A program made the translations under genes and the position numbers. Of a DNA stretch of 64,000 nt, positions 1-64,000 are shown in pieces (the first letter of the stretch is position 1; each line of letters begins with the position of its first letter). The notes under the pieces are model-generated. The model had not been told where the DNA came from and searched no databases. It saw nothing but the letters and a program-made list of their open reading frames with translations. This DNA is from Asterias amurensis (taxonomy: Eukaryota; Echinodermata; Asteroidea; Forcipulatida; Asteriidae). Location of the stretch: NCBI RefSeq assembly GCF_032118995.1, contig NC_092657.1:16288181-16352180 (forward strand), in the 5' to 3' direction.

Positions 1-177
1 ACCAGATTTGCCCCATTTTTACCACTTTCAAAAATCATGACACAAATTCTTAGAGTACGAACTTAATCCGCAATGTCTAATTCAGCCTGCCATAATACTC
101 AAAACAAAAACACCATTGAGGGAATACTTCCCGACCCGCACCCCCCCCCCCCCTTATTACTTTTAAAAGTACATTGG
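1..177. other. Window edge, no gene seen
   Basis: AT-rich sequence with a run of C near 138-152. Short open frames exist but continue into the GATCG repeat that follows and do not look like protein. Confidence 0.5.
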
Positions 178-540
178 ATGTTGGGCGCGATCGGTCAATC
201 TGCGCGATCGGTTGATCGCGCTGCGCTGTCGACCGATCGCGCTGCGCTATTGATATATCTATTGGTCGCGCAGCAATCGGTCGATCGCGCAGCTATCGGT
301 CGATCGCGCAAACCCATTCCTGCGCGATCCGCTGATAACGGGAAAAAAATAGTCGTAGCGCAATCGGTCAATCGCGCAAAGATGTCATTGCGCGATCGAC
401 CGATTGTTGCGCGATCGATCGATTGTTGCGCGATCGACCGATTGCTGCGCGACCAATTGATCTTAATTATTTGATTGTTCAATAGCGCAGCGCGATCGGT
501 TGATAACCGATCGCGCAGATTGACCGATCGCGCCCAACAT
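178..540. repeat. Foldback element built from GATCG motifs
   Basis: The two ends are inverted copies: ATGTTGGGCGCGATCGGTC at 178 and its reverse complement ending near 541, with about 45 bp of near-perfect pairing. The interior is packed with degenerate CGATCGGTCGATCGCG motifs in both directions, so the RNA or single strand could fold into a branched hairpin. No target-site duplication is clear. The GC content stands out against AT-rich flanks. Apparent open frames on both strands are by-products of the motif. Confidence 0.75.
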
Positions 541-809
541 ATATATAGATTGATACAAAAAGAGGCAGTTCTTGGCCCATATTAACCAAGGCCAAGGGGT
601 TTTACCAAGGCCAAGGCCAGGGGATAATAGAGTCCACGGCTTCCGTAGACTTTGTAGTTCCAGACCTACATGCAGCAAACTCATTTACAGAAAATGAACG
701 CCCAAATTACCTGGTGAAATCTTGACAACTGCCAGACGACATTCTTCATGGAGCCTGCCATTTTGATTGAATTGTCAACTGAGGGCGCCCTTCTAATCAG
801 AAATTCAAG
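541..809 (+). promoter_or_regulatory. CNOT11: Presumed CNOT11 promoter and 5' UTR region
   Basis: Unique-looking sequence between the foldback and the CNOT11 start codon. It has a short repeat of CCAAGGCCAAGG (about 585-620) and two YY1-like motifs: GCCATTTTG near 759 and AAGATGGCG across the start codon at 808-816. YY1 sites close to or over the initiator ATG are known in animal housekeeping promoters. No TATA box stands out. The transcription start cannot be placed. Confidence 0.4.
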
Positions 810-847
810 ATGGCGCTGTCCGCGAAGGAACTTGCGAGTCTTTTGAA
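810..847 (+). CDS. CNOT11: CNOT11 exon 1
   Basis: Residues 1-12 plus two bases of residue 13. The ATG lies in AAGATGGCG, a good Kozak and YY1-like context. Donor gtgagt at 848. Intron 1 is 2.4 kb and holds a complete hAT-like element. Confidence 0.9.
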
Positions 848-3800
848 GTGAGTTTATTGCGTAGTTTTTATTGTATTTCGTGTTCACATTACAGTTAATT
901 GGTGATGGTTTTAAGAAATAGAGCAACACGTTGTTCGAATGGGCTTGAATTTAGTGTCAGGCCAGCGGTTTATCTCCCTTAATTTAGGTCAAATTATATT
1001 CGTAAAGTTGCAATTGTTGGACCATGTAGTACATGACTAGCCCCTTTTATACAGGTTTAGTTAGGGTGCGTTCGTTTAGCTTCACTGGGTCAACCCCGGT
1101 GTGAGGCGGTTTTTTTTTCCAGGACAAACGTGGGTATTTATCTTCACACGTTTGTCCTGGAAAAAAAAAAAACACGCCACACACGGGGGTCGACCCAGGG
1201 GAGCTAAACGAACGCACCCACAATAAATCGGTCGAATCCACTCTCTCTGGGATCCTTGGCCCCAGCACGTCTGATAATGATATCAAAATCTTTCGCTTCC
1301 TTGAAAAAGTATCTGCAACGATCTGCAACATAACAGGCAACTTACTGATCTAATGCTTCAGAAGTTGCAGATACGTAGCCCCACACTTGGAATTGTTCAA
1401 ATTTTTGAAATTGGTATCACAGGTTTTGAGTAAAAATCAAATAAATTAATTGGGTCGCACTAAATACCGACAACTCACGACAACTCACGACAACAATTTT
1501 TAAATGCACTTTAACACTTTATTTTTTTTCTGAACCGAAAAGGTCCAATGGCTTTAAAGCCATTGGACCCTCTCGGTACAGAAAAAACAAAAAAAGTTCA
1601 CAGATTTACAAATCATTTACAGGGCCTACAGAAGGTAATGGTGAAAGACTCCTCTTGAAATATTAGTTCATGAAATGCTTTACTTTTTGAGAAAACAATA
1701 AAACAATATAAATTCTCGTTAGCGAGAATTACGGATTTATTTTAAACACATGTCATGACACGGCGAAACGCGCGGAAACAAGAGTGGGTTTTCCCGTTAT
1801 TTTCTCCCGACTCCGATGACCGATTGAGCCTAAATTTTCACAGGTTTGTTGTTTTAAATATAAGTTGTGATACACGAAGTGTGGGACTTTGACAATACTG
1901 TTTACCGAAAGTGTATAATGGCTTTAAAACAATATTATATTTAAGTTTCCCCTTTTAACTTTGAATTCCAGAGTAGCGGCTTAGTTACTAACAAGAAAGA
2001 AAAAAATCAGCAGCTAAAACCAAAACGAACAAAATAAAACTCAGCCCTCAGAAATTACTTCGCCCCCTGTGGTGTAATAGAATCGTCCAAGTACGTTGAA
2101 AGACAACATGGTAGATACAGTATTACCGTTCGTTACTAAATTCGGGGTAAAAAACACCTTTTTTACAGTTAAAAATACAATTTTTTTCATCAGTTTGAAA
2201 GTGATTTGGGTGCATATAGACTATTGTGCATATATTTAACGGTTGACTTAAATGTTTACATGTTCTGTTAAAGTGCATTTAAAAATTGTTGTCGTGAGGG
2301 GTCGTGAGTTGTCGGTATTTAGTGCGACCGAATTAATTAGATTCTAATACTAAATTTATTTCTTATTAAAAAGGAATGATGATGGCCTGCAGGACTTTAA
2401 TTTTTTTCCCTATCTAATTCTAAAGTTCTCTAAAGTCAATTTAATATCATCACTGATCGCTCATTGTTCAAATGTTGTTGCACGTAATTTTATGTATTTA
2501 TTAAATTATTATAATTTAAGATTATATTTAAATAATAAGTTTTTGTTTTTTTAATTCAGACAGAAAGAGAATTGTTTGTTTTCGTGATATATTATTGACA
2601 TAATTTTGTTTGCTCATTTATTAAATTTAGGCTACAATCCAACTGGAGCCACTTGTACTCAATACACAAATAATAATATTACATGTCCATATTTAAAACA
2701 CTCGAAAACCTGGCTTGGATTTCTAGTAAAAACTGCAAGGGGTGATAAATACGTCTCAACTTGGGCTACTCTACTCTTGAGGCATTATACATTGTGGTCT
2801 CTCTTAATACATGTATTTTATGCATGACGTCATAGTTCTCACCCAAAATGAGGCTATGGCGTATGGGCGCAAGTCTTCCATCACTTGCAGTGGCTGCGCC
2901 CATTTCCTCGTTTTGGGTAAGCATTGTGACGTACATGTACCTCAATGTATAACATTAAGAGAGGCGTATGCTTCACAACGAACATGGTATGAAGCCCATT
3001 TAGGTGCTCTAATGGTTGGGTTCCTCCAAGGTGAAAGGGGGTATGTTCATCACCCTCGCCCTACCCCATCCACCCTTTCCTCACCCACAATTGTCAATCC
3101 TAACCCCTGACACTACCCATACCCTAACACTCACCCCCTCCCCCCACCCCCCCCCTCCCCCCAAATCCAGTCACCCTCATCGTCTCGTGGTTGTGGCTTC
3201 ATGAAGCCTTATTTAATTTATATTCATTATAACATTTTATATAATTTCATTACAGCTTGCTGGCAGAAGAGTTGGTCAGCAACAATTCCTTTGAGATTTT
3301 AGCAACCAACTTCCACCATGCGTTCAAGACACAGGATCATTACAAAGTTGGATCAGCTCTTGTAAGTTCTCATACTTAGTCATATAGGCTAACGTTTAAA
3401 AGGAACACGTTGCCTTGGATCAGTCAAGTTGGTCTTTGAAAAGCGTTTGTTATAAAATGCATATGGGTAGAAAGATGTTGTAAAAGTAGAATACAATGAT
3501 CCACACAAACATGCCTCGAAATTGCGAGGTGACCTTTTACCTCGTCGACTAACACGGTCAGCCATTTATGGGAGTCAACTTTTTGACTCCCATAAATGGC
3601 CGACCAAGTTAGTTCGCAAAGGAAAACCAAAACCACGCAATTTCGGGGCAAATTTGTGTGGATCATTGTATTCTACTTTTAAAACATCTTTCCAACCATC
3701 TGACCATACTGATTTTATAACAAACGGTTACAAACGCTTTTTATAGACCAACTCGACCGATCCAAGGCAACATGTTCCTTTAAATGCTACATGAAGGCCT

Positions 3801-6800
3801 ATATTGAGTTATACCTCTTTCTCGAAAACTACATTTTTTTCAGAGGGAGCCGTTTCTCACAATGTTTTATACTATCACCAGCTCCCCATCACTGGTTACC
3901 CAGTAAGTTTGTATGCTAACAACTATTTTGAGTAAAATTACCCATAGTGTCCAGTGCCTTAAAAGACACTGGACACCTTTGGTACATTGCAATGGGAGAC
4001 TTTTTGAAAGCTCTGCCACTAGAGGGCAGCAGACCTACCAGGTAAGGGTGCACAACTCCTATAGCAAACAATGGTACATGCTAAAAATTCAAAAATACTC
4101 AAAAAATATTTAGAAGTCTCTCAGCCTCTTGAAACTTAAATCAGATACATTGTCATACAACTAAACTTCAGATTTCTTCTCAAGTTTTGGTAGGTCAGCA
4201 TTTTGGAGTTTTTGCTATACCCTAGAAGAAACACTCCCAAAAACTCATGCACACCGCTTGTTATTCTTGGGGAACTCGTGTCCAGTACGTCCTGTTCCAG
4301 AACAGTTTGGTTTATGCTGGCAATGCGTTATGAACAACAAAATACAGTTTGGCTAAATCTAAAATACAAAATCAAAAACACGCCAAACACAAGGTATTTG
4401 CTGTCAGTGACCGTCACTCATGCTTTTCCTATTCCTAAGTTGTTGACAATACCTGGTGAAGAGCGCCCTCTCTAGGTGATTGGCAGATAGTCTAAAGTTT
4501 CCCATTGAGTCACATTATTCTCACTTGTCGGTGTATCCCTAACAGCAAAATCTGTGAAAATTTTTATTAAATTATTGGTCACCAACAAAGCGTTTACAAA
4601 TGTGTGTGTGCTTTCACATGCCGAAAAAAGGCTTCAGACCTTGAAGTCTTTTAGGCTAATATTTCAGTGAGGGTTTACCTCTTTTTCAAATACTTTACTT
4701 CAGACAAGTCCGTTTCTCACAAAGTTGTATGTTTTTAACAGCTCTCTGTTGCTCATTTCCAAGTACACTTTTATGGTTACAATTTCCTGATAATTACCAA
4801 TAGTGTCCACTGCCTTAAAGGGAAGGTACACGTTTGGTAATTACTTAAAACAAATATTAACTTAAAAACTGACTTTGTAACTAGCATTGGAGAGCTGTTA
4901 GTAGTATAAAACATTGTGGGAAACGACTCCCTCTGAAGTAACGTAGTTTTTGAGAAAGAGGTAATTTCTCACTAAAATAATAAAAGACTTCTAGCCAGAA
5001 GTCTTTTATTCCTGTCTGAAAGCACACAGATTCGTCCAACAAGGTTGACTTTTCTTTCATCATTTTCTCTCAACTCCGATGACCAATTGAGCTCAAATTT
5101 TCACAGGTTTGTCATTTTATGCATATGTTGAGATACACCAAGTGAGAACACTGGTCTTTGACAATTACCAATAGTGTACTTCCCTTTAAAGAAATAATGC
5201 CGGGCCTCAACGCTATTCATATGTGTACATTATTCAACTAGTCGCAAAACAGGTAATTCAACCTGTTTGTTGAACCGTTTGTATGGCTCATGACTGTTCA
5301 CAACAACATTTTACAAGCATGAAAATCCTTCAGCATGAATTTTACTATTAACATTATGCAGCAATGCATTCAATTAAATTCAACTCAATTCAAATTTTAT
5401 TGGTCCTACCATAGGAGAAAATTCATTTTGAATACATGCAATAAAAACAAAATTGATAAAGCACAATCATATCATGTTGGGAATTAGAACTTGGTTTTGC
5501 GACTATTTGAGGCGCGACTAGTCGACTAGTCGAGTAGTAAATATCATGATTCACCCAGCCTAGGCCTACTGCTCAAGGCTAGTCCTACATTTAAATTCAA
5601 CTATTTTTGATGAGTAACTGATTTTCTCCCATTCTTTTTTGCTCAGGTTCTCTTGTTACAGAATCCAGACTTGTTACCGTCTCCAGCCCAGCGCTTAGTA
5701 GCTTTGTTCTATCTGTGGGAGATGCATCGCAGTGACCCCATAGGAAACAATCCTTTTGCACCTGTATTCTCCCATCTGCTGGTAAGAGAGTTACTCTTTT
5801 GCGTTAATTTTCATTAACCGTCAAAGGGTCTGTGCACTTTTTGTAGGACAAAAAAACACAATGTCCACAGATTTACACTAAACTTACACAGTTTGAAGAT
5901 AATGATTGTAGAAAGCTTCCTTGAAAATACTACGTGCTGAGGTGCTGTAGTTTTTTGAAAATGAGTGAAACAATGTCATGAAAATAATTTTGGTCTCACG
6001 AGACCAAAATTATTTTAAACATTTACAAACGTATTTTCATGACACTGTTATACTCATTCTCAAAAACTACAGCACCTCAGTAAGTAATATTTGAAGGGAA
6101 GCTTTCCACTATCATTGTCTTCAAACCATGTAAATTTAAAGTGGAAGTGTCGTGGCCGAGCGGTTAAGAGCACCGAATTCAAACTCTGGTGTTTCTGATC
6201 AGCAGAGTGTGGGCTCGAATCCCCAGCCGTGACACTTGTGTCCTTAAGCAAGACACTTTACCATTGCTTCGTCCTTCGGATGGGACGTAAAGCCGTTGGT
6301 CCCATGTGTTGTGTAACGCATGTAAAAGAACCCAGTGCACTTATCGAAAAGAGAAGGGGTTCCCCCCGGTGTTCCTGGTTGTGGCTGCTTAATGCGCCGT
6401 AGCACCTTGTAAACCCTTACAAGGTGCTAAATAATTGGGTCTCAGATTCCATCACTACAATAACCTATCTTTCTGAAAAGTTTGTATATACTCAGCGCCT
6501 TGAGTACCTTGTTTGGTAGATACGTGCGCTATATAAGACTTTGATATTATTAAATCTATGGACATTTTGAAAAAGTACCCAAATCCTTAAAAGGCAAAGT
6601 GTACATCTGCTTTTTGGAACCGCTTGTTTGTTACAACCTACTATGCTATAAGTTTAGAAATATGTATTTGATTTTGGGGACTAAATCACACAGATATTGA
6701 CAAAATAAGGAGACTAAATAGGGCTAAATAGCTCAGTTGGTAGAGCGCCGGCACTTTAATCCGGAGGTTGTTGGTTCAAGTCCCAACTCTTGTCAATTGT

Positions 6801-9800
6801 CTTTGTTCAATCCCAAATCAAAGTGTCTACTGCCAACAGATGCTTGTTTGCTCTGCAGCCAAACCCAGACAGAAAACAACTGAACTTTAAATTCTGTTCA
6901 ATATGAAACAATTTTATTTATTTATTCTTCGATAATGACAACTTATTCAATACTCACTCACTGAACTCAGCATTTGGTCTGTCCATAGAGGAAGGAAGAG
7001 AAGGAGCTAGAACTAAAGTTATGGTGTAGTACAAGTATGTCGTATGGATATAATAAAGAAAAAACAACTTTGTTGAGACCTGATAACATTTGTGTACACT
7101 TTCGCCCACTAAATCTAAAAACACAATTGAATACCAACCACCCTTGTATGCTAGTACCCAAATTTTGAACCACCGCTAGTGACAGGAAAGTTGCAAAAAA
7201 TGTAAAAATATGCTATGATATTTCAATGTAAACACCACAAACGGTAAATGAAAAAGTGTGTGATCACAATTCTTGTCTCCAATGATTCAACTTTACACGA
7301 AGGCAACGGCGCAGTCTGGCGGCACCACGGGTTCTGTACAAAGAGATCTAATCATGCTCGTTAATCGGCCGTCCAGCTAGAGTTCTCCTATCTTTTTCCA
7401 CTGGTCAGAAAGGGGCATTGTCAGCGTATTCTTTTGTTACTCTGTGGTTTTGCGGGTCGTTCGATCTCCTTCTCTTCCTTCCTCCATGGTCTGTCTAAAC
7501 AAAACTAAATTATGCACAACACATTGCTAGACAGCGTGCCAAAACAAAGCGTAACAAAATAAATGAAAATCAGCAAGTTTTGACTATAATTTTATGTTAC
7601 TAATTTCTCAAAAACTACAGCACCTTAAAGGAACACGTTGCCTTGGATCGGTCGAGTTGGAAAAGCGTTTGTTATAATATGCATATGGTTAGAAAGATGC
7701 TGTAAAAGTAGAATACAATGATCCACACAAGCATGCCTCGAAATTGCACGGTTTTCCTTTTACCTCGTCGACTAACACGGTCGGCCATTTATGGGAGTCA
7801 AATTTTTTTCTCCCATAAATGGCTGACCGTGTTAGTTCGCACAGTAAAAGGAAAACCATGCAATTTTGAGGCAAACTTGTGTGGATCATTGTATTCTACT
7901 TTTAAATTATCTTTCCAACCATATGCATTTTATAACAAACGGTTACAAATGCTTTTTTATAAACCAACTCGTCCGATCCAAGGCAACGTGTTCCTTTAAG
8001 AATAATTTTACCATCATTACCTTCAAACATTGTAAGTTTCATACAAATAATTCTGTGGACTTCTTATATTATTGTGTTTTGTGTCGTATGAAAAGGACCC
8101 AAACTCTTGTAACTCATATCACTTGTTTTCATTTATTATAGGCTAACCCCGAAGATGACACAGCGAATAATCTGGTCCGTATGCCACCGATCGGTAAAGC
8201 AGAGCGGTACTTCTTGTCTCAGCTGGTATCGTCGACAGGGAGTCCACAAAGAGAGGTAATTAGACAGGTATGAAAACAAAACGCCCTAGAAGTAGACACA
8301 AAACCTACCATGACTTTAGCCAAGTTCATACTTCCTGCGAGTGCGAAAGGGATACAAATTTTGACGGCAGATAATCGAACGTTCGCAGGAGTTGAGCAAA
8401 AGTCAACCAACAAAAATTATTTATTGTGACTTTGTGACATCTACATTCGTCTTAAACTCGCATTTGCAGGAAGTATGAACTGGGCTTTACTCTGCTTTCT
8501 GGTTATCTGGTCCAGTGAGCTTTCCATTTTTCATGGTCCATTTCTTTGGGTACCCTGGTCTATTTCCCATGATTGCTTTGTAAAGTAGGGTGGTAGTGCT
8601 TTTTGCTCTACCAGCCAGGCTTCTGATTGATGATACCCAAGCCTACATCTGTATGGACTGTAAGGGGGGGGGGGGGGGGGGTACCCCTGTTTCATCCCCA
8701 GGAGTAGGTGGTAATGGCCCCTGGAAAAATAGTTTACGGTATAGCTAACACCTATAAACCAGACAGGATCTGTTCTTATAATAAAATTAAAAGTAATCTG
8801 TTTGGTTTGCTGTATTAACACTGTGTGTGTATCTCTACGTGCCGAGTACATGTAGGTTTTGTTTTTTTAAGAACTGTGTTGCTTTATCTTTTTACTGTGG
8901 AGTGAGCTCCTAAAATGGTCTCAACATTTCAACTAGCTTGCTCTAGTCATTGCAGGAGACTGAAGAAATGTGGGAGAAGTGTGCCCATTTATAGCGGTTA
9001 AAGCCATTATACACTTTCGGAACAGAAAACAAATAAAAGTTCACAGATTTACAAATAACTTACAGGGTTTACGGATGGTAATGATGAAAGACTTCTCTTG
9101 AGAAAACATTAAAACATTTATCAATTCTCACTAACGAGAATTACGGATTTATGTCATGACAAGGTGAAACGTGCGGAAACAAGGTTGGGTTTTCCCGTTA
9201 TTTTCTTCTGACTCCGATGACCGATCGAGCCTAAATTTTCACAGGTTTGTTATTTTATATAAAAGTTGTGATCCACAAAGTGTGGGCCTTTAGACAATAC
9301 TGTTTACCGAAAGTGTCCAATGGCTTTAAGAGGTTTCAGTGAAGAGTAAAGGCCCGGTCACACAGGCGCTGATAACGATAACGACCATGACGCAAAGAGA
9401 ACTCATTCTGTTGGTCAAATTGCTCCGCGCAGAAAACGCACACGCTCTTTCAACCAATTGAATGCGTTCTCTTTGCGTAGTTATCGTTATCGTTCTCGTT
9501 ATCGCTGCAGTGGTCCGGGCCTTCAGTCTTGGTTCTACTGATAACAACAAAAATACTAGTTTCTTGTTAATATTTTCACTTTTAGCTCTTTAAGAAGGTC
9601 CCTCGCCAGATTGTCGTGATGGACCCAGGACCAAATCCGCCCCCGATTGACCTCAGCGGTCTACAGGTAGCACTGGCCGAGAGACAATCGGAGTTGCCCC
9701 TCCAGAGTCGAGCTGGTCTCTCTTGCATCATGAGTGACCCCGACCCAGATGTAGGGTAAGAAATAAATATTTTCTACTTTGGACTCGGACAAGTTTGGTA

Positions 9801-12800
9801 ATATTGTCAAAGACCAGTATCTGGGATCTACTCCTTTTACATAACACTATGTAATAGTTTATCATGTGATGTGGCGCATTATGCAGCCAATCAAACTAGG
9901 AACTACGGGGCGAACACTTTTCTCTTTTTATATGTGCTATGGTTTCTTTTATGCGCGTTACACTACAGCCATGGGACCAACGACTTTGTGTCCCATCTGA
10001 AGGACGAAGGAATGGTTAAGTGTCTTGCCTAAAGGCACTGGACACTATTGGTAATTGTCAAAAGACTAGCCTTTACAGTTGGTGTATCTCATAGAGCTAT
10101 ATATATTGACTAGAGCGCTAACACCCCGTTATACATGCACTAAGGTTTTGAAGCCGTGTTGGCGCATCCATGTTTATGTACAAACAAATACAATAGCTTG
10201 ACATTTTGTACGGCAATTGTACGGCTATTTGCATGATCGTGCGTCTGTTCTTTTATAAGTGCCATCGAAGCAAAAAATGCCGTAAATGTGAACGCACAAT
10301 CTGCTGATCAGCGCACAAACTGCGAGCGTCATGTGCGTCATGATTAAAAGGCGCGTTTACCTTTTTTTAGTACGGCAATCAAGTCGAAGTTACGATTTTC
10401 GTAGCGCGGACGTACGCGAGTGGACAGTTGCGTACGTATACGCACACGCCGAATGTAAAATAATCGCGGCAATGTGTGTTCTCTTAAAGTTCCGAATTCA
10501 CGCAACACACCAAACATGTCTGCGCCCAGGGTGGCTTCAAAACGCAGAGCAAGTTAGCGCTCTAGTCAAAAGACTAGCCTTTACAGTTGGTGAATCTCAA
10601 CATTGTGAGAAATGGCTCCCTCTGAAGTGACATGGTTTTTGAGAAAGAAGTAATTTTCCGGGAATTTGATTTCGACACCTCAGATTTAGAACTTCTCAAA
10701 ATCAACCATATAAACGCACACAACTACGTGTGGCAAGGGTTTTTATTTCTTTATCATTATCTCGCAAGTTCGATGACTGATTGAGCTCAAATTTTGGCAG
10801 GTTTGTTGTTTTATGCATACATGTATGTTGAGATACACCAACTGTGAAAGCAGTTATACCAATAGTGTCCATTGTATTTAATGAGTGATTTTTTTGAAGT
10901 GGCAATGAGGTATTTCTTAAAAAAAGATAATATAATTTGTACCAGGTCTGCCTACGATCCTGAGATGGCCTCTAGTGTGATGGAAAATCTGATGTGTGGA
11001 GTGAAGCCACCGATGGAAGCAAGTTTCAGACCAGAGCTCATCAGGTTACCACCGCCGCTTCATGTCTGTGAGGATGAGGTAAGTCATGGCCTAGTCGTTA
11101 ATTTGGCCCTGGTGTTGTAATAGTGTGGGTTTGGGTATGGCATATCTAAGCCACAGCTCATAAGGTTACCATCGCCGCTTCATGTCTGTGAGGATGAGGT
11201 AGGTCAATGGTCTAGTGGTTAGGATAAGCACCGAGTTTAAGCTCTAGTTTTTTTGATCAGCAGAGTGTGGGTTCAAGTCTCAGGCGTCACACCTGCGTCC
11301 TTAAAGACAGTGGACACTATTGGTAATTGTCAAAGACTAGCCTTCACAGTTGGTGGTTCTCGACATACGCATAAAATAACAAACCTGTGAAAATTTGAGC
11401 TCAATCGGTCGTCAAAGTTGCGAGATATTAATGAAAGAAAAAACACCCTTGTTGCACCATGGTCACACGAAGTTGTGTGCTTTCAGATGCTTGATTTTGA
11501 GACCTCAAATTTTTAAATCTTAGGTCTAAAAATCAAATAAATGGTAAATAACGTCTTTCTCAAAAAGTACGTCACTTCAGAGGGAGCTGTGTCTCACAAT
11601 GTTTTATACCATCATCCTCTCCCCATTACTCGTCACCAAGAAAGGTTTTATGCTAATAATTATTTTGAGTAATTACCAATATTGTCCACTGCCTTTAAGT
11701 ACCGTCAGGGACTCGCTCTTCTATCGATAGAACTCGGCTTACAGTCACCTATGGCAATCACGCCTTCTCACACTCTGCTGCTGAACATATGAACAGGTTC
11801 AAGTTAATGTCTGTGATTCTTTGTGTGTTGTAACAGTTAAGTGTAAATAAAAGATGTTAAATTTGCATCAGGGATAAAGAATATTAATTTTGGTTTTTAC
11901 CCATACACCGATTTAGTTTAGCACTGTATACTCGGTACTTCCCCGAGTCCTGTGAAGAGAAAAAAAATCACAGTCATGTTACTGGGGTGGGAGCTGAACC
12001 CATGACCCTTGCAATTCTAGAGCAGTGTCTAGAGTATATTCTTTAATATTCTTTATCATGGGATGCAAGTTTAATATCTCTTATATCGTTGCGGTACCCG
12101 CTGCCAAAAGACAGGATTCGAACTGCCTCTAGCTAGCGGGCAACCTCGGTATTCTAGTTGGTAAGACCTACTCATGAAGATTGGAATGTAGTTGTATTTT
12201 ACCTGAGAGAAAAAAAAAGTTCAAACACAGAGCAATGTCTGTCTAACTAACACGGTCGGCAATTTGTGGGAGTCAAGGTCGGCAATTTATGGGAGTCAAA
12301 ATTTGACTCCCATAAATGGCCGACCGTAATAGTTTGTGCAATTTTGAGTGATACTTGTTTGGATCATTATATTCTACTTTTAAAACATCTTTCTAACCAT
12401 ATGCATTTTATAACAAACGAGTTCAAATGCTTTTAATAGACCAACCCGTCCGGTCCAAGGCAACGTGTTCCTTTAAAACAATTTTAGTCACCTGAGACAG
12501 TTACTATTTTTGTGACATTGTTTGACTCATTTCTCAGCTTGTCTGGCTCAGCCCAATCTCGGCGGACTACAACCTCGCATGGGACGCAACTATGTGTGTA
12601 AATAACAGCGCAGGGATTGAGGTCAAACGACTGATGACCAAAGCTTTTAAGGATACCCTAATGCTACCCCAACAGCAACAGCTACTGAGTGAATTGGAGA
12701 AAGACCCTAAACTAGTCTATCATATCGGACTCACACCTCTTAAGGTAAGAAACAGTTTTTTTTTCTTTCTCAGATTGTGTTTCCCAATTGCAGATTATTA

Positions 12801-15800
12801 TTCTTCCTTGGCACCAGTAACTACTCCAGATTGTTGCAAAAAAATAGTTAATGGCCTGACGTTTCGACCCTAGCTGTAGCTGAGTCGAGTTCTCGAAGAC
12901 TAAATGACAACACAACTAAACAGGTAACTAAGTGAAACATAAGCAGTGAAGTGGAAAAAAAAGCAGGGGGTAAAGAGTGAATAGGAGGACAAACAGGGGG
13001 GGGGGTTGAAGGTGAAGGGAAGGGACTATTCTTCCTGTGCCGAAGCAACTACTCCAATATCACAAAATATCACAAAATGCTACAACCTTTATGTACATGC
13101 TCCGCGCCTTTGGAACACGTTGCCTTGAAATGGATAGGTCGAGTTGGTCTATAAAAAGTGTTTGTAACCATTTGTTATAAAGATGTTTTGAAAGTACAAT
13201 GATCCACACACATTTGCCTCGAAATTGCGTGGTTTTCCTTTTACTTTGCGAACTAACATGATCGACCATTTATGGGAGTCAAAAATTTGACTCCCATAAA
13301 CGGCCGACCGTGTTTGTCAACGGGGTAAAAGGAAAACCACGCAATTTCGAGTGATGCTTGTGTGGATCATTATATTCTACTTTTAAAACATCTTTCTAAT
13401 CATATGCATTTTATAACAAATGTTTAAAAACGCTTTTCAAAGACCAACTTGACCAATCCAAGGCAACTATTCCTTTAAAATCATGTCATGAAACGGCGAA
13501 ACGTGTGGAAACAAGGGTGGGTTTTCTTGTTATTTTTTCCCGACTCGGATGACCGATTGAGTCTAAATTTTCACAGGTTTGTTATTTTGTATATTATAAG
13601 TTGTGATACAAGAAGTTTTTGCCTTTGGACAATACTGTTTACAGATGTTGTGCGATTGCTTTAAAGGCAGTTGACACTATTGGTAATTACTCGGTTTTCT
13701 TGGTTTTATTACCATAAAACCTTACTTGCTAACGAGTAATGGGGAGAGGTTGATAGTATAAAACATTGTGAGAAACGGCTCCCTCTGAAGAAAGGTAATA
13801 TTCGAGAAAGAAGTTATTTTCCACAAATTTGATTTCGAGACCTCAGAATTAGAATTTGAGGTCTCCAAATCGAGCATCTGATAGCACACCATTTTGTGTG
13901 CAAAGGGTGTTTTTTTCTTTCATAGGTGTCTCCCAACTTCGACGACCAATCAGGTCAAATTTTCACAGTTTTTGTTTATTATGCATAATGTTGAGATACA
14001 CCAAGTGAGAAGACTGGTCTTTGGCAATTACCAATAGTGTCCAGTGCCTTTAAAGGGGTTGATACCTTTTGATTTTGGCCATGACATGAATCCCTACTCA
14101 CTGTGAATGAAAATGTACGTGTATGTAAATAATTTACCTATAGAAGATTTAGCTTCATCAGTCTTCAAGTTCAAAAGTTCTAAGTGTAAATGCTAGAATA
14201 ATGTTCGTCTCCTGAGATGAACATTATTTTTGTGACATTGTTAACTCATTTCTCATAAACTACAGCACCTCAGCTACATGTAGTAACATTTTAAGGGAAG
14301 CTTTCTACAACAACTATCTTCAAACTGTGAAGGTTTAATGTAAATCTGTGGACATTGTGTTTTGTGTCCAACCCAAAGCCTTTAATAAGGAAAACCATTT
14401 TGGTATTTTGCAACAGTTATTTATCTTTAACGTTTCCAGCTCCCAGGCCTCGTTGAGCATAACCCGATCGTCGCAATTGAAGTCCTCCTGCGTCTGATCC
14501 AATCCAACCAGATCACTGAGTACTTCTCGGTCCTAGTCAACATGGAAATGTCTCTCCATTCAATGGAAGTCGTCAACAGACTCACAACGGTAAGTTGCTT
14601 TGTCATGGCCGAGCGGCTAAGAGCGCTGGACTCAAGCTGTGATGTTTCTGATCAGCAGAGTCGCATATACAAAGTCACTAGAACAAAGATTCTAGGCCTC
14701 TTACTTTCTGAGTTTTATAGTTTTATATCAGAATTTTGACAAAAATTGTCGTCATTTTGAAAAATGGCGGACCCAATAGTCTGACACACTCAAAACATTT
14801 TTTTTTTGAACTGTTGGACTTGGCAAACATATACAAAGTCACTGGATTGAAGATTCTAGGCCTCTTACTTTCCGAGTTATGTAGTGTTAATCAGAATGGA
14901 CAAAGCAGAGTGTGGGTTCGAGTCCCGGTCATGATAACTGTGCCTTGAAGCAGAAACCTAGCCATTATTGCTGGGGCTTTCGGATGGGACATAAAGCTTT
15001 AGGCTCTGTGAGTTGTGTATCACACAAAAAAGAACCCAGCGCACTTATCGTGAAGAGAAAGGGTTTGCCCCAGTGTGTCTGGGGTCGATTTCACAAAGAG
15101 TTAGGACGAGTTACTTAGGATACGTCCTAGGTACGATTTCACAAAAGGGTTTAACGCTTCTTAACTTCAACGGCAAAGGTGACGTACCCGTCCCAAATTA
15201 GGAGCGGTATAAGGGTCGTACACTGTATGTTAAGGCACTGCTACTGTTGGATGGCTGCGCTGAGAGTGGGCACTACAAAGAAAACAACTAGTCTGTCACA
15301 CTGGCATATAATTTCGGGCTTAACATGATTTATATTGAAAAAAAAGATGCGTCCTGAGTGACAGACTAATCGTTATAAACTTCACTACCACGGAGTAAGT
15401 TCTTAATATGGTCTAAACATTACGACTAGCTTAGTCTAGTCATCGTCGGTAGCAGAAAGTTTTGTGGCCCAGCAGCCGATTTCATGAAACTTTCACGCAA
15501 CGTCCTATGTCCACTTATGCTACGTTTATAGCTCCATAAGCGTTGAGCAAGTGGACTTTCGCAGTTGCTTATGGCCACTTGCGCCAAAAAAATGTTGCGG
15601 AAGTGGACTTACATAGTTGCGTGAAGTTTTGTGAAATCTTCTGCTAGGCAACAGTTGACATGGCCTCTGTGTAATTCCCATAGATATAGAATTAAAATAA
15701 GGAGATCAGCCGCGAATACATACGCGCCGTTGCCTGTGTAGAACAAGTTTTTGTGTTCGCCATGGACATGGTAAGAATTTCACTTTCGGAAGGCGACGCG

Positions 15801-18800
15801 CCGAAAATTAACATGGGAGATAGGCCTTTGACGCGCTAAATGTCAAGTGCTGACGGCAACAAGTCACGTGCTGACGGCAACGCACAGAAAATGTACACGG
15901 GAGATAGGCCATGGCGGCCCCTTTGCCACAACCCGCGTATGTTGCGCGGCCGATCTGTTTATTTTAATTCTATACCTGTGGTAATTTCAAGCTTATCTTC
16001 TTTTATTTCAGGCTGTTGAGTTACCCCAGGAGTTTGTGCATCTCTACATCTCAAATTGCATCACGACTTGTGAAACCATCAAGGATAAATACATGCAGAA
16101 TAGACTCGTTCGATTGGTAAGTGAAGAAGGAAGATGTAATAATAATAACAATAAATGGAAGTGTCGTTGCCGAGTGGTTAAGACCACCCAATTCAAACTC
16201 TGATGTTTCTGACCAGTAGAGTGTGGGTTCGAATCCCCAGCCGTGACACTTGTGTCCTTGAGCAAGACACTTTGCCATTGCTTCGTCCTTCGGATGGGAC
16301 CTAAAGCCGTTGGTCCCATGTGTTGTGTAACGCTTGTAAAAGAACCCAGTACACTTATCGAAAAGAGAAGGGGTTCGCCCCGCTGTTCCCGGTTGTGGCT
16401 GCTTATTGCGCTATAGCACCGTGTAAACCCTTATACGGTGCTAAACAATTGGGTCTCAGAATCCATCACTTCAATCACATTTCTAGTGCCTTGAGTGTCT
16501 TGTTTGGTAGATACGTGTGCGTGTTTTGCAGTAACTGTTTCCAGAGCGAGCACTAGTCTTTAAAAATAGTGCCCGGCTACACCACCCTCTCATGACTTGA
16601 ACCGTAAACAGCAACTACAAAGGGAAGGGGCTGGTTTGACCACAAGAGGATGGAAACACAAAGGACAATATCAAACCTTCCAGAAAGACTCTGCTATGGG
16701 TGAAACGCCAGGGGCCAATTTCATAAGCACGAAAATTTGCTTAGCATGAATATTCTTCCTTGGTAAAAACAGGATTACCAACCAAATTTAATGTGATTTT
16801 CAGGATAAGGAAACAACAGCTAAATACCAGCAAGCAATATGCAAGACTTTTTAACTTGGTTGGTCATCCTGTTTTTATCAAGGAAGTAGTTTCATGCTAA
16901 GCAAATTTTTGTGCTTAGCAGCTCCATGAAGTTGGGCCCAGGCCTATCTTTGCATTGATACATACATGTAGGTCTTTGTTAGTAAGCAGTTTGCAACAGC
17001 TAATTCAATTAAATTCAAATCAATTCAAAAAAACTTTAATCATCCTTTGCAGGCAATTACAACAGTAGACTCGGCTCCATGTAAAATTATTAAGAGAAAT
17101 ATATAACATACAATAATTTATAAGTATATAGATTACCTGACAAAATGACAAATCAGATGTACAAATGGTTTAAACCACATCAATTATATACAAGTGAATA
17201 CATTTATAAAAAATATTATGAATTGAACGTACAATATTAAGAACCACAAAACAAATAAAACTTAAACAGCTAAACAGTGGTCAACCAGACCTCCAAATAG
17301 TTGACATCCCGCACACGGAAACAGTTGAAAACAAGTGCAAAACGTCAACCATTCAGAAGTCTGGTTGCCACTGAAACGAAAGAGAACTTCCTTCTGAAGT
17401 TAGAAGTTTAACATCACCTGTCTTTTGCTTTTTCTTTCCCATAGGTGTGTGTCTTTTTACAGTCACTCATCAGAAATAAGATCATAAATGTAAAGGTAGG
17501 TAAAAGTTGTAGTAATAACGTGTTACTTGAAAAGTTGTTTTATATTCTAACTGGTGCTGTGAGATACGAGGGTTAAGGCCCGGTCCCACTGCAGCGATAG
17601 TTAGAACGATAACGATGCAAAGAAAACGCATTACATTGGTTGAATGAGCGCGGGCGTATTCTGCGTGGAGCAATTCGACCAATAGAATGCGTATTCTTTG
17701 CGTCATGGTTGTTATTATTTGTTATCGCTACAGTGGGACCAAGCCTTTACACCTGTTGGTGCTTTCGATTAGCCTCGACGGGTCGACCCGGTCTGCCCCC
17801 AGTTCGTTGGAATAGGTTTGATGTCATTCCAGGGGCTCACCCGTGTCAGCCCCCAGATTCCCGCTTGTTGAGTGGGTCACTTAGGGGTGCACGACAACAG
17901 AGGATTTGTGATCGTTTAATTAGCTCTTGTCAGTGGCTCACCTGAATGAGCACCGCGGGGTCGACCCAGGGAAACTTATTGAACGCACCCTGTAGGTATC
18001 TTCCCTTACTCTGTACAGAGAAACAAAGTCCTGTTTAGGCCACATAAAAAGTGACTGTTTTATAGTGATTGTGATGATTTCATTATTTTTGATTTCATAT
18101 TTGGCATGTCAGCAAAACTTAAAAAAGAAAAAAAAAAAACTCCCTCCCCAATCCGCAAAAACTAAAAGGACGATCAACAATTTTTATTTTTTATGTGGCC
18201 TTATACAGGCCTGTAAAATCTCTGCTTTTGAGAGCTCTAGAGACTATTACTGTTTTGTTGCTGAGCTCTTCAAGCGAGAATATGCTTCTGGCCTGGTCTA
18301 AAACTCCCTAAGCTCAAACGTATTCAAAATTCTGCTGCTAGACTGGTAACCTGCTTGTCACCTCGACAACATACATGTATCACCCCAGTACTTCGCCCAC
18401 TTCATTGATTACCCGTCTCTTAAATATAACGCATAGAATTCAAACTTCTCCTGCTGACGCACAAATCTCTTCATCAATCCGCACCTCATTATCTTCAAGA
18501 ACTCCTTCATCCCTGTACCTCATCGTACTCTCCGCTTCAGCTCTACTCTCCACTAGTCCCATAAATCACTCTCACAAAGTCATATTGTTGCAGTACCCGC
18601 TGTCAAAACATAGGATTAGAACTGCCTCTAGCTACCAGGCAGTCTCGGTAGTCTAGTTGGTTAGACCCTGCTCTAGAATTGCAAAGGTCGTGGGTTTGAA
18701 TCCCACGCGAGTTGCCTTTGTTTTTTTTCTTACATGATTTGGGAAAGTACTTAGTATACAGTGCTATTACGTAACACATATCGGTGTACGGGTAAAAACC

Positions 18801-19017
18801 AAATAACATTCTTAATCTCGATGCAACTTTAGCATCAATTATATAAAATATTTGTTTTATTTTTGTTTTCTTGCAGGATTTGTTTATAGAGATGCAAGCG
18901 TTCTGTATTGAGTTCAGTCACATCCGAGAAGCAGCTGGACTGTTCCGTCTCCTGAAGACGTTAGACAGTGAACAACAACAGACACAACCACAGCCGCAAC
19001 AAAATCATAAGAAATAG
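810..19017 (+). CDS. CNOT11: CNOT11, CCR4-NOT complex subunit 11 (11 coding exons)
   Basis: Exons join at 810-847, 3256-3361, 5647-5781, 8142-8255, 9586-9755, 10946-11078, 12538-12744, 14440-14589, 16012-16116, 17445-17495 and 18877-19017, all with GT-AG borders, giving 1350 nt and 449 residues. The protein aligns by eye with human CNOT11 almost throughout: [22 protein letters not shown]-type and RQSELP segments, [49 protein letters not shown] and [20 protein letters not shown]. The last third is the DUF2363 domain. In the CCR4-NOT deadenylase CNOT11 pairs with CNOT10 and docks on the CNOT1 N-terminus; in vertebrates the C-terminal domain binds GGNBP2. The start at [12 protein letters not shown] matches MSLTPKELSSLL of the human protein, so the roughly 60-residue Gly/Ala/Ser-rich human leader is absent. 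The C-terminus ends in a Gln-rich tail. Introns are phase 0 except introns 1 and 5 (phase 2). Confidence 0.97.
1064..1219. mobile_element. Short MITE with long inverted repeats (GGGTGCGTTCG family)
   Basis: GGGTGCGTTCGTTTAGC at 1064 is mirrored by its reverse complement ending at 1219, and CCAGGACAAACGTG is mirrored by CACACGTTTGTCCTGG in the centre. Related pieces occur at 17754-17990, 20455-20530 and 35878-35961. Confidence 0.8.
1452..2330. mobile_element. Non-autonomous hAT-like DNA transposon, 8-bp target duplication
   Basis: An 879-bp unit with inverted ends of about 65 bp, starting GGTCGCACTAAATACCG (left) and ending with its complement (right). The same 8 bp, AATTAATT, flanks both sides (1444-1451 and 2331-2338). 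An 8-bp duplication is typical of hAT elements. No transposase is seen, and a P2 MITE is nested inside. Confidence 0.85.
1556..1928 (+). mobile_element. Palindromic MITE, family P2, nested in the hAT-like unit
   Basis: Starts TTAA-AGCCATTGGAC and ends GTGTATAATGGCT-TTAA; the centre is an inverted pair around TTCTCG...CGAGAA. Same family as 8999-9328 and 30936-31297. Confidence 0.8.
2791..2976. mobile_element. Foldback MITE (CACCCAAAATGAGG family), copy 1
   Basis: Outer inverted ends CTCTCTTAATACAT and ATTAAGAGAG; inner arms CACCCAAAATGAGG and CCTCGTTTTGGGT, with GGCGCAAG...CAGTGGCTGCGCC. A second copy is at 54609-54741. Confidence 0.65.
2977..3250. other. Intron 1 end: C-rich low complexity
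   Basis: CACCC/CCCCC-rich tract at 3050-3175, then AT-rich sequence into the exon 2 acceptor. Nothing coding seen. Confidence 0.5.
3256..3361 (+). CDS. CNOT11: CNOT11 exon 2
   Basis: Residues 13-48, including [15 protein letters not shown], which matches the human segment around FEGLSTAFHHYF. Acceptor ttacag, donor gtaagt; a palindromic MITE begins about 36 bp after the donor. Confidence 0.95.
3398..3784. mobile_element. Palindromic MITE, family P3
   Basis: Almost a perfect hairpin of about 385 bp: AGGAACACGTTGCCTTGG at the left, its complement at the right, centre GGGAGTCAA...TTGACTCCC. TTAA flanks each end. Copies: 7626-7998, 12241-12477, 13110-13479. Confidence 0.85.
3800..3962 (-). mobile_element. 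Partial P1 MITE
   Basis: Holds the P1 right-hand part with GAGGGAGCCGTTTCTCAC and ends GTCCAGTGCCTTAA. 3958-4620 then has a second partial P1 start, a piece of the GGCAGCAGAC family near 4025 and otherwise no recognised feature. Confidence 0.6.
4625..4817 (-). mobile_element. Partial P1 MITE, joined to the next copy
   Basis: Degenerate P1 half ending GTGTCCACTGCC-TTAA at 4816, where the next element begins on the same TTAA. Confidence 0.6.
4817..5189. mobile_element. Complete P1b palindromic MITE
   Basis: Starts TTAA-AGGGAAGGTACACG, ends GTGTACTTCCCT-TTAA, with the inner hairpin AAGACTTCTAG...CTAGAAGTCTT. P1b is a sister of P1 with a different outer 15 bp. Other copies: 30565-30936 and 37562-37860. 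Confidence 0.8.
5237..5510. repeat. Possible foldback with AACTAGTCGCAAAAC ends
   Basis: AACTAGTCGCAAAAC near 5238 and the related inverted GTTTTGCGACTATTTG near 5494, followed by GACTAGTCGACTAGTCGAG. Between them is a TTTTATTGGTC-type sequence resembling the 3' end of a minus-strand retroposon. Confidence 0.35.
5647..5781 (+). CDS. CNOT11: CNOT11 exon 3
   Basis: Residues 49-93 ([17 protein letters not shown] onward to FAPVFSHLL), the best conserved N-terminal stretch. Acceptor gctcag, donor gtaaga, both phase 0. Confidence 0.96.
5822..6604. mobile_element. Palindromic MITE, family P4, split by a SINE
   Basis: Left half AGGGTCTGTGCACTTTTTG..., centre GGTCTCACGAGACC, right half resumes after 6548 and ends CCAAATCCTTAA. 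Other copies: 14054-14395, 21329-21684, and fragments at 7560-8110 and 12476-12537. Confidence 0.75.
6138..6548 (+). mobile_element. tRNA-Leu-derived SINE (S1), full-length reference copy
   Basis: Head GTGGCCGAGCGGTTAAGAGC is an A box of tRNA-Leu type, GGCTCGAATCCC the B box. The body has GGATGGGACGTAAAGCCG and the tail GCGCTATATAAGACTTTG ending in an ATT-rich stretch. It interrupts P4. Confidence 0.85.
6690..6830 (+). repeat. tRNA-Lys-like repeat (not a functional tRNA)
   Basis: TAGCTCAGTTGGTAGAGCG (A box) and GGTTCAAGTCCC (B box) surround an anticodon loop reading TTT, but the acceptor stem does not pair and the base before the anticodon is C. A sister copy at 20895-21025 shares flanks (GATATTGACAAAATA before, GTCAATT...TTTGTT after), so this is a SINE-like family. 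Confidence 0.7.
6831..7597. other. Intron 3 stretch with no recognised element
   Basis: AT-rich, with a short GC-richer patch near 7300-7500. No gene, RNA or recognised repeat family seen. Confidence 0.4.
7560..8110. mobile_element. P4 fragment carrying a P3 insertion
   Basis: P4 text (CTCAAAAACTACAGCACCTTAA) stops at 7625 and resumes after 7998, ending AAAGGACCCAAACTCTT about 30 bp before the exon 4 acceptor. The inserted P3 element lies between. Confidence 0.7.
7626..7998. mobile_element. Palindromic MITE P3, nested in P4
   Basis: Full hairpin, TTAA at both borders; the centre GGGAGTCAAA...CTCCCATAAATGG is intact. Confidence 0.85.
8142..8255 (+). CDS. CNOT11: CNOT11 exon 4
   Basis: Residues 94-131, with the conserved LPPITPPEKFFLSQL-like block read here as [15 protein letters not shown]. 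Donor gtaatt is weak-consensus; acceptor tattatag. Confidence 0.94.
8317..8487. mobile_element. Foldback MITE (TTCATACTTCCTGCGA family), copy 1
   Basis: Ends AGTTCATACTTCCTGCGA and its complement TGCAGGAAGTATGAACT. Better preserved copy at 35460-35650. Confidence 0.7.
8488..8998. other. Intron 4 stretch, G-run and nothing else recognised
   Basis: A G homopolymer near 8666-8682; otherwise no feature recognised. Confidence 0.4.
8999..9328 (+). mobile_element. Palindromic MITE P2
   Basis: TTAA-AGCCATTATACACTTTCGG start; AAGTGTCCAATGGCT-TTAA end; an internal section is shorter than in 30936-31297. Confidence 0.8.
9348..9522. mobile_element. Foldback MITE (AAGGCCCGGTC family), copy 1
   Basis: AAGGCCCGGTCACAC at the left mirrored by GGTCCGGGCCTT at the right, with GATAACGATAACG and CGTTATCGTTATC arms. 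Copy 2 at 17575-17748. Confidence 0.75.
9586..9755 (+). CDS. CNOT11: CNOT11 exon 5
   Basis: Residues 132-187 plus two bases of 188: [15 protein letters not shown], then [17 protein letters not shown] and the acidic SDPDPD. Acceptor tttag, donor gtaaga (phase 2). Confidence 0.95.
9935..10031 (-). mobile_element. S1 SINE fragment, reverse orientation
   Basis: Complement of the S1 body: CATGGGACCAACG, CCCATCTGAAGGACGAAG and AAGTGTCTTGC. Confidence 0.6.
10032..10880. mobile_element. P1 MITE interrupted by a 460-bp foldback
   Basis: P1 left end at 10032 (AGGCACTGGACACTATTGG) runs to about 10095. The insert follows, then P1 resumes at 10565 and ends near 10880. About 30 bp of P1 (AAAAGACTAGCCTTTACAG...) occurs on both sides of the insert, like a long target duplication. 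Confidence 0.65.
10108..10569. mobile_element. Foldback inserted in P1 (GACTAGAGCGCTAAC ends)
   Basis: GACTAGAGCGCTAAC at the left and GTTAGCGCTCTAGTC at the right are exact inverted copies. Further inward, GTTTTGAAGCC pairs with GGCTTCAAAAC. No coding capacity. Confidence 0.7.
10946..11078 (+). CDS. CNOT11: CNOT11 exon 6
   Basis: Residues 188-232, ending [18 protein letters not shown]. Donor gtaagt. The last 48 bp and the donor are copied again 120 bp downstream (see 11151-11210). Confidence 0.95.
11151..11210 (+). repeat. Tandem copy of the CNOT11 exon 6 end and its donor
   Basis: Repeats 11031-11095 at an offset of exactly 120 bp. It would read [15 protein letters not shown] followed by a gtaggt donor. 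The first copy is the one that fits the conserved protein. Confidence 0.8.
11205..11300 (+). mobile_element. S1 SINE head fragment
   Basis: GGTCTAGTGGTTAGGAT then GATCAGCAGAGTGTGGG and GGTTCAAGTCTC; joins P1 at 11301. Confidence 0.6.
11301..11698 (-). mobile_element. Complete P1 palindromic MITE
   Basis: Borders CC-TTAA-AGACAGTGG and CCACTGCCT-TTAA. Internal motifs CACACGAAGTTGTGTGC and GAGGGAGCTGTGTCTCAC. Confidence 0.85.
11855..12180 (-). mobile_element. tRNA-derived SINE S2, reverse orientation
   Basis: Complement of the unit seen at 18590-18850: GTATACTCGGTACTTCCCC, a reversed B box (GGTGGGAGCTGAACCCA) and the reversed anticodon side TTGCAATTCTAGAGCAG. A second tRNA-like head lies at 12095-12170. 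Confidence 0.65.
12241..12477. mobile_element. Partial P3 MITE
   Basis: The left arm is lost or rearranged; the centre GGGAGTCAAAATTTGACTCCC-like hairpin and the right arm to ACGTGTTCCT-TTAA remain. Confidence 0.75.
12476..12537 (+). mobile_element. CNOT11: P4 fragment that contains the exon 7 acceptor
   Basis: TTTTTGTGACATTGTTTGAC then TCATTTCTCAG matches P4 at 14230-14260 with about two differences in 30 bases. The intron ends at the final AG, directly before CTTGTCTGG of exon 7. Confidence 0.7.
12538..12744 (+). CDS. CNOT11: CNOT11 exon 7
   Basis: Residues 233-301, [16 protein letters not shown] through [15 protein letters not shown]. The acceptor (tttctcag) lies in a fragment of MITE family P4. 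Confidence 0.96.
12850..12905 (-). repeat. GAAACGTC-type motif, Penelope-like signature
   Basis: On the minus strand GGTCGAAACGTCAGG is preceded by a short stem (GACTCAGCTACAGCTAGGGTC region). Similar GAAACGTCGAG text occurs at 22058-22072 and 36110-36180. Confidence 0.35.
13110..13479. mobile_element. Palindromic MITE P3
   Basis: TTGGAACACGTTGCC start, AGGCAACTATTCCT-TTAA end, full inner hairpin. First of four joined elements up to 14395. Confidence 0.85.
13478..13664 (+). mobile_element. Right half of a P2 MITE
   Basis: Begins AATCATGTCATGAAACGG and ends TTGTGCGATTGCT-TTAA, shared with the next element. Confidence 0.7.
13662..14054. mobile_element. Complete P1 palindromic MITE
   Basis: TTAA-AGGCAGTTGACAC to GTGTCCAGTGCCT-TTAA, with inner arms ACCTCAGAATTAGAA and TTTGAGGTC. 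Confidence 0.85.
14054..14395. mobile_element. P4 MITE, divergent left arm
   Basis: Shares the TTAA with the P1 copy before it. Centre CGTCTCCTGAGATGAAC, right arm ACTACAGCACCTCAG, TCTGTGGACATTGTG. It ends about 40 bp before the exon 8 acceptor. Confidence 0.7.
14440..14589 (+). CDS. CNOT11: CNOT11 exon 8
   Basis: Residues 302-351, start of DUF2363: [17 protein letters not shown] and [13 protein letters not shown]. Acceptor tttccag, donor gtaagt; a tRNA-Leu-derived SINE begins about 10 bp beyond the donor. Confidence 0.96.
14600..15066 (+). mobile_element. S1 SINE split by a 240-bp insertion
   Basis: Head at 14603 (CATGGCCGAGCGGCTAAGAG) begins about 10 bp after the exon 8 donor. The SINE resumes at 14902 (GTGTGGGTTCGAGTCCC) and runs to about 15066. 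Confidence 0.75.
14660..14902. mobile_element. Unknown insert with an internal direct repeat
   Basis: About 57 bp (CATATACAAAGTCACT... to the GAGTTTTATAG region) at 14664-14720 recurs at 14829-14885. The insert is bordered by AGCAGAG on both sides, a plausible target duplication. Family not recognised. Confidence 0.5.
15085..15460. other. Intron 8 stretch with weak palindromes
   Basis: GATTTCACAAAGAGTTAGGAC and TCCTAGGTACGATTTCAC suggest a decayed foldback at 15090-15150. Nothing else recognised. Confidence 0.35.
15470..15655. mobile_element. Foldback MITE (GATTTCATGAAACTTTC family)
   Basis: CAACGTCCTATGTCCACTT at the left mirrored by AAGTGGACTTACATAGTTGC at the right, with TTTCACGCAA and TTGCGTGAAG outside them. 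Confidence 0.65.
15677..15978. mobile_element. MITE with TATAGAATTAAAATAA ends, possible TA target
   Basis: TATAGAATTAAAATAAGG ...GATCAGCCGCG at 15679 is the inverse of CGCGGCCGATCTG...ATTTTAATTCTATA ending at 15976. TA borders would fit a mariner-type element; the duplication is too short to prove. Confidence 0.65.
16012..16116 (+). CDS. CNOT11: CNOT11 exon 9
   Basis: Residues 352-386, [17 protein letters not shown] through [12 protein letters not shown]. Acceptor atttcag, donor gtaagt. Confidence 0.96.
16153..16513 (+). mobile_element. S1 SINE, nearly full length
   Basis: GGAAGTGTCGTTGCCGAGTG head, B box GGTTCGAATCCCC, body GGATGGGACCTAAAGCCG, tail truncated after TTGGTAGATACGTG. Starts about 37 bp after the exon 9 donor. 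Confidence 0.8.
16711..16941. mobile_element. Foldback MITE (GGGCCCAATTTCAT family), copy 1
   Basis: GGGGCCAATTTCATAAGC to GAAGTTGGGCCC; inner arms TTGCTTAGCATGAA and TTCATGCTAAGCAAA. Copies at 33004, 35309 and 40885. Confidence 0.8.
17003..17380 (-). mobile_element. Possible retroposon 3' end, reverse orientation
   Basis: Begins ATTCAATTAAATTCAAATC then AACTTTAATCATCCTTTGC, the shape of a reversed LINE-type tail. No reverse transcriptase seen. Low certainty. Confidence 0.25.
17445..17495 (+). CDS. CNOT11: CNOT11 exon 10
   Basis: A 51-bp exon for residues 387-403 ([17 protein letters not shown]), identical to the human protein at nearly every position. Acceptor cataag-type catag, donor gtaggt. 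Confidence 0.95.
17575..17748. mobile_element. Foldback MITE (AAGGCCCGGTC family), copy 2
   Basis: AAGGCCCGGTCCCACTGCAG to CTACAGTGGGACCAAGCCTT, same arms as 9348-9522. Confidence 0.75.
17754..17990. mobile_element. MITE of the GGGTGCGTTCG family, divergent
   Basis: GGGTCGACCCGG near 17780 and GGGGTCGACCCAGGG near 17960, right end GAACGCACCC. Matches the right arm of 1064-1219. Confidence 0.6.
18290..18550 (+). mobile_element. LINE fragment, end of the reverse transcriptase
   Basis: One frame reads [20 protein letters not shown], then [27 protein letters not shown] and [10 protein letters not shown]. This is the familiar QNxAARLVT...ITPVLxxLHWLPV...FKILLLTYKALH block that ends many CR1/Jockey-type LINE polymerases. 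It has several in-frame stops, so it is dead. Confidence 0.75.
18590..18850 (+). mobile_element. tRNA-derived SINE S2, forward copy
   Basis: A box TAGTCTAGTTGGTTAGAC, B box GGGTTTGAATCCCAC, then the family tail with TTAGTATACAGTGC and GGTGTACGGGTAAAAACC. It ends about 30 bp before the exon 11 acceptor. Confidence 0.75.
18877..19017 (+). CDS. CNOT11: CNOT11 exon 11 (last coding exon)
   Basis: Residues 404-449 and the TAG stop: [30 protein letters not shown], then a Gln-rich tail ([10 protein letters not shown]) not shared with the human end. Confidence 0.95.
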
Positions 19018-19039
19018 ACAAGACTGACTTTGACTTCTT
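19018..19039 (+). other. CNOT11: Start of the CNOT11 3' UTR
   Basis: The TAG at 19015-19017 is followed at once by repeats. No poly(A) signal near the stop stands out, so the 3' UTR probably runs into the SINE cluster. Confidence 0.4.
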
Positions 19040-19960
19040 AGTTTTTTCAGCCAATGGTTAGGTGTCAAGTCCGAGCAGTCGAGAGACTCAAGTTCTGTTT
19101 GGGTTTAAATTATGGCGTTGTCAGTTGCCGCACTTGTGTTATGGCGCAAGGTAATTGTACATAACTGCTCCTCCCCACCCAGGAGTACAAATAGGCAGCA
19201 GCGTGAGCAGCAACATATTCAATGGTGACTTCTAGCCAGTGGTAAGCCAATGTTGTGGCTGAGCGGTTCAGGGACTCCTGTTCTGTAATTAACAGAATGG
19301 AGGTTTGAATCCACCCGGTCCGTCGCGACACAATGCTGAGATTGGTTTATTAGTCTTAGCCAATGGTTAGGTGTCGAGGCGAAGCGATCTAAGGACTTGA
19401 GTTCTGTTTGGGTTTGAATCCTGGCCTTGCCAGATGTGACTGCGTGTCCTTGACCAAGGCACTGTATGCTTGGTGCGTCTCTCCACCCAGGAGTACATAT
19501 AGGTACCGACGAGAGCAGCAGCAGACCCAAATAGTCACAACAAAATCATAACAAATAGTCAGTACTGACTTTGAACTACTTAGTCTTAGCCAATGATGGG
19601 ATGACGTAGGCAAGTGGACTAGGGCGATGGACGCAAGTTCTGTAATTTATAGGATTGGGTTCAAATCCTGGCATTGTGCGTTGCAACACTTGTGTTCTTG
19701 AGCAAGGCACTGTATGATACATGCTTACATTATCTCCACCCAGTAATAGAAATGTTTTTTTCCAGTGAGAGCTGGGGAGTAACCTGGGATGGCCAGTCCA
19801 TCCAGTCAATGAGGAGTAGAAATATTCTCAGTCGTGAGCGAGTGATGAACATTTGTGGAATGTGGGTTCGAATCATGGTGTTTTCAGACACAAGCACTTT
19901 ATTAGAATTGCTTCTATCAACCCAGGAGTAGAAATGGCTACCGGCTCGAGTAACCAGCGC
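19040..19960 (+). repeat. Tandem cluster of about five tRNA-SINE-like units (S3)
   Basis: Units near 19050, 19245, 19360, 19590 and 19800 repeat the theme GTTAGGTGTC..., GAGTTCTGTTTGGGTTTGAA and CTCCACCCAGGAGTACA. Each looks like a degenerate tRNA-Leu-type head plus a body of about 100 bp. Confidence 0.65.
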
Positions 19961-20009
19961 TGGACTCACATACTGTCCAGGGGGAAAAGAGAAAAGAAAC
20001 ATTCAAAAT

Positions 20010-20260
20010 ACCTCAGACAGTTTCGCTATTCCTATTGGTGGAGAGCGCGTCACGTGGGTGTTTATAAACCTTTGTTCATGACCAGTAAAAAGTGTTGAAA
20101 CATGGGCATGACACGCGAGCTTGCACCCATGCTTACAAGACAGTTTCTTCATTCCTATTGGTCGAGAGCAACGGCCGAGACAGTTGTGCCACATCACGCA
20201 ATACGCGCACAGCATTCCCTTATAAGGAGCTGTTTAACCGAGGGCGACGGAGGGCCTTAC
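20010..20260. repeat. Repeat with two CAGACAGTTTC...CCTATTGGT sub-units
   Basis: CAGACAGTTTCGCTATTCC TATTGGTGGAGAGC near 20016 recurs in looser form at 20142 (ACAGTTTCTTCATTCCTATT). A related piece is at 27496-27606. Function unknown. Confidence 0.55.
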
Positions 20261-20345
20261 CATTTCATAGTTGAAAGAAATCATTGAACAATTAAAATGT
20301 TTGCATTTATTTTACTTTTTGACCAAAAGTGTTGATAGAATGGTT

Positions 20346-20454
20346 CCCAAATCCGTGCTTAGTGTACAGACATATGGACATGCGTGTGGGAACTACGAAG
20401 AACAGATCCCAGACGCATGTCCGTATATCTGTACATGAAGCGCGGATTGGGTAT
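20346..20454. repeat. Palindrome of about 110 bp
   Basis: CCCAAATCCGTGCTTAGTG and its inverse CATGAAGCGCGGATTGGG; inner arms CATATGGACATGCGT and ACGCATGTCCGTAT. Confidence 0.7.
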
Positions 20455-20530
20455 CTTTTCTTTCCAGGACAATCGTGTGCAGATAGTTCTACACGTTTGT
20501 CCTGGGGAAAAAAAAAATACGTGCACGGTC
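20455..20530. mobile_element. Core of a GGGTGCGTTCG-family MITE
   Basis: TTTCCAGGACAATCGTGTG...CACACGTTTGTCCTGG-like centre, as in 1100-1165, without the outer ends. Confidence 0.5.
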
Positions 20531-20894
20531 GGGGGACAATCGGCATATCGGCATTAGCGGTAAAAGAGCGGTAGTTGAGAAAATTCACACTCAAAATTCA
20601 CTTGATTTTTACTCAAAACCTGTGATACCTATTTGAACAATTCCAAGTGTAGTGCTATCTGCAACTTCGGTAAGTTTCATGATGCAGATGGTTTTTCAAG
20701 GAAGCGAAAGGTTTTGATATCAGTGGTGCTGGAGCCAAGGATACGGAGTGGATTGGACCGATTTATGGGGCTAGGCAAACCGATGCCCTATGATCACACG
20801 GCCGTCGTCTAGTAAAACTAAGACATATCATGTGACACGCTCTAAACCAATGAAAAGGCAGAATATTGGTAAGGGGTGTTATAATATAAAACCC

Positions 20895-21025
20895 CGAACA
20901 AAGATATTGACAAAATAGGGACACCGCCAATACAGGGCTAGATAGCTCAGTTGGTAGAGCGCCGGCACGTTTTCGGAGGTCGTTGGTTCGAATCCCACTC
21001 TAGTCAATTCTTTGTTTAACCCCAA
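20895..21025 (+). repeat. tRNA-like repeat, second copy
   Basis: TAGCTCAGTTGGTAGAGCG with GGTTCGAATCCC; the anticodon arm is short. Shares flanks with 6690-6830. Confidence 0.65.
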
Positions 21026-21035
21026 AAATCAATAT

Positions 21036-21329
21036 AACACATTGTGAGAAACGGCTCCCTCTATAGTAACGAAGTTTTCGAGATATATGTTAAATAAGTT
21101 TCCACAAATTTGATTTTGAGACCCAAGATTTTGAATTTGAGGTTTCGAAATCAAGCATCTGAAAACACACAACTTCATGTAACAAGGGTGTTTTCCTGTC
21201 ATTATTATCTCGCAACCTCGACGACCGATTTTGCTAATTTTCACAGGTTTGTTTTATGCATTTATGTTGAGAGACACCAAGTGAGAAGACTGGTCTTTGA
21301 CAATTACCACGAGTGTCCAGTGTCTTTAA
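21036..21329. mobile_element. P1 MITE lacking its left end
   Basis: Starts inside the family at CACATTGTGAGAAACGG and ends GTGTCCAGTGTCT-TTAA, shared with the P4 copy that follows. Confidence 0.8.
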
Positions 21330-21684
21330 AGGGTCTATGTAACTTTTGTAGGACAAAAAACACAATGTCCACAGATTTACACAAAACTTACACAGTTTGA
21401 AGATAATGAAAGTAGAAAGCTTCCCTGAAAATATTACGTGCTGAGGTGATGTAGTTTTTGGGAAATGAGTAAAACAATGTCATGAAAATAATTGTCTCAT
21501 GAGACGAAAATTATTTTAATCATTTAAAAACATATTTTCATGACATTGTTTTACTCATTTCTCAAAAACTACAGCACCTCAATAAGTGATATTTGAAGGG
21601 AATCTTTCCACTATCATTATCTTTAAACACTGTAAGTTTAATGTAAATCTATGGACATTATTAAAAGGTACCCAAATCCTTTAA
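21329..21684. mobile_element. Complete P4 palindromic MITE
   Basis: TTAA-AGGGTCTATGTAAC to ACCCAAATCCT-TTAA, centre TGTCTCATGAGACGAAA. Best reference copy of P4 in the window. Confidence 0.85.
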
Positions 21685-21689
21685 GTGCA

Positions 21690-21750
21690 CTAGGTTATTT
21701 TACGTGTGTTACGTGCGTTACACAGCACACGGGACCAACGGCGTATGTTA
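21690..21750 (-). mobile_element. S1 SINE scrap, reverse orientation
   Basis: GTGCGTTACACAGCACACGG GACCAACGGC resembles the reversed S1 body. Confidence 0.4.
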
Positions 21751-21979
21751 TAGATTGAAAGATTAATACAATATTAATAATTGACTTTATGCTGGAAGTG
21801 TGTGTTGCCCTAGGCCTTCTAGCCCACCCAGCTGTTGTATGTACATAATTATTGTAAATAAACAAGGTTGAGAAATATGCCTCAAGTGTTGAGTCAATTT
21901 GTTCTGATTTTGGTTTGTCGAGAGTGATCATTAAATTTGCTCAGTCACAAATTTAAGTTGGATTCTAATAATTGCATGG

Positions 21980-22118
21980 TGGAAATACGATGTGGAAAGG
22001 TTTGCGGTAACAACATGTAAGGACTATATCTAATGAGTTGGGGTTGGTTCTGAAAAGAACCGTTGGTTTCAACTCGACGTTTCGATCAGTAAAGCATGGT
22101 GTTACCGCAAACCTTTCC
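21980..22118. repeat. Foldback with CGACGTTTCGATCAG, copy 1
   Basis: GTGGAAAGGTTTGCGGTAAC near 21990 and GTTACCGCAAACCTTTCC near 22100 are inverse. Between them are GGTTCTGAAAAGAACC and AACTCGACGTTTCGATCAG. A longer relative is at 36001-36253. Confidence 0.65.
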
Positions 22119-22699
22119 ATGCAGTCACAATTTTTATATTTTTTTTATCAGATCCGAATTTCTGATACGTGAGTAAAGAAGCTTTAAAATAATATTGTGT
22201 TAATTGGGGTAATCATGGATGGCAGTCATATCAATGGCTGGCGATTAAGCAGTCATATTAAATATTTTAAGCAAATTTGTGCAAAATTACACCCAAAAAT
22301 TCAACAAAAAAGTATGTATTTTTACAAGCACAATTATCAAACATTACAATATGTGTTTTTTTTTTTTTTTTCATTACCTTTTTCGAAATACAAATGCAAC
22401 CAAGCAATAACTTTTCAAATTATTTCAATTTTCAAAATATGTTTTTATCAAGGATATGAATTTGACTTTGTGGTATTGAAATTTCATAACAAGTTCATCC
22501 AAAATGGCCGGAAAAATCATATAAAATTAAAATATGCTCAGATTAATTCATGATTGCTCATAATTAAGAATTAGTGTAAATTAAACAAGTGTTCAGATTC
22601 TCTGTATAGGCATACATACCTTTACCAAAGTACAAAGTACTGTATTCCCCGTGCCATAGTATCATGTGTAAAAGGTTCATGAAGTCTTTAATGCGTACT
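22119..22699. other. AT-rich intergenic DNA
   Basis: Short open frames only, with poly-T runs. Nothing recognised. Confidence 0.4.
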
Positions 22700-22990
22700 A
22701 TCTTGGGGGGACCCACCGTGGTGCACCGGTGAGGGCCCCGGACTCTGAAGCGAAAGGTCCCCGGTTCGAACCGGGGTGGCGGCAGCGCGAAGTCTCGATA
22801 CCATAGGGTATCAATAGTCGATAAAACTTGCCCTAAAAACAACAATATTGTTTCTCTGTAAAAAAAATGTTTAAACACAAAATAAAACTCAGTCAATGAG
22901 AGCTCTCGAACGCAATTCGAAAATCGGGAGTGGGGGCCAATTCGCAGACAAAGGTCATACAAAGCCTGGATTTATGTTTTCCTGACAAAG
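22700..22990 (+). mobile_element. tRNA-derived SINE (S4)
   Basis: CCGTGGTGCACCGGTGAGG (A-box side) and GGTTCGAACCGGGGTGG (B-box side) with a GGCCCCGGACTCTGAAGC middle, followed by a body with CTCGATACCATAGGG. Confidence 0.65.
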
Positions 22991-23426
22991 ATCAAACAAT
23001 ATATTAGTTAAACTTGTGTACGTTTCTCATGGTCTTTATTTTAATAAATTACATACTAAAATAGTAACTGAAATTTCTGGGGGACCAGATACTAACTCGA
23101 ATTAGTGTGATTTTCGCTTTCTTCAGGATACTTCTAGACATACAAAAAGACCAAACAATAACCCAGATTTATTTGTATTTATTTATTTATCACATTTTTT
23201 GATGCTCTACATTTACACATATTATTTTATTTTTAACAAAACAAAAAATCAATTATATATTCAATCTGTGAGTAGTTTCAGTAATACATAGTTACTTAGG
23301 ATATGAAAACAAAATGAAAGTTCACAATGATTTAGATAGTTATATAATTAGGAAGCTTTAAGTAGGACAAATTTAGATTATTGTCATTGGATTAATTACC
23401 ATTTTTTACACGTTCAAATAAACACA
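22991..23426. other. AT-rich DNA, nothing recognised
   Basis: No gene, RNA or repeat family identified. Confidence 0.4.
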
Positions 23427-23824
23427 TTAAAGGCAGTTGACACTATTGGTAATTACTCAAAATAATTATTAGCATAAAATTATTTCTTGGTGACGAGTAA
23501 TGGGGAGAGGTTGATAGTATAAAACATTGTGAGAAACGGCTCCCTCTGAAGCGCCATAGTTTTCGAGAAATAAGTAATTTTCCACTAATTTGATTTAGAG
23601 ACCTCAAGTTTAGAACTTGATGTCTCGAAATCAACCATCTGAACGCACACAACTTCACATGACAATGGTGTTTCTTCTTTCATTATTTTCTCGCAACTTT
23701 GATGACCGATTGAGCTCAAACTTTCACACCCATGCCTGCAGGCTTGTTTTGTATGCATCTGTTGAGATACACCAACTGTGAAGACTAGTCTTTGACAATT
23801 TCCAATAGTGTCCACTGTCTTTAA
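23427..23824. mobile_element. Complete P1 palindromic MITE
   Basis: CA-TTAA-AGGCAGTTGACAC to GTGTCCACTGTCT-TTAA. It carries a small extra segment near 23727-23745. Confidence 0.85.
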
Positions 23825-24198
23825 GTATGCCTCCGGCCACCATATTCAATATGTTTCTTGAAACATTATTTTTCTACCATTTATGGAATAATAGTGTAAA
23901 TAAATGCAAAACAAACCATTTTAACTATAAACGTTTAGGTTACGTACAGAGGACAGCAAACGTATACACAGGACAGACTAGGTTTATTGTTTTTGTTTTT
24001 TCTCACAATAAATCTAGAAAAAGTTTTTTTTTTTTTTTTCTTAATACAAAAATCAAACAATACAAATAATGTGTTTTTGGCACGCTATTTCTAGAATTAT
24101 AAAAATCAAACAAGTACAATTCAAATAACTGCTTCCTTTGTTTGTATAAAAAACAATAAGGTTTTTTTTTCTAGAAAAGCAAAGATCAAACAATTACT

Positions 24199-24516
24199 TT
24201 AAAGGGAAACTTTGGAACGCTATGTGGCAGCAGACTTCCAGGTAAATTTCATTTGTTTACGTAGTTCTGAGCGTGCGCACATGACAGGGAACAATGGATT
24301 TTACCTGGGGCCTTTCTCAAACCACGGCTTGGGCTCCGGCTCCGGCTTAGGCTCCGCGTGCTATGTGCGCAGCTTGCATTTAACCTGCATTTTGGAGCAG
24401 CGCGTATTGGACGGATATCAGCACGCGGAGCCTGAGCCGGAGCCCAAGCCTTGGTTTGAGAGAGGCCCCTGGTTCGTTACCTGGTTAGTCTGCTACCACC
24501 AAGCGTCCAAAAGTCT
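24199..24516. mobile_element. Foldback (GGCAGCAGACTT family) with a nested MITE
   Basis: Left arm ACTTTGGAACGC, GGCAGCAGACTTCCAGG; right arm CCTGGTTAGTCTGCTACC ACC and AGCGTCCAAAAGT. An undisturbed relative is at 34429-34567. A second foldback sits in its centre. Confidence 0.7.
24316..24472. mobile_element. Nested foldback (GGCCTTTCTCAAACC ends)
   Basis: GGGGCCTTTCTCAAACCACG mirrored by TTGGTTTGAGAGAGGCCCC, with GGGCTCCGGCTCCGGC and GAGCCGGAGCCC arms. Confidence 0.75.
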
Positions 24517-24868
24517 CACATTGACATGTTTTTTTTTTTTTCGTCAAGCTAGACGTACACGTGTTCTAACATGTTTAAAAAACAATCGATGTATCTACCT
24601 CTGATCGCCGAAGCGTATTTTTTTTTTGAGTCACCCAGACGCAAACGGAACACCTGTTGGCTTTTGATTAGCAAGTATTGAAATTAGGTCTGGTCTAGAA
24701 GCTCCCTGCATAATTTATTGTACGGAACTGAATATCATAAAAACTGATTTGAAATTACAGTGATGTTTATAATTTAGTTCAATTTAAAACTGTGAGTTGT
24801 GTATATACAAAATCATGGGATATTTTAAGACATACGACACAATACATAAGACAATTTTATTGACCACC
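24517..24868. other. AT-rich DNA, nothing recognised
   Basis: A poly-T run near 24529-24541 and no gene-like signal. Confidence 0.4.
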
Positions 24869-25029
24869 TTAAAGGCACTGTACACGTTTGGTAATTACTC
24901 AAAAATAATTGTTATCAGAACAATTTTACTTGGTAACTAGCAACGGAGAGCTGTTGAAGGTATACAACATTGTGAGAAAGGACTCCCTCTGAAGTAACAT
25001 TTTTTTTGAGAGAGAGGTAATTTCTCACA
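24869..25029 (+). mobile_element. Left part of a P1b-like MITE
   Basis: CC-TTAA-AGGCACTGTACACG, then GAAAGGACTCCCTCTGAAG. It breaks off at a G run. Confidence 0.7.
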
Positions 25030-25074
25030 GGGGGGGGGGGGTTGCGCTGCAAAAACGTTTGCTGAATAATTGCC

Positions 25075-25110
<36 letters not shown>

Positions 25111-25122
25111 CGATTGATTGAA
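25075..25122. repeat. (ATTG)n microsatellite
   Basis: About 12 copies of ATTG with one C interruption. Confidence 0.95.
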
Positions 25123-25139
25123 TATATTGTTTATTTAAT

Positions 25140-25320
25140 AGATGTTAAATTTTCATCGGGGATAAAGAGTGTCAATTTTGGTTCTTACCCATACAACGAT
25201 GTGTGTTAGCACTGTATACTCGGTACGTACTTTCCCGAGTCCTGTGACGTACTTTCCCGAGTCCTGTGAAAAAATATCACAGGCATGTTACTCGGTGGGA
25301 TTCGAACCCACGACCCTTAT
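25140..25320 (-). mobile_element. tRNA-derived SINE S2, reverse orientation
   Basis: GTATACTCGGTACGTAC, ACTTTCCCGAGTCCTGTGA (present twice in tandem) and the reversed B box GGTGGGATTCGAACCCACG. Confidence 0.75.
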
Positions 25321-26530
25321 TGTTTATTGTTACATGTAGGTTGCATGTTAATATCCCGCTCTAGTCAATAATTTTCTTCTTCAAATTATGAAATAATCGA
25401 TAACACAAACTGTGATCTTTCAGTGCATCCATGAAGTTGGTTTCATAGTGTGTGCACAGATAGTTCGGCATATCATGAAGTAAAAATACAACACCGCATT
25501 TTGTATAAATCAATTCCATTACTATGGCAACGGCCATCTGTTGTACAAGTCCTCAAATTTTGTGTAATATTCTTGTTAATAGACGTGGCTCCGCTATCTG
25601 AATTTATAAATAATTCAAAAACAAATTCAGCATCCGGGTGGGGTTAAATCAAAACAAACAAAATCGAGACAACAGGTGTTCAAATTCAGGGGTTTGACCG
25701 AAAACATTTATTTTGATTTTTGTTGTTTAACCTAAAGCAATTTACAGATCATACTTCAGTGGATGTGATCTTAGTATCCCGCTCATTTCTGCTAAGCAGA
25801 ATTATGTTTGCCCTATTAGTAGCTGTGTGAAATTGGGTTTTGCCCTCATAATGCGTAAGGGGGTACGTACAAGCGCAGTTGTTGTGCCCTAAAATTACTT
25901 GATTAACATGCTTCCTGGACCCTTACCCTGCCCCCCCCCCCCCCCCAATTTGAAAACTTGACAGTCGAGAGTAAAGGTTATACCGTAGTCAATTGTTACA
26001 TTTTCTCGCTTTTGCCCTTTTTAGTACAGGCTCGTTCCTTCATCCCATCAAATGGAACGGGGGTGTCAGTTCAAAACACAAAACAATGTCAAAACCATCA
26101 TAAAACAACAACAACAACAACAACAACAACACAAATCTCTATACTTCACTGACTTTTTGATTGCGTCCCTTGCGGCCTGCTGTTCATTCCAAGTACAAGC
26201 GCCTCTCGCTACGCCACGCAAGCCCCGGCCTTTTCGGTGTGGACACGTCAGCATAAACACACAACAAAACCATAGTCACTATATCACAGTTACTCAACTA
26301 CCACAGCTTCGACGAGCACCTAACCCTTCAATACCCGACCTCAGAACGGTGCAGTCATCTACGAGTCGAAAGGGTCTGTATACATTTTCTTATTTTGGAA
26401 CCCTTTGAATATTATTCCAATCTGATACGAATCTGAGAAGCGTTACTGTCAGTAATGCTTCCCAGATTGTGTATTTTACATTATATTTTTATCATTGGCA
26501 GGGGTTTGGTTTTGCACATCTCAAGATGAC

Positions 26531-26564
<34 letters not shown>

Positions 26565-26649
26565 TATAACCTTGACAGACCCTGTCTAATGTGTAATTCA
26601 TTGTGTTTATTATGTCCAAAGGTTCCAAAAATAAAATTAAAGAAATGAG
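25321..26649. other. Intergenic DNA with homopolymers and a (CAA)n tract
   Basis: C run near 25931-25946, (CAA)n at 26103-26131, a 33-base T run at 26531-26563. Several short open frames but no recognisable protein. Confidence 0.5.
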
Positions 26650-27049
26650 TTAAAGGCAGTGGACACCATTAGTAATTGTCAACGACCGGTCTTCTCACTT
26701 GGTGTATCTCAACATATTATGCATAAAATGACAAACCTGTAAAAATTTGAATTCAATTGGTTGTCGACGTTGCGAGATAATAATGAACGAAAAAAAACAA
26801 AACACCCTTGTCACACGAAGTTGTGTGCTTTCAAATTATGCTTGATTTCGATACCTCAATTTCTAAATTAATTTGAGGTCTCGAAACCAATGCTTGGCAA
26901 ATTACTTCTTTCTCGAAAACTACTTCATTTCTGAGAGAGCCATTTCTCACAATGTTTTATACAATCAACCTATCCCCATTACTGTTACCAGGTAAGGTTT
27001 CATGCTAATAAATATTTCGAGTAATTACCAATAGTGTCCACTGCCTTTA
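26650..27049 (-). mobile_element. Complete P1 palindromic MITE
   Basis: AG-TTAA-AGGCAGTGGACACC to GTGTCCACTGCCT-TTAG; the right TTAA has one change. Confidence 0.8.
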
Positions 27050-27495
27050 GCATTTTAAGTTGTATTCCTCATCCGTGGATACAACCGCTCGCCGCGCTTT
27101 TAGCCTTCTAGAAAAACTTTGGTTCGAAACATAAAGCCATTATTTTTGTTTTGTATTTGTACCGCCAAAAATGTTTCCTTTTGGTTGGTACGCCCTAAGC
27201 AGTTTGAAACAGCTAATTATATTTTCTCAATCTTGTATGAATGTGTTGATAAATACAAAAAAAAAATCCCATCCGTGGAAATTAAATTTTGGATCGCATT
27301 TTTTAGATATCCGATTTGGAAACCTGGAGTGAATATTATTATCCACCCGCTGCAAGAAAAAAAAAATCACACAGACAAACAAACATTATTGTGTCCATAA
27401 CCGTACTACTTTAAAGTTAAAAAGTTCTCAAAATGTACTATACTATCCAAATCTGCTGTGCCTTGCCACGTAAGTTTGTGTTGACATTCATTTAA
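27050..27495. other. Intergenic DNA, nothing recognised
   Basis: An open frame of 93 codons at 27119-27400 has no recognisable domain and AT-rich codons; not called as a gene. Confidence 0.4.
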
Positions 27496-27606
27496 TACCT
27501 CAGACAGTTTCGCTGTTCCTATTGTTGGAGAGCGCGTCACGTGAGTGTGTATTAACATCTGTTTATGACCAGTACAAAATGTTGAAAAATGGGCGTGACA
27601 CGTGAG
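27496..27606. repeat. CAGACAGTTTCGCTGTTCC repeat, second copy
   Basis: Matches 20010-20110, including GGAGAGCGCGTCACGTG and TGACACG...GAGCTT. Confidence 0.6.
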
Positions 27607-27834
27607 CTTATACACTTCCGGAACAGAAAAAAAAAATTCAAAAATTTACAAACAACTTACAGGGTTTACATAAGGTAATGGTGAAATACATCTCTTAAAA
27701 TAGTAGTCCATGAAATGCTTTACTTTTTGAGAAAACATTAAAACAGCTATCAATTCTCGATGTCGAGATTGACGGATTTATTTTAAAAACTCAATTTTTT
27801 TTAAGTAATTACCAATAGTGTATTCTGCCTTTAA
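27607..27834 (+). mobile_element. Partial P2 MITE joined to a P1 end
   Basis: P2 left half from TATACACTTCCGGAACAG to GACGGATTTATTTTAAA, followed by the P1 right end ACCAATAGTGTATTCTGCCT-TTAA. Confidence 0.65.
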
Positions 27835-28495
27835 CAATACTACTGGTTTGGTATTACTTAATATGCGTTTGTGTTTGTTTATGCCTTTTTTATTTACTGA
27901 TACATTCTGATGAAGATATATTTTCCACAATGAGTGTAGTCTAGGCCTCAACGTCACATTGATGTAAATTGAGATGTTGCCGCAAACCAAGTGTGACCCG
28001 CTCTGTGAAAATGAGTCACATGCAGGCAATTTAAAGAATTGAGTTATATGCATGGCTGGAAAGACCACATAAGCAGCAGTAATTTGGTATGTGTCTAAGC
28101 TTTGGGCGTATCGCGTTGCTGAGTTGCTGAAATTAGCCACTACACCATTTTTTTTTTTTTTTTGAAAAACGAATTACAAGTAAATTTATATTTTAAACTA
28201 TCATTGTGTGCGAAAGGAGATATAAATCAGACATAAGTATGATCACGAAATTGTTGTATTCATAGCTTTATTGCCTAAAAGTAAGTGTTCTAAAGGTTAA
28301 TCATGCAACTAAAGGTTTTTTACCTTTTCCACAATAAACTGCCCATAACTTAATATTGCATTGGGCGACATGTGACTCATTTTCACAGAGTGGGTCACAA
28401 ATTATATAATACATAACTGGTTCCTATCAATGCAATGCCTCAAATCACATTATATATATTATTTGTCTTTTTATTTGAAGACCATCTCTTCAAGA
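27835..28495. promoter_or_regulatory. Upstream region of the IGFBP/Kazal-like gene
   Basis: AT-rich. ATTATATATATTATTTG near 28450 could be a TATA region. TTTTTATTTGAAG ending at 28480 also looks like a splice acceptor, so a 5' UTR intron is possible. Neither is proven. Confidence 0.25.
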
Positions 28496-28585
28496 ATGAA
28501 AGTGTTTTTCGCCTTAACGATCTGGCTTCTTGTGGGAAGTGTGAATGCCAGCCACAGTGTTTCGGTTTCAGCCGAAGTTTGTGAG
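28496..28585 (+). CDS. IGFBP/Kazal-like gene exon 1 (signal peptide)
   Basis: Residues 1-30. ATG in CAAGAATGAAA; donor gtaaga at 28586. A P1 scrap and an S1 SINE begin within 50 bp of the donor. Confidence 0.75.
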
Positions 28586-31500
28586 GTAAGACTCCATTTT
28601 TATTTTCACAATTACAAATAGTGTCCACTGCCTTTAAGCAGAGTGTGGGTTCGAATCCCGGTCGTGACACTTGTGTCAAGTGCTTTTCTCCACCCAAGGG
28701 TAAATGGGTACCTGTGAGGACAGAGATGGTTCTTGTGATTAATTTGGCTGTAGTGCGCTACATTATTTGGCAGCCCAGGCTGTATAACAAGGGAGCTGAG
28801 ATGGCCAGTAGGAATAAAATGGCCCAGTGAGCAGGGTACGATGTTGGAAGCGCTTTGGAACATGGTGTGTAAAGCGCTATATAAAAACATAATATAGGTT
28901 TTCTCGGTCAAAGTCGGCAAATGAGCAGCCACTTTCAATTTAATGCGTTCGAATTAAAGCTGTTTTGCCTCTCCAACTGTTACTGCGTTTCAAATTCAGA
29001 ATTCGGCCATTCAAGTCCGTTTTGAGTCAAATCAAATTCATTATAGCTCTCTGTTCAATTTAGCGTATCGCCATTCTTTTTCGTGACAAACACGCCTCAA
29101 GAAGCATCTGCGAATTTGAGTGCTGCTTTGATGAATTGCTAAATTGAATTATTATTTTGTTTAAATCGAATGACGCAACATTACATTTGACTAACCATAA
29201 AGCGAATTCGAATGACCCTTTCAGTAGCATTCGATTTCGACGGAAATAGAATAGGCTGGTGGTTAAATTGGCTGGTTATTTGCCGGAATTGACAGAGAAA
29301 ACCCATATTAGTAATAATTATTAATAGTGATTTTAATCACAGCGGCTACAGGATAATCTCAGTGTTTTAACTATTACTCTTTTGTGGCCAAACATACATC
29401 GTAGAAACTGATTTATAACCATTTTACACTTAAAATTTGCATTTGATACTCAATATTTCAAGGGAAAAAAATGCACCTCTCCGCGCGGCTTTTTCAGCCG
29501 AGAGACAAAAACGGCTTATCTATTATATGACCCATTGACGTCAGTGGCGATTTTTCCCTAATTGAGTTTGAACACAGTTCTCCAGCTTTGGCAAACTGAG
29601 GACGCTATTTTCCTGCACCAAATAGCCGCCAATGACATCACGATTCCTTTGTCGCGCGGGTTTGTTTGACCTCACGTTTTTTTCAGAATTTTATCTTGGA
29701 GTGTTTCGGGGGGAATTTGTATTTTTTTTTACCATGTTTTAAATCGAGGTACGATACTCGTGCGTGGACTGCGTTTATTACAAAAATGTAACAACTATAT
29801 ATTTGTGAGGATTTCGAGCTGCTGTTTAATCAAGCAACATCCTCCATTTAAACAGCAAGAGTTGTGTGAATGCAACCCGCCAAGGGACGTCACCGCGGAA
29901 AACCTCAAGTTCAATGCCGAGAGAGAGTGTTTCTGCGCATGCGGTGGTGAGGTTGATGGAGAATGCCTGGTAGACCAGGATTGTATACACGGCCTCCATT
30001 GCGCAGCCGGAGATAGCTTGACCGGCAAGGGAAAATGTAAAGGTACGAGGTTGAAGTGTTGCTACCTACATCCCTTTCTGACATCCCTTTCCTTAATAAG
30101 GAATATTCGATAGTTTCCAACGTAGGTCTTTGGACCAATCAAAGTTTGTAAGCTGTCCATGGTATTAAGATGTGTTAAATACACAAAACACTACAGGTAA
30201 TTGTCAAAGACCAGTATTCTCACTTATTTCAACATACTTTATGCATAAAATAACAAACCTGTGAAAATTTGAGCTCGATTGGTCGTCGGAGTTGCGAGAT
30301 AACTAGGAAAGGAAAAACACCCTCGTCACACGTAGTTGTGTGCTTTCAGATGCTTGGTTTCGAGACCTCAATATTCTAAATCTAAAGTATCGAAATCAAA
30401 TTCGTGGTAAATTAACTCTGTCTCGAAATAAACCTACGTCACCTCAGAGAGAGCCGTGGTTCTCACAAGGTTTTATACTATCAACCTCTCCCCATTACTC
30501 GTTACCAAGTGAGGTTTTATACTGATAATTATTTTGAGTAATTACCAATAGTGTCCGCTGCCTTAAAGGAAAGATACACGTTTGGTAATTACTCAAAACA
30601 AATATAAACTTAAAATAACTTACTTGGTAACGAGCATTGGAGAGCTGTTGATAATATAAAACATTGGGGGAAATGACTCCCTCTGAAGTAACGTAGTTTT
30701 TGAGAAAGAGGTAATTTCCCACTAAAATAATAAAAGACTTCTAGCTAGAAGTATTTTTATTAAGCACACAAATTCGTCCAACAAGGGTGTTATTCCTTTA
30801 ATAATTTTCTTGCAACTGTGCATGACCAAATGAGCCCAAATTTTCACAGGCTTGTTATTTTATGGTTATGATGGGATACACCAAGTGAGAAGACTGGTCT
30901 TTGACAATTATTACCAAACGTGTACCCTCCCTTTAAAGCCATTATACACTTTCGGTAAACAGTATTGTCCAAGTCCCACACTTCGTGTATCACAACTTAT
31001 ATATAAAATAACAAACCTGTGAAAATTTAGGCTCAATCGGTCATCGGAATCGGGAGAAAATAACGGGAAAACCCACTCCTGTTTTCGCGCGTTTCGCCGT
31101 GTCATGATATGTGTTTATTAGATCCGTAATTCTCGCTATCGAGAATTTATATTGATTAATTGTTTTCTCAAAAAGTAAAGCATTTCATGGAACAATATTT
31201 CAAGATAAGTCTTTCACCATTACCTTCTGTAAACCCTGTAAATTATTTGTAAATCTGTGAACTTTTTTTTTTCCTGTACCGAAAGTGTATAATGGTTTTA
31301 AAGGCAGTGGACACTATTTGTTATTACTCAAAATAATTATTCGCATAAAACCTTTCTTGGTGACAAGTAATGGCGAGAGGTTGGTGGCATAAAACATTGT
31401 GAGAAACCACTCCTCTGAAGTGCCATAGTTTTGGAGAAAGAAGTAATTATCCACGAATTTGATTTCGAGACCTCAAGTTTGGAACTTGAGGTCTCGAAAT

Positions 31501-33555
31501 CAACCTCTCGAAATCTAAACGCACACAACTTCGTGTGACAAGGGTGTTTTCTTCTTTCATTACTATCTCGCAACTTTGATGACCGATGGAGCTCAAATTT
31601 TCACAGGTTTGTTATTTTATGCATATGTTGAGATACACCAACTGTGAAGGCTAGTCTTTGACAATTACTAATAGTGTCCACTGCCTTTAAATACATTATT
31701 TAACCTCATTATGTTGACCACAGATGCATGCAAGAAGCCGGGGCTTGGTTGTGATATCTTCGACTACTGCCAAGTCAAAAGTGATGGTGAGCCGGAATGC
31801 AAATGTAACATCCGGGCATGCAGTGACATACTGATCGGCTCTGGGGTGTGCACCATCGACCCGCAGGAGAATAATGCCAAACAAACCTTCAACAACGAGT
31901 GAGTAGGTTTTTGTTATGAGTAGAAGTCTTGGTGCGAGACGTTATTACAAATGTCACTAACTTAAATCACGCACAAACAGAAGTAGCCTGGTGCCAAATT
32001 TGTATCCGTGAATAAAGGCAGGTATTGGGTTTACAGACACAGCGATTTCATTGGATACAAGTGATTTTATTTGGGATAAACAATCATCAACAACGAGTGA
32101 GTCAGGTTACTTTTCTCAGTAGTAATCTTGGTACGAGACGTAATTACAAATGCAAGTAATTTAAATCATGCACAAACAGAAGTAGTCTGGTCCACAGTTT
32201 TTATTCGTGTATAAAAAGTTATTGTGTTCAGCCGTGTCATTGGATACAATTATTTCATTGGATAAACGCTGGTCGACCATTGGTTGACTACTGTGGTCGA
32301 CCAGTACACCAGGACTATGAGTGCGTTTTGGCGACCCCAACCAAAAACTGTTTCTGACGTCATAACCAAAACGGTAACCGAGCTCACAACTCGGTTATCG
32401 TTCAGTCTGAACAGCAGAACCAACGACCAACAACCGAAACAGTTTTTGGTTGGGGTCGCCAAAACGCACTCAAGGTTTCTTTCTGTTTAATGCTCCCAAA
32501 AGCATTTGCCCTCTTTATAACTTTGTTCATTTACGGCTCTTGGGTTGTGCTCAATGAGCATGGCCCAAGTTCATGGCTCTGCTTACACCGAATTCTGCGC
32601 TTACGCTCACGATTCCCCGCCTACGTGCAAGCGCCAATTTTCTGCGCTATCCTTGTAAGCATTATAATGCCTAGTAACGTGGAGTACGCACGCGCAGAAG
32701 CCAAAATGTGCCGCCAACCCGTGAAATACGCTTACCGTATAATTACCTGCTTCCGTATAAGCACCGATTATGTGCTTACGGTAGCAGAGCCATGAAGTTT
32801 GACCGGGTTTTGTTTGGTCGCGCGGTTGCTGGACGTCATTATCGGAAATATGTAGTACACCATCTAACTTCTATTTTTTGTTTTTCTTCAGCTGTCTGTT
32901 TGTGAATGAGCAGTGCAAGCGTCGACAAGAAGGAAAGAACAAACTTGAGAGACGTCCAATTCTGACATGCGCAGGTAAAGTTGGCATGACGTAATCACAG
33001 ATCTGGGCCCAATTTCATAAAGCCTGTTAGCACACGAATTTGCTTAGTTCGACAATTCTTCCTTGGTAAAAACTTAATTACAAAGCAAATTTCCGTTTGT
33101 TGCATATTGCTTGAACTGGTATTCAGCTGTTGTTTGCTAAATCTTGAATATCACTTGGAAATTTGGTCGGTAATCCTGTTTTTACCAAGGAAGAATTTCA
33201 TGCTGAGCAAATTTTGTGTGCTTACAGGCTTTATGAAATTGGACCAAGAATTCAGTGTAAACATTTATTTTGCAACGTCACAAACTATGGAAAGCAATGA
33301 AAAAAAAATAATAATAATGAAAATCGCTACTGTTGGTAACAACGTTACAATTATTCCAAAATTGTGTTGGTTTCTGAAAGTTTGTATATACTCAGTACAT
33401 TGTTTGGTAGATACGTGCTCCATATAAGACTTCGATATTATTAACGCAACAATTTTGTTTAATATAATGCAATTTTCACAAATTATTTTACAGTTGAGAT
33501 TGAGCCGAATCTGGGCGGTGGTGGGCTCCATGGATGGAGGATGTCTGGGATCTAA
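28496..33555 (+). CDS. Secreted IGFBP-N-like plus Kazal-like protein (5 exons)
   Basis: Exons 28496-28585, 29856-30042, 31724-31898, 32892-32974 and 33494-33555 join in frame (phases 0, 1, 2, 1) to 198 residues, with GT-AG borders. Residues 1-19 are a signal peptide (MKVFFALTIWLLVGSVNA, cleavage before SHS). The mature protein has 20 cysteines. Residues 29-108 have the CxCxC, GGExxGEC and CxxGLxC pattern of an IGFBP N-terminal domain. Residues 118-177 read CKC, VC, TFNNDC, QC and a last C, the Kazal order, with an insert of about six residues before TFNN. Domain order matches IGFBP7/HTRA1-type proteins. Such proteins act outside the cell, binding growth factors or proteases; the real partner here is unknown. 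The short tail (EIEPNLGGGG) has no domain. Poly(A) signals AATAAA lie at 33884 and 34129. Confidence 0.75.
28630..28891 (+). mobile_element. S1-like SINE, body and tail
   Basis: GCAGAGTGTGGGTTCGAATC (B box), CTCCACCCAAGGGTAAATGG and GCGCTATATAAAAACATAA tail. The head is missing; it joins a P1 end at 28637. Confidence 0.7.
28892..29855. other. Intron 1 of the IGFBP/Kazal-like gene, unclear content
   Basis: 28940-29240 is rich in AATTCGAATT-like text with weak inverted matches (TTCAATTTAGC and GCTAAATTGAA), perhaps an old foldback. The rest has nothing recognised. Confidence 0.35.
29856..30042 (+). CDS. IGFBP/Kazal-like gene exon 2
   Basis: Residues 31-92 plus one base: QELCECNPPR through ECFCACGGEVDGECLVD and CIHGLHCAAG. 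Acceptor aaacag, donor gtacga. Confidence 0.8.
30193..30565 (-). mobile_element. P1 MITE, first of four joined end to end
   Basis: Left end worn (GGTAATTGTCAAAGACC); ends GTGTCCGCTGCC-TTAA at 30565. Confidence 0.8.
30565..30936. mobile_element. P1b MITE, second of four joined
   Basis: TTAA-AGGAAAGATACACG to GTACCCTCCCT-TTAA. Shares both TTAA borders with its neighbours. Confidence 0.85.
30936..31297 (-). mobile_element. P2 MITE, third of four joined; best P2 copy
   Basis: TTAA-AGCCATTATACACTTTCGG to GTGTATAATGGTT-TTAA; centre ATTCTCGCTATCGAGAAT. Confidence 0.87.
31297..31690. mobile_element. P1 MITE, fourth of four joined
   Basis: TTAA-AGGCAGTGGACAC to GTCCACTGCCT-TTAA. Ends about 35 bp before the exon 3 acceptor. 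Confidence 0.87.
31724..31898 (+). CDS. IGFBP/Kazal-like gene exon 3
   Basis: Residues 93-150 and part of 151: end of the IGFBP-like domain (CKKPGLGCDIFDYC) and the first half of the Kazal-like domain. Acceptor ccacag, donor gtgagt. Confidence 0.8.
31888..32275 (+). repeat. Tandem duplication of exon 3 end, donor and intron
   Basis: Text around CAACAACGAGTGAGT, GAGACGT-ATTACAAATG, GCACAAACAGAAGTAG and CATTGGATACAA occurs at 31888-32083 and again at 32084-32275, about 85% alike by eye. The second copy keeps the donor sequence. Confidence 0.75.
32318..32473. mobile_element. MITE with near-perfect 36-bp inverted ends
   Basis: TGAGTGCGTTTTGGCGACCC at the left and its complement at the right, continuing through CCAACCAAAAACTGTTT. 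The centre has GGTAACCGAGC and CTCGGTTATC. About 155 bp, no coding capacity. Confidence 0.85.
32892..32974 (+). CDS. IGFBP/Kazal-like gene exon 4
   Basis: Residues 151-178: DCLFVNEQCKRRQEGKN through PILTCA, closing the Kazal-like domain. Acceptor cttcag, donor gtaaag. Confidence 0.75.
33004..33246. mobile_element. Foldback MITE (GGGCCCAATTTCAT family), copy 2
   Basis: TGGGCCCAATTTCATAAAGC to CTTTATGAAATTGGACC with TTCCTTGGTAAAAAC arms. Confidence 0.8.
33365..33443 (+). mobile_element. S1 SINE tail only
   Basis: GAAAGTTTGTATATACTCAG and TTTGGTAGATACGTGC...ATATAAGACTTCGATATT, as in the end of 6138-6548. Confidence 0.65.
33494..33555 (+). CDS. IGFBP/Kazal-like gene exon 5
   Basis: Residues 179-198 and the TAA stop; a Gly-rich short tail with no conserved motif, so this exon is the least certain. 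Confidence 0.6.
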
Positions 33556-33643
33556 GTCTTCATCGACTGCTCTCTGAGTATCCAAGAAAGAAGTCAACTT
33601 ATATTTATTAAAATATCTATACGTCTTTAGGTTTGGGGTATAT

Positions 33644-33790
33644 TTAAAGGCAGTGGACACTGTTGGTAATTACTCAAAATAATTATTAGCATAACAAAAA
33701 ACAACCAATGGTGAGCTGTTGATGGTACAAAACATATCTTTAACTCGTTACCAAGTAATTTGTTATGCTAATAAGTATTTTGAGTAGGCC
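33644..33790. mobile_element. P1 MITE with a large internal loss
   Basis: AAAGGCAGTGGACACTGTTGG joined to CTCGTTACCAAGTAATTTG...ATTTTGAGTA; the middle 250 bp is gone. Confidence 0.65.
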
Positions 33791-33883
33791 TAGGATGTAA
33801 TTATAAAAAGAGCCAAGTAAACTGACCAGAGTAGCTGAGAATCTTTGACAGCAGTAATTGCTAATAATGATTCTGTTTTTGCC

Positions 33884-34134
33884 AATAAATAAGGTGACAG
33901 CCTAATTCAACGGAAGAACACATAAAATCGTATATTTACTGGAGATTGCACTGTCTAATTCTTATCAACTTTTGATATGATGAATAGCGGCACATCTCAA
34001 TGTCAACTTTCCCATACGACTAGAGTGCAGTATCTTGCCTGCCAGAATACCCAAAGTATGTACAAGGTCACACTTATTTTAAACAAAGTTCACATGGTCT
34101 ATAGGCTTTTTTTGTTATTTTTGTTTCAAATAAA
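33884..34134 (+). terminator. Poly(A) signals after the IGFBP/Kazal-like gene
   Basis: AATAAA at 33884-33889 and 34129-34134, plus one near 34186. The 3' UTR would be about 330 to 650 bp. Which one is used cannot be told. Confidence 0.4.
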
Positions 34135-34428
34135 ATTTGATTAATCATTATATTAATTTTTGTGTTCTTAATGATAAAAATAAAACTCTTTGGTTATCAG
34201 TGTTAAATAGAGCAACCTCGTTCCCAGGGGTCCCAAAATCAAATGCATGCCCAATTTGAATTAAATAGCGCACCACATGGTACGAAGGACATTCAACTTA
34301 ACACATTATACCCGTGAACAGGGTTCATAATCCAATAGCGCCACTTATCGTTGAGCAAATTGTCATGGCAACTTTAGCAGGCAATTTGGTATACATGTTA
34401 GCATATTTTACATGTTAGCAAGACAATT

Positions 34429-34567
34429 GGGGACTTTCCAACGCTAGGTGGCAGCAGACTTAACGGGTAAATTTCCATTGTTTACGTAGTTCTGAACATG
34501 AGCATAATTCTGAGAACAATGGCTTTACTCGGTAGTTCTGCTGCCACCTATCGTCACAGAAAGCCTC
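34429..34567. mobile_element. Foldback (GGCAGCAGACTT family), uninterrupted
   Basis: GGGGACTTTCCAACGCTAGG, GGCAGCAGACTT and the inverse TTCTGCTGCCACC. Reference for the nested copy at 24199. Confidence 0.7.
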
Positions 34568-35197
34568 CTATTAGGCGGCCAGCCGGTGCGTTCATCATCA
34601 ATTTACTTAATACGTCATTCATTTTCATGCAGAAACCATAGGAAGGTTAGCACGCCTTTTCGTGTGCTTACGGTAAGCAGCGCTATGAAACGGAAATCAC
34701 CCAGTAAGCACACAGTCGGCCCGTAAGGCATGTCTTCTTCAACACTGAGCCCTGGGCCCAATTTCACAAAGCCTGTAAACACAAAACTTGCTTAACACCT
34801 GGGTAAGCAGAAACATGTTAACACAGGTTGTCAGCAAACATTACATTCAGTTTGCATTGTCGTGGCTGGTGCCCACTCAAATATTGCCTAGCAATTTGCT
34901 TGGAAATTGTTCAAGCAGTTTTTTTCTGCTTGAAGAGGAATAAATTATTAAAGAATATTGATTAATAATAATATTGAGAATCATTTACATTTGGCATTAT
35001 GTACTTATGACAAACGTAGTTTTTATTTGACTTGATTTTGGTATCTTATAAGAGGTAAATAAATTATTGCTTATCTAATTCGAGTTGAGTCATTAAAGTG
35101 GGAATAGTGGCAATAACAATTCATATTGAATCGTGTTTTTTTTTTTCTTCTTCAAGTTTTACAAAACCGTCCTACAATAATATATTTGTCCAGGCCC
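34568..35197. other. Intergenic DNA with one foldback scrap
   Basis: A partial GGGCCCAATTTCAC unit at 34753-34798. Otherwise AT-rich, nothing recognised. Confidence 0.4.
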
Positions 35198-35308
35198 GGG
35201 GAACTATTCACAGTATTCTTTCCCCCGGTGCAACCCCGGAGAAAACGGCCAATCTACCCTTGATCTATCCCGGCAAATGGGCATACCCGGGGAGTATTAA
35301 ACTCCACT

Positions 35309-35746
35309 GGGCCCAACTTCATAAAGCCCGCAAGCACAAACATTTGCTTAGCATGAAACGTCTTCATTACCAACCAAGATTATCAACGATAATATTTTAA
35401 TTTGTTGCATATTGCTTGTTACTGGCATTCAGCTGTTGTTTACTTATCCTGAAATTACAGCCCGGTTCATACTTCCTGCGAATGCGAATGCGAAGCGAAT
35501 GTTGACGTCACAAAATTGGCAACGATTTTCGCAGCAGTTGCCCCTCCGATCAACTCACTTGCGAATATCGCTGCGAAGGGATAGTTGTGACTTCAAATTC
35601 ACGTAAAATTCGATTCGCATTCGCATTCGCAGGAAGTATGAACCGGGCTTCACGCGGAAGTTTGGTTGGTAATCCTGTTTTTATTAAGGAAGACATTTTA
35701 TGCTAAGCAATTCTTTGTGCTTACAGGTTTTATGAAAATAGGCCCC
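35309..35746. mobile_element. Foldback MITE (GGGCCCAATTTCAT family), middle layer
   Basis: GGGCCCAACTTCATAAAGC to TTTATGAAAATAGGCCCC, split at 35459 by a third element. Confidence 0.75.
35460..35650. mobile_element. Foldback MITE (TTCATACTTCCTGCGA family), inner layer
   Basis: AGCCCGGTTCATACTTCC and its exact inverse GGAAGTATGAACCGGGCT; internal GCGAATGCGAATGCG against CGCATTCGCATTCGC. Confidence 0.85.
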
Positions 35747-36000
35747 GGTGTGGAGTATGGGTAAGCGGTTAAACACCCGGGTATTCTTGAAACGTGCAAC
35801 CGGAACCCGGTGGAATAATTTTAAGAACATAGGCGGGGACAGAGTGAAAGTGTGCCGGGGGTTACCATGGGGTTAATTACCCGTGTTCGTCCTGAAAAAA
35901 AAAAAAAAAAAAACGCCACACACCGGGGTCGACTCAGGGAAGCTAAACGAACGCACCTATCATAATCAGTAATCCCTTAAGTAGGATTTGAAACTTTGCA

Positions 36001-36253
36001 TGGTGGAGATAAGATATAGAAGAGTTTGCGGTAACACCATGTAATAACAATCTCTAAATGAGTTGGGGTGGTTCTGAAAAGAACCGTTGGGTTAACTCGA
36101 CGTTTCGATCAGTATGCTCTGATCGTCTTATTCTCCAGAAGACGATCAGAGCATACTGATCGAAACGTCGAGTTAACCCAACGGTTCTTTTCAGAACCAC
36201 CCCAACTCATTTAGAGATTGTTATTACATGGTGTTACCGCAAACTCTTCTATA
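36001..36253. repeat. Near-perfect 250-bp palindrome with GAAACGTCGAG
   Basis: Both arms run from TATAGAAGAGTTTGCGG through GAGTTGGGGTGGTTC and AACTCGACGTTTCGATCAG to a centre near 36128. The arm GATCAGAGCATACTGATC followed by GAAACGTCGAG resembles stem II and the GAAAC core side of hammerhead-like ends found in Penelope-like elements; the CTGATGA part is not present. Confidence 0.7.
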
Positions 36254-37040
36254 TACAGTAATCCCTTATAGCGTATTTTTCCCCCAGGAAAGATGAGGCC
36301 ACTTGGCATTAATGGGCGTGTTGTACCTTCTTTCTCACATGGGCGCATCCAACCAAGCTCTACTTGTATATGTGACTCTCTCTATTGTTTTCTTTACACT
36401 CGGTGCACCATTCTATTTCCTGTAAACAGACGTAGACAAAATCAGGTGTTGTCACGTCTTCGCTTGAATCATTATCTTAATTAAATTATAAAACAAATAA
36501 TCACAGGACAATACTTCAAAACAAACAATATTAAATGAAATTTAAAATGGCTTTAAATAAACAGCTATGCCTCAAGATCATGACATGTGATCTTAGATAA
36601 TAGATGGAATACAACAAAATGCAAATAAAACTTAGCCGATGTAACGGAAATGTTTTAAAGAACAAATACTTATTAATAGCAACTCTTGTCAAATAAACTA
36701 CATGGGTATAGTACAACAAAAAAATAATGAACTTGTATTTGAAAACTAAATTGAGACAAATCTTTAGTCCGGCAATCAATCAATTCCATTAAATCTCTAA
36801 CAATCTCGAAATGAATAAAAATAGAATCAATAGTGGTTGAAGATAAGCACCAGTTTACAATAAAGAACATGAGTGATGATTTTTAGAAGGAAAATGTATG
36901 AAAATAAACCAAAAGATTATTACCTGAAACAGACGAAGACAAAAATAGGTGTTGTCACATCTTCGCTGAAATCATTATGAAGGTGGCGGAAGCGCGTGAA
37001 ATTGGAATGCTGTTCAAGAGAGGGCGCTTCTCTTGAATAT
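36254..37040. other. Intergenic DNA with a 55-bp direct repeat
   Basis: TAAACAGACGTAGACAAAAT with GGTGTTGTCACGTCTTCGC at 36423-36480 recurs with few changes at 36925-36980. Nothing coding recognised. Confidence 0.5.
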
Positions 37041-37382
37041 TTAAATGTTACATAATAAGTAAGTGCAATAAAAATAATATTGGGGGGTACAATTTATATG
37101 ACTGTCACAAATATAATTGTTGCATAAGTACATGTGTCTCCATGCCAGCTCCATATTCCGTCTTCCGTCTTTGTTCACACCGCCACCAGTGAGTGGTAAA
37201 ACACGCCACTTGATGCTAGTGGGAATACAAACACGCTTAGAAGTATGTTTACCGTCGCCGCGCTCCCTTCCGTCGGCTTGAGAAAGCCCGCTATTAATTT
37301 GCCACGAGGAGAAAGAATCTCCGGCGGACAGAATTCCTTGGGACACCATAATTTGATCGCACAATCTGAAAAGCATTTTCAT
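37041..37382 (-). other. Uncharacterised 113-codon open frame
   Basis: Minus-strand frame beginning MKMLFRLCDQIMVSQGIL, with a GC-richer middle than its surroundings (37140-37340) and a basic stretch. No domain recognised. It could be an exon, part of a UTR or chance. It is listed because base composition changes here. Confidence 0.2.
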
Positions 37383-37561
37383 GCAGAATTGTTTGTCGGA
37401 TTGAAATCATATTGAATTTCTTCTTCTCTAAAACCACTTTTCCCATTTAAAATATATTTTAAATTATCCTGTAGTGTCCACCATACCTAAAAAGGGGGTA
37501 ATGGCTTTATAACTCTGCATACTGCCAAACTGCGCATACTGCCTGCCACTGACTGTACGTT

Positions 37562-37860
37562 TTAAAGGGAAGGTACACTATTAGTAATTGTCAAATACCA
37601 GTCTTCTCACCTGGTGTATCTCAACATTATGCATAAAACAACAAACCTGTGAAAATTTAAGCTCAATTGGTCATCGGAGTTGGGAGAAAATGATGAAAGA
37701 AAAAACATCCTTGTTGGACGAATCTGTGAGAAATCACCTCTTTCTCAAAAACTACGTTACTCCAGAGGGAGTCGTTTCCCACATTGTTTTATACCATCAA
37801 CAGCTCTCCAATGCTAGTTACCAAGTCAGTTTTTAAGTTAGTATTTGTACCTTCCCTTTA
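37562..37860 (-). mobile_element. P1b MITE with an internal loss
   Basis: TT-TTAA-AGGGAAGGTACAC to GTACCTTCCCT-TTAA; the central hairpin is missing. Confidence 0.8.
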
Positions 37861-38019
37861 ATAACAATTCTAACTGTGATTGTTGGCGCAAACAAAAGCA
37901 GCACTCAAGCGGATTAATTTTGATCTACAGCAGCCTCGGTGATGACGTTCAGAGTGAAATTATCTCCACGAAGTGATTGATGTTTCCTTTTTTGTATAAT
38001 GGCTGTTGTTTTTCTTTCT

Positions 38020-38540
38020 GGCCAAATCAAAGCAGCGGAGCTGCATAGGCGCCACAATCGAAGCGTGAACAATTCATGAAATACATACAAAATATAGTTT
38101 TACTAAGAGCAAATAAGGTTTGGACTCACCGCTTGGGGGAAAGGAGATGACAATCAATATTTTCCTATATGTATTGGAGTGTATTGAAGGAAACGTCATA
38201 TCAAAGACGCAGTCAATATTTTTCTTCGCGAGCTACAATTTCAAAAGAAGGAAATCAATTGTCCAGCCATCGTCAAAAACACAGCTAGTATCGCTTGTGG
38301 CTGATGTTGGTTGGTCATTGACAACTTAAGAAACCATCGTGGCGTGTGAATGGTCAGACCACAGTTGGTGTTCATGTTTATTCATAAGGCATCGTTGGCG
38401 TTAGCCAATGAAAGTGTGCGCATTTCAGCAGGAGAAATCAAGATCCCGGGTGGTTGCGAAACAGAAATAGGAGATATAACAACTCGTCTGCGATGCAATC
38501 GTTTGGGTCGACTTTGTCTCTCTGAGAAGAACAATTAAAT
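38020..38540 (+). promoter_or_regulatory. Conserved upstream block of lectin 1
   Basis: Core at 38395-38535: GGCGTTAGCCAAT (CCAAT at 38405), TGTGCGCATTTCAGCAGGAG, then GAAACAGAAA at 38458 (fits the IRF-element form GAAANNGAAA), then GTTTGGGTCGACTTTGTCTC. The same order recurs at 48170, 59985 and 62755. CCAAT is 605 bp before the lectin ATG. Confidence 0.55.
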
Positions 38541-39009
38541 TTGTATGGAGAGCTGAATCTTATCTTATATCGTGTAAACTGCCGTTGGATGTTCATCTTC
38601 GCTGAATTGTTCATATATTCACATACATTTGTCAGTAACAACCAGTAGTTATACAACTACTGATCCCAGTTGGGTATTCTCCTTCGTCAACTCTTAGACA
38701 GAGAATAGATAGGCACAAGGCACCAGTAGGAATACACAGCCTGCCTAAATACAACTCAATAGGACATCTTTCTCAATTTCTAGACTTCCACGAGTTTTCA
38801 AGAAGTCAAAACTGCAACCAAACGAACAACAATGAAAAATATGTAGCTATCGGAAACATTAACCTGGGAAAACTTATCGTGTGTCAACCTCAAATACTCA
38901 AATTCGTACCAACTGGCATGGAAAGAGAAAGACGAATCATAGTTTTGTAGGTACACTCGTATAATGTGAGCTACTGTTATTCGCCAGCTTGCCCATTTAT
39001 AACGTCGAT

Positions 39010-39519
39010 ATGTATGTTGTGCTCTTCGTATTGTTTGCTGCCTTTCTAGAAAGCTGCTATTTTGGACTGATCACATCTGGAGACCCGCAATGCTTTACAT
39101 GTATTTATGATAACTCATCATGCCCGGAGTCTTGGCATTACTGGGGAAACTCATGCTACAAGATCACTGAGCCGAGATTTACCTGGTCAGATGCTAAAGA
39201 CGAGTGTAGAAACCTGGGTCGTGTTCTGGGTGTACCAAGCTCCAATCCAGAAAACGAGTTTACAGCACAATTATCTGAGGGGGTAGTATGGATCGACTGT
39301 AATGATCGAGAGGTGGAGGGGAGATGGAAGTGCAAAGAGGGTAACGTGGAGGTCGCTTACAGAAACTGGAACTATAACGAACCGAATAACCAGGGAGATG
39401 AAGATTGTGCTGCCTTCTATACTACGTGGTGGGGAAGCCGGAAATGGAATGATTTGGAATGCAGCAGACTAGAGAGAGCGCTTTGCAAAATGGCTGGCAG
39501 ACCAGTCCTTCAAGTGTGA
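39010..39519 (+). CDS. C-type lectin 1, secreted, EPN/WND type
   Basis: One exon, 169 residues. The ATG at 39010 starts a hydrophobic signal peptide (MYVVLFVLFAAFLES); no ATG lies further upstream in frame. The C-type lectin domain spans about residues 38-160: CPESWHYWGNSCYKI opening, WIDC at 94-97, EPN at 124-126, WND at 146-148. Cysteine pairs expected are 38/49, 66/159 and 133/151, with a family-specific extra pair 97/108. EPN with WND is the calcium-site 2 pattern of mannose-type lectins, so mannose/GlcNAc-type sugar binding is predicted. It is the only intact copy here with a perfect WND. Probable role: secreted recognition of microbes or glycans, inferred from the family. A DNA transposon lies 130 bp after its stop. 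Confidence 0.9.
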   Translation: MYVVLFVLFAAFLESCYFGLITSGDPQCFTCIYDNSSCPESWHYWGNSCYKITEPRFTWSDAKDECRNLGRVLGVPSSNPENEFTAQLSEGVVWIDCNDREVEGRWKCKEGNVEVAYRNWNYNEPNNQGDEDCAAFYTTWWGSRKWNDLECSRLERALCKMAGRPVLQV

Positions 39520-39647
39520 AAAAGAACATCAAAAAAGCTTCGAGACCTTGTACTTATTTGAAATTTGGGGGAAACGGAAGACAAATACTTACATGTACGA
39601 TGACGGAAATGTTTTGAGAAGAGTCTCATGAGGCACAATTAAGTTAA

Positions 39648-40723
39648 GCCCTTTTCACACTACAGAGCCATTTCCCGGGAAATCGACTCCCGGGAAAATC
39701 CCGGGAGTTTAACCCCACCGCCACCCCAGCAACCGTTCTCACTATCCCAATTTGGTAACTCCCGGGAGTACTATTTCCTAGGAATATGCACGGTCGTTTC
39801 ACACTTACGATCAAACCCCAAGAAATGTGGTAAACAGGTCAGCCCATGCGGAAGTTACAATGTTGAAAAACAAAACTATTATCCTACCGACCTATAGTCT
39901 TTTTTCCCAAGGTTTTCAGTTTTTCTGCAATGGGCAGGGGTCCGTTCATATCCAGCTTCACGCAGGCAGGCAGTCAATTTTGAGAAAACTTTCCCGTTTC
40001 TTGTAGGCCTATCCCATCTAGCTGTTTTTGGACTGCATCGTCGGCCAAAAATGCAACTAGTTTCAAAATTTCATTATCACTCCATCGGTCACTTCTACCC
40101 ATCGTAAGAAATTGAGCAACAAATTGAACTAAAATATTTACTGTCAGGTGGTAGACAGCAATGTCGATCGAAAAACTCCAATCTGACTCTGGACAACAAA
40201 AGTCCACCAACGGCCAAGTACATGTAAATAAGAAATACCATACACACATGGCGTGTGTACGAGTAGGAAGCTTGTTCACGCTAACTATTTTTATTCTATT
40301 CCATATTCCATTCACGTGGTAAATTTTTTTAATTCATATATTTATTTGTAAATTACTGATGTAATTCACTCTATTTCGTACCTAAACGTAAACACTTTCA
40401 GAAGGAGAAAACAAAAAAGGGCTATTGTTACCACGCGAATTATTTGGCGCGCTATTTTTGACGTCTGTGACCTTTCGAGATTAATGACGTCTCAACACAG
40501 TGGAAGCAAAAGGTGGGGTAAGTTAAACCCGCTTTCGTTCCCACTAGCTGCTTTTCCCGGGAAAAACGTTTTTCCCCGGGGTTAACTCCTTTAACCCTAC
40601 CCCTTAACTGGGTAAATTATTTCCCGGGAAAATGTTATTTCCCGGGAAATGTTTTGTAGTGTGAACAGATCGACTAACATTTCCCGGGAATTTCCCGGGA
40701 AATACCTGTAGTGTGAAAAGGGC
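39648..40723 (-). mobile_element. DNA transposon, GCCCTTTTCACACTAC ends, Myb/SANT-like scrap
   Basis: Inverted ends: GCCCTTTTCACACTACAG at the left and its near complement CTGTAGTGTGAAAAGGGC at the right, followed inward by many TTCCCGGGAA palindromes. On the minus strand 40102-39974 reads MGRSDRWSDNEILKLVAF, a Myb/SANT-like start as in the DNA-binding partner proteins of PIF/Harbinger elements. No transposase. Superfamily unproven; a target duplication is not clear. Confidence 0.7.
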
Positions 40724-41900
40724 TATAGTCATGGCGAAATGTTCCTTTCCCCATTACATTTTGATGATGTAATAGCAGCTGTTCATCAAACTGATTGATC
40801 TTGTAAATTTAACAGAAGTTGTTCGTTTATCTGATGTGTACTCTGTCTACGTACGCTGAGTCAACCTTTTCGTACCGACCAGGGCCCAATTTCATAGAGC
40901 TGCTAAGCACCAGAATTTGCTTAGCGTGAAATTTCTTCTTTGATAAAAACAGGTTTACAAACCAAATTTCCATATGATTTTCAGGATCTAGCAAATAAAA
41001 GCTGAATACCATTAACAAGCACTATGCAACAAATTAAAATTTTGCTGGTAATCCTGTTTTTATCGGGGAAGAAATGTCACGCTTAGCAAGTTGTTGTACT
41101 AAGCAGGTCTATGAAATTGAGCCCTGATTCTTAGTGAGAAATACGTTTTCCGCGAAAGTTAATTTCACTAAATACTTTGTTCTGTTTTCAGTAACAACAG
41201 CTGCGTCTGAAAGCAGTCTCTGTGCTCAAGATTTATTTTATTTTTCCTGAAATTGTCTGAGTCGGTTTCGTATTCAAATAAATCATTGAGTTTCATTTTG
41301 TGAAGCCCGTTAACACACTGCGCAGTGACGCATTTATTGATTAACCACATAGTACAGTAGACACCAGGTGCAGCAGTTGTTGCTTTCATTACATTTCTTT
41401 GTGTCAATTTAGAAACAATTTATTGCAACTTGTGGATTTAGTGTTGGTGATGTTAGTATTAAAGACATTTTAGAAAAAAAAACAATAATTTTTCATTGAA
41501 ACTTCTGTTGTTACGGTATGTACTATACAGTACTCAGAAACTTTATGACGTATTAATTCAGAGCAAAATTAGTTGTCTGAAATTCGAGAACGGTGGGACT
41601 TTGCTAAGATTATCCCATAACAACAATTACTTTTGTTCAATAGACACTAGTGGTTGATTTTATCACACCTCTTGTGTTAAATCAGTGAATGATATTTTGT
41701 GATCTATAGTCGTACAACTTGTAGTGTTGGTGACGTCAGTCTTACAGATAATTAGGAAACAAAATGATCATGTTTATCAGAATTGATGTTTTTGTATCAG
41801 ACAGTACTTAAAGTCACCTGGAAGTGGTATTTTTTCAAAATAAAGCTTTTGTCACTAATGTATGTGTTTTGATGAAGGGAATGTGAATAAACAGTTAACT
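40724..41900 (+). repeat. Lectin 3'-flank duplication, copy A
   Basis: Matches the flank of the lectin pseudogene (55848-56900) and, in part, 45290-45610: TGGCGAAATGTTCCTTTCC, GCGTCTGAAAGCAGTCTCTG, CACTGCGCAGTGACGC and ACAGTACTCAGAAACTT. Interrupted by a foldback at 40885. Confidence 0.8.
40885..41124. mobile_element. Foldback MITE (GGGCCCAATTTCAT family), copy 4
   Basis: GGGCCCAATTTCATAGAGC to GTCTATGAAATTGAGCCC. Absent from the matching place in the paralogous flank near 56007, so it came in after the duplication. Confidence 0.85.
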
Positions 41901-41973
41901 AAGGTTTTAAAAAATCAGTTCTTATGTTATTTACAAATATAAGAGTAGACCCCGACCCGAGAGGGCGCTGTTC

Positions 41974-42212
41974 GTGACGTCAATCGAGGCAGACTTTGCC
42001 TGTAATGTGTAGAGTAAACACAATTGCAAAGTACATGTAGTGACCAAGTCGTGAGTTGGTACGTTTCAAAAAAAATGCCGACCAGGTGTATTGCTGCTGA
42101 ATGCAGAAAAACACTTTTTGAAATGTACCAACTCACGACTTGGACGTACATGTACTTTGCACGTGTGTTTACTATATGCATTGCAGGCAAAGTCTGCCTC
42201 GACTGACGTCAC
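41974..42212. mobile_element. Foldback MITE (GTGACGTCAATCGAGGC ends)
   Basis: GTGACGTCAATCGAGGCAG at 41974 and the inverse CTGCCTCGACTGACGTCAC at 42212; arms AAGTACATGTAG...CCAAGTCGTGAGTTGGTAC also pair. Confidence 0.8.
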
Positions 42213-42489
42213 AAAAGGGGTAGGTAACAAAAAATTACTAAAAAAATTGTTTTATTGTTCGTAAGCATTTACTCTTATGTTTGAAAGGAAAACAAATATA
42301 TTTTCAGGTGACTTTAAATTTTGCAAAAAACGTAATATTTAAAATGTTTAAAACAATCGCTATGACGGTCATAATGGCTTTATTTATTAGTTAGTATAAA
42401 ATCAAAGGTTTCATTGTTCTCAAAAGGGTTGCGTTTGTGTTAAACACATTCATGTTTAAGTTGCTGCAATCATTTGCTGATTAGGTTTT

Positions 42490-43660
42490 AACATGGTATT
42501 TCCTCGACTTTGTACATTATGTCAGGCAGAAATTAGAAAATAATAGGGAACCACCAATATGAACTTAATAAAGAATATCAAACTGCAACTATAAATGTTT
42601 TATAGTGACAAAAAAAGGGATCTGTTTTTCTTCAACTTCAGTCAAACTGAGAACACATTGGTCAGGTTGTTAATCATCATAATTGTTAGCAATACAGGGG
42701 GCATAGTATAAAACATTGTGAGAAATGGCTCCAACCTTGTTAATGCAACAAGGGTGTTTTTCTTTTATTATTCTCTTGCAAATTCGATGAACAATTGAAC
42801 TCAAATTAATTGCACAGATTTGTTATTTTATGCAATAAACTTGTATTAAGTAAGATGGAACTATTTAAAGCTCTTGATAAAGTGAGTTGAAACTATATAG
42901 GCACTAAACTTGATGTTTTAATAATATATTAATATGTGTATTAACACTTGTAGGATGTAATAGTGTTATTGCGATTAAATTATTGTTGTTGGCAAATGTA
43001 AACTTCACAACCATAGACTTGCATCGTACAGTGAATGGATTTATTTGGACCCCAGGTAGCCTACACACATTTAACAAGAAAAAATGCAACAGACCCCCCC
43101 CCCCCCCTCACCCCAAGCAAAAAGAAAAGGAAAAAACAAGGCTAATTTTATTTCTTTAGGTTGAAATAGCTTCATGCATAGATATAACCATGCCAGACAG
43201 CAGCACTGTTGCATTAATAGTCACTTAAGGACGTGTTACAGCAACGTTGGCGTTAATATCAAACTAATATATTTTTTCAGAGTAAAGCAGGAAATTTGAA
43301 ACAATGAGCGGGTATAAGCAATCAACTCACTGAAGTGTGAAGAAACCTATTACTTCCACACGTACACCACGACTCGATAACAATGGCTTTAGTCAGTGAC
43401 CGTAACAAATTAAAAACTTAATTGTTCCACTCTCTTACTGCTTTCTTGTCCCTTTGTTAAGGGTGGCCTCGCTTGCTGGTAATTGAGAACGCTCCATAAG
43501 CAAATAGTGTGTTTAGATCTGAATGACAAACCCAAAACCGACAATGATTGGTTGACTATTTTGGTCACAGAACTGCAATCGCTACTTATTGGTCTAGCTC
43601 TTGTAAGCCCCACCTTCTAAATGAAGGACAAGCTATTTTAAGAGGAGAGCAGTTTGCTTT
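42490..43660 (+). repeat. Lectin-cluster duplication block, copy B1
   Basis: Shared with 45600-46580 and 57060-57960: TTGTACATTATGTCAGGCAG, CAACAAGGGTGTTTTTC, GACTTGCATCGTACAGTG and ATGCCAGACAGCAGCACTG. The last 50 bp (AAGCTATTTTAAGAGGAGAG) has a TATA-like core and may be the lectin 2 promoter. A decayed P1 unit is inside (42700-42840). Confidence 0.75.
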
Positions 43661-44143
43661 CTGGGCTCACACTCGAACTTGATGGCAAAATACAAACAGA
43701 CGTAATATCTCCAAACCGGGCTAGGTTGTACGACACGTTCATCTGAAAAGAAGGAAGAGTTTTCCCACATGGAAGATATGTAAATCCAACCTGTAGAGAT
43801 AGCTGTCATCGTAAAGTGGAATGTTTTTTTCGGAACAGTCTCCAGTTGAAGTTTGAAATCAATACGAAATCATAGCTGACGTTGCCAGTTTAACACAGTT
43901 GGCAGCGGACTTGATTCAGTACTGTTTGGGGAAATTACAGTTGGTTTGCGGTAACACCATGTGTGTATCTACTTGTCAGGTACAGTTTGTTCTTTAGAAA
44001 AATTTCTTTCTGTATTCTACTACCGCGGAGTAGATTTATCGGACTACTACCCAGGCGGAAGGTATAGACAATTAATAGGCTGGGAGTACTACTTTAGCTG
44101 ACATGATTGTAATTAACTGCACTACTGCGGACTCAGTTCTTGA
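43661..44143 (+). other. Presumed lectin 2 5' region
   Basis: A GGTTTGCGGTAACACCATG scrap of the foldback family at 43944. Otherwise no feature recognised. Confidence 0.35.
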
Positions 44144-44335
44144 ATGGAACTGTTTATGCCGAGTTCACTATCTTCACCCTTGTCATCAGAGACTCGAAGT
44201 TTTGTGTTATTACTCAATGCCTTCATGTTGATATCTTGTTCTGTAGTGATATCTCGAGACCAACAATGCTTTATGAGTCATAACTCATCCTTCCTGAGTG
44301 TTGGCATTACTGGCTACAGGATAATTTTTAAGTAA
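44144..44335 (+). pseudogene. Relic of a C-type lectin 5' end
   Basis: Reads SFVLLLNAFMLISC (signal-like), then ISRDQQCFMSHNSS, matching ASQDQQCFTFMSD of the intact genes. TGGCATTACTGG of the WHYWG region also survives. The rest of the domain is missing, with a base-level loss after NSS shifting the frame. It lies 90 bp upstream of lectin 2. Confidence 0.75.
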
Positions 44336-44422
44336 AAAAAAAAATAATAATAATAATTCGTAAGCTAAGTAATTTGTATCGAGAATGGACACAAAAGTAA
44401 CAGTGTGAACATCGGTGTCATT

Positions 44423-44938
44423 ATGTTGTATTTAGTAGTGTTCATAATATATGCATTGCTATATAGCTGTTGTTTTGGATTTGCATCTCAAGACCAGCAA
44501 TGCTATACATTTAGGTATGAAAAATCATCCTGTCCGGAGTCTTGGCATTACTGGGGAAACTCATGCTACAAGATCACTGAGACGGCATTTACCTGGTCAG
44601 ATGCTAAATACGAGTGTAGAAACCTGGGTGGTGTTCTGGCGGTACCAAGCTCTGATCAAGAAAGCGATTTCATCGTAAACTTGATGCCAGAGGATAGCAT
44701 TGTATGGATCGACTGTAACCATCAAGAGGAGGAGGGGAGATGGAAGTGTAGAGAGGGCAACGTAGAGGTCGCTTACAGAAACTGGCGCTCCGGAGAACCG
44801 AATAACGCAGGCGAAGGTGAAGATTGTGCAACCATGTATACATGGTTCGGACTTAGGGGTCAATGGACTGATGTGAGTTGTAGTAAATTATACACAGCTA
44901 TTTGCAAAATGGCTGGCAAACCAGTCATTCACATGTAA
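44423..44938 (+). CDS. C-type lectin 2, secreted, EPN/WTD type
   Basis: One exon, 171 residues. The ATG at 44423 gives a hydrophobic leader (MLYLVVFIIYALLYS). Lectin domain about residues 37-161: CPESWHYWGNSC, WIDC at 95-98, EPN at 125-127, WTD at 148-150. The asparagine of WND is a threonine, which removes one of the usual calcium and sugar ligands, so calcium-dependent binding may be weaker or altered. Compared with lectin 1 it has the longer NLMPEDSIVWIDC loop, shared with lectin 4. Secreted recognition lectin by family; ligand unknown. Confidence 0.9.
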   Translation: MLYLVVFIIYALLYSCCFGFASQDQQCYTFRYEKSSCPESWHYWGNSCYKITETAFTWSDAKYECRNLGGVLAVPSSDQESDFIVNLMPEDSIVWIDCNHQEEEGRWKCREGNVEVAYRNWRSGEPNNAGEGEDCATMYTWFGLRGQWTDVSCSKLYTAICKMAGKPVIHM

Positions 44939-45599
44939 CAGTTTCAACGTCAAAGCCAATCAAGTTAATGCAGGTACTTGACATTTTAGCATGTTAATGG
45001 AAAGCTCAAACAACACAAACTGACTTACCTTTTTAAAACCATGGACTTTGTTAAAGTATGGTTCCAAGCATCGTCCGAAGATTTTTCCCTGATTGAAATG
45101 AATAGTAACAAGATTTCAGTAACTAACATGTTCCCATCGTCAGACATTTGACTGAATTGTTTGCACTTGAACAATGCTTAAACAAGGAAGGTAGAGTAGT
45201 ATCTTTTAGAGATTCATTACATAAACAACTGCATGAACTTTCGTAGCAAGAACTTATTCATCAAAAGCACTTGATGAAATAGTTGTTGCCGCGAAAGTTA
45301 TGCAATTTTTTGTTTTTTTTATGAGAAAGTTTTATGAGTGCGTTTCGTTTTAAAATAAATCACCGATTTACATTTTATGAAGCAAGTTAACAGACTGCGC
45401 GATGACGCCTTTATTGATGAATTTAGTACAGTAGACACAAGTGCAATAGTTGTATCTTTCATTACATATCTTTATAACAATATTGAGTACAAAGTAAATT
45501 GCAATTTGTGGTTTTAGTGTCCGTGATGTTAGTCTTCTAGAACATTTTGAAATCAATCAATGCTCATTAATATTTATGTTGTAACGGTGTCTATCAGAC
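44939..45599 (+). repeat. Lectin 2 3' flank, partly duplicated
   Basis: 45290-45610 matches 41148-41550 and 56020-56420 (GTTTCGTTTTAAAATAAATC, ACTGCGCGATGACGCC). 44939-45289 has no match noticed. Confidence 0.65.
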
Positions 45600-46580
45600 A
45601 GACTTCATGACTCTTGCAAATTCGATGACCAATTGAACTCAAATTTCCACAGATGTTGGGATACACCAAGTAATAATACTGGTCTTACACAACAAACGTG
45701 TCAAGTGAATTTAAAAAAAAATGTGTTGCATGGTTGACACTATTTACACCAATAAACTTGTATTTAGTAAGTTGGAACTATTTAAAGCACTTGGTGGAGT
45801 GAGTTGAAACTATTGAGGCACTAAACTTGATATTTTAATAATATATTCATATGTGTATTAAAAATTGTAGGATTTAATAGTGTTATTGTGATTAAATCAA
45901 TGTTGGAAAAAGTGAATTTCACAACAATAGACTTGCATCGTACAGTGGATGGATTTGTTTGGACCCCATGTTACCTACACACATTAAACGGGAAACGATG
46001 GAGTGGCCACCCCCCCCCCCCCCTGCAAAAAGAAAAAGACAAAAACAAGGCAAATTTTATTTGTTTTAGGTTGGATTAGATGCATACATAGATCGAACCA
46101 TGCCAGACAGCAGCACTGTTGTGTTAATAGTCACTTGAGGACGTGTTAGATCAACCTTTGACGTGAATATCAAATTAACAATTAATATATTTGTTTCAGA
46201 GTGATGCAGGAAATTTGAGACCATGACGGGTATAAGCAATCAACTCACTGAAGTGTGCAGCAATTTATTATTTCCACATGTACACCACGATTCGATAACA
46301 ATGGCTTTAGTCAGTGACCATAACATATGTAAAAACTTAATTGTTACACTCTCTTATTGCTTTCCTGTCCCTTTGTTGAGTGTGGCCTCGCTCCATAAGC
46401 AGTTTAGGAATTTCAGGTTCGAATGCCAAATCCCATACCAACAACATGATTGGTTAACTATTTTGGTCACAGAACTGCAACCGCTGCTTGTTGGTCTAGC
46501 TATTGTAAGCCTCACCTTCTATTCACGAGGTACTAATATGAAGGACAAGCTATTTTAAGAAAAGAGCAGTTTGCTTTCTT
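45600..46580 (+). repeat. Lectin-cluster duplication block, copy B2
   Basis: Second copy of 42490-43660, including the C run near 46009-46023 and the AAGCTATTTTAAGAAAAGAG end. No lectin follows it. A P1 scrap is at 45605-45715. Confidence 0.75.
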
Positions 46581-46589
46581 GCCATTCTT

Positions 46590-48480
46590 TTAAACAGCTT
46601 TATACAACACTAGTTTTCTGGTGATTGCACGGTATTGGGACTTGAGTCAAGTGTAGACGAGATAGGACGCTTTGTTTACGTGACGATTAGATAAGTTTGT
46701 TAAATTAAAAGGGAATGTTTGCGCTTGGTATTACAATCAACTTAAATCGACCTGCTTCAATGTCAAGTCGTAAACTTTGCTGAAATTCACTTAAAATGCT
46801 TTCAAAGAATAGGAAAATCGAGTCGTATGACTATAACAAGTTTTCAATATTGTGTAAAAACAATCATTTTGAATGCCCTTGTCCAGGGCTTTTCTGAGAG
46901 ATTTGCAAAAAGCCCTGTTACATAATCACTCTCAAAACGTCATCTCCGGGAGCTCCAATTTGTAAAGCCGCTTTGTTTCAGCGTGGACGCATAACAAAGG
47001 CATATCAGCGGCATTGTCCTTTGACGTGCGCTCTCAACGGCAGAAGTGTTTTTAGTTTTTCGAAACCTTTCGGTTGGGGCCTGATTTTTTAGTCGATAAT
47101 TACGAAAAATTCAGAAGTGTGCTCATATCAAAACTACATGAAAATGGTAAAAAAGTGCATTATAAAAAAGTTAAAATACCATTTCCGTTGAAAACATTCC
47201 GCTCAGGTAGCTGTTTAAAAGAATGGCAACAAAAGCTTTTGGTGAAAGGTCTACCACATTTCAGTCTGATTTGATTGGGTTCTCTTATCATATATCTGTT
47301 TTCATGGCACACAAATAGTGAATCTGAAAAACGCTACTGTGAGTAACGTTTATCGGGCGGTGTATATCAGAGATTGTTCATCCTGCGTGGACATTATTAT
47401 TCATTATATCCCCAAAACGCAACCACCCTTTAAAATTGAACTTTCGATATGTTAGTTTTATTGTACATATCTTTACAATTAATTCTAAGACATTCGAACG
47501 GTTCCAAAACCCCGAGACTTTGCCTTAAAATCTCGCGGCCACGACTGATGTTGAAGCGATTTTACATGATTTTGTCCTTCATATTTCTTTATGGGTTCCG
47601 TATCCAAGCCTGTATGAAAATCAATTGATTTTTTTTCCCGTTAATTACCAACAAGTAACTTCATATATTTTCTTGCCGGCAACTTTTGTGGCTGACCCAA
47701 AACACGACGGCAGACGTCACTAATGAGATATTGGTACTCGAATAGACTTATTTCTGGAGTAACCTTGGCCGTATCTTGCAGATTTTAAAATCAATATCAA
47801 GCGACGTGACTTTAATTAGTTTCAGTTTATATCGATGGAAAAAGTTGGCTAAGGCGTTACCTTGATATCATGTCCTGTTTGTCAGTCCTTTGCCTTTGTC
47901 GATGGATTACAGATTTGTCTTACTCGTGAAACGTATAATTTTTTGGAGGCTAAATTGGGCCCTTGCCTTTGTCGATGGATTATAGATTTGTCTTACTCGT
48001 GGAGCGTATCGTTTTTCGGAGGCTAAATTTGTAAAGATTGTATCTCGTTTTCGATCCAGACAAAATACCATACACATGTCATTTGTGGCTGAAACCGATT
48101 GGTCAATAAACGTCTTTACAGAAACGAGTTGCGTGTGATGGTTAGACGGTAGTTTGTGTTCATTTTTATTTATGATTCATTGTTGGCGTTAGCCAATCAA
48201 AGTGTGCGCATTTTAGCAGGAAAAATAAGGATCCCGAGTGGTTGCGAAACAGACATAGGAGATATCACAACTCGACAGCGATGCAACCGTTTGGGTCGAC
48301 TTTGTCGCTTTGAGAAGAGCATCATTTGTATGGAGAGATCTCGTTTCGTGTAGACCGACGCTGTGTGTTCGTTTCATTGCTGGGGAAACCTCATCGCAGC
48401 TTTTTGCAAGTAACCGTAAGATGATATGACTCTTGAGAATACAGCGAGGGAAACTCAATGCGAGAGAACAATGCCATCGT
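46590..48480 (+). repeat. Lectin upstream duplication, copy C1, without a lectin
   Basis: Shared with 57995-58990 and 59015-60190: ACACTAGTTTTCTGGTGATT, GGCAACAAAAGCTTTTGG, CGGGCGGTGTATATCAGAG and GTCGATGGATTACAGATTTG (this last part present twice, 47890 and 47960). Confidence 0.8.
48170..48325 (+). promoter_or_regulatory. Orphan copy of the lectin upstream block
   Basis: GGCGTTAGCCAATCAAAG (CCAAT at 48193), GCGCATTTTAGCAGG, GAAACAGACA (IRF-like site changed at one base) and GTTTGGGTCGACTTTGTCGC. No lectin reading frame follows in the next 6 kb. Confidence 0.55.
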
Positions 48481-49817
48481 GCTGATGGAACAGTCTGCTT
48501 AGGGAATAGTACAATCTATACTATTAAAAGCGTAACCCGCGCCATCTTGGATTGAAAATTAGAAGGTCCAGTGGCATGGCATCCTTGTGGAAATCAACAC
48601 GGTTAAGTGTGTGGAATTCAATACGTTTGTGTGGTTTCAGACGTCGGGTTGCAAGTCTACAAAACCCTGACCCAAACTCCCACTTAAAAGTCATCTGATT
48701 GGAGAAAGTTTGGGCAACGACCGTGTGTCAACCACTGGTCGATGTTGTTACCAGACTTCCTAGAAATCTTTCTGACAGGTCACTCATTGGACAGTATTTC
48801 GCAGATGGTTCTCCGGATTGGTTCACTCATTGCCCCTTGCCTGCCCACCCGCCATTCGATCCGCCCTTTTTGGTCGGGTTACTTTCATGTTGTACTAAGC
48901 ATGGTATTCCGGATTGGTTCATTCATTGCTGCGCAGGGTCGAAAGGGTCGAAGAGGTTGGGTGCCAGGACAAAACCGAAACAAATCTCACGAGTTTGCAT
49001 TGAATGATTGAAGTAACTCACAGATTGATGTTTCGCAGGCGACCATGTGTCAACCACTGGTCGATGTTGTGATCAGACTTCCTAGAAATCCTTCTGACAG
49101 GTGACTCATTTGTTGAAAAGATTAAATGGAGAATATTTATTTAAAAAAAACATTCACTTCCAAACGGCATGAGAATTATCAAGATGGACAAGGATGGGAT
49201 CAAACGGAAGCTTTATAATTTGGAAACATTGGGTAGGGCCGGCTATAGGTTGGAAGGTGTCTCAGGGAACTTTACAATTAATAACACTTTGGGGTTGGGG
49301 GGGGGGGGATACACAAAGAGCCTATAACCGCTCCTTATATTCTGGTCAGTGTATTGTGAGTGATGTGGTGTTTGGTTTTAAGACAGGCCACATGTTGCTT
49401 GGTGAAGGAGTTCGCCGTGGGACCACTTTAGGTTGAAAGTGGGTGGCGACCTCGGACTTACAAAAATCTCCATACAGAAATTGCACTATTGATGCAAACT
49501 GTATCTTGCTGTTTTTAAACTATGGACGCTATCTTTTGCCAATAAACTCAAATGAGCACATGAATACCGTTTTAGAATACGGTCTGTTCATAGAGGTTTA
49601 GTGTTGCAGTTTCAGAGTTTACCCCATCACGGAAGTTTGTGAAACTTATACACGTACGACAAAGGCTGTTTTGAAGCTGTAAAAAAGAACTTTGCATTTG
49701 GTCAAACTTGTTCAGCAAAACGACATTAAGTTTTCTTTTGAATAAGTCCATTCACAAAATTGGTTAGAGCAGTGTGTCGGTCAGGTCTCAGAATGTACAT
49801 TTTGCCAAATCCATTTT
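48481..49817. other. Intergenic DNA with a direct repeat
   Basis: ACCGTGTGTCAACCACTGG, TCGATGTTGT...CAGACTTCCTAGAAATC at 48718-48790 recurs at 49040-49112. Overlapping short open frames here have no domain. Nothing else recognised. Confidence 0.4.
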
Positions 49818-49852
<35 letters not shown>

Positions 49853-49858
49853 TAATAA
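49818..49858. repeat. (AAT)n microsatellite
   Basis: About 13 copies of AAT with one interruption. Confidence 0.95.
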
Positions 49859-50716
49859 GACTTGTAATGCGCACATATCCACCCTGCTGGGTGTTCAAGG
49901 CCTAATTTAGCAGTCGGCCCGTTATTAACAAAAGAGACCTCTTGCAGCTGAATGGGGTACAGTTTTAGGAGTTTGTCTATTGATCCAAACTGGACGTAAC
50001 AAACCCTAAAAATAAATTGACATGCTTTCTGAAAGTGAAATTAGTTAGAGAAAATTAAGGAGTGAGGATGAATTTATCGTTTTTATTTAGTTTGTACGAT
50101 ATAGGGTTCCAGAGATATGGGATGTATGGAGGTTTGTTCCTAGAGTAGCGTGAACATGAACGCGGTCAGAAATTGTGTCTTTTGTCGTTAAAATTTCGCG
50201 AGATGCAATAAGCCCAAAGTGACAATAAACAAAACACTTTTCTGACGTTCACGTTTAGTGCTCCCGTATCGTGCAGCCTATTGACCAGAAGGTTTACAAG
50301 ACCAATTCAGATGAGAATAAACTAAAAAGAGGCCAACGCTCTTACCGCCCCCCCCCCCCCCCCGAAAAAAAAACCAGTAGATAAATTAGATTTGTGGCAC
50401 ACAGCATGTTCCGAAAACTCGCTTTACTTATAGTTCTGTAGCAACGCTATGTTTCGTGGGACGTGAAAATGTCACTTTTTGACGATGTTTTTTAACAAGG
50501 AAATGCAAGCATTGTTAATGTATATTGAGTGTGTGGGGACAGTTTTGGTAGTGTAGTACAAAAGAAACTTTAGTTATTGCTGGCTATTGGTCAGTTTCAC
50601 CGATCAACGCTGATTTGAAAAACGTGTAGCGTTAAGGAGGCACAAAATATTAGACCCCTATAAGGGCTCTTGGGGGAAGCTTATAGTTTCTCAGAGATGC
50701 CAAGTCCAGAGGCCAG
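49859..50716. other. Intergenic DNA, C-run at 50346-50363
   Basis: No gene or recognised repeat family. A second C run is inside the next unit at 50750-50767. Confidence 0.4.
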
Positions 50717-51000
50717 CTATGCGTGAGATTTTTCAAAGCTCAACCACCCACCCCCCCCCCCCCCCCCGAAAAAAATTGCAAGTTTTAGAAGGCCTTTCGA
50801 AATCGCCGCCCAACTTTTTTTTTATTTTATTTTATTTTTTTATAAAAAAAAATTAGAAATTTAATTGTGGACAAAAAAGTGTTCCAAAATGCATCAAAAA
50901 GCTCTTCATAATAATTAACACTAACATGAGGTACACAGAATATGTTGATGGTTAATGTGGAGGTACGATTGTGACAGATTATTTCCTTCCAAACTAAAAA
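50717..51000. repeat. Spacer 1 of the higher-order minisatellite
   Basis: Begins TATGCGTGAGATTTTTC, contains CTTTCGAAATCGCCGCCC, GACAAAAAAGTGTTCCAAAA and AATATGTTGATGGTTAATG, and ends TTCCAAACTAAAAAAGTC. Repeated at 51726, 52911 and 53935. Confidence 0.9.
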
Positions 51001-51725
51001 AGTCAATTGGAAACTACACAACCATACACAAGTCAATAGGAAACTACACAACCATACACAAGTCAATGGGAAACTACACAACCATACACAAGTCATTGGG
51101 AAACTACACCACCATACACAAGTCAATGGGAAACTACACAACCATACACAAGTCAATGGGAAACTACACAACCATACACAAGTCAATGGGAATGACACAA
51201 CCATACACAAGTCAATGGGAAACTACACAACCATACACAAGTCAATGGGAAACTACACAACCATACACACGTCAATGGGAAACTACACAACCATACACAA
51301 GTCAATAGGACACTTAATACAACCATACACATGTCAATGGGAAACTACACAACCATACACAAGTCAATGGACACTTCACACACAACCATACACAAGTCAA
51401 TTGGAAACTACACAACCATACACAAGTAAATGGGAAACTACACAACCATACACAAGTCAATGGGAAACTACACAACCATACGCAAGTCAATGGGAAACTA
51501 CACAACCATACACCAGTCAATGGGAAACTACACAACCATACACAAGTCGATGGGAAGCTACACAACCATACACAAGTCAATGGGACACTTCACAACCATA
51601 CACAAGTCAATGGGAATTGACACAACCATACACCAGTCAATGGGAAACTATACAACCATACACAAGTCAATGGGAAACTACACAACCATACACATGTCAA
51701 TGGGAATATACACAGCCATAGACAA
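51001..51725. repeat. Minisatellite array 1, 30-bp unit, about 24 copies
   Basis: Unit GTCAATGGGAAACTACACAA + CCATACACAA. Since 30 is divisible by 3 and most frames lack stops, long false reading frames appear on both strands. Confidence 0.97.
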
Positions 51726-51979
51726 TTATGCGTGAGACTTTTCAAAGCGCAACCCCCCCAATTTTTTTCCCCAGTTTTAGAAGGCCTTTCGAAATCGCCG
51801 CCCAACTTTCTTTTTTTTATAAAAAAAAAAATAGAAATATAATTGTGGACAAAAAAGTGTTCCAAAATGCATGAAAAAACTCTTCATAACAATTAAAACT
51901 AACATGAGGTACACAGAATATGTTGATGGTTAATGTGGAGGTACGATTGTGTCTGATTATTTCCTTCCAAACTAAAAAA
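51726..51979. repeat. Spacer 2 of the higher-order minisatellite
   Basis: About 90% like spacer 1, with indels mainly in the C and T/A homopolymers. Confidence 0.9.
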
Positions 51980-52910
51980 GTCAATTGGAAACTACACAAC
52001 CATACACAAGTCAATAGGAAACTACACAACCATACACAAGTCAATGGGAAACTACACAACCATACACAAGTCAATGGGAACCTACACAACCATACACAAG
52101 TCAATGGGAAACTACACAACCATACACAAGTCAATGGGAAACTACACAACCATACACAAGTCAATGGGAATGGACACAACCATACACAAGTCAATGGGAA
52201 ACTACACAACCATACACAAGTCAATGGGAAACTACACAACCATACACAAGTCAATGGGAAACTACACAACCATACACAAGTCAATGGGAAACTACACAAC
52301 CATACACAAGTCAATAGGAAACTACACAACCATACACAAGTCAATGGGAAACTACACAACCATACACAAGTCAATGGGAAACTACACAACCATACACAAG
52401 TCAATGGGAATGGACACAACCATACGCAAGTCAATGGGAAACTACACAACCATACACAAGTCAATGGGTCACTACACAACAATACACAAGTCAATGGGAA
52501 ACTACACAACCATACACAAGTCAATAGGACACTTAATACAACCATACACATGTCAATGGGAAACTACACAACCATACACAAGTCAATGGACACTTCACAA
52601 CCATACACAAGTCAATGGGAAACTACACAACCATACACAAGTCAATGGGAAACTACACAACCATACACAAGTCAATAGGAAACTACACAACCATACACCA
52701 GTCAATGGGAAACTACACAACCGTACACAAGTCAATGGGAAACTAAACAACCATACACATGTCAATGGGAAACTACACAACCATACACAAGTCAATGGGA
52801 ATTGACACAACCATACACCAGTCAATGGGAAACTATACAACCATACACAAGTCAATGGGAAACTACACAACCATACACATGTCAATGGGAATATACACAG
52901 CCATACACAA
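51980..52910. repeat. Minisatellite array 2, about 31 copies
   Basis: Same 30-bp unit. The variant with AGGACACTTAATACAACC appears near 52526, as it does in arrays 1 and 3. Confidence 0.97.
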
Positions 52911-53169
52911 TTATGCGTGAGATTTTTCAAAGCGCAACCCCCCCCCCCCCAATTTTTTTTCCCCAAGTTTTAGAAGGCCTTTCGAAATCGCCGCCCAACT
53001 TTCTTTAAAAAAAAAAAAATAATAAAATAAAAATAATTGTGGACAAAAAAGTGTTCCAAAATGCATCAAAAACCTCTTCATAACAATTAAAACTAACATG
53101 TGGTACACAGAATATGTTGATGGTTAATGTGGAGGTACGATTGTGTCAGATTTTTTCCTTCCAAACTAA
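52911..53169. repeat. Spacer 3 of the higher-order minisatellite
   Basis: Same spacer; C run of 12 near 52939 and A run near 53008. Confidence 0.9.
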
Positions 53170-53934
53170 AAAAGTCAATGGGAAACTTCACAACCATACA
53201 CAAGTCAATGGGAATGGACACAACCATACACAAGTCAATGGGAAACTACACAACCATACAAAAGTCAGTGGGAAACTACACAACCATACACAAGTCAATG
53301 GGAAACTACACAACCATACACAAGTCAATGGGAAACTACACAACCATACACAAGTCAATAGGACATTTAATACAACCATACACATGTCAATGGGAAACTA
53401 CACAACCATACACAAGTCACTGGACACTTCACAACAATACACAAGTCAATGGGAATTGACACAACCATACACAAGTCAATGGGAAACTACACAACCATAC
53501 ACAAGTCAATGGGAAACTACACAACCATACACAAGTCAATAGGAAACTACACAACCATACACAAGTCAATGGGAAACTACACAACCATACACAAGTCAAT
53601 GGGAACCTACACAACCATACACAAGTCAATGGGAAACTACACAACCATACACAAGTCAATGGGAAACTACACAACCATACACAAGTCAATGGGAAACTAC
53701 ACAACCATACACAAGTCAATGGGAAACTACACAACCATACACAAGTCAATGGGAAACTACACAACCATACACCAGTCAATGGGAAACTACACAACCATAC
53801 ACAAGTCAATGGGAAACTAAACAACCATACACATGTCAATGGGAAACTATACAACCATACACAAGTCAATGGGAAACTACACAACCATACACAAGTCAAT
53901 GGGAATATACACAGCCATACACAATTATGCGTGA
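53170..53934. repeat. Minisatellite array 3, about 25 copies
   Basis: Same unit, with the AGGACATTTAATACAACC variant near 53360 and the same last unit (GGGAATATACACAGCC) as the other arrays. Confidence 0.97.
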
Positions 53935-54178
53935 GATTTTTCAAAGCTCAACCCCCTCCCCCAATTTTTTTTTTCCAGTTTTAGGCCTTTCGAAATCGCC
54001 GCCCAACTTTTCTTTTCTTTATAAAAAACAAATCAGAAATTTAATTATGGACAAAAAAGTGTTCCAAAATGCATCAAAAACCTCTTCATAATAATTAAAA
54101 CTAACATGAGGTACACAGAATATGTTGATGGTTAATGTGGAGGTACGATTGTGTCAGATTATTTCCTTCCAAACTAAC
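53935..54178. repeat. Spacer 4, not followed by an array
   Basis: Spacer sequence to TTCCAAACTAACAAAAAATTG, after which unique sequence begins. Confidence 0.9.
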
Positions 54179-54608
54179 AAAAAATTGACTAAAAATGATG
54201 TCCAAATACCTCCGCTCACTTCCTCTGCCTGTTGTGTCTTCGCTAGTGGAGCGCATTTAACGAGTTTGCTATGTGAATCGGGAAACGCTTATTGCGCTCA
54301 GCCGAATTTTAGTTGAACCTGCTGGAAGAGGAAAAGCGTGCGCAATCTGCAAATTTGTGCTCTGTTTGTACAAAAAAATGATGATTCTGATAAACTGCGT
54401 GCAGTCTGAAGATTGTGCAAACATTGTGGATTGCGTTTTTGTTTACACGAGCGCGATTTGGCAATGCATGACGTAAATTTTTATTTTTTCCCCGGTCTGG
54501 CCCCGATGCGTGAGAAAATGGTTGCTCTGCGTGTGAGCGTGAGACAGAGCCCAAATGCGTGAGTCTCACGCCTAATGCGTGGGTCTTGGTAGGTCTGGTT
54601 TCTAGAAG
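54179..54608. other. Sequence with TGCGTGAG motifs after the minisatellite
   Basis: ATGCGTGAG-type motifs at 54507-54585 (GTGAGTCTCACGC, TAATGCGTGGGTC) echo the spacer start, so this may be the end of the same parent repeat. Confidence 0.4.
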
Positions 54609-54741
54609 TATGCATAAGGTACGTCGTCTAACCCAAAACGAGGTGGGCGCAGCCACTGCAAGTAGTGGCGGACGTGCGAAGAAGCTTCATTTTGGGTTAG
54701 AATTATGACGCCATGCATAAATATTGAGAGAGGCGTATAAC
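54609..54741. mobile_element. Foldback MITE (CACCCAAAATGAGG family), copy 2
   Basis: CTAACCCAAAACGAGGTGGG to TTCATTTTGGGTTAGAA, then CATGCATAAATATTGAGAGAG. Related to 2791-2976. Confidence 0.65.
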
Positions 54742-54792
54742 ACCCTCACCCACATTACATTTCGAAATATTTGTGTAAAGGATTTTCATCAT

Positions 54793-54829
54793 CTAGCGGG
54801 GTGCCGCGCAAAGCGCGGCATCCCGCTAG
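54793..54829. repeat. Compact GC-rich hairpin
   Basis: CTAGCGGGGTGCCGCGC, loop AAA, GCGCGGCATCCCGCTAG: 16 of 17 positions pair. It lies about 60 bp upstream of the lectin pseudogene ATG. Confidence 0.8.
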
Positions 54830-54891
54830 TAATGATAATATCGTTTACAACGTTGTTTGTATCAAGGGCCGATACAATTGAAGTTACAAGT

Positions 54892-55403
54892 ATGTTGTTA
54901 CTTGTGACCTTAATAATGTCAACTGTGTTGCTAAATACTTCTTGTTTTGGAGTGGCTGCATCACAAAATCAGCAATGTTCTACTTTTATCAGTGACGACT
55001 CATCATGTCCGGAGTCTTGGCATTACTGGGGAATCTCATGCTACAAGAAAACTGAGACAAGATGTACCTGGTCAAGGGCTAGAGACGAGTGTATAAACCT
55101 AGGTGGTGTTCTGGCGGTACCAAGCTCTGATCAAGAAAACGAGTTCACTTTGCAATTATCCGATGAGATAGTATGAATCGACTGTAATGATCGAGAGGTG
55201 GAAGGGAGATGGAAGTGCAAAGAGGGTAAGGTGGAGGTCGCTTACAGAAACTGGAACCCTAACGAACCGAATAACAAGGGAGATGAAGATTGTGCTGCCT
55301 TCCATACTACGTTGTTGAGAAACCGGCAATGGACTGACTTGAATGCAGCAGACTAGTGAGAGCTCTTTGCAAAATGGCTGGCAGACCAGTCCTTCACGCG
55401 TGA
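54892..55403 (+). pseudogene. C-type lectin 3, recently inactivated
   Basis: A full-length copy of the lectin gene from the ATG (MLLLVTLIMSTVLLNTSC leader) to the TGA after VLHA. The domain is recognisable end to end: CPESWHYWGISCYKK, EPNN, WTD and ALCKMAGRP-like. Two faults are seen: the TGG of the invariant WIDC motif is TGA at 55174, and one G is missing near 55340 just after WTD. Both lie in the last half, and most of the sequence is close to lectin 1, so the loss looks recent. The shared upstream block is absent; the minisatellite region lies upstream instead. Confidence 0.88.
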
Positions 55404-56900
55404 ACAAATTTAAGATCAAAGCTTTGAGTCCTTGTACGAAAAACAAATACTTACATGTTCGATGACTTAATCGGAAAGGTTTTGAGAAGAGTATTGACAT
55501 GTGTTTTGCTTGTATGATGATTGTTAAATACATGAGGTTCAACAAACTGACACTGCGTTCACCATATGCGTTGGTGGCAACAGTTAGAATATCAAGGTTG
55601 TCTTTGTTTGCAGAACACAGGTTTCTTGAAAGGTATTGTGGTAAGCAGATCACTATTAAAGTAACTTCAGTATCACTTAAGACTTACCGGGAAAACAAAA
55701 AAAAACATTTGGAAAGAGGCAATAGTCGTGTGCCTAAATGTTGGCTGTACTTGATTGTTTTATAATCCAAACATATATAACACAATTAATCGACGCATGG
55801 TGGCGTGCTATATTGTGCACCCCATCTCATCACGTCGATCTAAAATTAGTCACGGCGAAATGTTTCTTTCCCCATTACATTTTTATGAATTAATAGCAAC
55901 TGCCCATTGTACAGGTTGATCTTGCAATTTAAACAGGTTTGTTCGACCATCTGATGTGTACTATTTGTACGTACGATGTGTCAACCTTTCCGTGCATGCC
56001 AGATTCTTAGTGAGAAATTTGTCTTTATAAGTGAAAGCTAATTGACCTTAATACTTTGTAATGTTTTCAATAACAGCTGCGTCTGAAACCAGTCTCTGTG
56101 CTCGAGATTTGTTTTATTTTTCCTGAAATTTTTCTGAGTTCGTTTCGTATTAAAATAAAATCACTGGGTTTGTTTTGTGAAACAAGTTCACACACTGCGC
56201 AATTGCGGCTTTATTGACGACGGAAATATTATGGAAGACACTAGTGCAACAGGTGTTGCTTTGTTTACATCTTTATGTCAATTTAGTAAGAAATAAATTT
56301 CAATTTGGGTTTTAAGTGTTGGCGGTGTTAGTCTTATAGATATGTAGCAAATAAAACAGTAACCATTAACGATTTTGTTGTAACGATGTGTAGCAGACAG
56401 TACTCAGAGACTTCATGAACATTTCAATTAGAGCCAGAAAAGTTATAAGAAATGGGATAACGGTGGTACTTTGCTTAGATCATCTCAGACAAGAATTCAG
56501 TAGACACTGGTGCAAAATTGGTTGCTTTTATGTGATGTTAGTCTAATAGACATTTATTAAAAAATCAATAACCATTAATATTTATGTTGTAACGGTGTTT
56601 ATCAGACAGTACTCAGCGACTTCATGACGTTCCAATTACAGCCAGAATAGTTACAAGAAATGCGATACGGTGGTACTTTGCTTAGATTATCTCATACAAA
56701 AATTGCTAGATTCAGTAGACACTAGTGCAACAGTGGTTGCTTTGATCACCTCTTGTGTTAATTCAGTGAATACAATTTGTTACATTAGTGTTGGTGACGT
56801 CAGTCTTACAGATATATATAAAACAAACAGATAATGTTTATTCGAATTGCTGTTTTAATGTTGCTGTAGCAGACAGTACTCACATATTTCATCAAATTTA
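55404..56900 (+). repeat. Lectin 3'-flank duplication, reference copy
   Basis: Matches 63803-64000 (TTGAGAAGAGTATTGACATG, GTTCAACAAACTGACACTGC) and 40724-41900. It lacks the two transposons found in the lectin 1 flank. The CAGTAGACACT...TTGCTTT unit recurs three times at 56240, 56510 and 56710. Confidence 0.8.
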
Positions 56901-57059
56901 TAGTCAATTATTTTCAAACAATTGCAATGATGGTCATAAATTATCTCTTTCTTTTAAAAAAAAAAATGAATGCTTTCAGGTTTTCACCAGGGTTGCGATT
57001 GTTTTCACCACATGCTTGTTTTAATTGCTGTAATCCAAATTAATCAATTTGGTGCTTAG

Positions 57060-57960
57060 TTTTTAAAATTGTATTTCCTCGGTTTTGTACATTATGTCAG
57101 GCAGAAATTAGAAAAGAATAGGGAACCACCAACATGAACTTAATAAAGAATATCAAACTGAAACTAGAAATGTTTTCATGTCACGAAAAAAAAAAAAAAA
57201 AAATCTTTTTCAGTCAAAATGAGAACACATTGGTTAGGTTGTTAAATTGTGAGTAATTAAAGTGAAAATTGTGAGTTATTGAAGTTTTAAACTTAACTTT
57301 AAAAAGTGATTGATTCAGTTTAATGTATCATGTAAAGAGACTCCATGCACTTCGAATTTACTACTTAAAGGCACCTGCAACTATTGGTAATTTCTGAAAA
57401 TAACTGTTAGCAATGTAGGGGTAAAATATAAAACATAGTGAGAAACGGCTCCCACTGAAGTAACATAGTTTGGAGAAAAAGTTAATTTATCACTCAAAAA
57501 AATAAAATCCTTCAAACTAAAGCCTTTTATTCGGCATCTGAAAGCACACAAAGTAGAGCAACAAGGGTGTTTTTCTTTTATTATTCTCTTGCAAAGTCGA
57601 TGACCAATTGAACTCAAATTTCCACAGATTTGTTATTTTATGCATATGTTGGGATAAACCAAGTAATAATACTGGTCTCTGACAACAAACGTGCCCAGTG
57701 AATTTAAACAGTTTGTTGCATGGTTGACACTATTTACACCAATAAACTTGTATTTGGTAAGTTGGAACTATTTAAAGCACTTGTTGGAGTGAGTTGAAAC
57801 TATAAAGGCACTAAACTTGATATTTTAATAATATATTCATATTGTAGGATGTAATAGTGTTATTGTGATTAAATTAATTTTGGAAAATGTGAACTTCACA
57901 ACAATAGACTTGCATCGCACAGCGGATGGATTTATTTGAACCCCAGGTAGCCTACACACA
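57060..57960 (+). repeat. Lectin-cluster duplication block, copy B3
   Basis: Third copy of the 42490 block; includes a P1-type MITE at 57366-57712 (AAAGGCACCTGCAACTATTG, CTTCAAACTAAAG hairpin). Confidence 0.75.
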
Positions 57961-57994
57961 ACACGTCCCGAAATTGCGGAGGTGTCGGGGAATG

Positions 57995-58990
57995 CGGAGC
58001 TTTATACAACACTAGTTTTCTGGTGATTGCACGGTATTGGGACTTGAGTCAAGTGTAGACGAGATAGGACGCTTTGTTTACGTGACGATTAGATTAGTTT
58101 ATTAAATTAAAAGGGAAGGTTTGCGCTTGGTATTACATCACTCTTCAAAGAATGGCAAAAAAAGCTTTTGGTGAAAAGTCTACAAAATTTGAGTCTGATT
58201 TGATTTGGTTCTCTCAGCATGCATCTGTTTTTATGACCCACAAATAGTGAATCCGAAAAACGCTACTGTAAGTAACGTTTATCGGGCGGTGTATATCAGA
58301 GATTGTTCATCCTGCGTGGACATTATTATTCATTATATCCCCAAAACGCAACCACCTTTTAAAATTAAACTTTCCATATGTTAGTTTTATTGAACACATC
58401 TTTACAATTAATTATTAGACATTCGAACGGTTCCAAAATCCCGAGACTGAGCCTTAAAATATCGCGGCCACGATTGATGTTGAAGAGATTTTACGTGATT
58501 TTAACTAGTTACGTTTTTCCCTTTCTGGCCAACACGTTACTTCAAAGTTTTATGCCGGCATCTTCTGTGGCTGACCCAAATACACGACGGCTGACGTCAC
58601 TACTGAGATATTGGTACTTGAATAGACTTATTTCTGGAGTAACCTTGGCCGTATCTTGTAGACTTTAATATCAATATGAAGCGACGTGACTTTAATTAGT
58701 TTCAGTTTATATCGATGGAAAGAGTTGGCTAAGGCGTTACCTTGATATTATATCCTGATTGTCAGTCCTTTGCCTTTGTCGATGGATTACAGATTTGTCT
58801 TACTCGTGAAACGTATAATTTTTTGGAGGCTAAATTGGGAACAATTGTATCTCATTTTCAATCGAGACAAAACACCAAACACGGGCCGTTTGTGGCTAAA
58901 GCTGATTGGTCTATAACGTCATTTCTAGAAATAGTGGCGTGTTAATGGTTAGACGGCAGTTGGTGTTCATGTTTATTAATAATTCATCAT
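57995..58990 (+). repeat. Lectin upstream duplication, copy C2, cut short
   Basis: Same order as 46590-48180 with an internal loss. It breaks off just after GGCGTTAGCCAATCAAAG at 58992-59009 and is followed at once by the next copy. Confidence 0.8.
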
Positions 58991-59014
58991 TGGCGTTAGC
59001 CAATCAAAGTGACG

Positions 59015-60190
59015 CTTTGTTTACGTGACGATTAGATAAGTTTGATATATTAAAAGGGAAGGTTTGCGTTTGGTATTACAATCACTCTTAAAAGAATGGC
59101 AACAAAAGCTCCTGGTGAAAAGTCTACAAGTTTCAGTCTGATTTGATTTGGTTCTCTTATCATATATCTGTTTTTATGGTCCACAAATAGTGAATCTGAA
59201 AAACGCTACTGTAAGTAACGTTTCTAGGGCGGTGTATAATCAGAGATTGTTCATCCTGCGTGGACATTATTATTCATTCCGGATTTTAGGTGATATCCCC
59301 AAAACGCAACCACCCTTTAAAACTGAACTTTCCATAATATGTTAGTTTTATTGTACATATATTTACAATTATTTATTAGACATTCGAACGGTTCCAAAAC
59401 CCCGAGACTGTGCCTTAAAATCTCGCGGCCACGACTGAAGTTGAAGCGATTTTACGTGATTTTGTCCTTCATATCCCTTCCTGGGTTCCGTATCCAAGCC
59501 TGTATGAGAACAAATTGACTTTTTGTCCCTTTAATTACCAACAAGTAACTTCATATTTTCATACCGGCAACTTCTGTGGCTGACCCAAATACACGACGGC
59601 TGACGTAACCACTGAGATATTGGTACTTTGGTAGACTTATTTCTGGAGTAACCTTGGCCGTTCCTTGCAGATTTTAATATCAAGGTGAAGCGACGTGACT
59701 TTAATTAGTTTCAGTTTGTATCGATGGGAAGAGTTGGTTGACGCGTTACCTTGACAACATTTCCTGTTTGTCAGTCCCTTACCTTTGTCGATGGATTTTA
59801 GATTTGTCTTACTCGTGAAACGTACAATTTTTTGGAGGCTAAATTGGGAAAGATTATATCTCATTTTCAATCCAGACAAGATACCAAACACGTGCCGTTT
59901 GTGGCTGTAGCTGATTGGTCTATAACGTCATTACAACAAATAGTGGCGTGTGAATGGTTAGACGGCAGTTGGTGTTCATGTTTATTCATAATTAATCGTT
60001 GGCGTTAGCCAATCAAAGTGTGCGCATTTCAGCAGGAGAAATCAAGATCCCAGGCGGTTGCGAAACAGAAATAGGAGATACTTCGTATGCAATGCAACCG
60101 TTTGGGTCGACTTTGTCTCTCTGAGAAGAACATTATTTGTACTAATGGAGAGCTGTACCTAACATCATACCGTGTACGAATAAATGCCAT
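59015..60190 (+). repeat. Lectin upstream duplication, copy C3
   Basis: Complete block leading into lectin 4: TTTGTTTACGTGACGATTAG, GGCAACAAAAGCTCCTGG, CGTTTCTAGGGCGGTG and the CCAAT core at 60009. Confidence 0.8.
59985..60125 (+). promoter_or_regulatory. Conserved upstream block of lectin 4
   Basis: CCAAT at 60009, GAAACAGAAA at 60062 and GTTTGGGTCGACTTTGTCTC at 60101. CCAAT is 559 bp before the ATG. Confidence 0.55.
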
Positions 60191-60567
60191 TGTGTACTGA
60201 TCTTCGCTGAAAACTATTAACAGCTTTTGTCAACAGCCAGAAGATTTTGACTCTACACAAACTTGTTTAGAACTCGTTTACCCAGTTGGACGTTGCCTCC
60301 GTAACTTCTTAAAGAAGAACGGATCTGCAATAGGCAAAGTCGTGTTTGAATTTTAGACATTCACACGATTACATACAAGTCAAAGCTGACTCTTAAATCT
60401 CAACGAAAAAGGTGCATCTACCAGACACACTTCGATTATCAACTTCAGCTACACTTCATGTTCTTACCGACAGCTATGGTTTAAAAGAAAAACAATAATT
60501 GATTATAGTTGAGTATAGACTCTACTCTGATGTGAAGAAACGATTTCTCCACAACGTGCCCATAAAC

Positions 60568-61089
60568 ATGAAGTATATTGTGTTTGTCATGTTATTGCTC
60601 ACTGCATTACTAGATAGCTCTTGCATTCGAGTGGTTGCATCTCAAGATCAGCAATGTTTTACTTTTATGAGTGACAGCACATCCTGTCCGGAGTCTTGGC
60701 ATTACTGGGGAAACTCATGCTACAAGATCACTGAGACGGCATTTACCTGGTCAGATGCCAAAGACGAGTGTAAACACATTGGGGGTGTTATGGCTGCACC
60801 AAGCTCCGATCAAGAAAACTATTTCATCGTAAACTTCATGCCAGAAGATAGCATTGTATGGATCGACTGTAATGATCTAGAAGTGGAGGGAAGGTGGAAG
60901 TGCAGAGAGGGTAACGTGGAGGTCGCTTACAGGAACTGGTATACTGGAGAACCAAACAACGCTGAAGGGGGTGAAGATTGTGCGGTCCTGGCTACGAAGT
61001 ATGCACATAATCGCCAATGGGATGTGAGTTGTAGTAGATTAGAGAGAGCCCTTTGCAAAATGGCTGGCGGACCAGTCCTTCACGTGTGA
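60568..61089 (+). CDS. C-type lectin 4, secreted, EPN with a shortened WND
   Basis: One exon, 173 residues. The frame is open from 60499, but the first ATG is at 60568 and opens a signal peptide (MKYIVFVMLLLTALLDSSC). Lectin domain about residues 40-163: CPESWHYWGNSC, WIDC at 98-101, EPN at 128-130. Where the others read W-N/T/H-D-V/L, this one reads RQWDVSC: one codon is missing, so W151 is followed directly by D152. The loop before it (ATKYAHNRQ) is also different. Calcium site 2 is probably impaired or rearranged while the fold cysteines are all kept. Closest to lectin 2 in the MPEDSIVWIDC loop and to lectin 5 in the leader. Confidence 0.9.
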   Translation: MKYIVFVMLLLTALLDSSCIRVVASQDQQCFTFMSDSTSCPESWHYWGNSCYKITETAFTWSDAKDECKHIGGVMAAPSSDQENYFIVNFMPEDSIVWIDCNDLEVEGRWKCREGNVEVAYRNWYTGEPNNAEGGEDCAVLATKYAHNRQWDVSCSRLERALCKMAGGPVLHV

Positions 61090-61870
61090 CAATTGCAGTA
61101 AACTGAAGTCATTGCAGTAAACTGAAGTCGTGGAGCGTGATGAAAAATTCCTTTGGCTCAAACGACATAAAATTTACTTTATAACAAAGTCATTTCGAGG
61201 GGTGATTTAACAAGATAAGTAACTACCTTAACCATCGCAAAAAAAAAATCGAAAAATGACTGCAATAAATTACTCAAAGTTGAACAGAGTCTTTGAAGAT
61301 TTGTCTTGAAACAACTTGTAGTCAACAGATTTGAGCTACTCATTGGACTACATGGGAAAAGGAGCCCATGTTCTGCGTGTCAATCCAAGATGATTTGGAA
61401 GAAGTCAAGAGCTGTGCATATCACATTGGGTTCTACTTGAGGTGTTCAGTCATAAAATACAAGTTTGCCTTGGCTGATATCAGAAGGAAACGAACGTGTA
61501 GTGTTGAATGTAAAAACCCAAATGGAAGGAGGATGTGGAAGTGAAAATACAGATGAGGTAAACTTCATCAGTTGAGACAATTGTGAGATAGAAATACTCC
61601 CGCATCTTATGACTCGGTAATTGTGTATGAATTAACAAAGTATAACACAAAAATATTAATCGTTAATATTGCAGCAAATGCGGTCAGTGTGGTTTGCCTC
61701 CACGCTACACCAAACTAGCCAAGTTTAGACAAATTTATTTTGTATTTGAGAAAGAAGCGCTTGTTCAATATCCGGGGATTTACTATGTAGGGCGCCACCA
61801 TGAGTGTCATGGCATTCATGGTAACAACAGTCTTAGCTCTCCGCTTTTAAAATTGACGTTTTATTGCCCG
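61090..61870. other. Lectin 4 3' flank
   Basis: ATTGCAGTAAACTGAAGTC is repeated twice after the stop (61094-61128). The rest is AT-rich with nothing recognised. Confidence 0.4.
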
Positions 61871-62253
61871 TTAAAGGCAGTGGACACTATTGGTAATTAC
61901 TCAAAATGATTATTGGCATAAAACTTTTCTTGGTGACGAGTAATGGGGAGAGTTTGATGGAATAAAACATTGTTAGAAACGGCTTCCTCTGAAATGCCAT
62001 AGCTTTCGAGAACGAAGTAATTTTCCAAAATTTGATTTCGAGTCCTCAGGTTTTGAATTTGAGGTATCGAAATCAACCATCTAAACGCACACAACTTCGT
62101 GTGACAAGGGTTTTTTTTCTGTCACTATTAACTCGAAACTTCGATGACCGTTTCAGCTCAAATTTCACAGGTTTGTTATTTTATGCATAGTTGAGATACA
62201 CAAACTGTGAAGACTAGTGTTTGACATTTACCAATAGTGTCCATTGCCTTTAA
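61871..62253. mobile_element. Complete P1 palindromic MITE
   Basis: CG-TTAA-AGGCAGTGGACAC to GTGTCCATTGCCT-TTAA. Confidence 0.87.
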
Positions 62254-62754
62254 ATTAGTATCGAACCGAAAGCCGATTAATTTAACAAAGCGCCAATATT
62301 GCTCTCAACTACTTTGTGGAATCGACCAATGGTTCCTTTGTTTTGTGTGTGGGAGCTGTGAGGTGCCAAATGGAGGCCAAAATATGAGATCGTTACTTCC
62401 CCGGGCGTGCTTTCAAGCTTTTTGAAAATCACACCATGACAAGATCTATAGAATCATAACGGAGTAACGGAGTACGTCATGTATTGGGAATCTAAATTAG
62501 TATCGAGCCCCCTTGTATTGTGTGGGCGGCGCGTGTGTTACGTAGGTGTACGCTGTGAGTTGCAAAATGGAAGCCGAAATGATCAATCTAAATTTCTCTG
62601 GGCGTGCTTTTTCAAGCATGTGAAGATCGTATTCATTATAACACCGCGAGCAGATCAATGTTCATTACGGAGTATGTGCATGGACGGAAATTACGTCGCA
62701 TCGTGTTGAACTTTTTGCACCGTAGCTGTCCTCGCTTCTGTGTGTTCATATTTT
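62254..62754. other. Intergenic DNA with an internal repeat
   Basis: TTAGTATCGA, TTGTGTGGG, GGGCGTGCTTT-CAAGC occur at 62262-62420 and again at 62498-62620, a diverged tandem pair of about 230 bp. Confidence 0.5.
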
Positions 62755-62895
62755 ATTCATGAGTCAATTAACAGTCTAGCCAATCAAAGTGTGCGCATTT
62801 TACAGACGATATCAGGCGGGCTGCGAAAAAGATAAAGGAGACTACAACTAGTCTGCGCTGCAACCGTTTGGGTTGACTGTGTCTATCTGGAAAGA
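62755..62895 (+). promoter_or_regulatory. Conserved upstream block of lectin 5, diverged
   Basis: AGTCTAGCCAATCAAAG (CCAAT at 62780), TGTGCGCATTTTACAG and GTTTGGGTTGACTGTGTC. The IRF-like site is changed to GAAAAAGATA. CCAAT is 513 bp before the ATG. Confidence 0.5.
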
Positions 62896-63292
62896 ACATC
62901 ATTCGTATTAACAGAGAGCTGTATCATATCTCATTGCGTGTAAGCTGCCATTTTGGGTGTTCATCTTCGCAGAACTGTTCATCGGTGCATCAACATAAAG
63001 TGTTCACCCAAAACAGTTGGTTTGTTTTCCTTCGTCACCTTCTATTATATGGAGAACGGACCTCCAATTGTTACAAGTTAACAGCTCATCTTTGTAGATT
63101 TTTTGGACATACACAGGTAGACGTCAAAACTGCAACTTTAATTATGAATGAAAAAATATGTAGTCTTATAGTAACATCAACCTGATGGGAAACACTTTTG
63201 GTGTGTCAACTTCAACTTCTTATCATCAAAACAAATATCATGGTTTAAAATTGGACAACTAATAACTGGTAGAAATACATAGCAGCGTCAAA

Positions 63293-63802
63293 ATGTATGT
63301 TTTGCTCCTCGTAACGTTCACTGCATTGCTAGATAGCTCTTGCATTCGAGTGGTTGTATCTCAAGTTCAGCAATGTTCTACATTTATGAGTGACGACTCA
63401 ACATGTCCACAGTCTTGGCATTACTGGGGAATATCATGCTACAAGATCACTGAGACGGCATTTACCTGGGCAGATGCTAAAGAAGAGTGCAGAAACCTGG
63501 GTGGCGTTCTGGCTGCACTAAGCTCCAATCAAGAAAATGAGTTTGTAGCGCATTTGGTTTCAGATGATTGGATGTGGATCGACTGTAATGATCTAGAGGT
63601 GGAGGGGAGATGGAAGTGCAGAGATGGTAACATGGAAGTTGCTTACACAAACTGGTATTCTGGAGAACCGAATAACGCAGGCGTAGGTGAAGATTGTGCG
63701 GTCGTAGCTACATGGGGAAACCAGCAATGGCATGATGTTAGTTGCAGCCGAAAGGAGAAAGCTATTTGCAAAATGGCTGGCAGACCAGTCCTTCACGTGT
63801 GA
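63293..63802 (+). CDS. C-type lectin 5, secreted, EPN/WHD type
   Basis: One exon, 169 residues, ATG at 63293 with leader MYVLLLVTFTALLDSSC. Lectin domain about residues 38-159: CPQSWHYWGISC, WIDC at 95-98, EPN at 125-127, WHD at 146-148. Histidine replaces the asparagine of WND. A short VSDDWMWIDC loop groups it with lectins 1 and 3 rather than 2 and 4. The C-terminus MAGRPVLHV is shared by the whole cluster. Secreted recognition lectin by family; ligand unknown. Confidence 0.9.
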   Translation: MYVLLLVTFTALLDSSCIRVVVSQVQQCSTFMSDDSTCPQSWHYWGISCYKITETAFTWADAKEECRNLGGVLAALSSNQENEFVAHLVSDDWMWIDCNDLEVEGRWKCRDGNMEVAYTNWYSGEPNNAGVGEDCAVVATWGNQQWHDVSCSRKEKAICKMAGRPVLHV

Positions 63803-64000
63803 ACAATTGAACATCAAAGCTTCGAGTCCTTGTACTTAAATGAAATCTTTGGGGAAACAAAAAGTAACTACTATTGTACAATGACTTAAACGGAAAGGTT
63901 TTGAGAAAAGAATTGACATGTGTTTTGCTTGTATGATGATTGTTAAATACATGAGGTTCAACAAACTGACACTGCGTTCATTATTATTATTATAGGTGGC
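63803..64000 (+). repeat. Lectin 5 3' flank, duplicated
   Basis: Closely matches 55404-55560, so lectins 3 and 5 share a recent common flank. The window ends inside it, after an ATT-rich stretch. Confidence 0.75.

Follow-up and report, generated by a model that had tools for sequence, protein, structure and literature searches.

The window analysed here, a 64-kb stretch of DNA from the sea star Asterias amurensis, contains a predicted intron, called by eye at 30043-31723, whose flanking exons are cysteine-rich and whose phases fit across it (AAA G/AT GCA TGC, with the slash at the splice). About 90% of this intron is occupied by a chain of MITEs placed end to end (Table 1). As the first-pass annotation of this DNA had proposed, four elements, P1, P1b, P2 and P1, follow one another and share single TTAAs, the joins lying at 30563, 30933 and 31298.

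Table 1. Elements and single-TTAA joins in the 64-kb window, by position in the window.
Feature	Position	Strand	Remarks
P2-P2 join	1554..1557		left partner is a 31-bp end only; missed by the first-pass annotation
P1-P1b join	4815..4818		left P1 truncated; missed by the first-pass annotation
P3 copy	13112..13474		right TTAA adjoins the interior of the half P2
Half P2 (positions 16-179 of 363)	13474..13645	-	decayed end at P1 (13661)
P1 copy	13665..14049	+	TTAA at 14050 joins P1 to P4
P4 copy	14054..14386	+	
P1 copy lacking ~86 left bases	21033..21325	+	TTAA at 21326 joins P1 to P4
P4 copy	21330..21680	+	127-bp arms, 87% complementary
Whole chain in the intron, outer TTAA to outer TTAA	30175..31690		order P1(-), P1b(+), P2(+), P1(+)
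P1 copy	30179..30562	-	outer (left) 17-bp terminus decayed; TTAA still precedes, at 30175
P1-P1b join, one TTAA	30563..30566		gctgcc-TTAA-aggaaa
P1b copy	30567..30932	+	
P1b-P2 join, one TTAA	30933..30936		ccct-TTAA-agccat
P2 copy	30937..31297	+	left arm P1-like, right arm P4-like
P2-P1 join, one TTAA	31298..31301		ggtt-TTAA-aggcag
P1 copy, ends recognisable	31302..31686	+	
Outer right TTAA	31687..31690		~32 bp upstream of the predicted splice acceptor
K copy, short and rearranged (THAP-bearing Kolobok-type element)	41812..42313	-	TTAA at both sides

Two other groups of joined elements had been reported from the window. In the chain placed at 13110-14395 (P3, P2, P1, P4), the P1-P4 join at 14050 is clean on both sides, but only half of P2 is present, and P3 does not meet it terminus to terminus; in the pair at 21036-21684 (P1, P4), the join at 21326 is clean, but P1 is incomplete on its left. 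Altogether, 39 of the 470 TTAA sites in the window bear a recognisable border of P1, P1b, P2, P3, P4 or K, with 46 borders in total; borders were recognised with a single reference copy for each family except P4, which had two, and those of other families would escape. Seven of the TTAA sites are joins (1554, 4815, 14050, 21326, 30563, 30933 and 31298), compared with about 1.1 expected at random insertion (Poisson P 0.0002) and with up to 2.9 after weighting for flank preference (P 0.007-0.03), all these P values being post hoc for a window that was picked for its joins.

The TTAA-AG left and CT-TTAA right borders that had been attributed to every family are indeed general: P1, P1b, P2, P3, P4 and K all start with AG and end with CT, and P1, P1b, P2, P3 and P4 are flanked by TTAAs wherever their ends are preserved. 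The description of the elements as palindromic is apt for P3 and P4, which have long arms, but not for P1 and P2, whose terminal inverted repeats extend over only about 50 and 21 bp, respectively. The families had also been taken to be otherwise unrelated, which is true of P3 but not of P1, P1b, P2 and P4, which have arms in common. In local alignments compared with 100 shuffles, the left arm of P2 resembles the right arm of P1 (identity at 107 of 137 aligned positions, z 30), and an arm of P4 resembles the right arm of P2 (97 of 124, z 20), while the left end of P1b and that of P1 reach z 7-8 and 4.5, respectively, against P4. No match of P3 to the other MITEs was found by the same alignments (z at most 2.1; 3.9 with K).

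Kolobok transposons are described as having TTAA duplications and RR...YY ends, unlike piggyBac (PMC9587614, in its account of the superfamily), and in Xenopus, AG ends next to TTAA are found in T2-MITEs as well as in full Kolobok elements, with THAP-bearing transposases (PMC6004289, in its sections on these elements). The TTAA target duplication and 5'-RR...YY-3' termini that define Kolobok occur together in P1, P1b, P2, P3, P4 and K. Flanking TTAAs were found on both sides of 40 of 63 P1 copies and on one side of the other 23, most of these copies having been fetched by a pattern with TTAA at one end; both sides carry TTAA in 18 of 20 P2 copies and in 4 of 4 near-complete K copies. The first-pass annotation had left the choice between a piggyBac and a Kolobok type of transposase. 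The target duplication is shared with piggyBac, but the AG...CT ends differ from it and are of the RR...YY form by the distinction drawn in that part of PMC9587614, so that, of the two types proposed, Kolobok fits and piggyBac does not; a transposase of Kolobok type is thus what we infer. The resemblance to the Xenopus T2-MITEs described in PMC6004289 extends to the TTAA target and the AG ends, to the presence of several MITE subfamilies in a genome and to THAP-bearing transposases. The T2-MITE motif AGGRR is present in P3 (AGGAA), P1b (AGGAA/AGGGA) and one P4 variant (AGGGG), but not in P1 (AGGCA), P2 (AGCCA) or K (AGGCA/AGTCA), and therefore, the families are not filed as T2-MITE proper, a separation made by motif. 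P1, P1b, P2 and P4 have related ends, so that it is plausible that one enzyme would serve these four families; the ends of P3 are unrelated to theirs.

A search of the genome for THAP domains gave 150 matches (150 scored of 417 candidates). Among them is K, an 810-bp element with TTAA-AGGCACCTGG ends, copies that are 96-98% identical (four multi-copy loci among many that scored similarly) and a reading frame of 174 aa with a THAP domain, identified by Pfam on one copy. Two loci (L095 and L096) contain a THAP exon followed by exons with GDGR, DRH and DVWH motifs, and a few other places have related exons; DVWH fits the C/DxxH signature named in the consulted part of PMC9587614. The catalytic exons of these Kolobok-like genes gave no Pfam match above the cut-off, and their name rests on the motifs; the model PF20700, tried as a Kolobok model, matched neither here nor in any control genome and is uninformative. 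No P1 to P4 ends or other recognisable termini were found in the 7 kb of sequence covering each of L095 and L096, and a limited search of the genome found no autonomous element with P1 to P4 ends, whereas the T2-MITEs in the cited sections of PMC6004289 are accompanied by full elements that lie between TTAAs and have AG ends. Two further candidates were set aside: a 696-aa frame at L089 combines THAP, HTH_Tnp_4 and DDE_Tnp_4 and is another kind of THAP-bearing transposase, and in a 757-aa frame at L090 no transposase was seen by eye.

The joins were counted across the 491-Mb genome with exact ends, which represent the best-preserved ends only (27,532 for P1, 11,971 for P2 and 15,481 for P3, of which the window holds 4, 5 and 2, respectively). 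The genome total of TTAAs, about 3.99 million, was extrapolated from 2,509 in 309,268 bases of the window and loci, some of which overlap; other samples give 3.6-3.7 million (3.61 million from the window alone), which would lift the expectations by about 10%. For sequential insertion at random TTAAs, with E ends and T TTAAs, the expected number of joins is E squared/4T within a family and EaEb/2T between families. Against these expectations, P1-P1 joins are too few (30 vs 47.5; 0.63x, 95% 0.43-0.90), while P1-P3 joins (92 vs 53.4; 1.72x, 95% 1.39-2.11) and P1-P2 joins (145 vs 41.3; 3.51x, 95% 2.96-4.13) exceed them. The P1-P2 pattern is looser than the P2-end pattern, its prefix being absent in 3 of the 20 joins read, and a fairer count would be about 123. 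For P2-P2, three pairs were present among the first 100 of 2,177 places with AG behind a P2 border, which scales roughly to about 65 vs 9 expected. The shortage of P1-P1 joins may reflect the loss or mis-assembly of abutting copies, which would make up long repeats in inverted or direct order. At one place (G000:C19:11279248-11279625), two P1-P1 joins lie 342 bp apart in what looks like three P1 in a row.

The sequence next to the border TTAAs of the elements is not a random sample of TTAA flanks. AG follows the TTAA at 3,983 of 27,532 P1 ends (14.5%) and at 2,177 of 11,971 P2 ends (18.2%), compared with 246 of 4,364 background flanks after masking of the elements (5.6%). Among P1-copy flanks from which AG-selected ends were left out, AG stands at 8 of 74 (10.8%), and AA falls to 6.8% from a background of 17.6%. 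Since the elements begin with AG and end with CT, a border TTAA is always preceded by CT or followed by AG, which, by the AG-flank weights, inherently makes it a 1.9-2.6 times better target for P1. With these weights, the expectations become 92-122 for P1-P1, 103-137 for P1-P3 and 80-106 for P1-P2, giving ratios of about 0.7-0.9x for P1-P3 and 1.4-1.8x for P1-P2; for the latter, a modest excess is left even after weighting, and P1-P1 falls clearly short.

Single loci were also read for joins. The unbiased set consisted of the first 30 exact P1 ends with 1.5 kb on each side and is thus centred on a P1 end; its 58 borders include 1 join vs 1.23 expected. The 30 P1 loci selected for AG contain 67 borders and 1 join vs 1.65 expected, and in two more of them the flank starts with AGGGAAGGTA, which resembles an element end; the majority of the P1-AG flanks read are thus not joins. 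The first 100 P2-AG places include at least 6 P2-P2 ends and 5 places that coincide with P1-P2 joins. In eight THAP/Kolobok loci, 26 borders were counted, with 2 joins vs 0.25 expected; one of the two joins (L092, 4188) links K to a P2-type end through one TTAA. The window is a local outlier for joins: 14 of its 46 borders take part in joins, compared with 2 of 58 for the unbiased loci (Fisher P 0.0002, post hoc). It was, however, selected on account of its joins, and the density of borders in it (8.3% of TTAAs) equals that of the P1-centred unbiased loci. Over the whole genome, the frequency of joins is roughly what copy number together with local target preference would predict, and only about 1% of exact P1 ends sit in exact joins with P1, P2 or P3 (60 + 145 + 92 of 27,532).

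The orientation, ancestry and age of the joined copies were followed in the P1-P2 joins, 100 of the 145 counted being listed and the first 20 read for orientation. All four relative orientations are present: P2-right with P1-left in 9, P2-left with P1-left in 7, P2-right with P1-right in 3 and P2-left with P1-right in 1. P1 thus takes part with its left end in 16 joins vs 4 with its right, near the share of left ends among unbiased exact ends (22 of 30). In a tree of 66 P1 copies, from which the window, L001-L008, L071 and the loci from L089 onward were left out and in which 39 of 63 inner branches are weakly supported, the 17 joined P1 copies require 14 state changes (mean 15.2 with shuffled labels, of which 25% are as low); being scattered in this way, they do not form one lineage. 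L070 and L071 represent a single segment that was duplicated, with 97% identity outside the elements. Divergence at L005-L008 amounts to 1-3% between the P2 halves and to 7-14% between the P1 halves joined to them, a pattern that insertion of young P2s next to older P1s would give. The simplest account is that joins result mainly from repeated insertion at later times, in many cases of P2 next to an older P1.

We consider it probable that the chain in the intron was formed by four successive insertions of Kolobok-type non-autonomous elements, whose order we infer, with a preference for CT-TTAA/TTAA-AG flanks and without recognition of the earlier copy. Each element would have inserted at a TTAA and duplicated it, and the insertion would turn its own flanking TTAAs into CT-TTAA or TTAA-AG sites. 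Such contexts are chosen about 2-3 times as often as the average TTAA, and with border TTAAs making up about 8% of the TTAAs in the window, end-to-end joins would follow unaided. The chain would then be, for the most part, an ordinary outcome of a TTAA that is both the target and the edge of earlier copies. Several observations count against this explanation, namely the P1-P2 excess that persists after weighting, the apparently high number of P2-P2 pairs, the excess of joins in the window and at the THAP/Kolobok loci, the correlation between P2 and P1 divergences (see below), the duplicated segment of L070 and L071 and the failure to find an autonomous element with P1 to P4 ends.

The first-pass annotation had suggested a preference for the border of an earlier copy, for which adjacency should exceed chance; this expectation mostly fails. 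Homing of this kind, by which a transposase or a partner of it would recognise the ends of earlier copies, could account for P1-P2 at 3.5x and P1-P3 at 1.7x over random TTAAs, for the apparently high P2-P2 and for a window rich in joins. Yet P1-P1 lies below even the random expectation, although the loss of repeats could deplete it; AG-flank weighting explains most of the other two excesses and brings P1-P3 below 1x; the 30 unbiased loci have no more joins than expected; and the exact joins take in so few of the exact P1 ends. Strong homing to borders is rejected on the genome counts, and we regard homing in general as improbable. The opposite reading dispenses with flank preference altogether, so that chance crowding alone, in an element-rich stretch picked as striking, would have produced the chain. 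The single join in the unbiased loci, where 1.2 were expected, and a border density of the window equal to that of these P1-centred loci agree with it, but the concentration of joins in the window (post hoc as it is), the genome-wide excess of P1-P2 and P1-P3 and the 14-18% of AG flanks vs 5.6% do not. This reading, which is possible but on the unlikely side, overlaps the preferred explanation, and the probabilities of the two do not sum to one.

It has also to be asked whether P2 and P1, once joined, moved and multiplied as a unit, a composite transposon with one end from each partner. The P2+P1 pair was matched over its whole length at 27 places besides the window (among 40 scored of 19,501 candidates), and eight pairs that were aligned have outer flanks that are all different, with TTAA at both outer ends in five and at one end in three. 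The divergences of the P2 and P1 halves are correlated over 14 same-orientation pairs (Mantel r 0.43, P 0.02), 8 of which had been preselected by similarity to the window pair; the remaining six alone give r 0.35 and P 0.19. Independent joins in the same orientation, however, would also yield whole-length matches, and the mixture of orientations, the joined P1 copies that are no more clustered than under shuffled labels in a weakly supported tree, and the P2 halves far younger than the P1 halves attached to them at L005-L008 led us to reject a composite P2-P1 as the main source of joins. We therefore hold this origin to be quite improbable for the joined pairs, while a minority of P2/P1 pairs were perhaps moved or copied together.

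MITE multimers are already published, and TTAA/AG MITEs are known from Xenopus; no report of the P1 to P4 families, or of such families in sea stars, was found in the titles and abstract openings of the papers that the literature searches listed. In rice, 11% of MITEs are in multimers (Jiang and Wessler 2001, as stated in PMC10664404), and in the pithovirus M1/M2 elements, adjacent copies share one target dinucleotide TSD (PMC10664404). The multimers of both systems, as presented in the relevant passages of that paper, are likewise made of adjacent short elements, but these are of other kinds and have shorter targets, whereas the joins reported here are rare and near the chance level. KolobokP, a Kolobok lineage with echinoderms among its hosts, also forms multimers (PMC9587614, in the part devoted to it), but what is shared in these is a set of long terminal direct repeats that enclose an internal region with genes, whereas here independent MITEs share just a TTAA. 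The present case is a worked count of a common trap: where elements present in tens of thousands of copies have a target that is short and fixed, chains form by themselves, and do so more strongly where the ends of the elements improve the flank of the target.

The make-up of P2 offers one less ordinary hint. Its P1-type and P4-type arms are what a chain of a reversed P1 and a P4 would leave after an internal deletion, and P2 may thus be a hybrid that was moved by the outer ends of such a chain, joined MITEs acting as a workshop for families; judged from the arms, we think this origin unlikely, if worth considering. If it were true, one transposase would recombine arms into hybrid families by way of end-to-end insertion, and chains would explain the origin of MITE families with exchanged arms.

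Apart from the elements, the window contains three tRNA-like genes at 18642-18716, 20936-21006 and 25287-25371 (Ser, Thr and Gly), the one at 20936 directly preceding the P1-P4 pair. Five similar reading frames (38965-39519, 44369-44938, 54721-55176, 60499-61089 and 63266-63802) resemble, by eye, a tandem array of secreted C-type-lectin-like genes, and the region 50800-54100 consists of tandem repeats with several frames open and units of the HNHTQVNGKL type.
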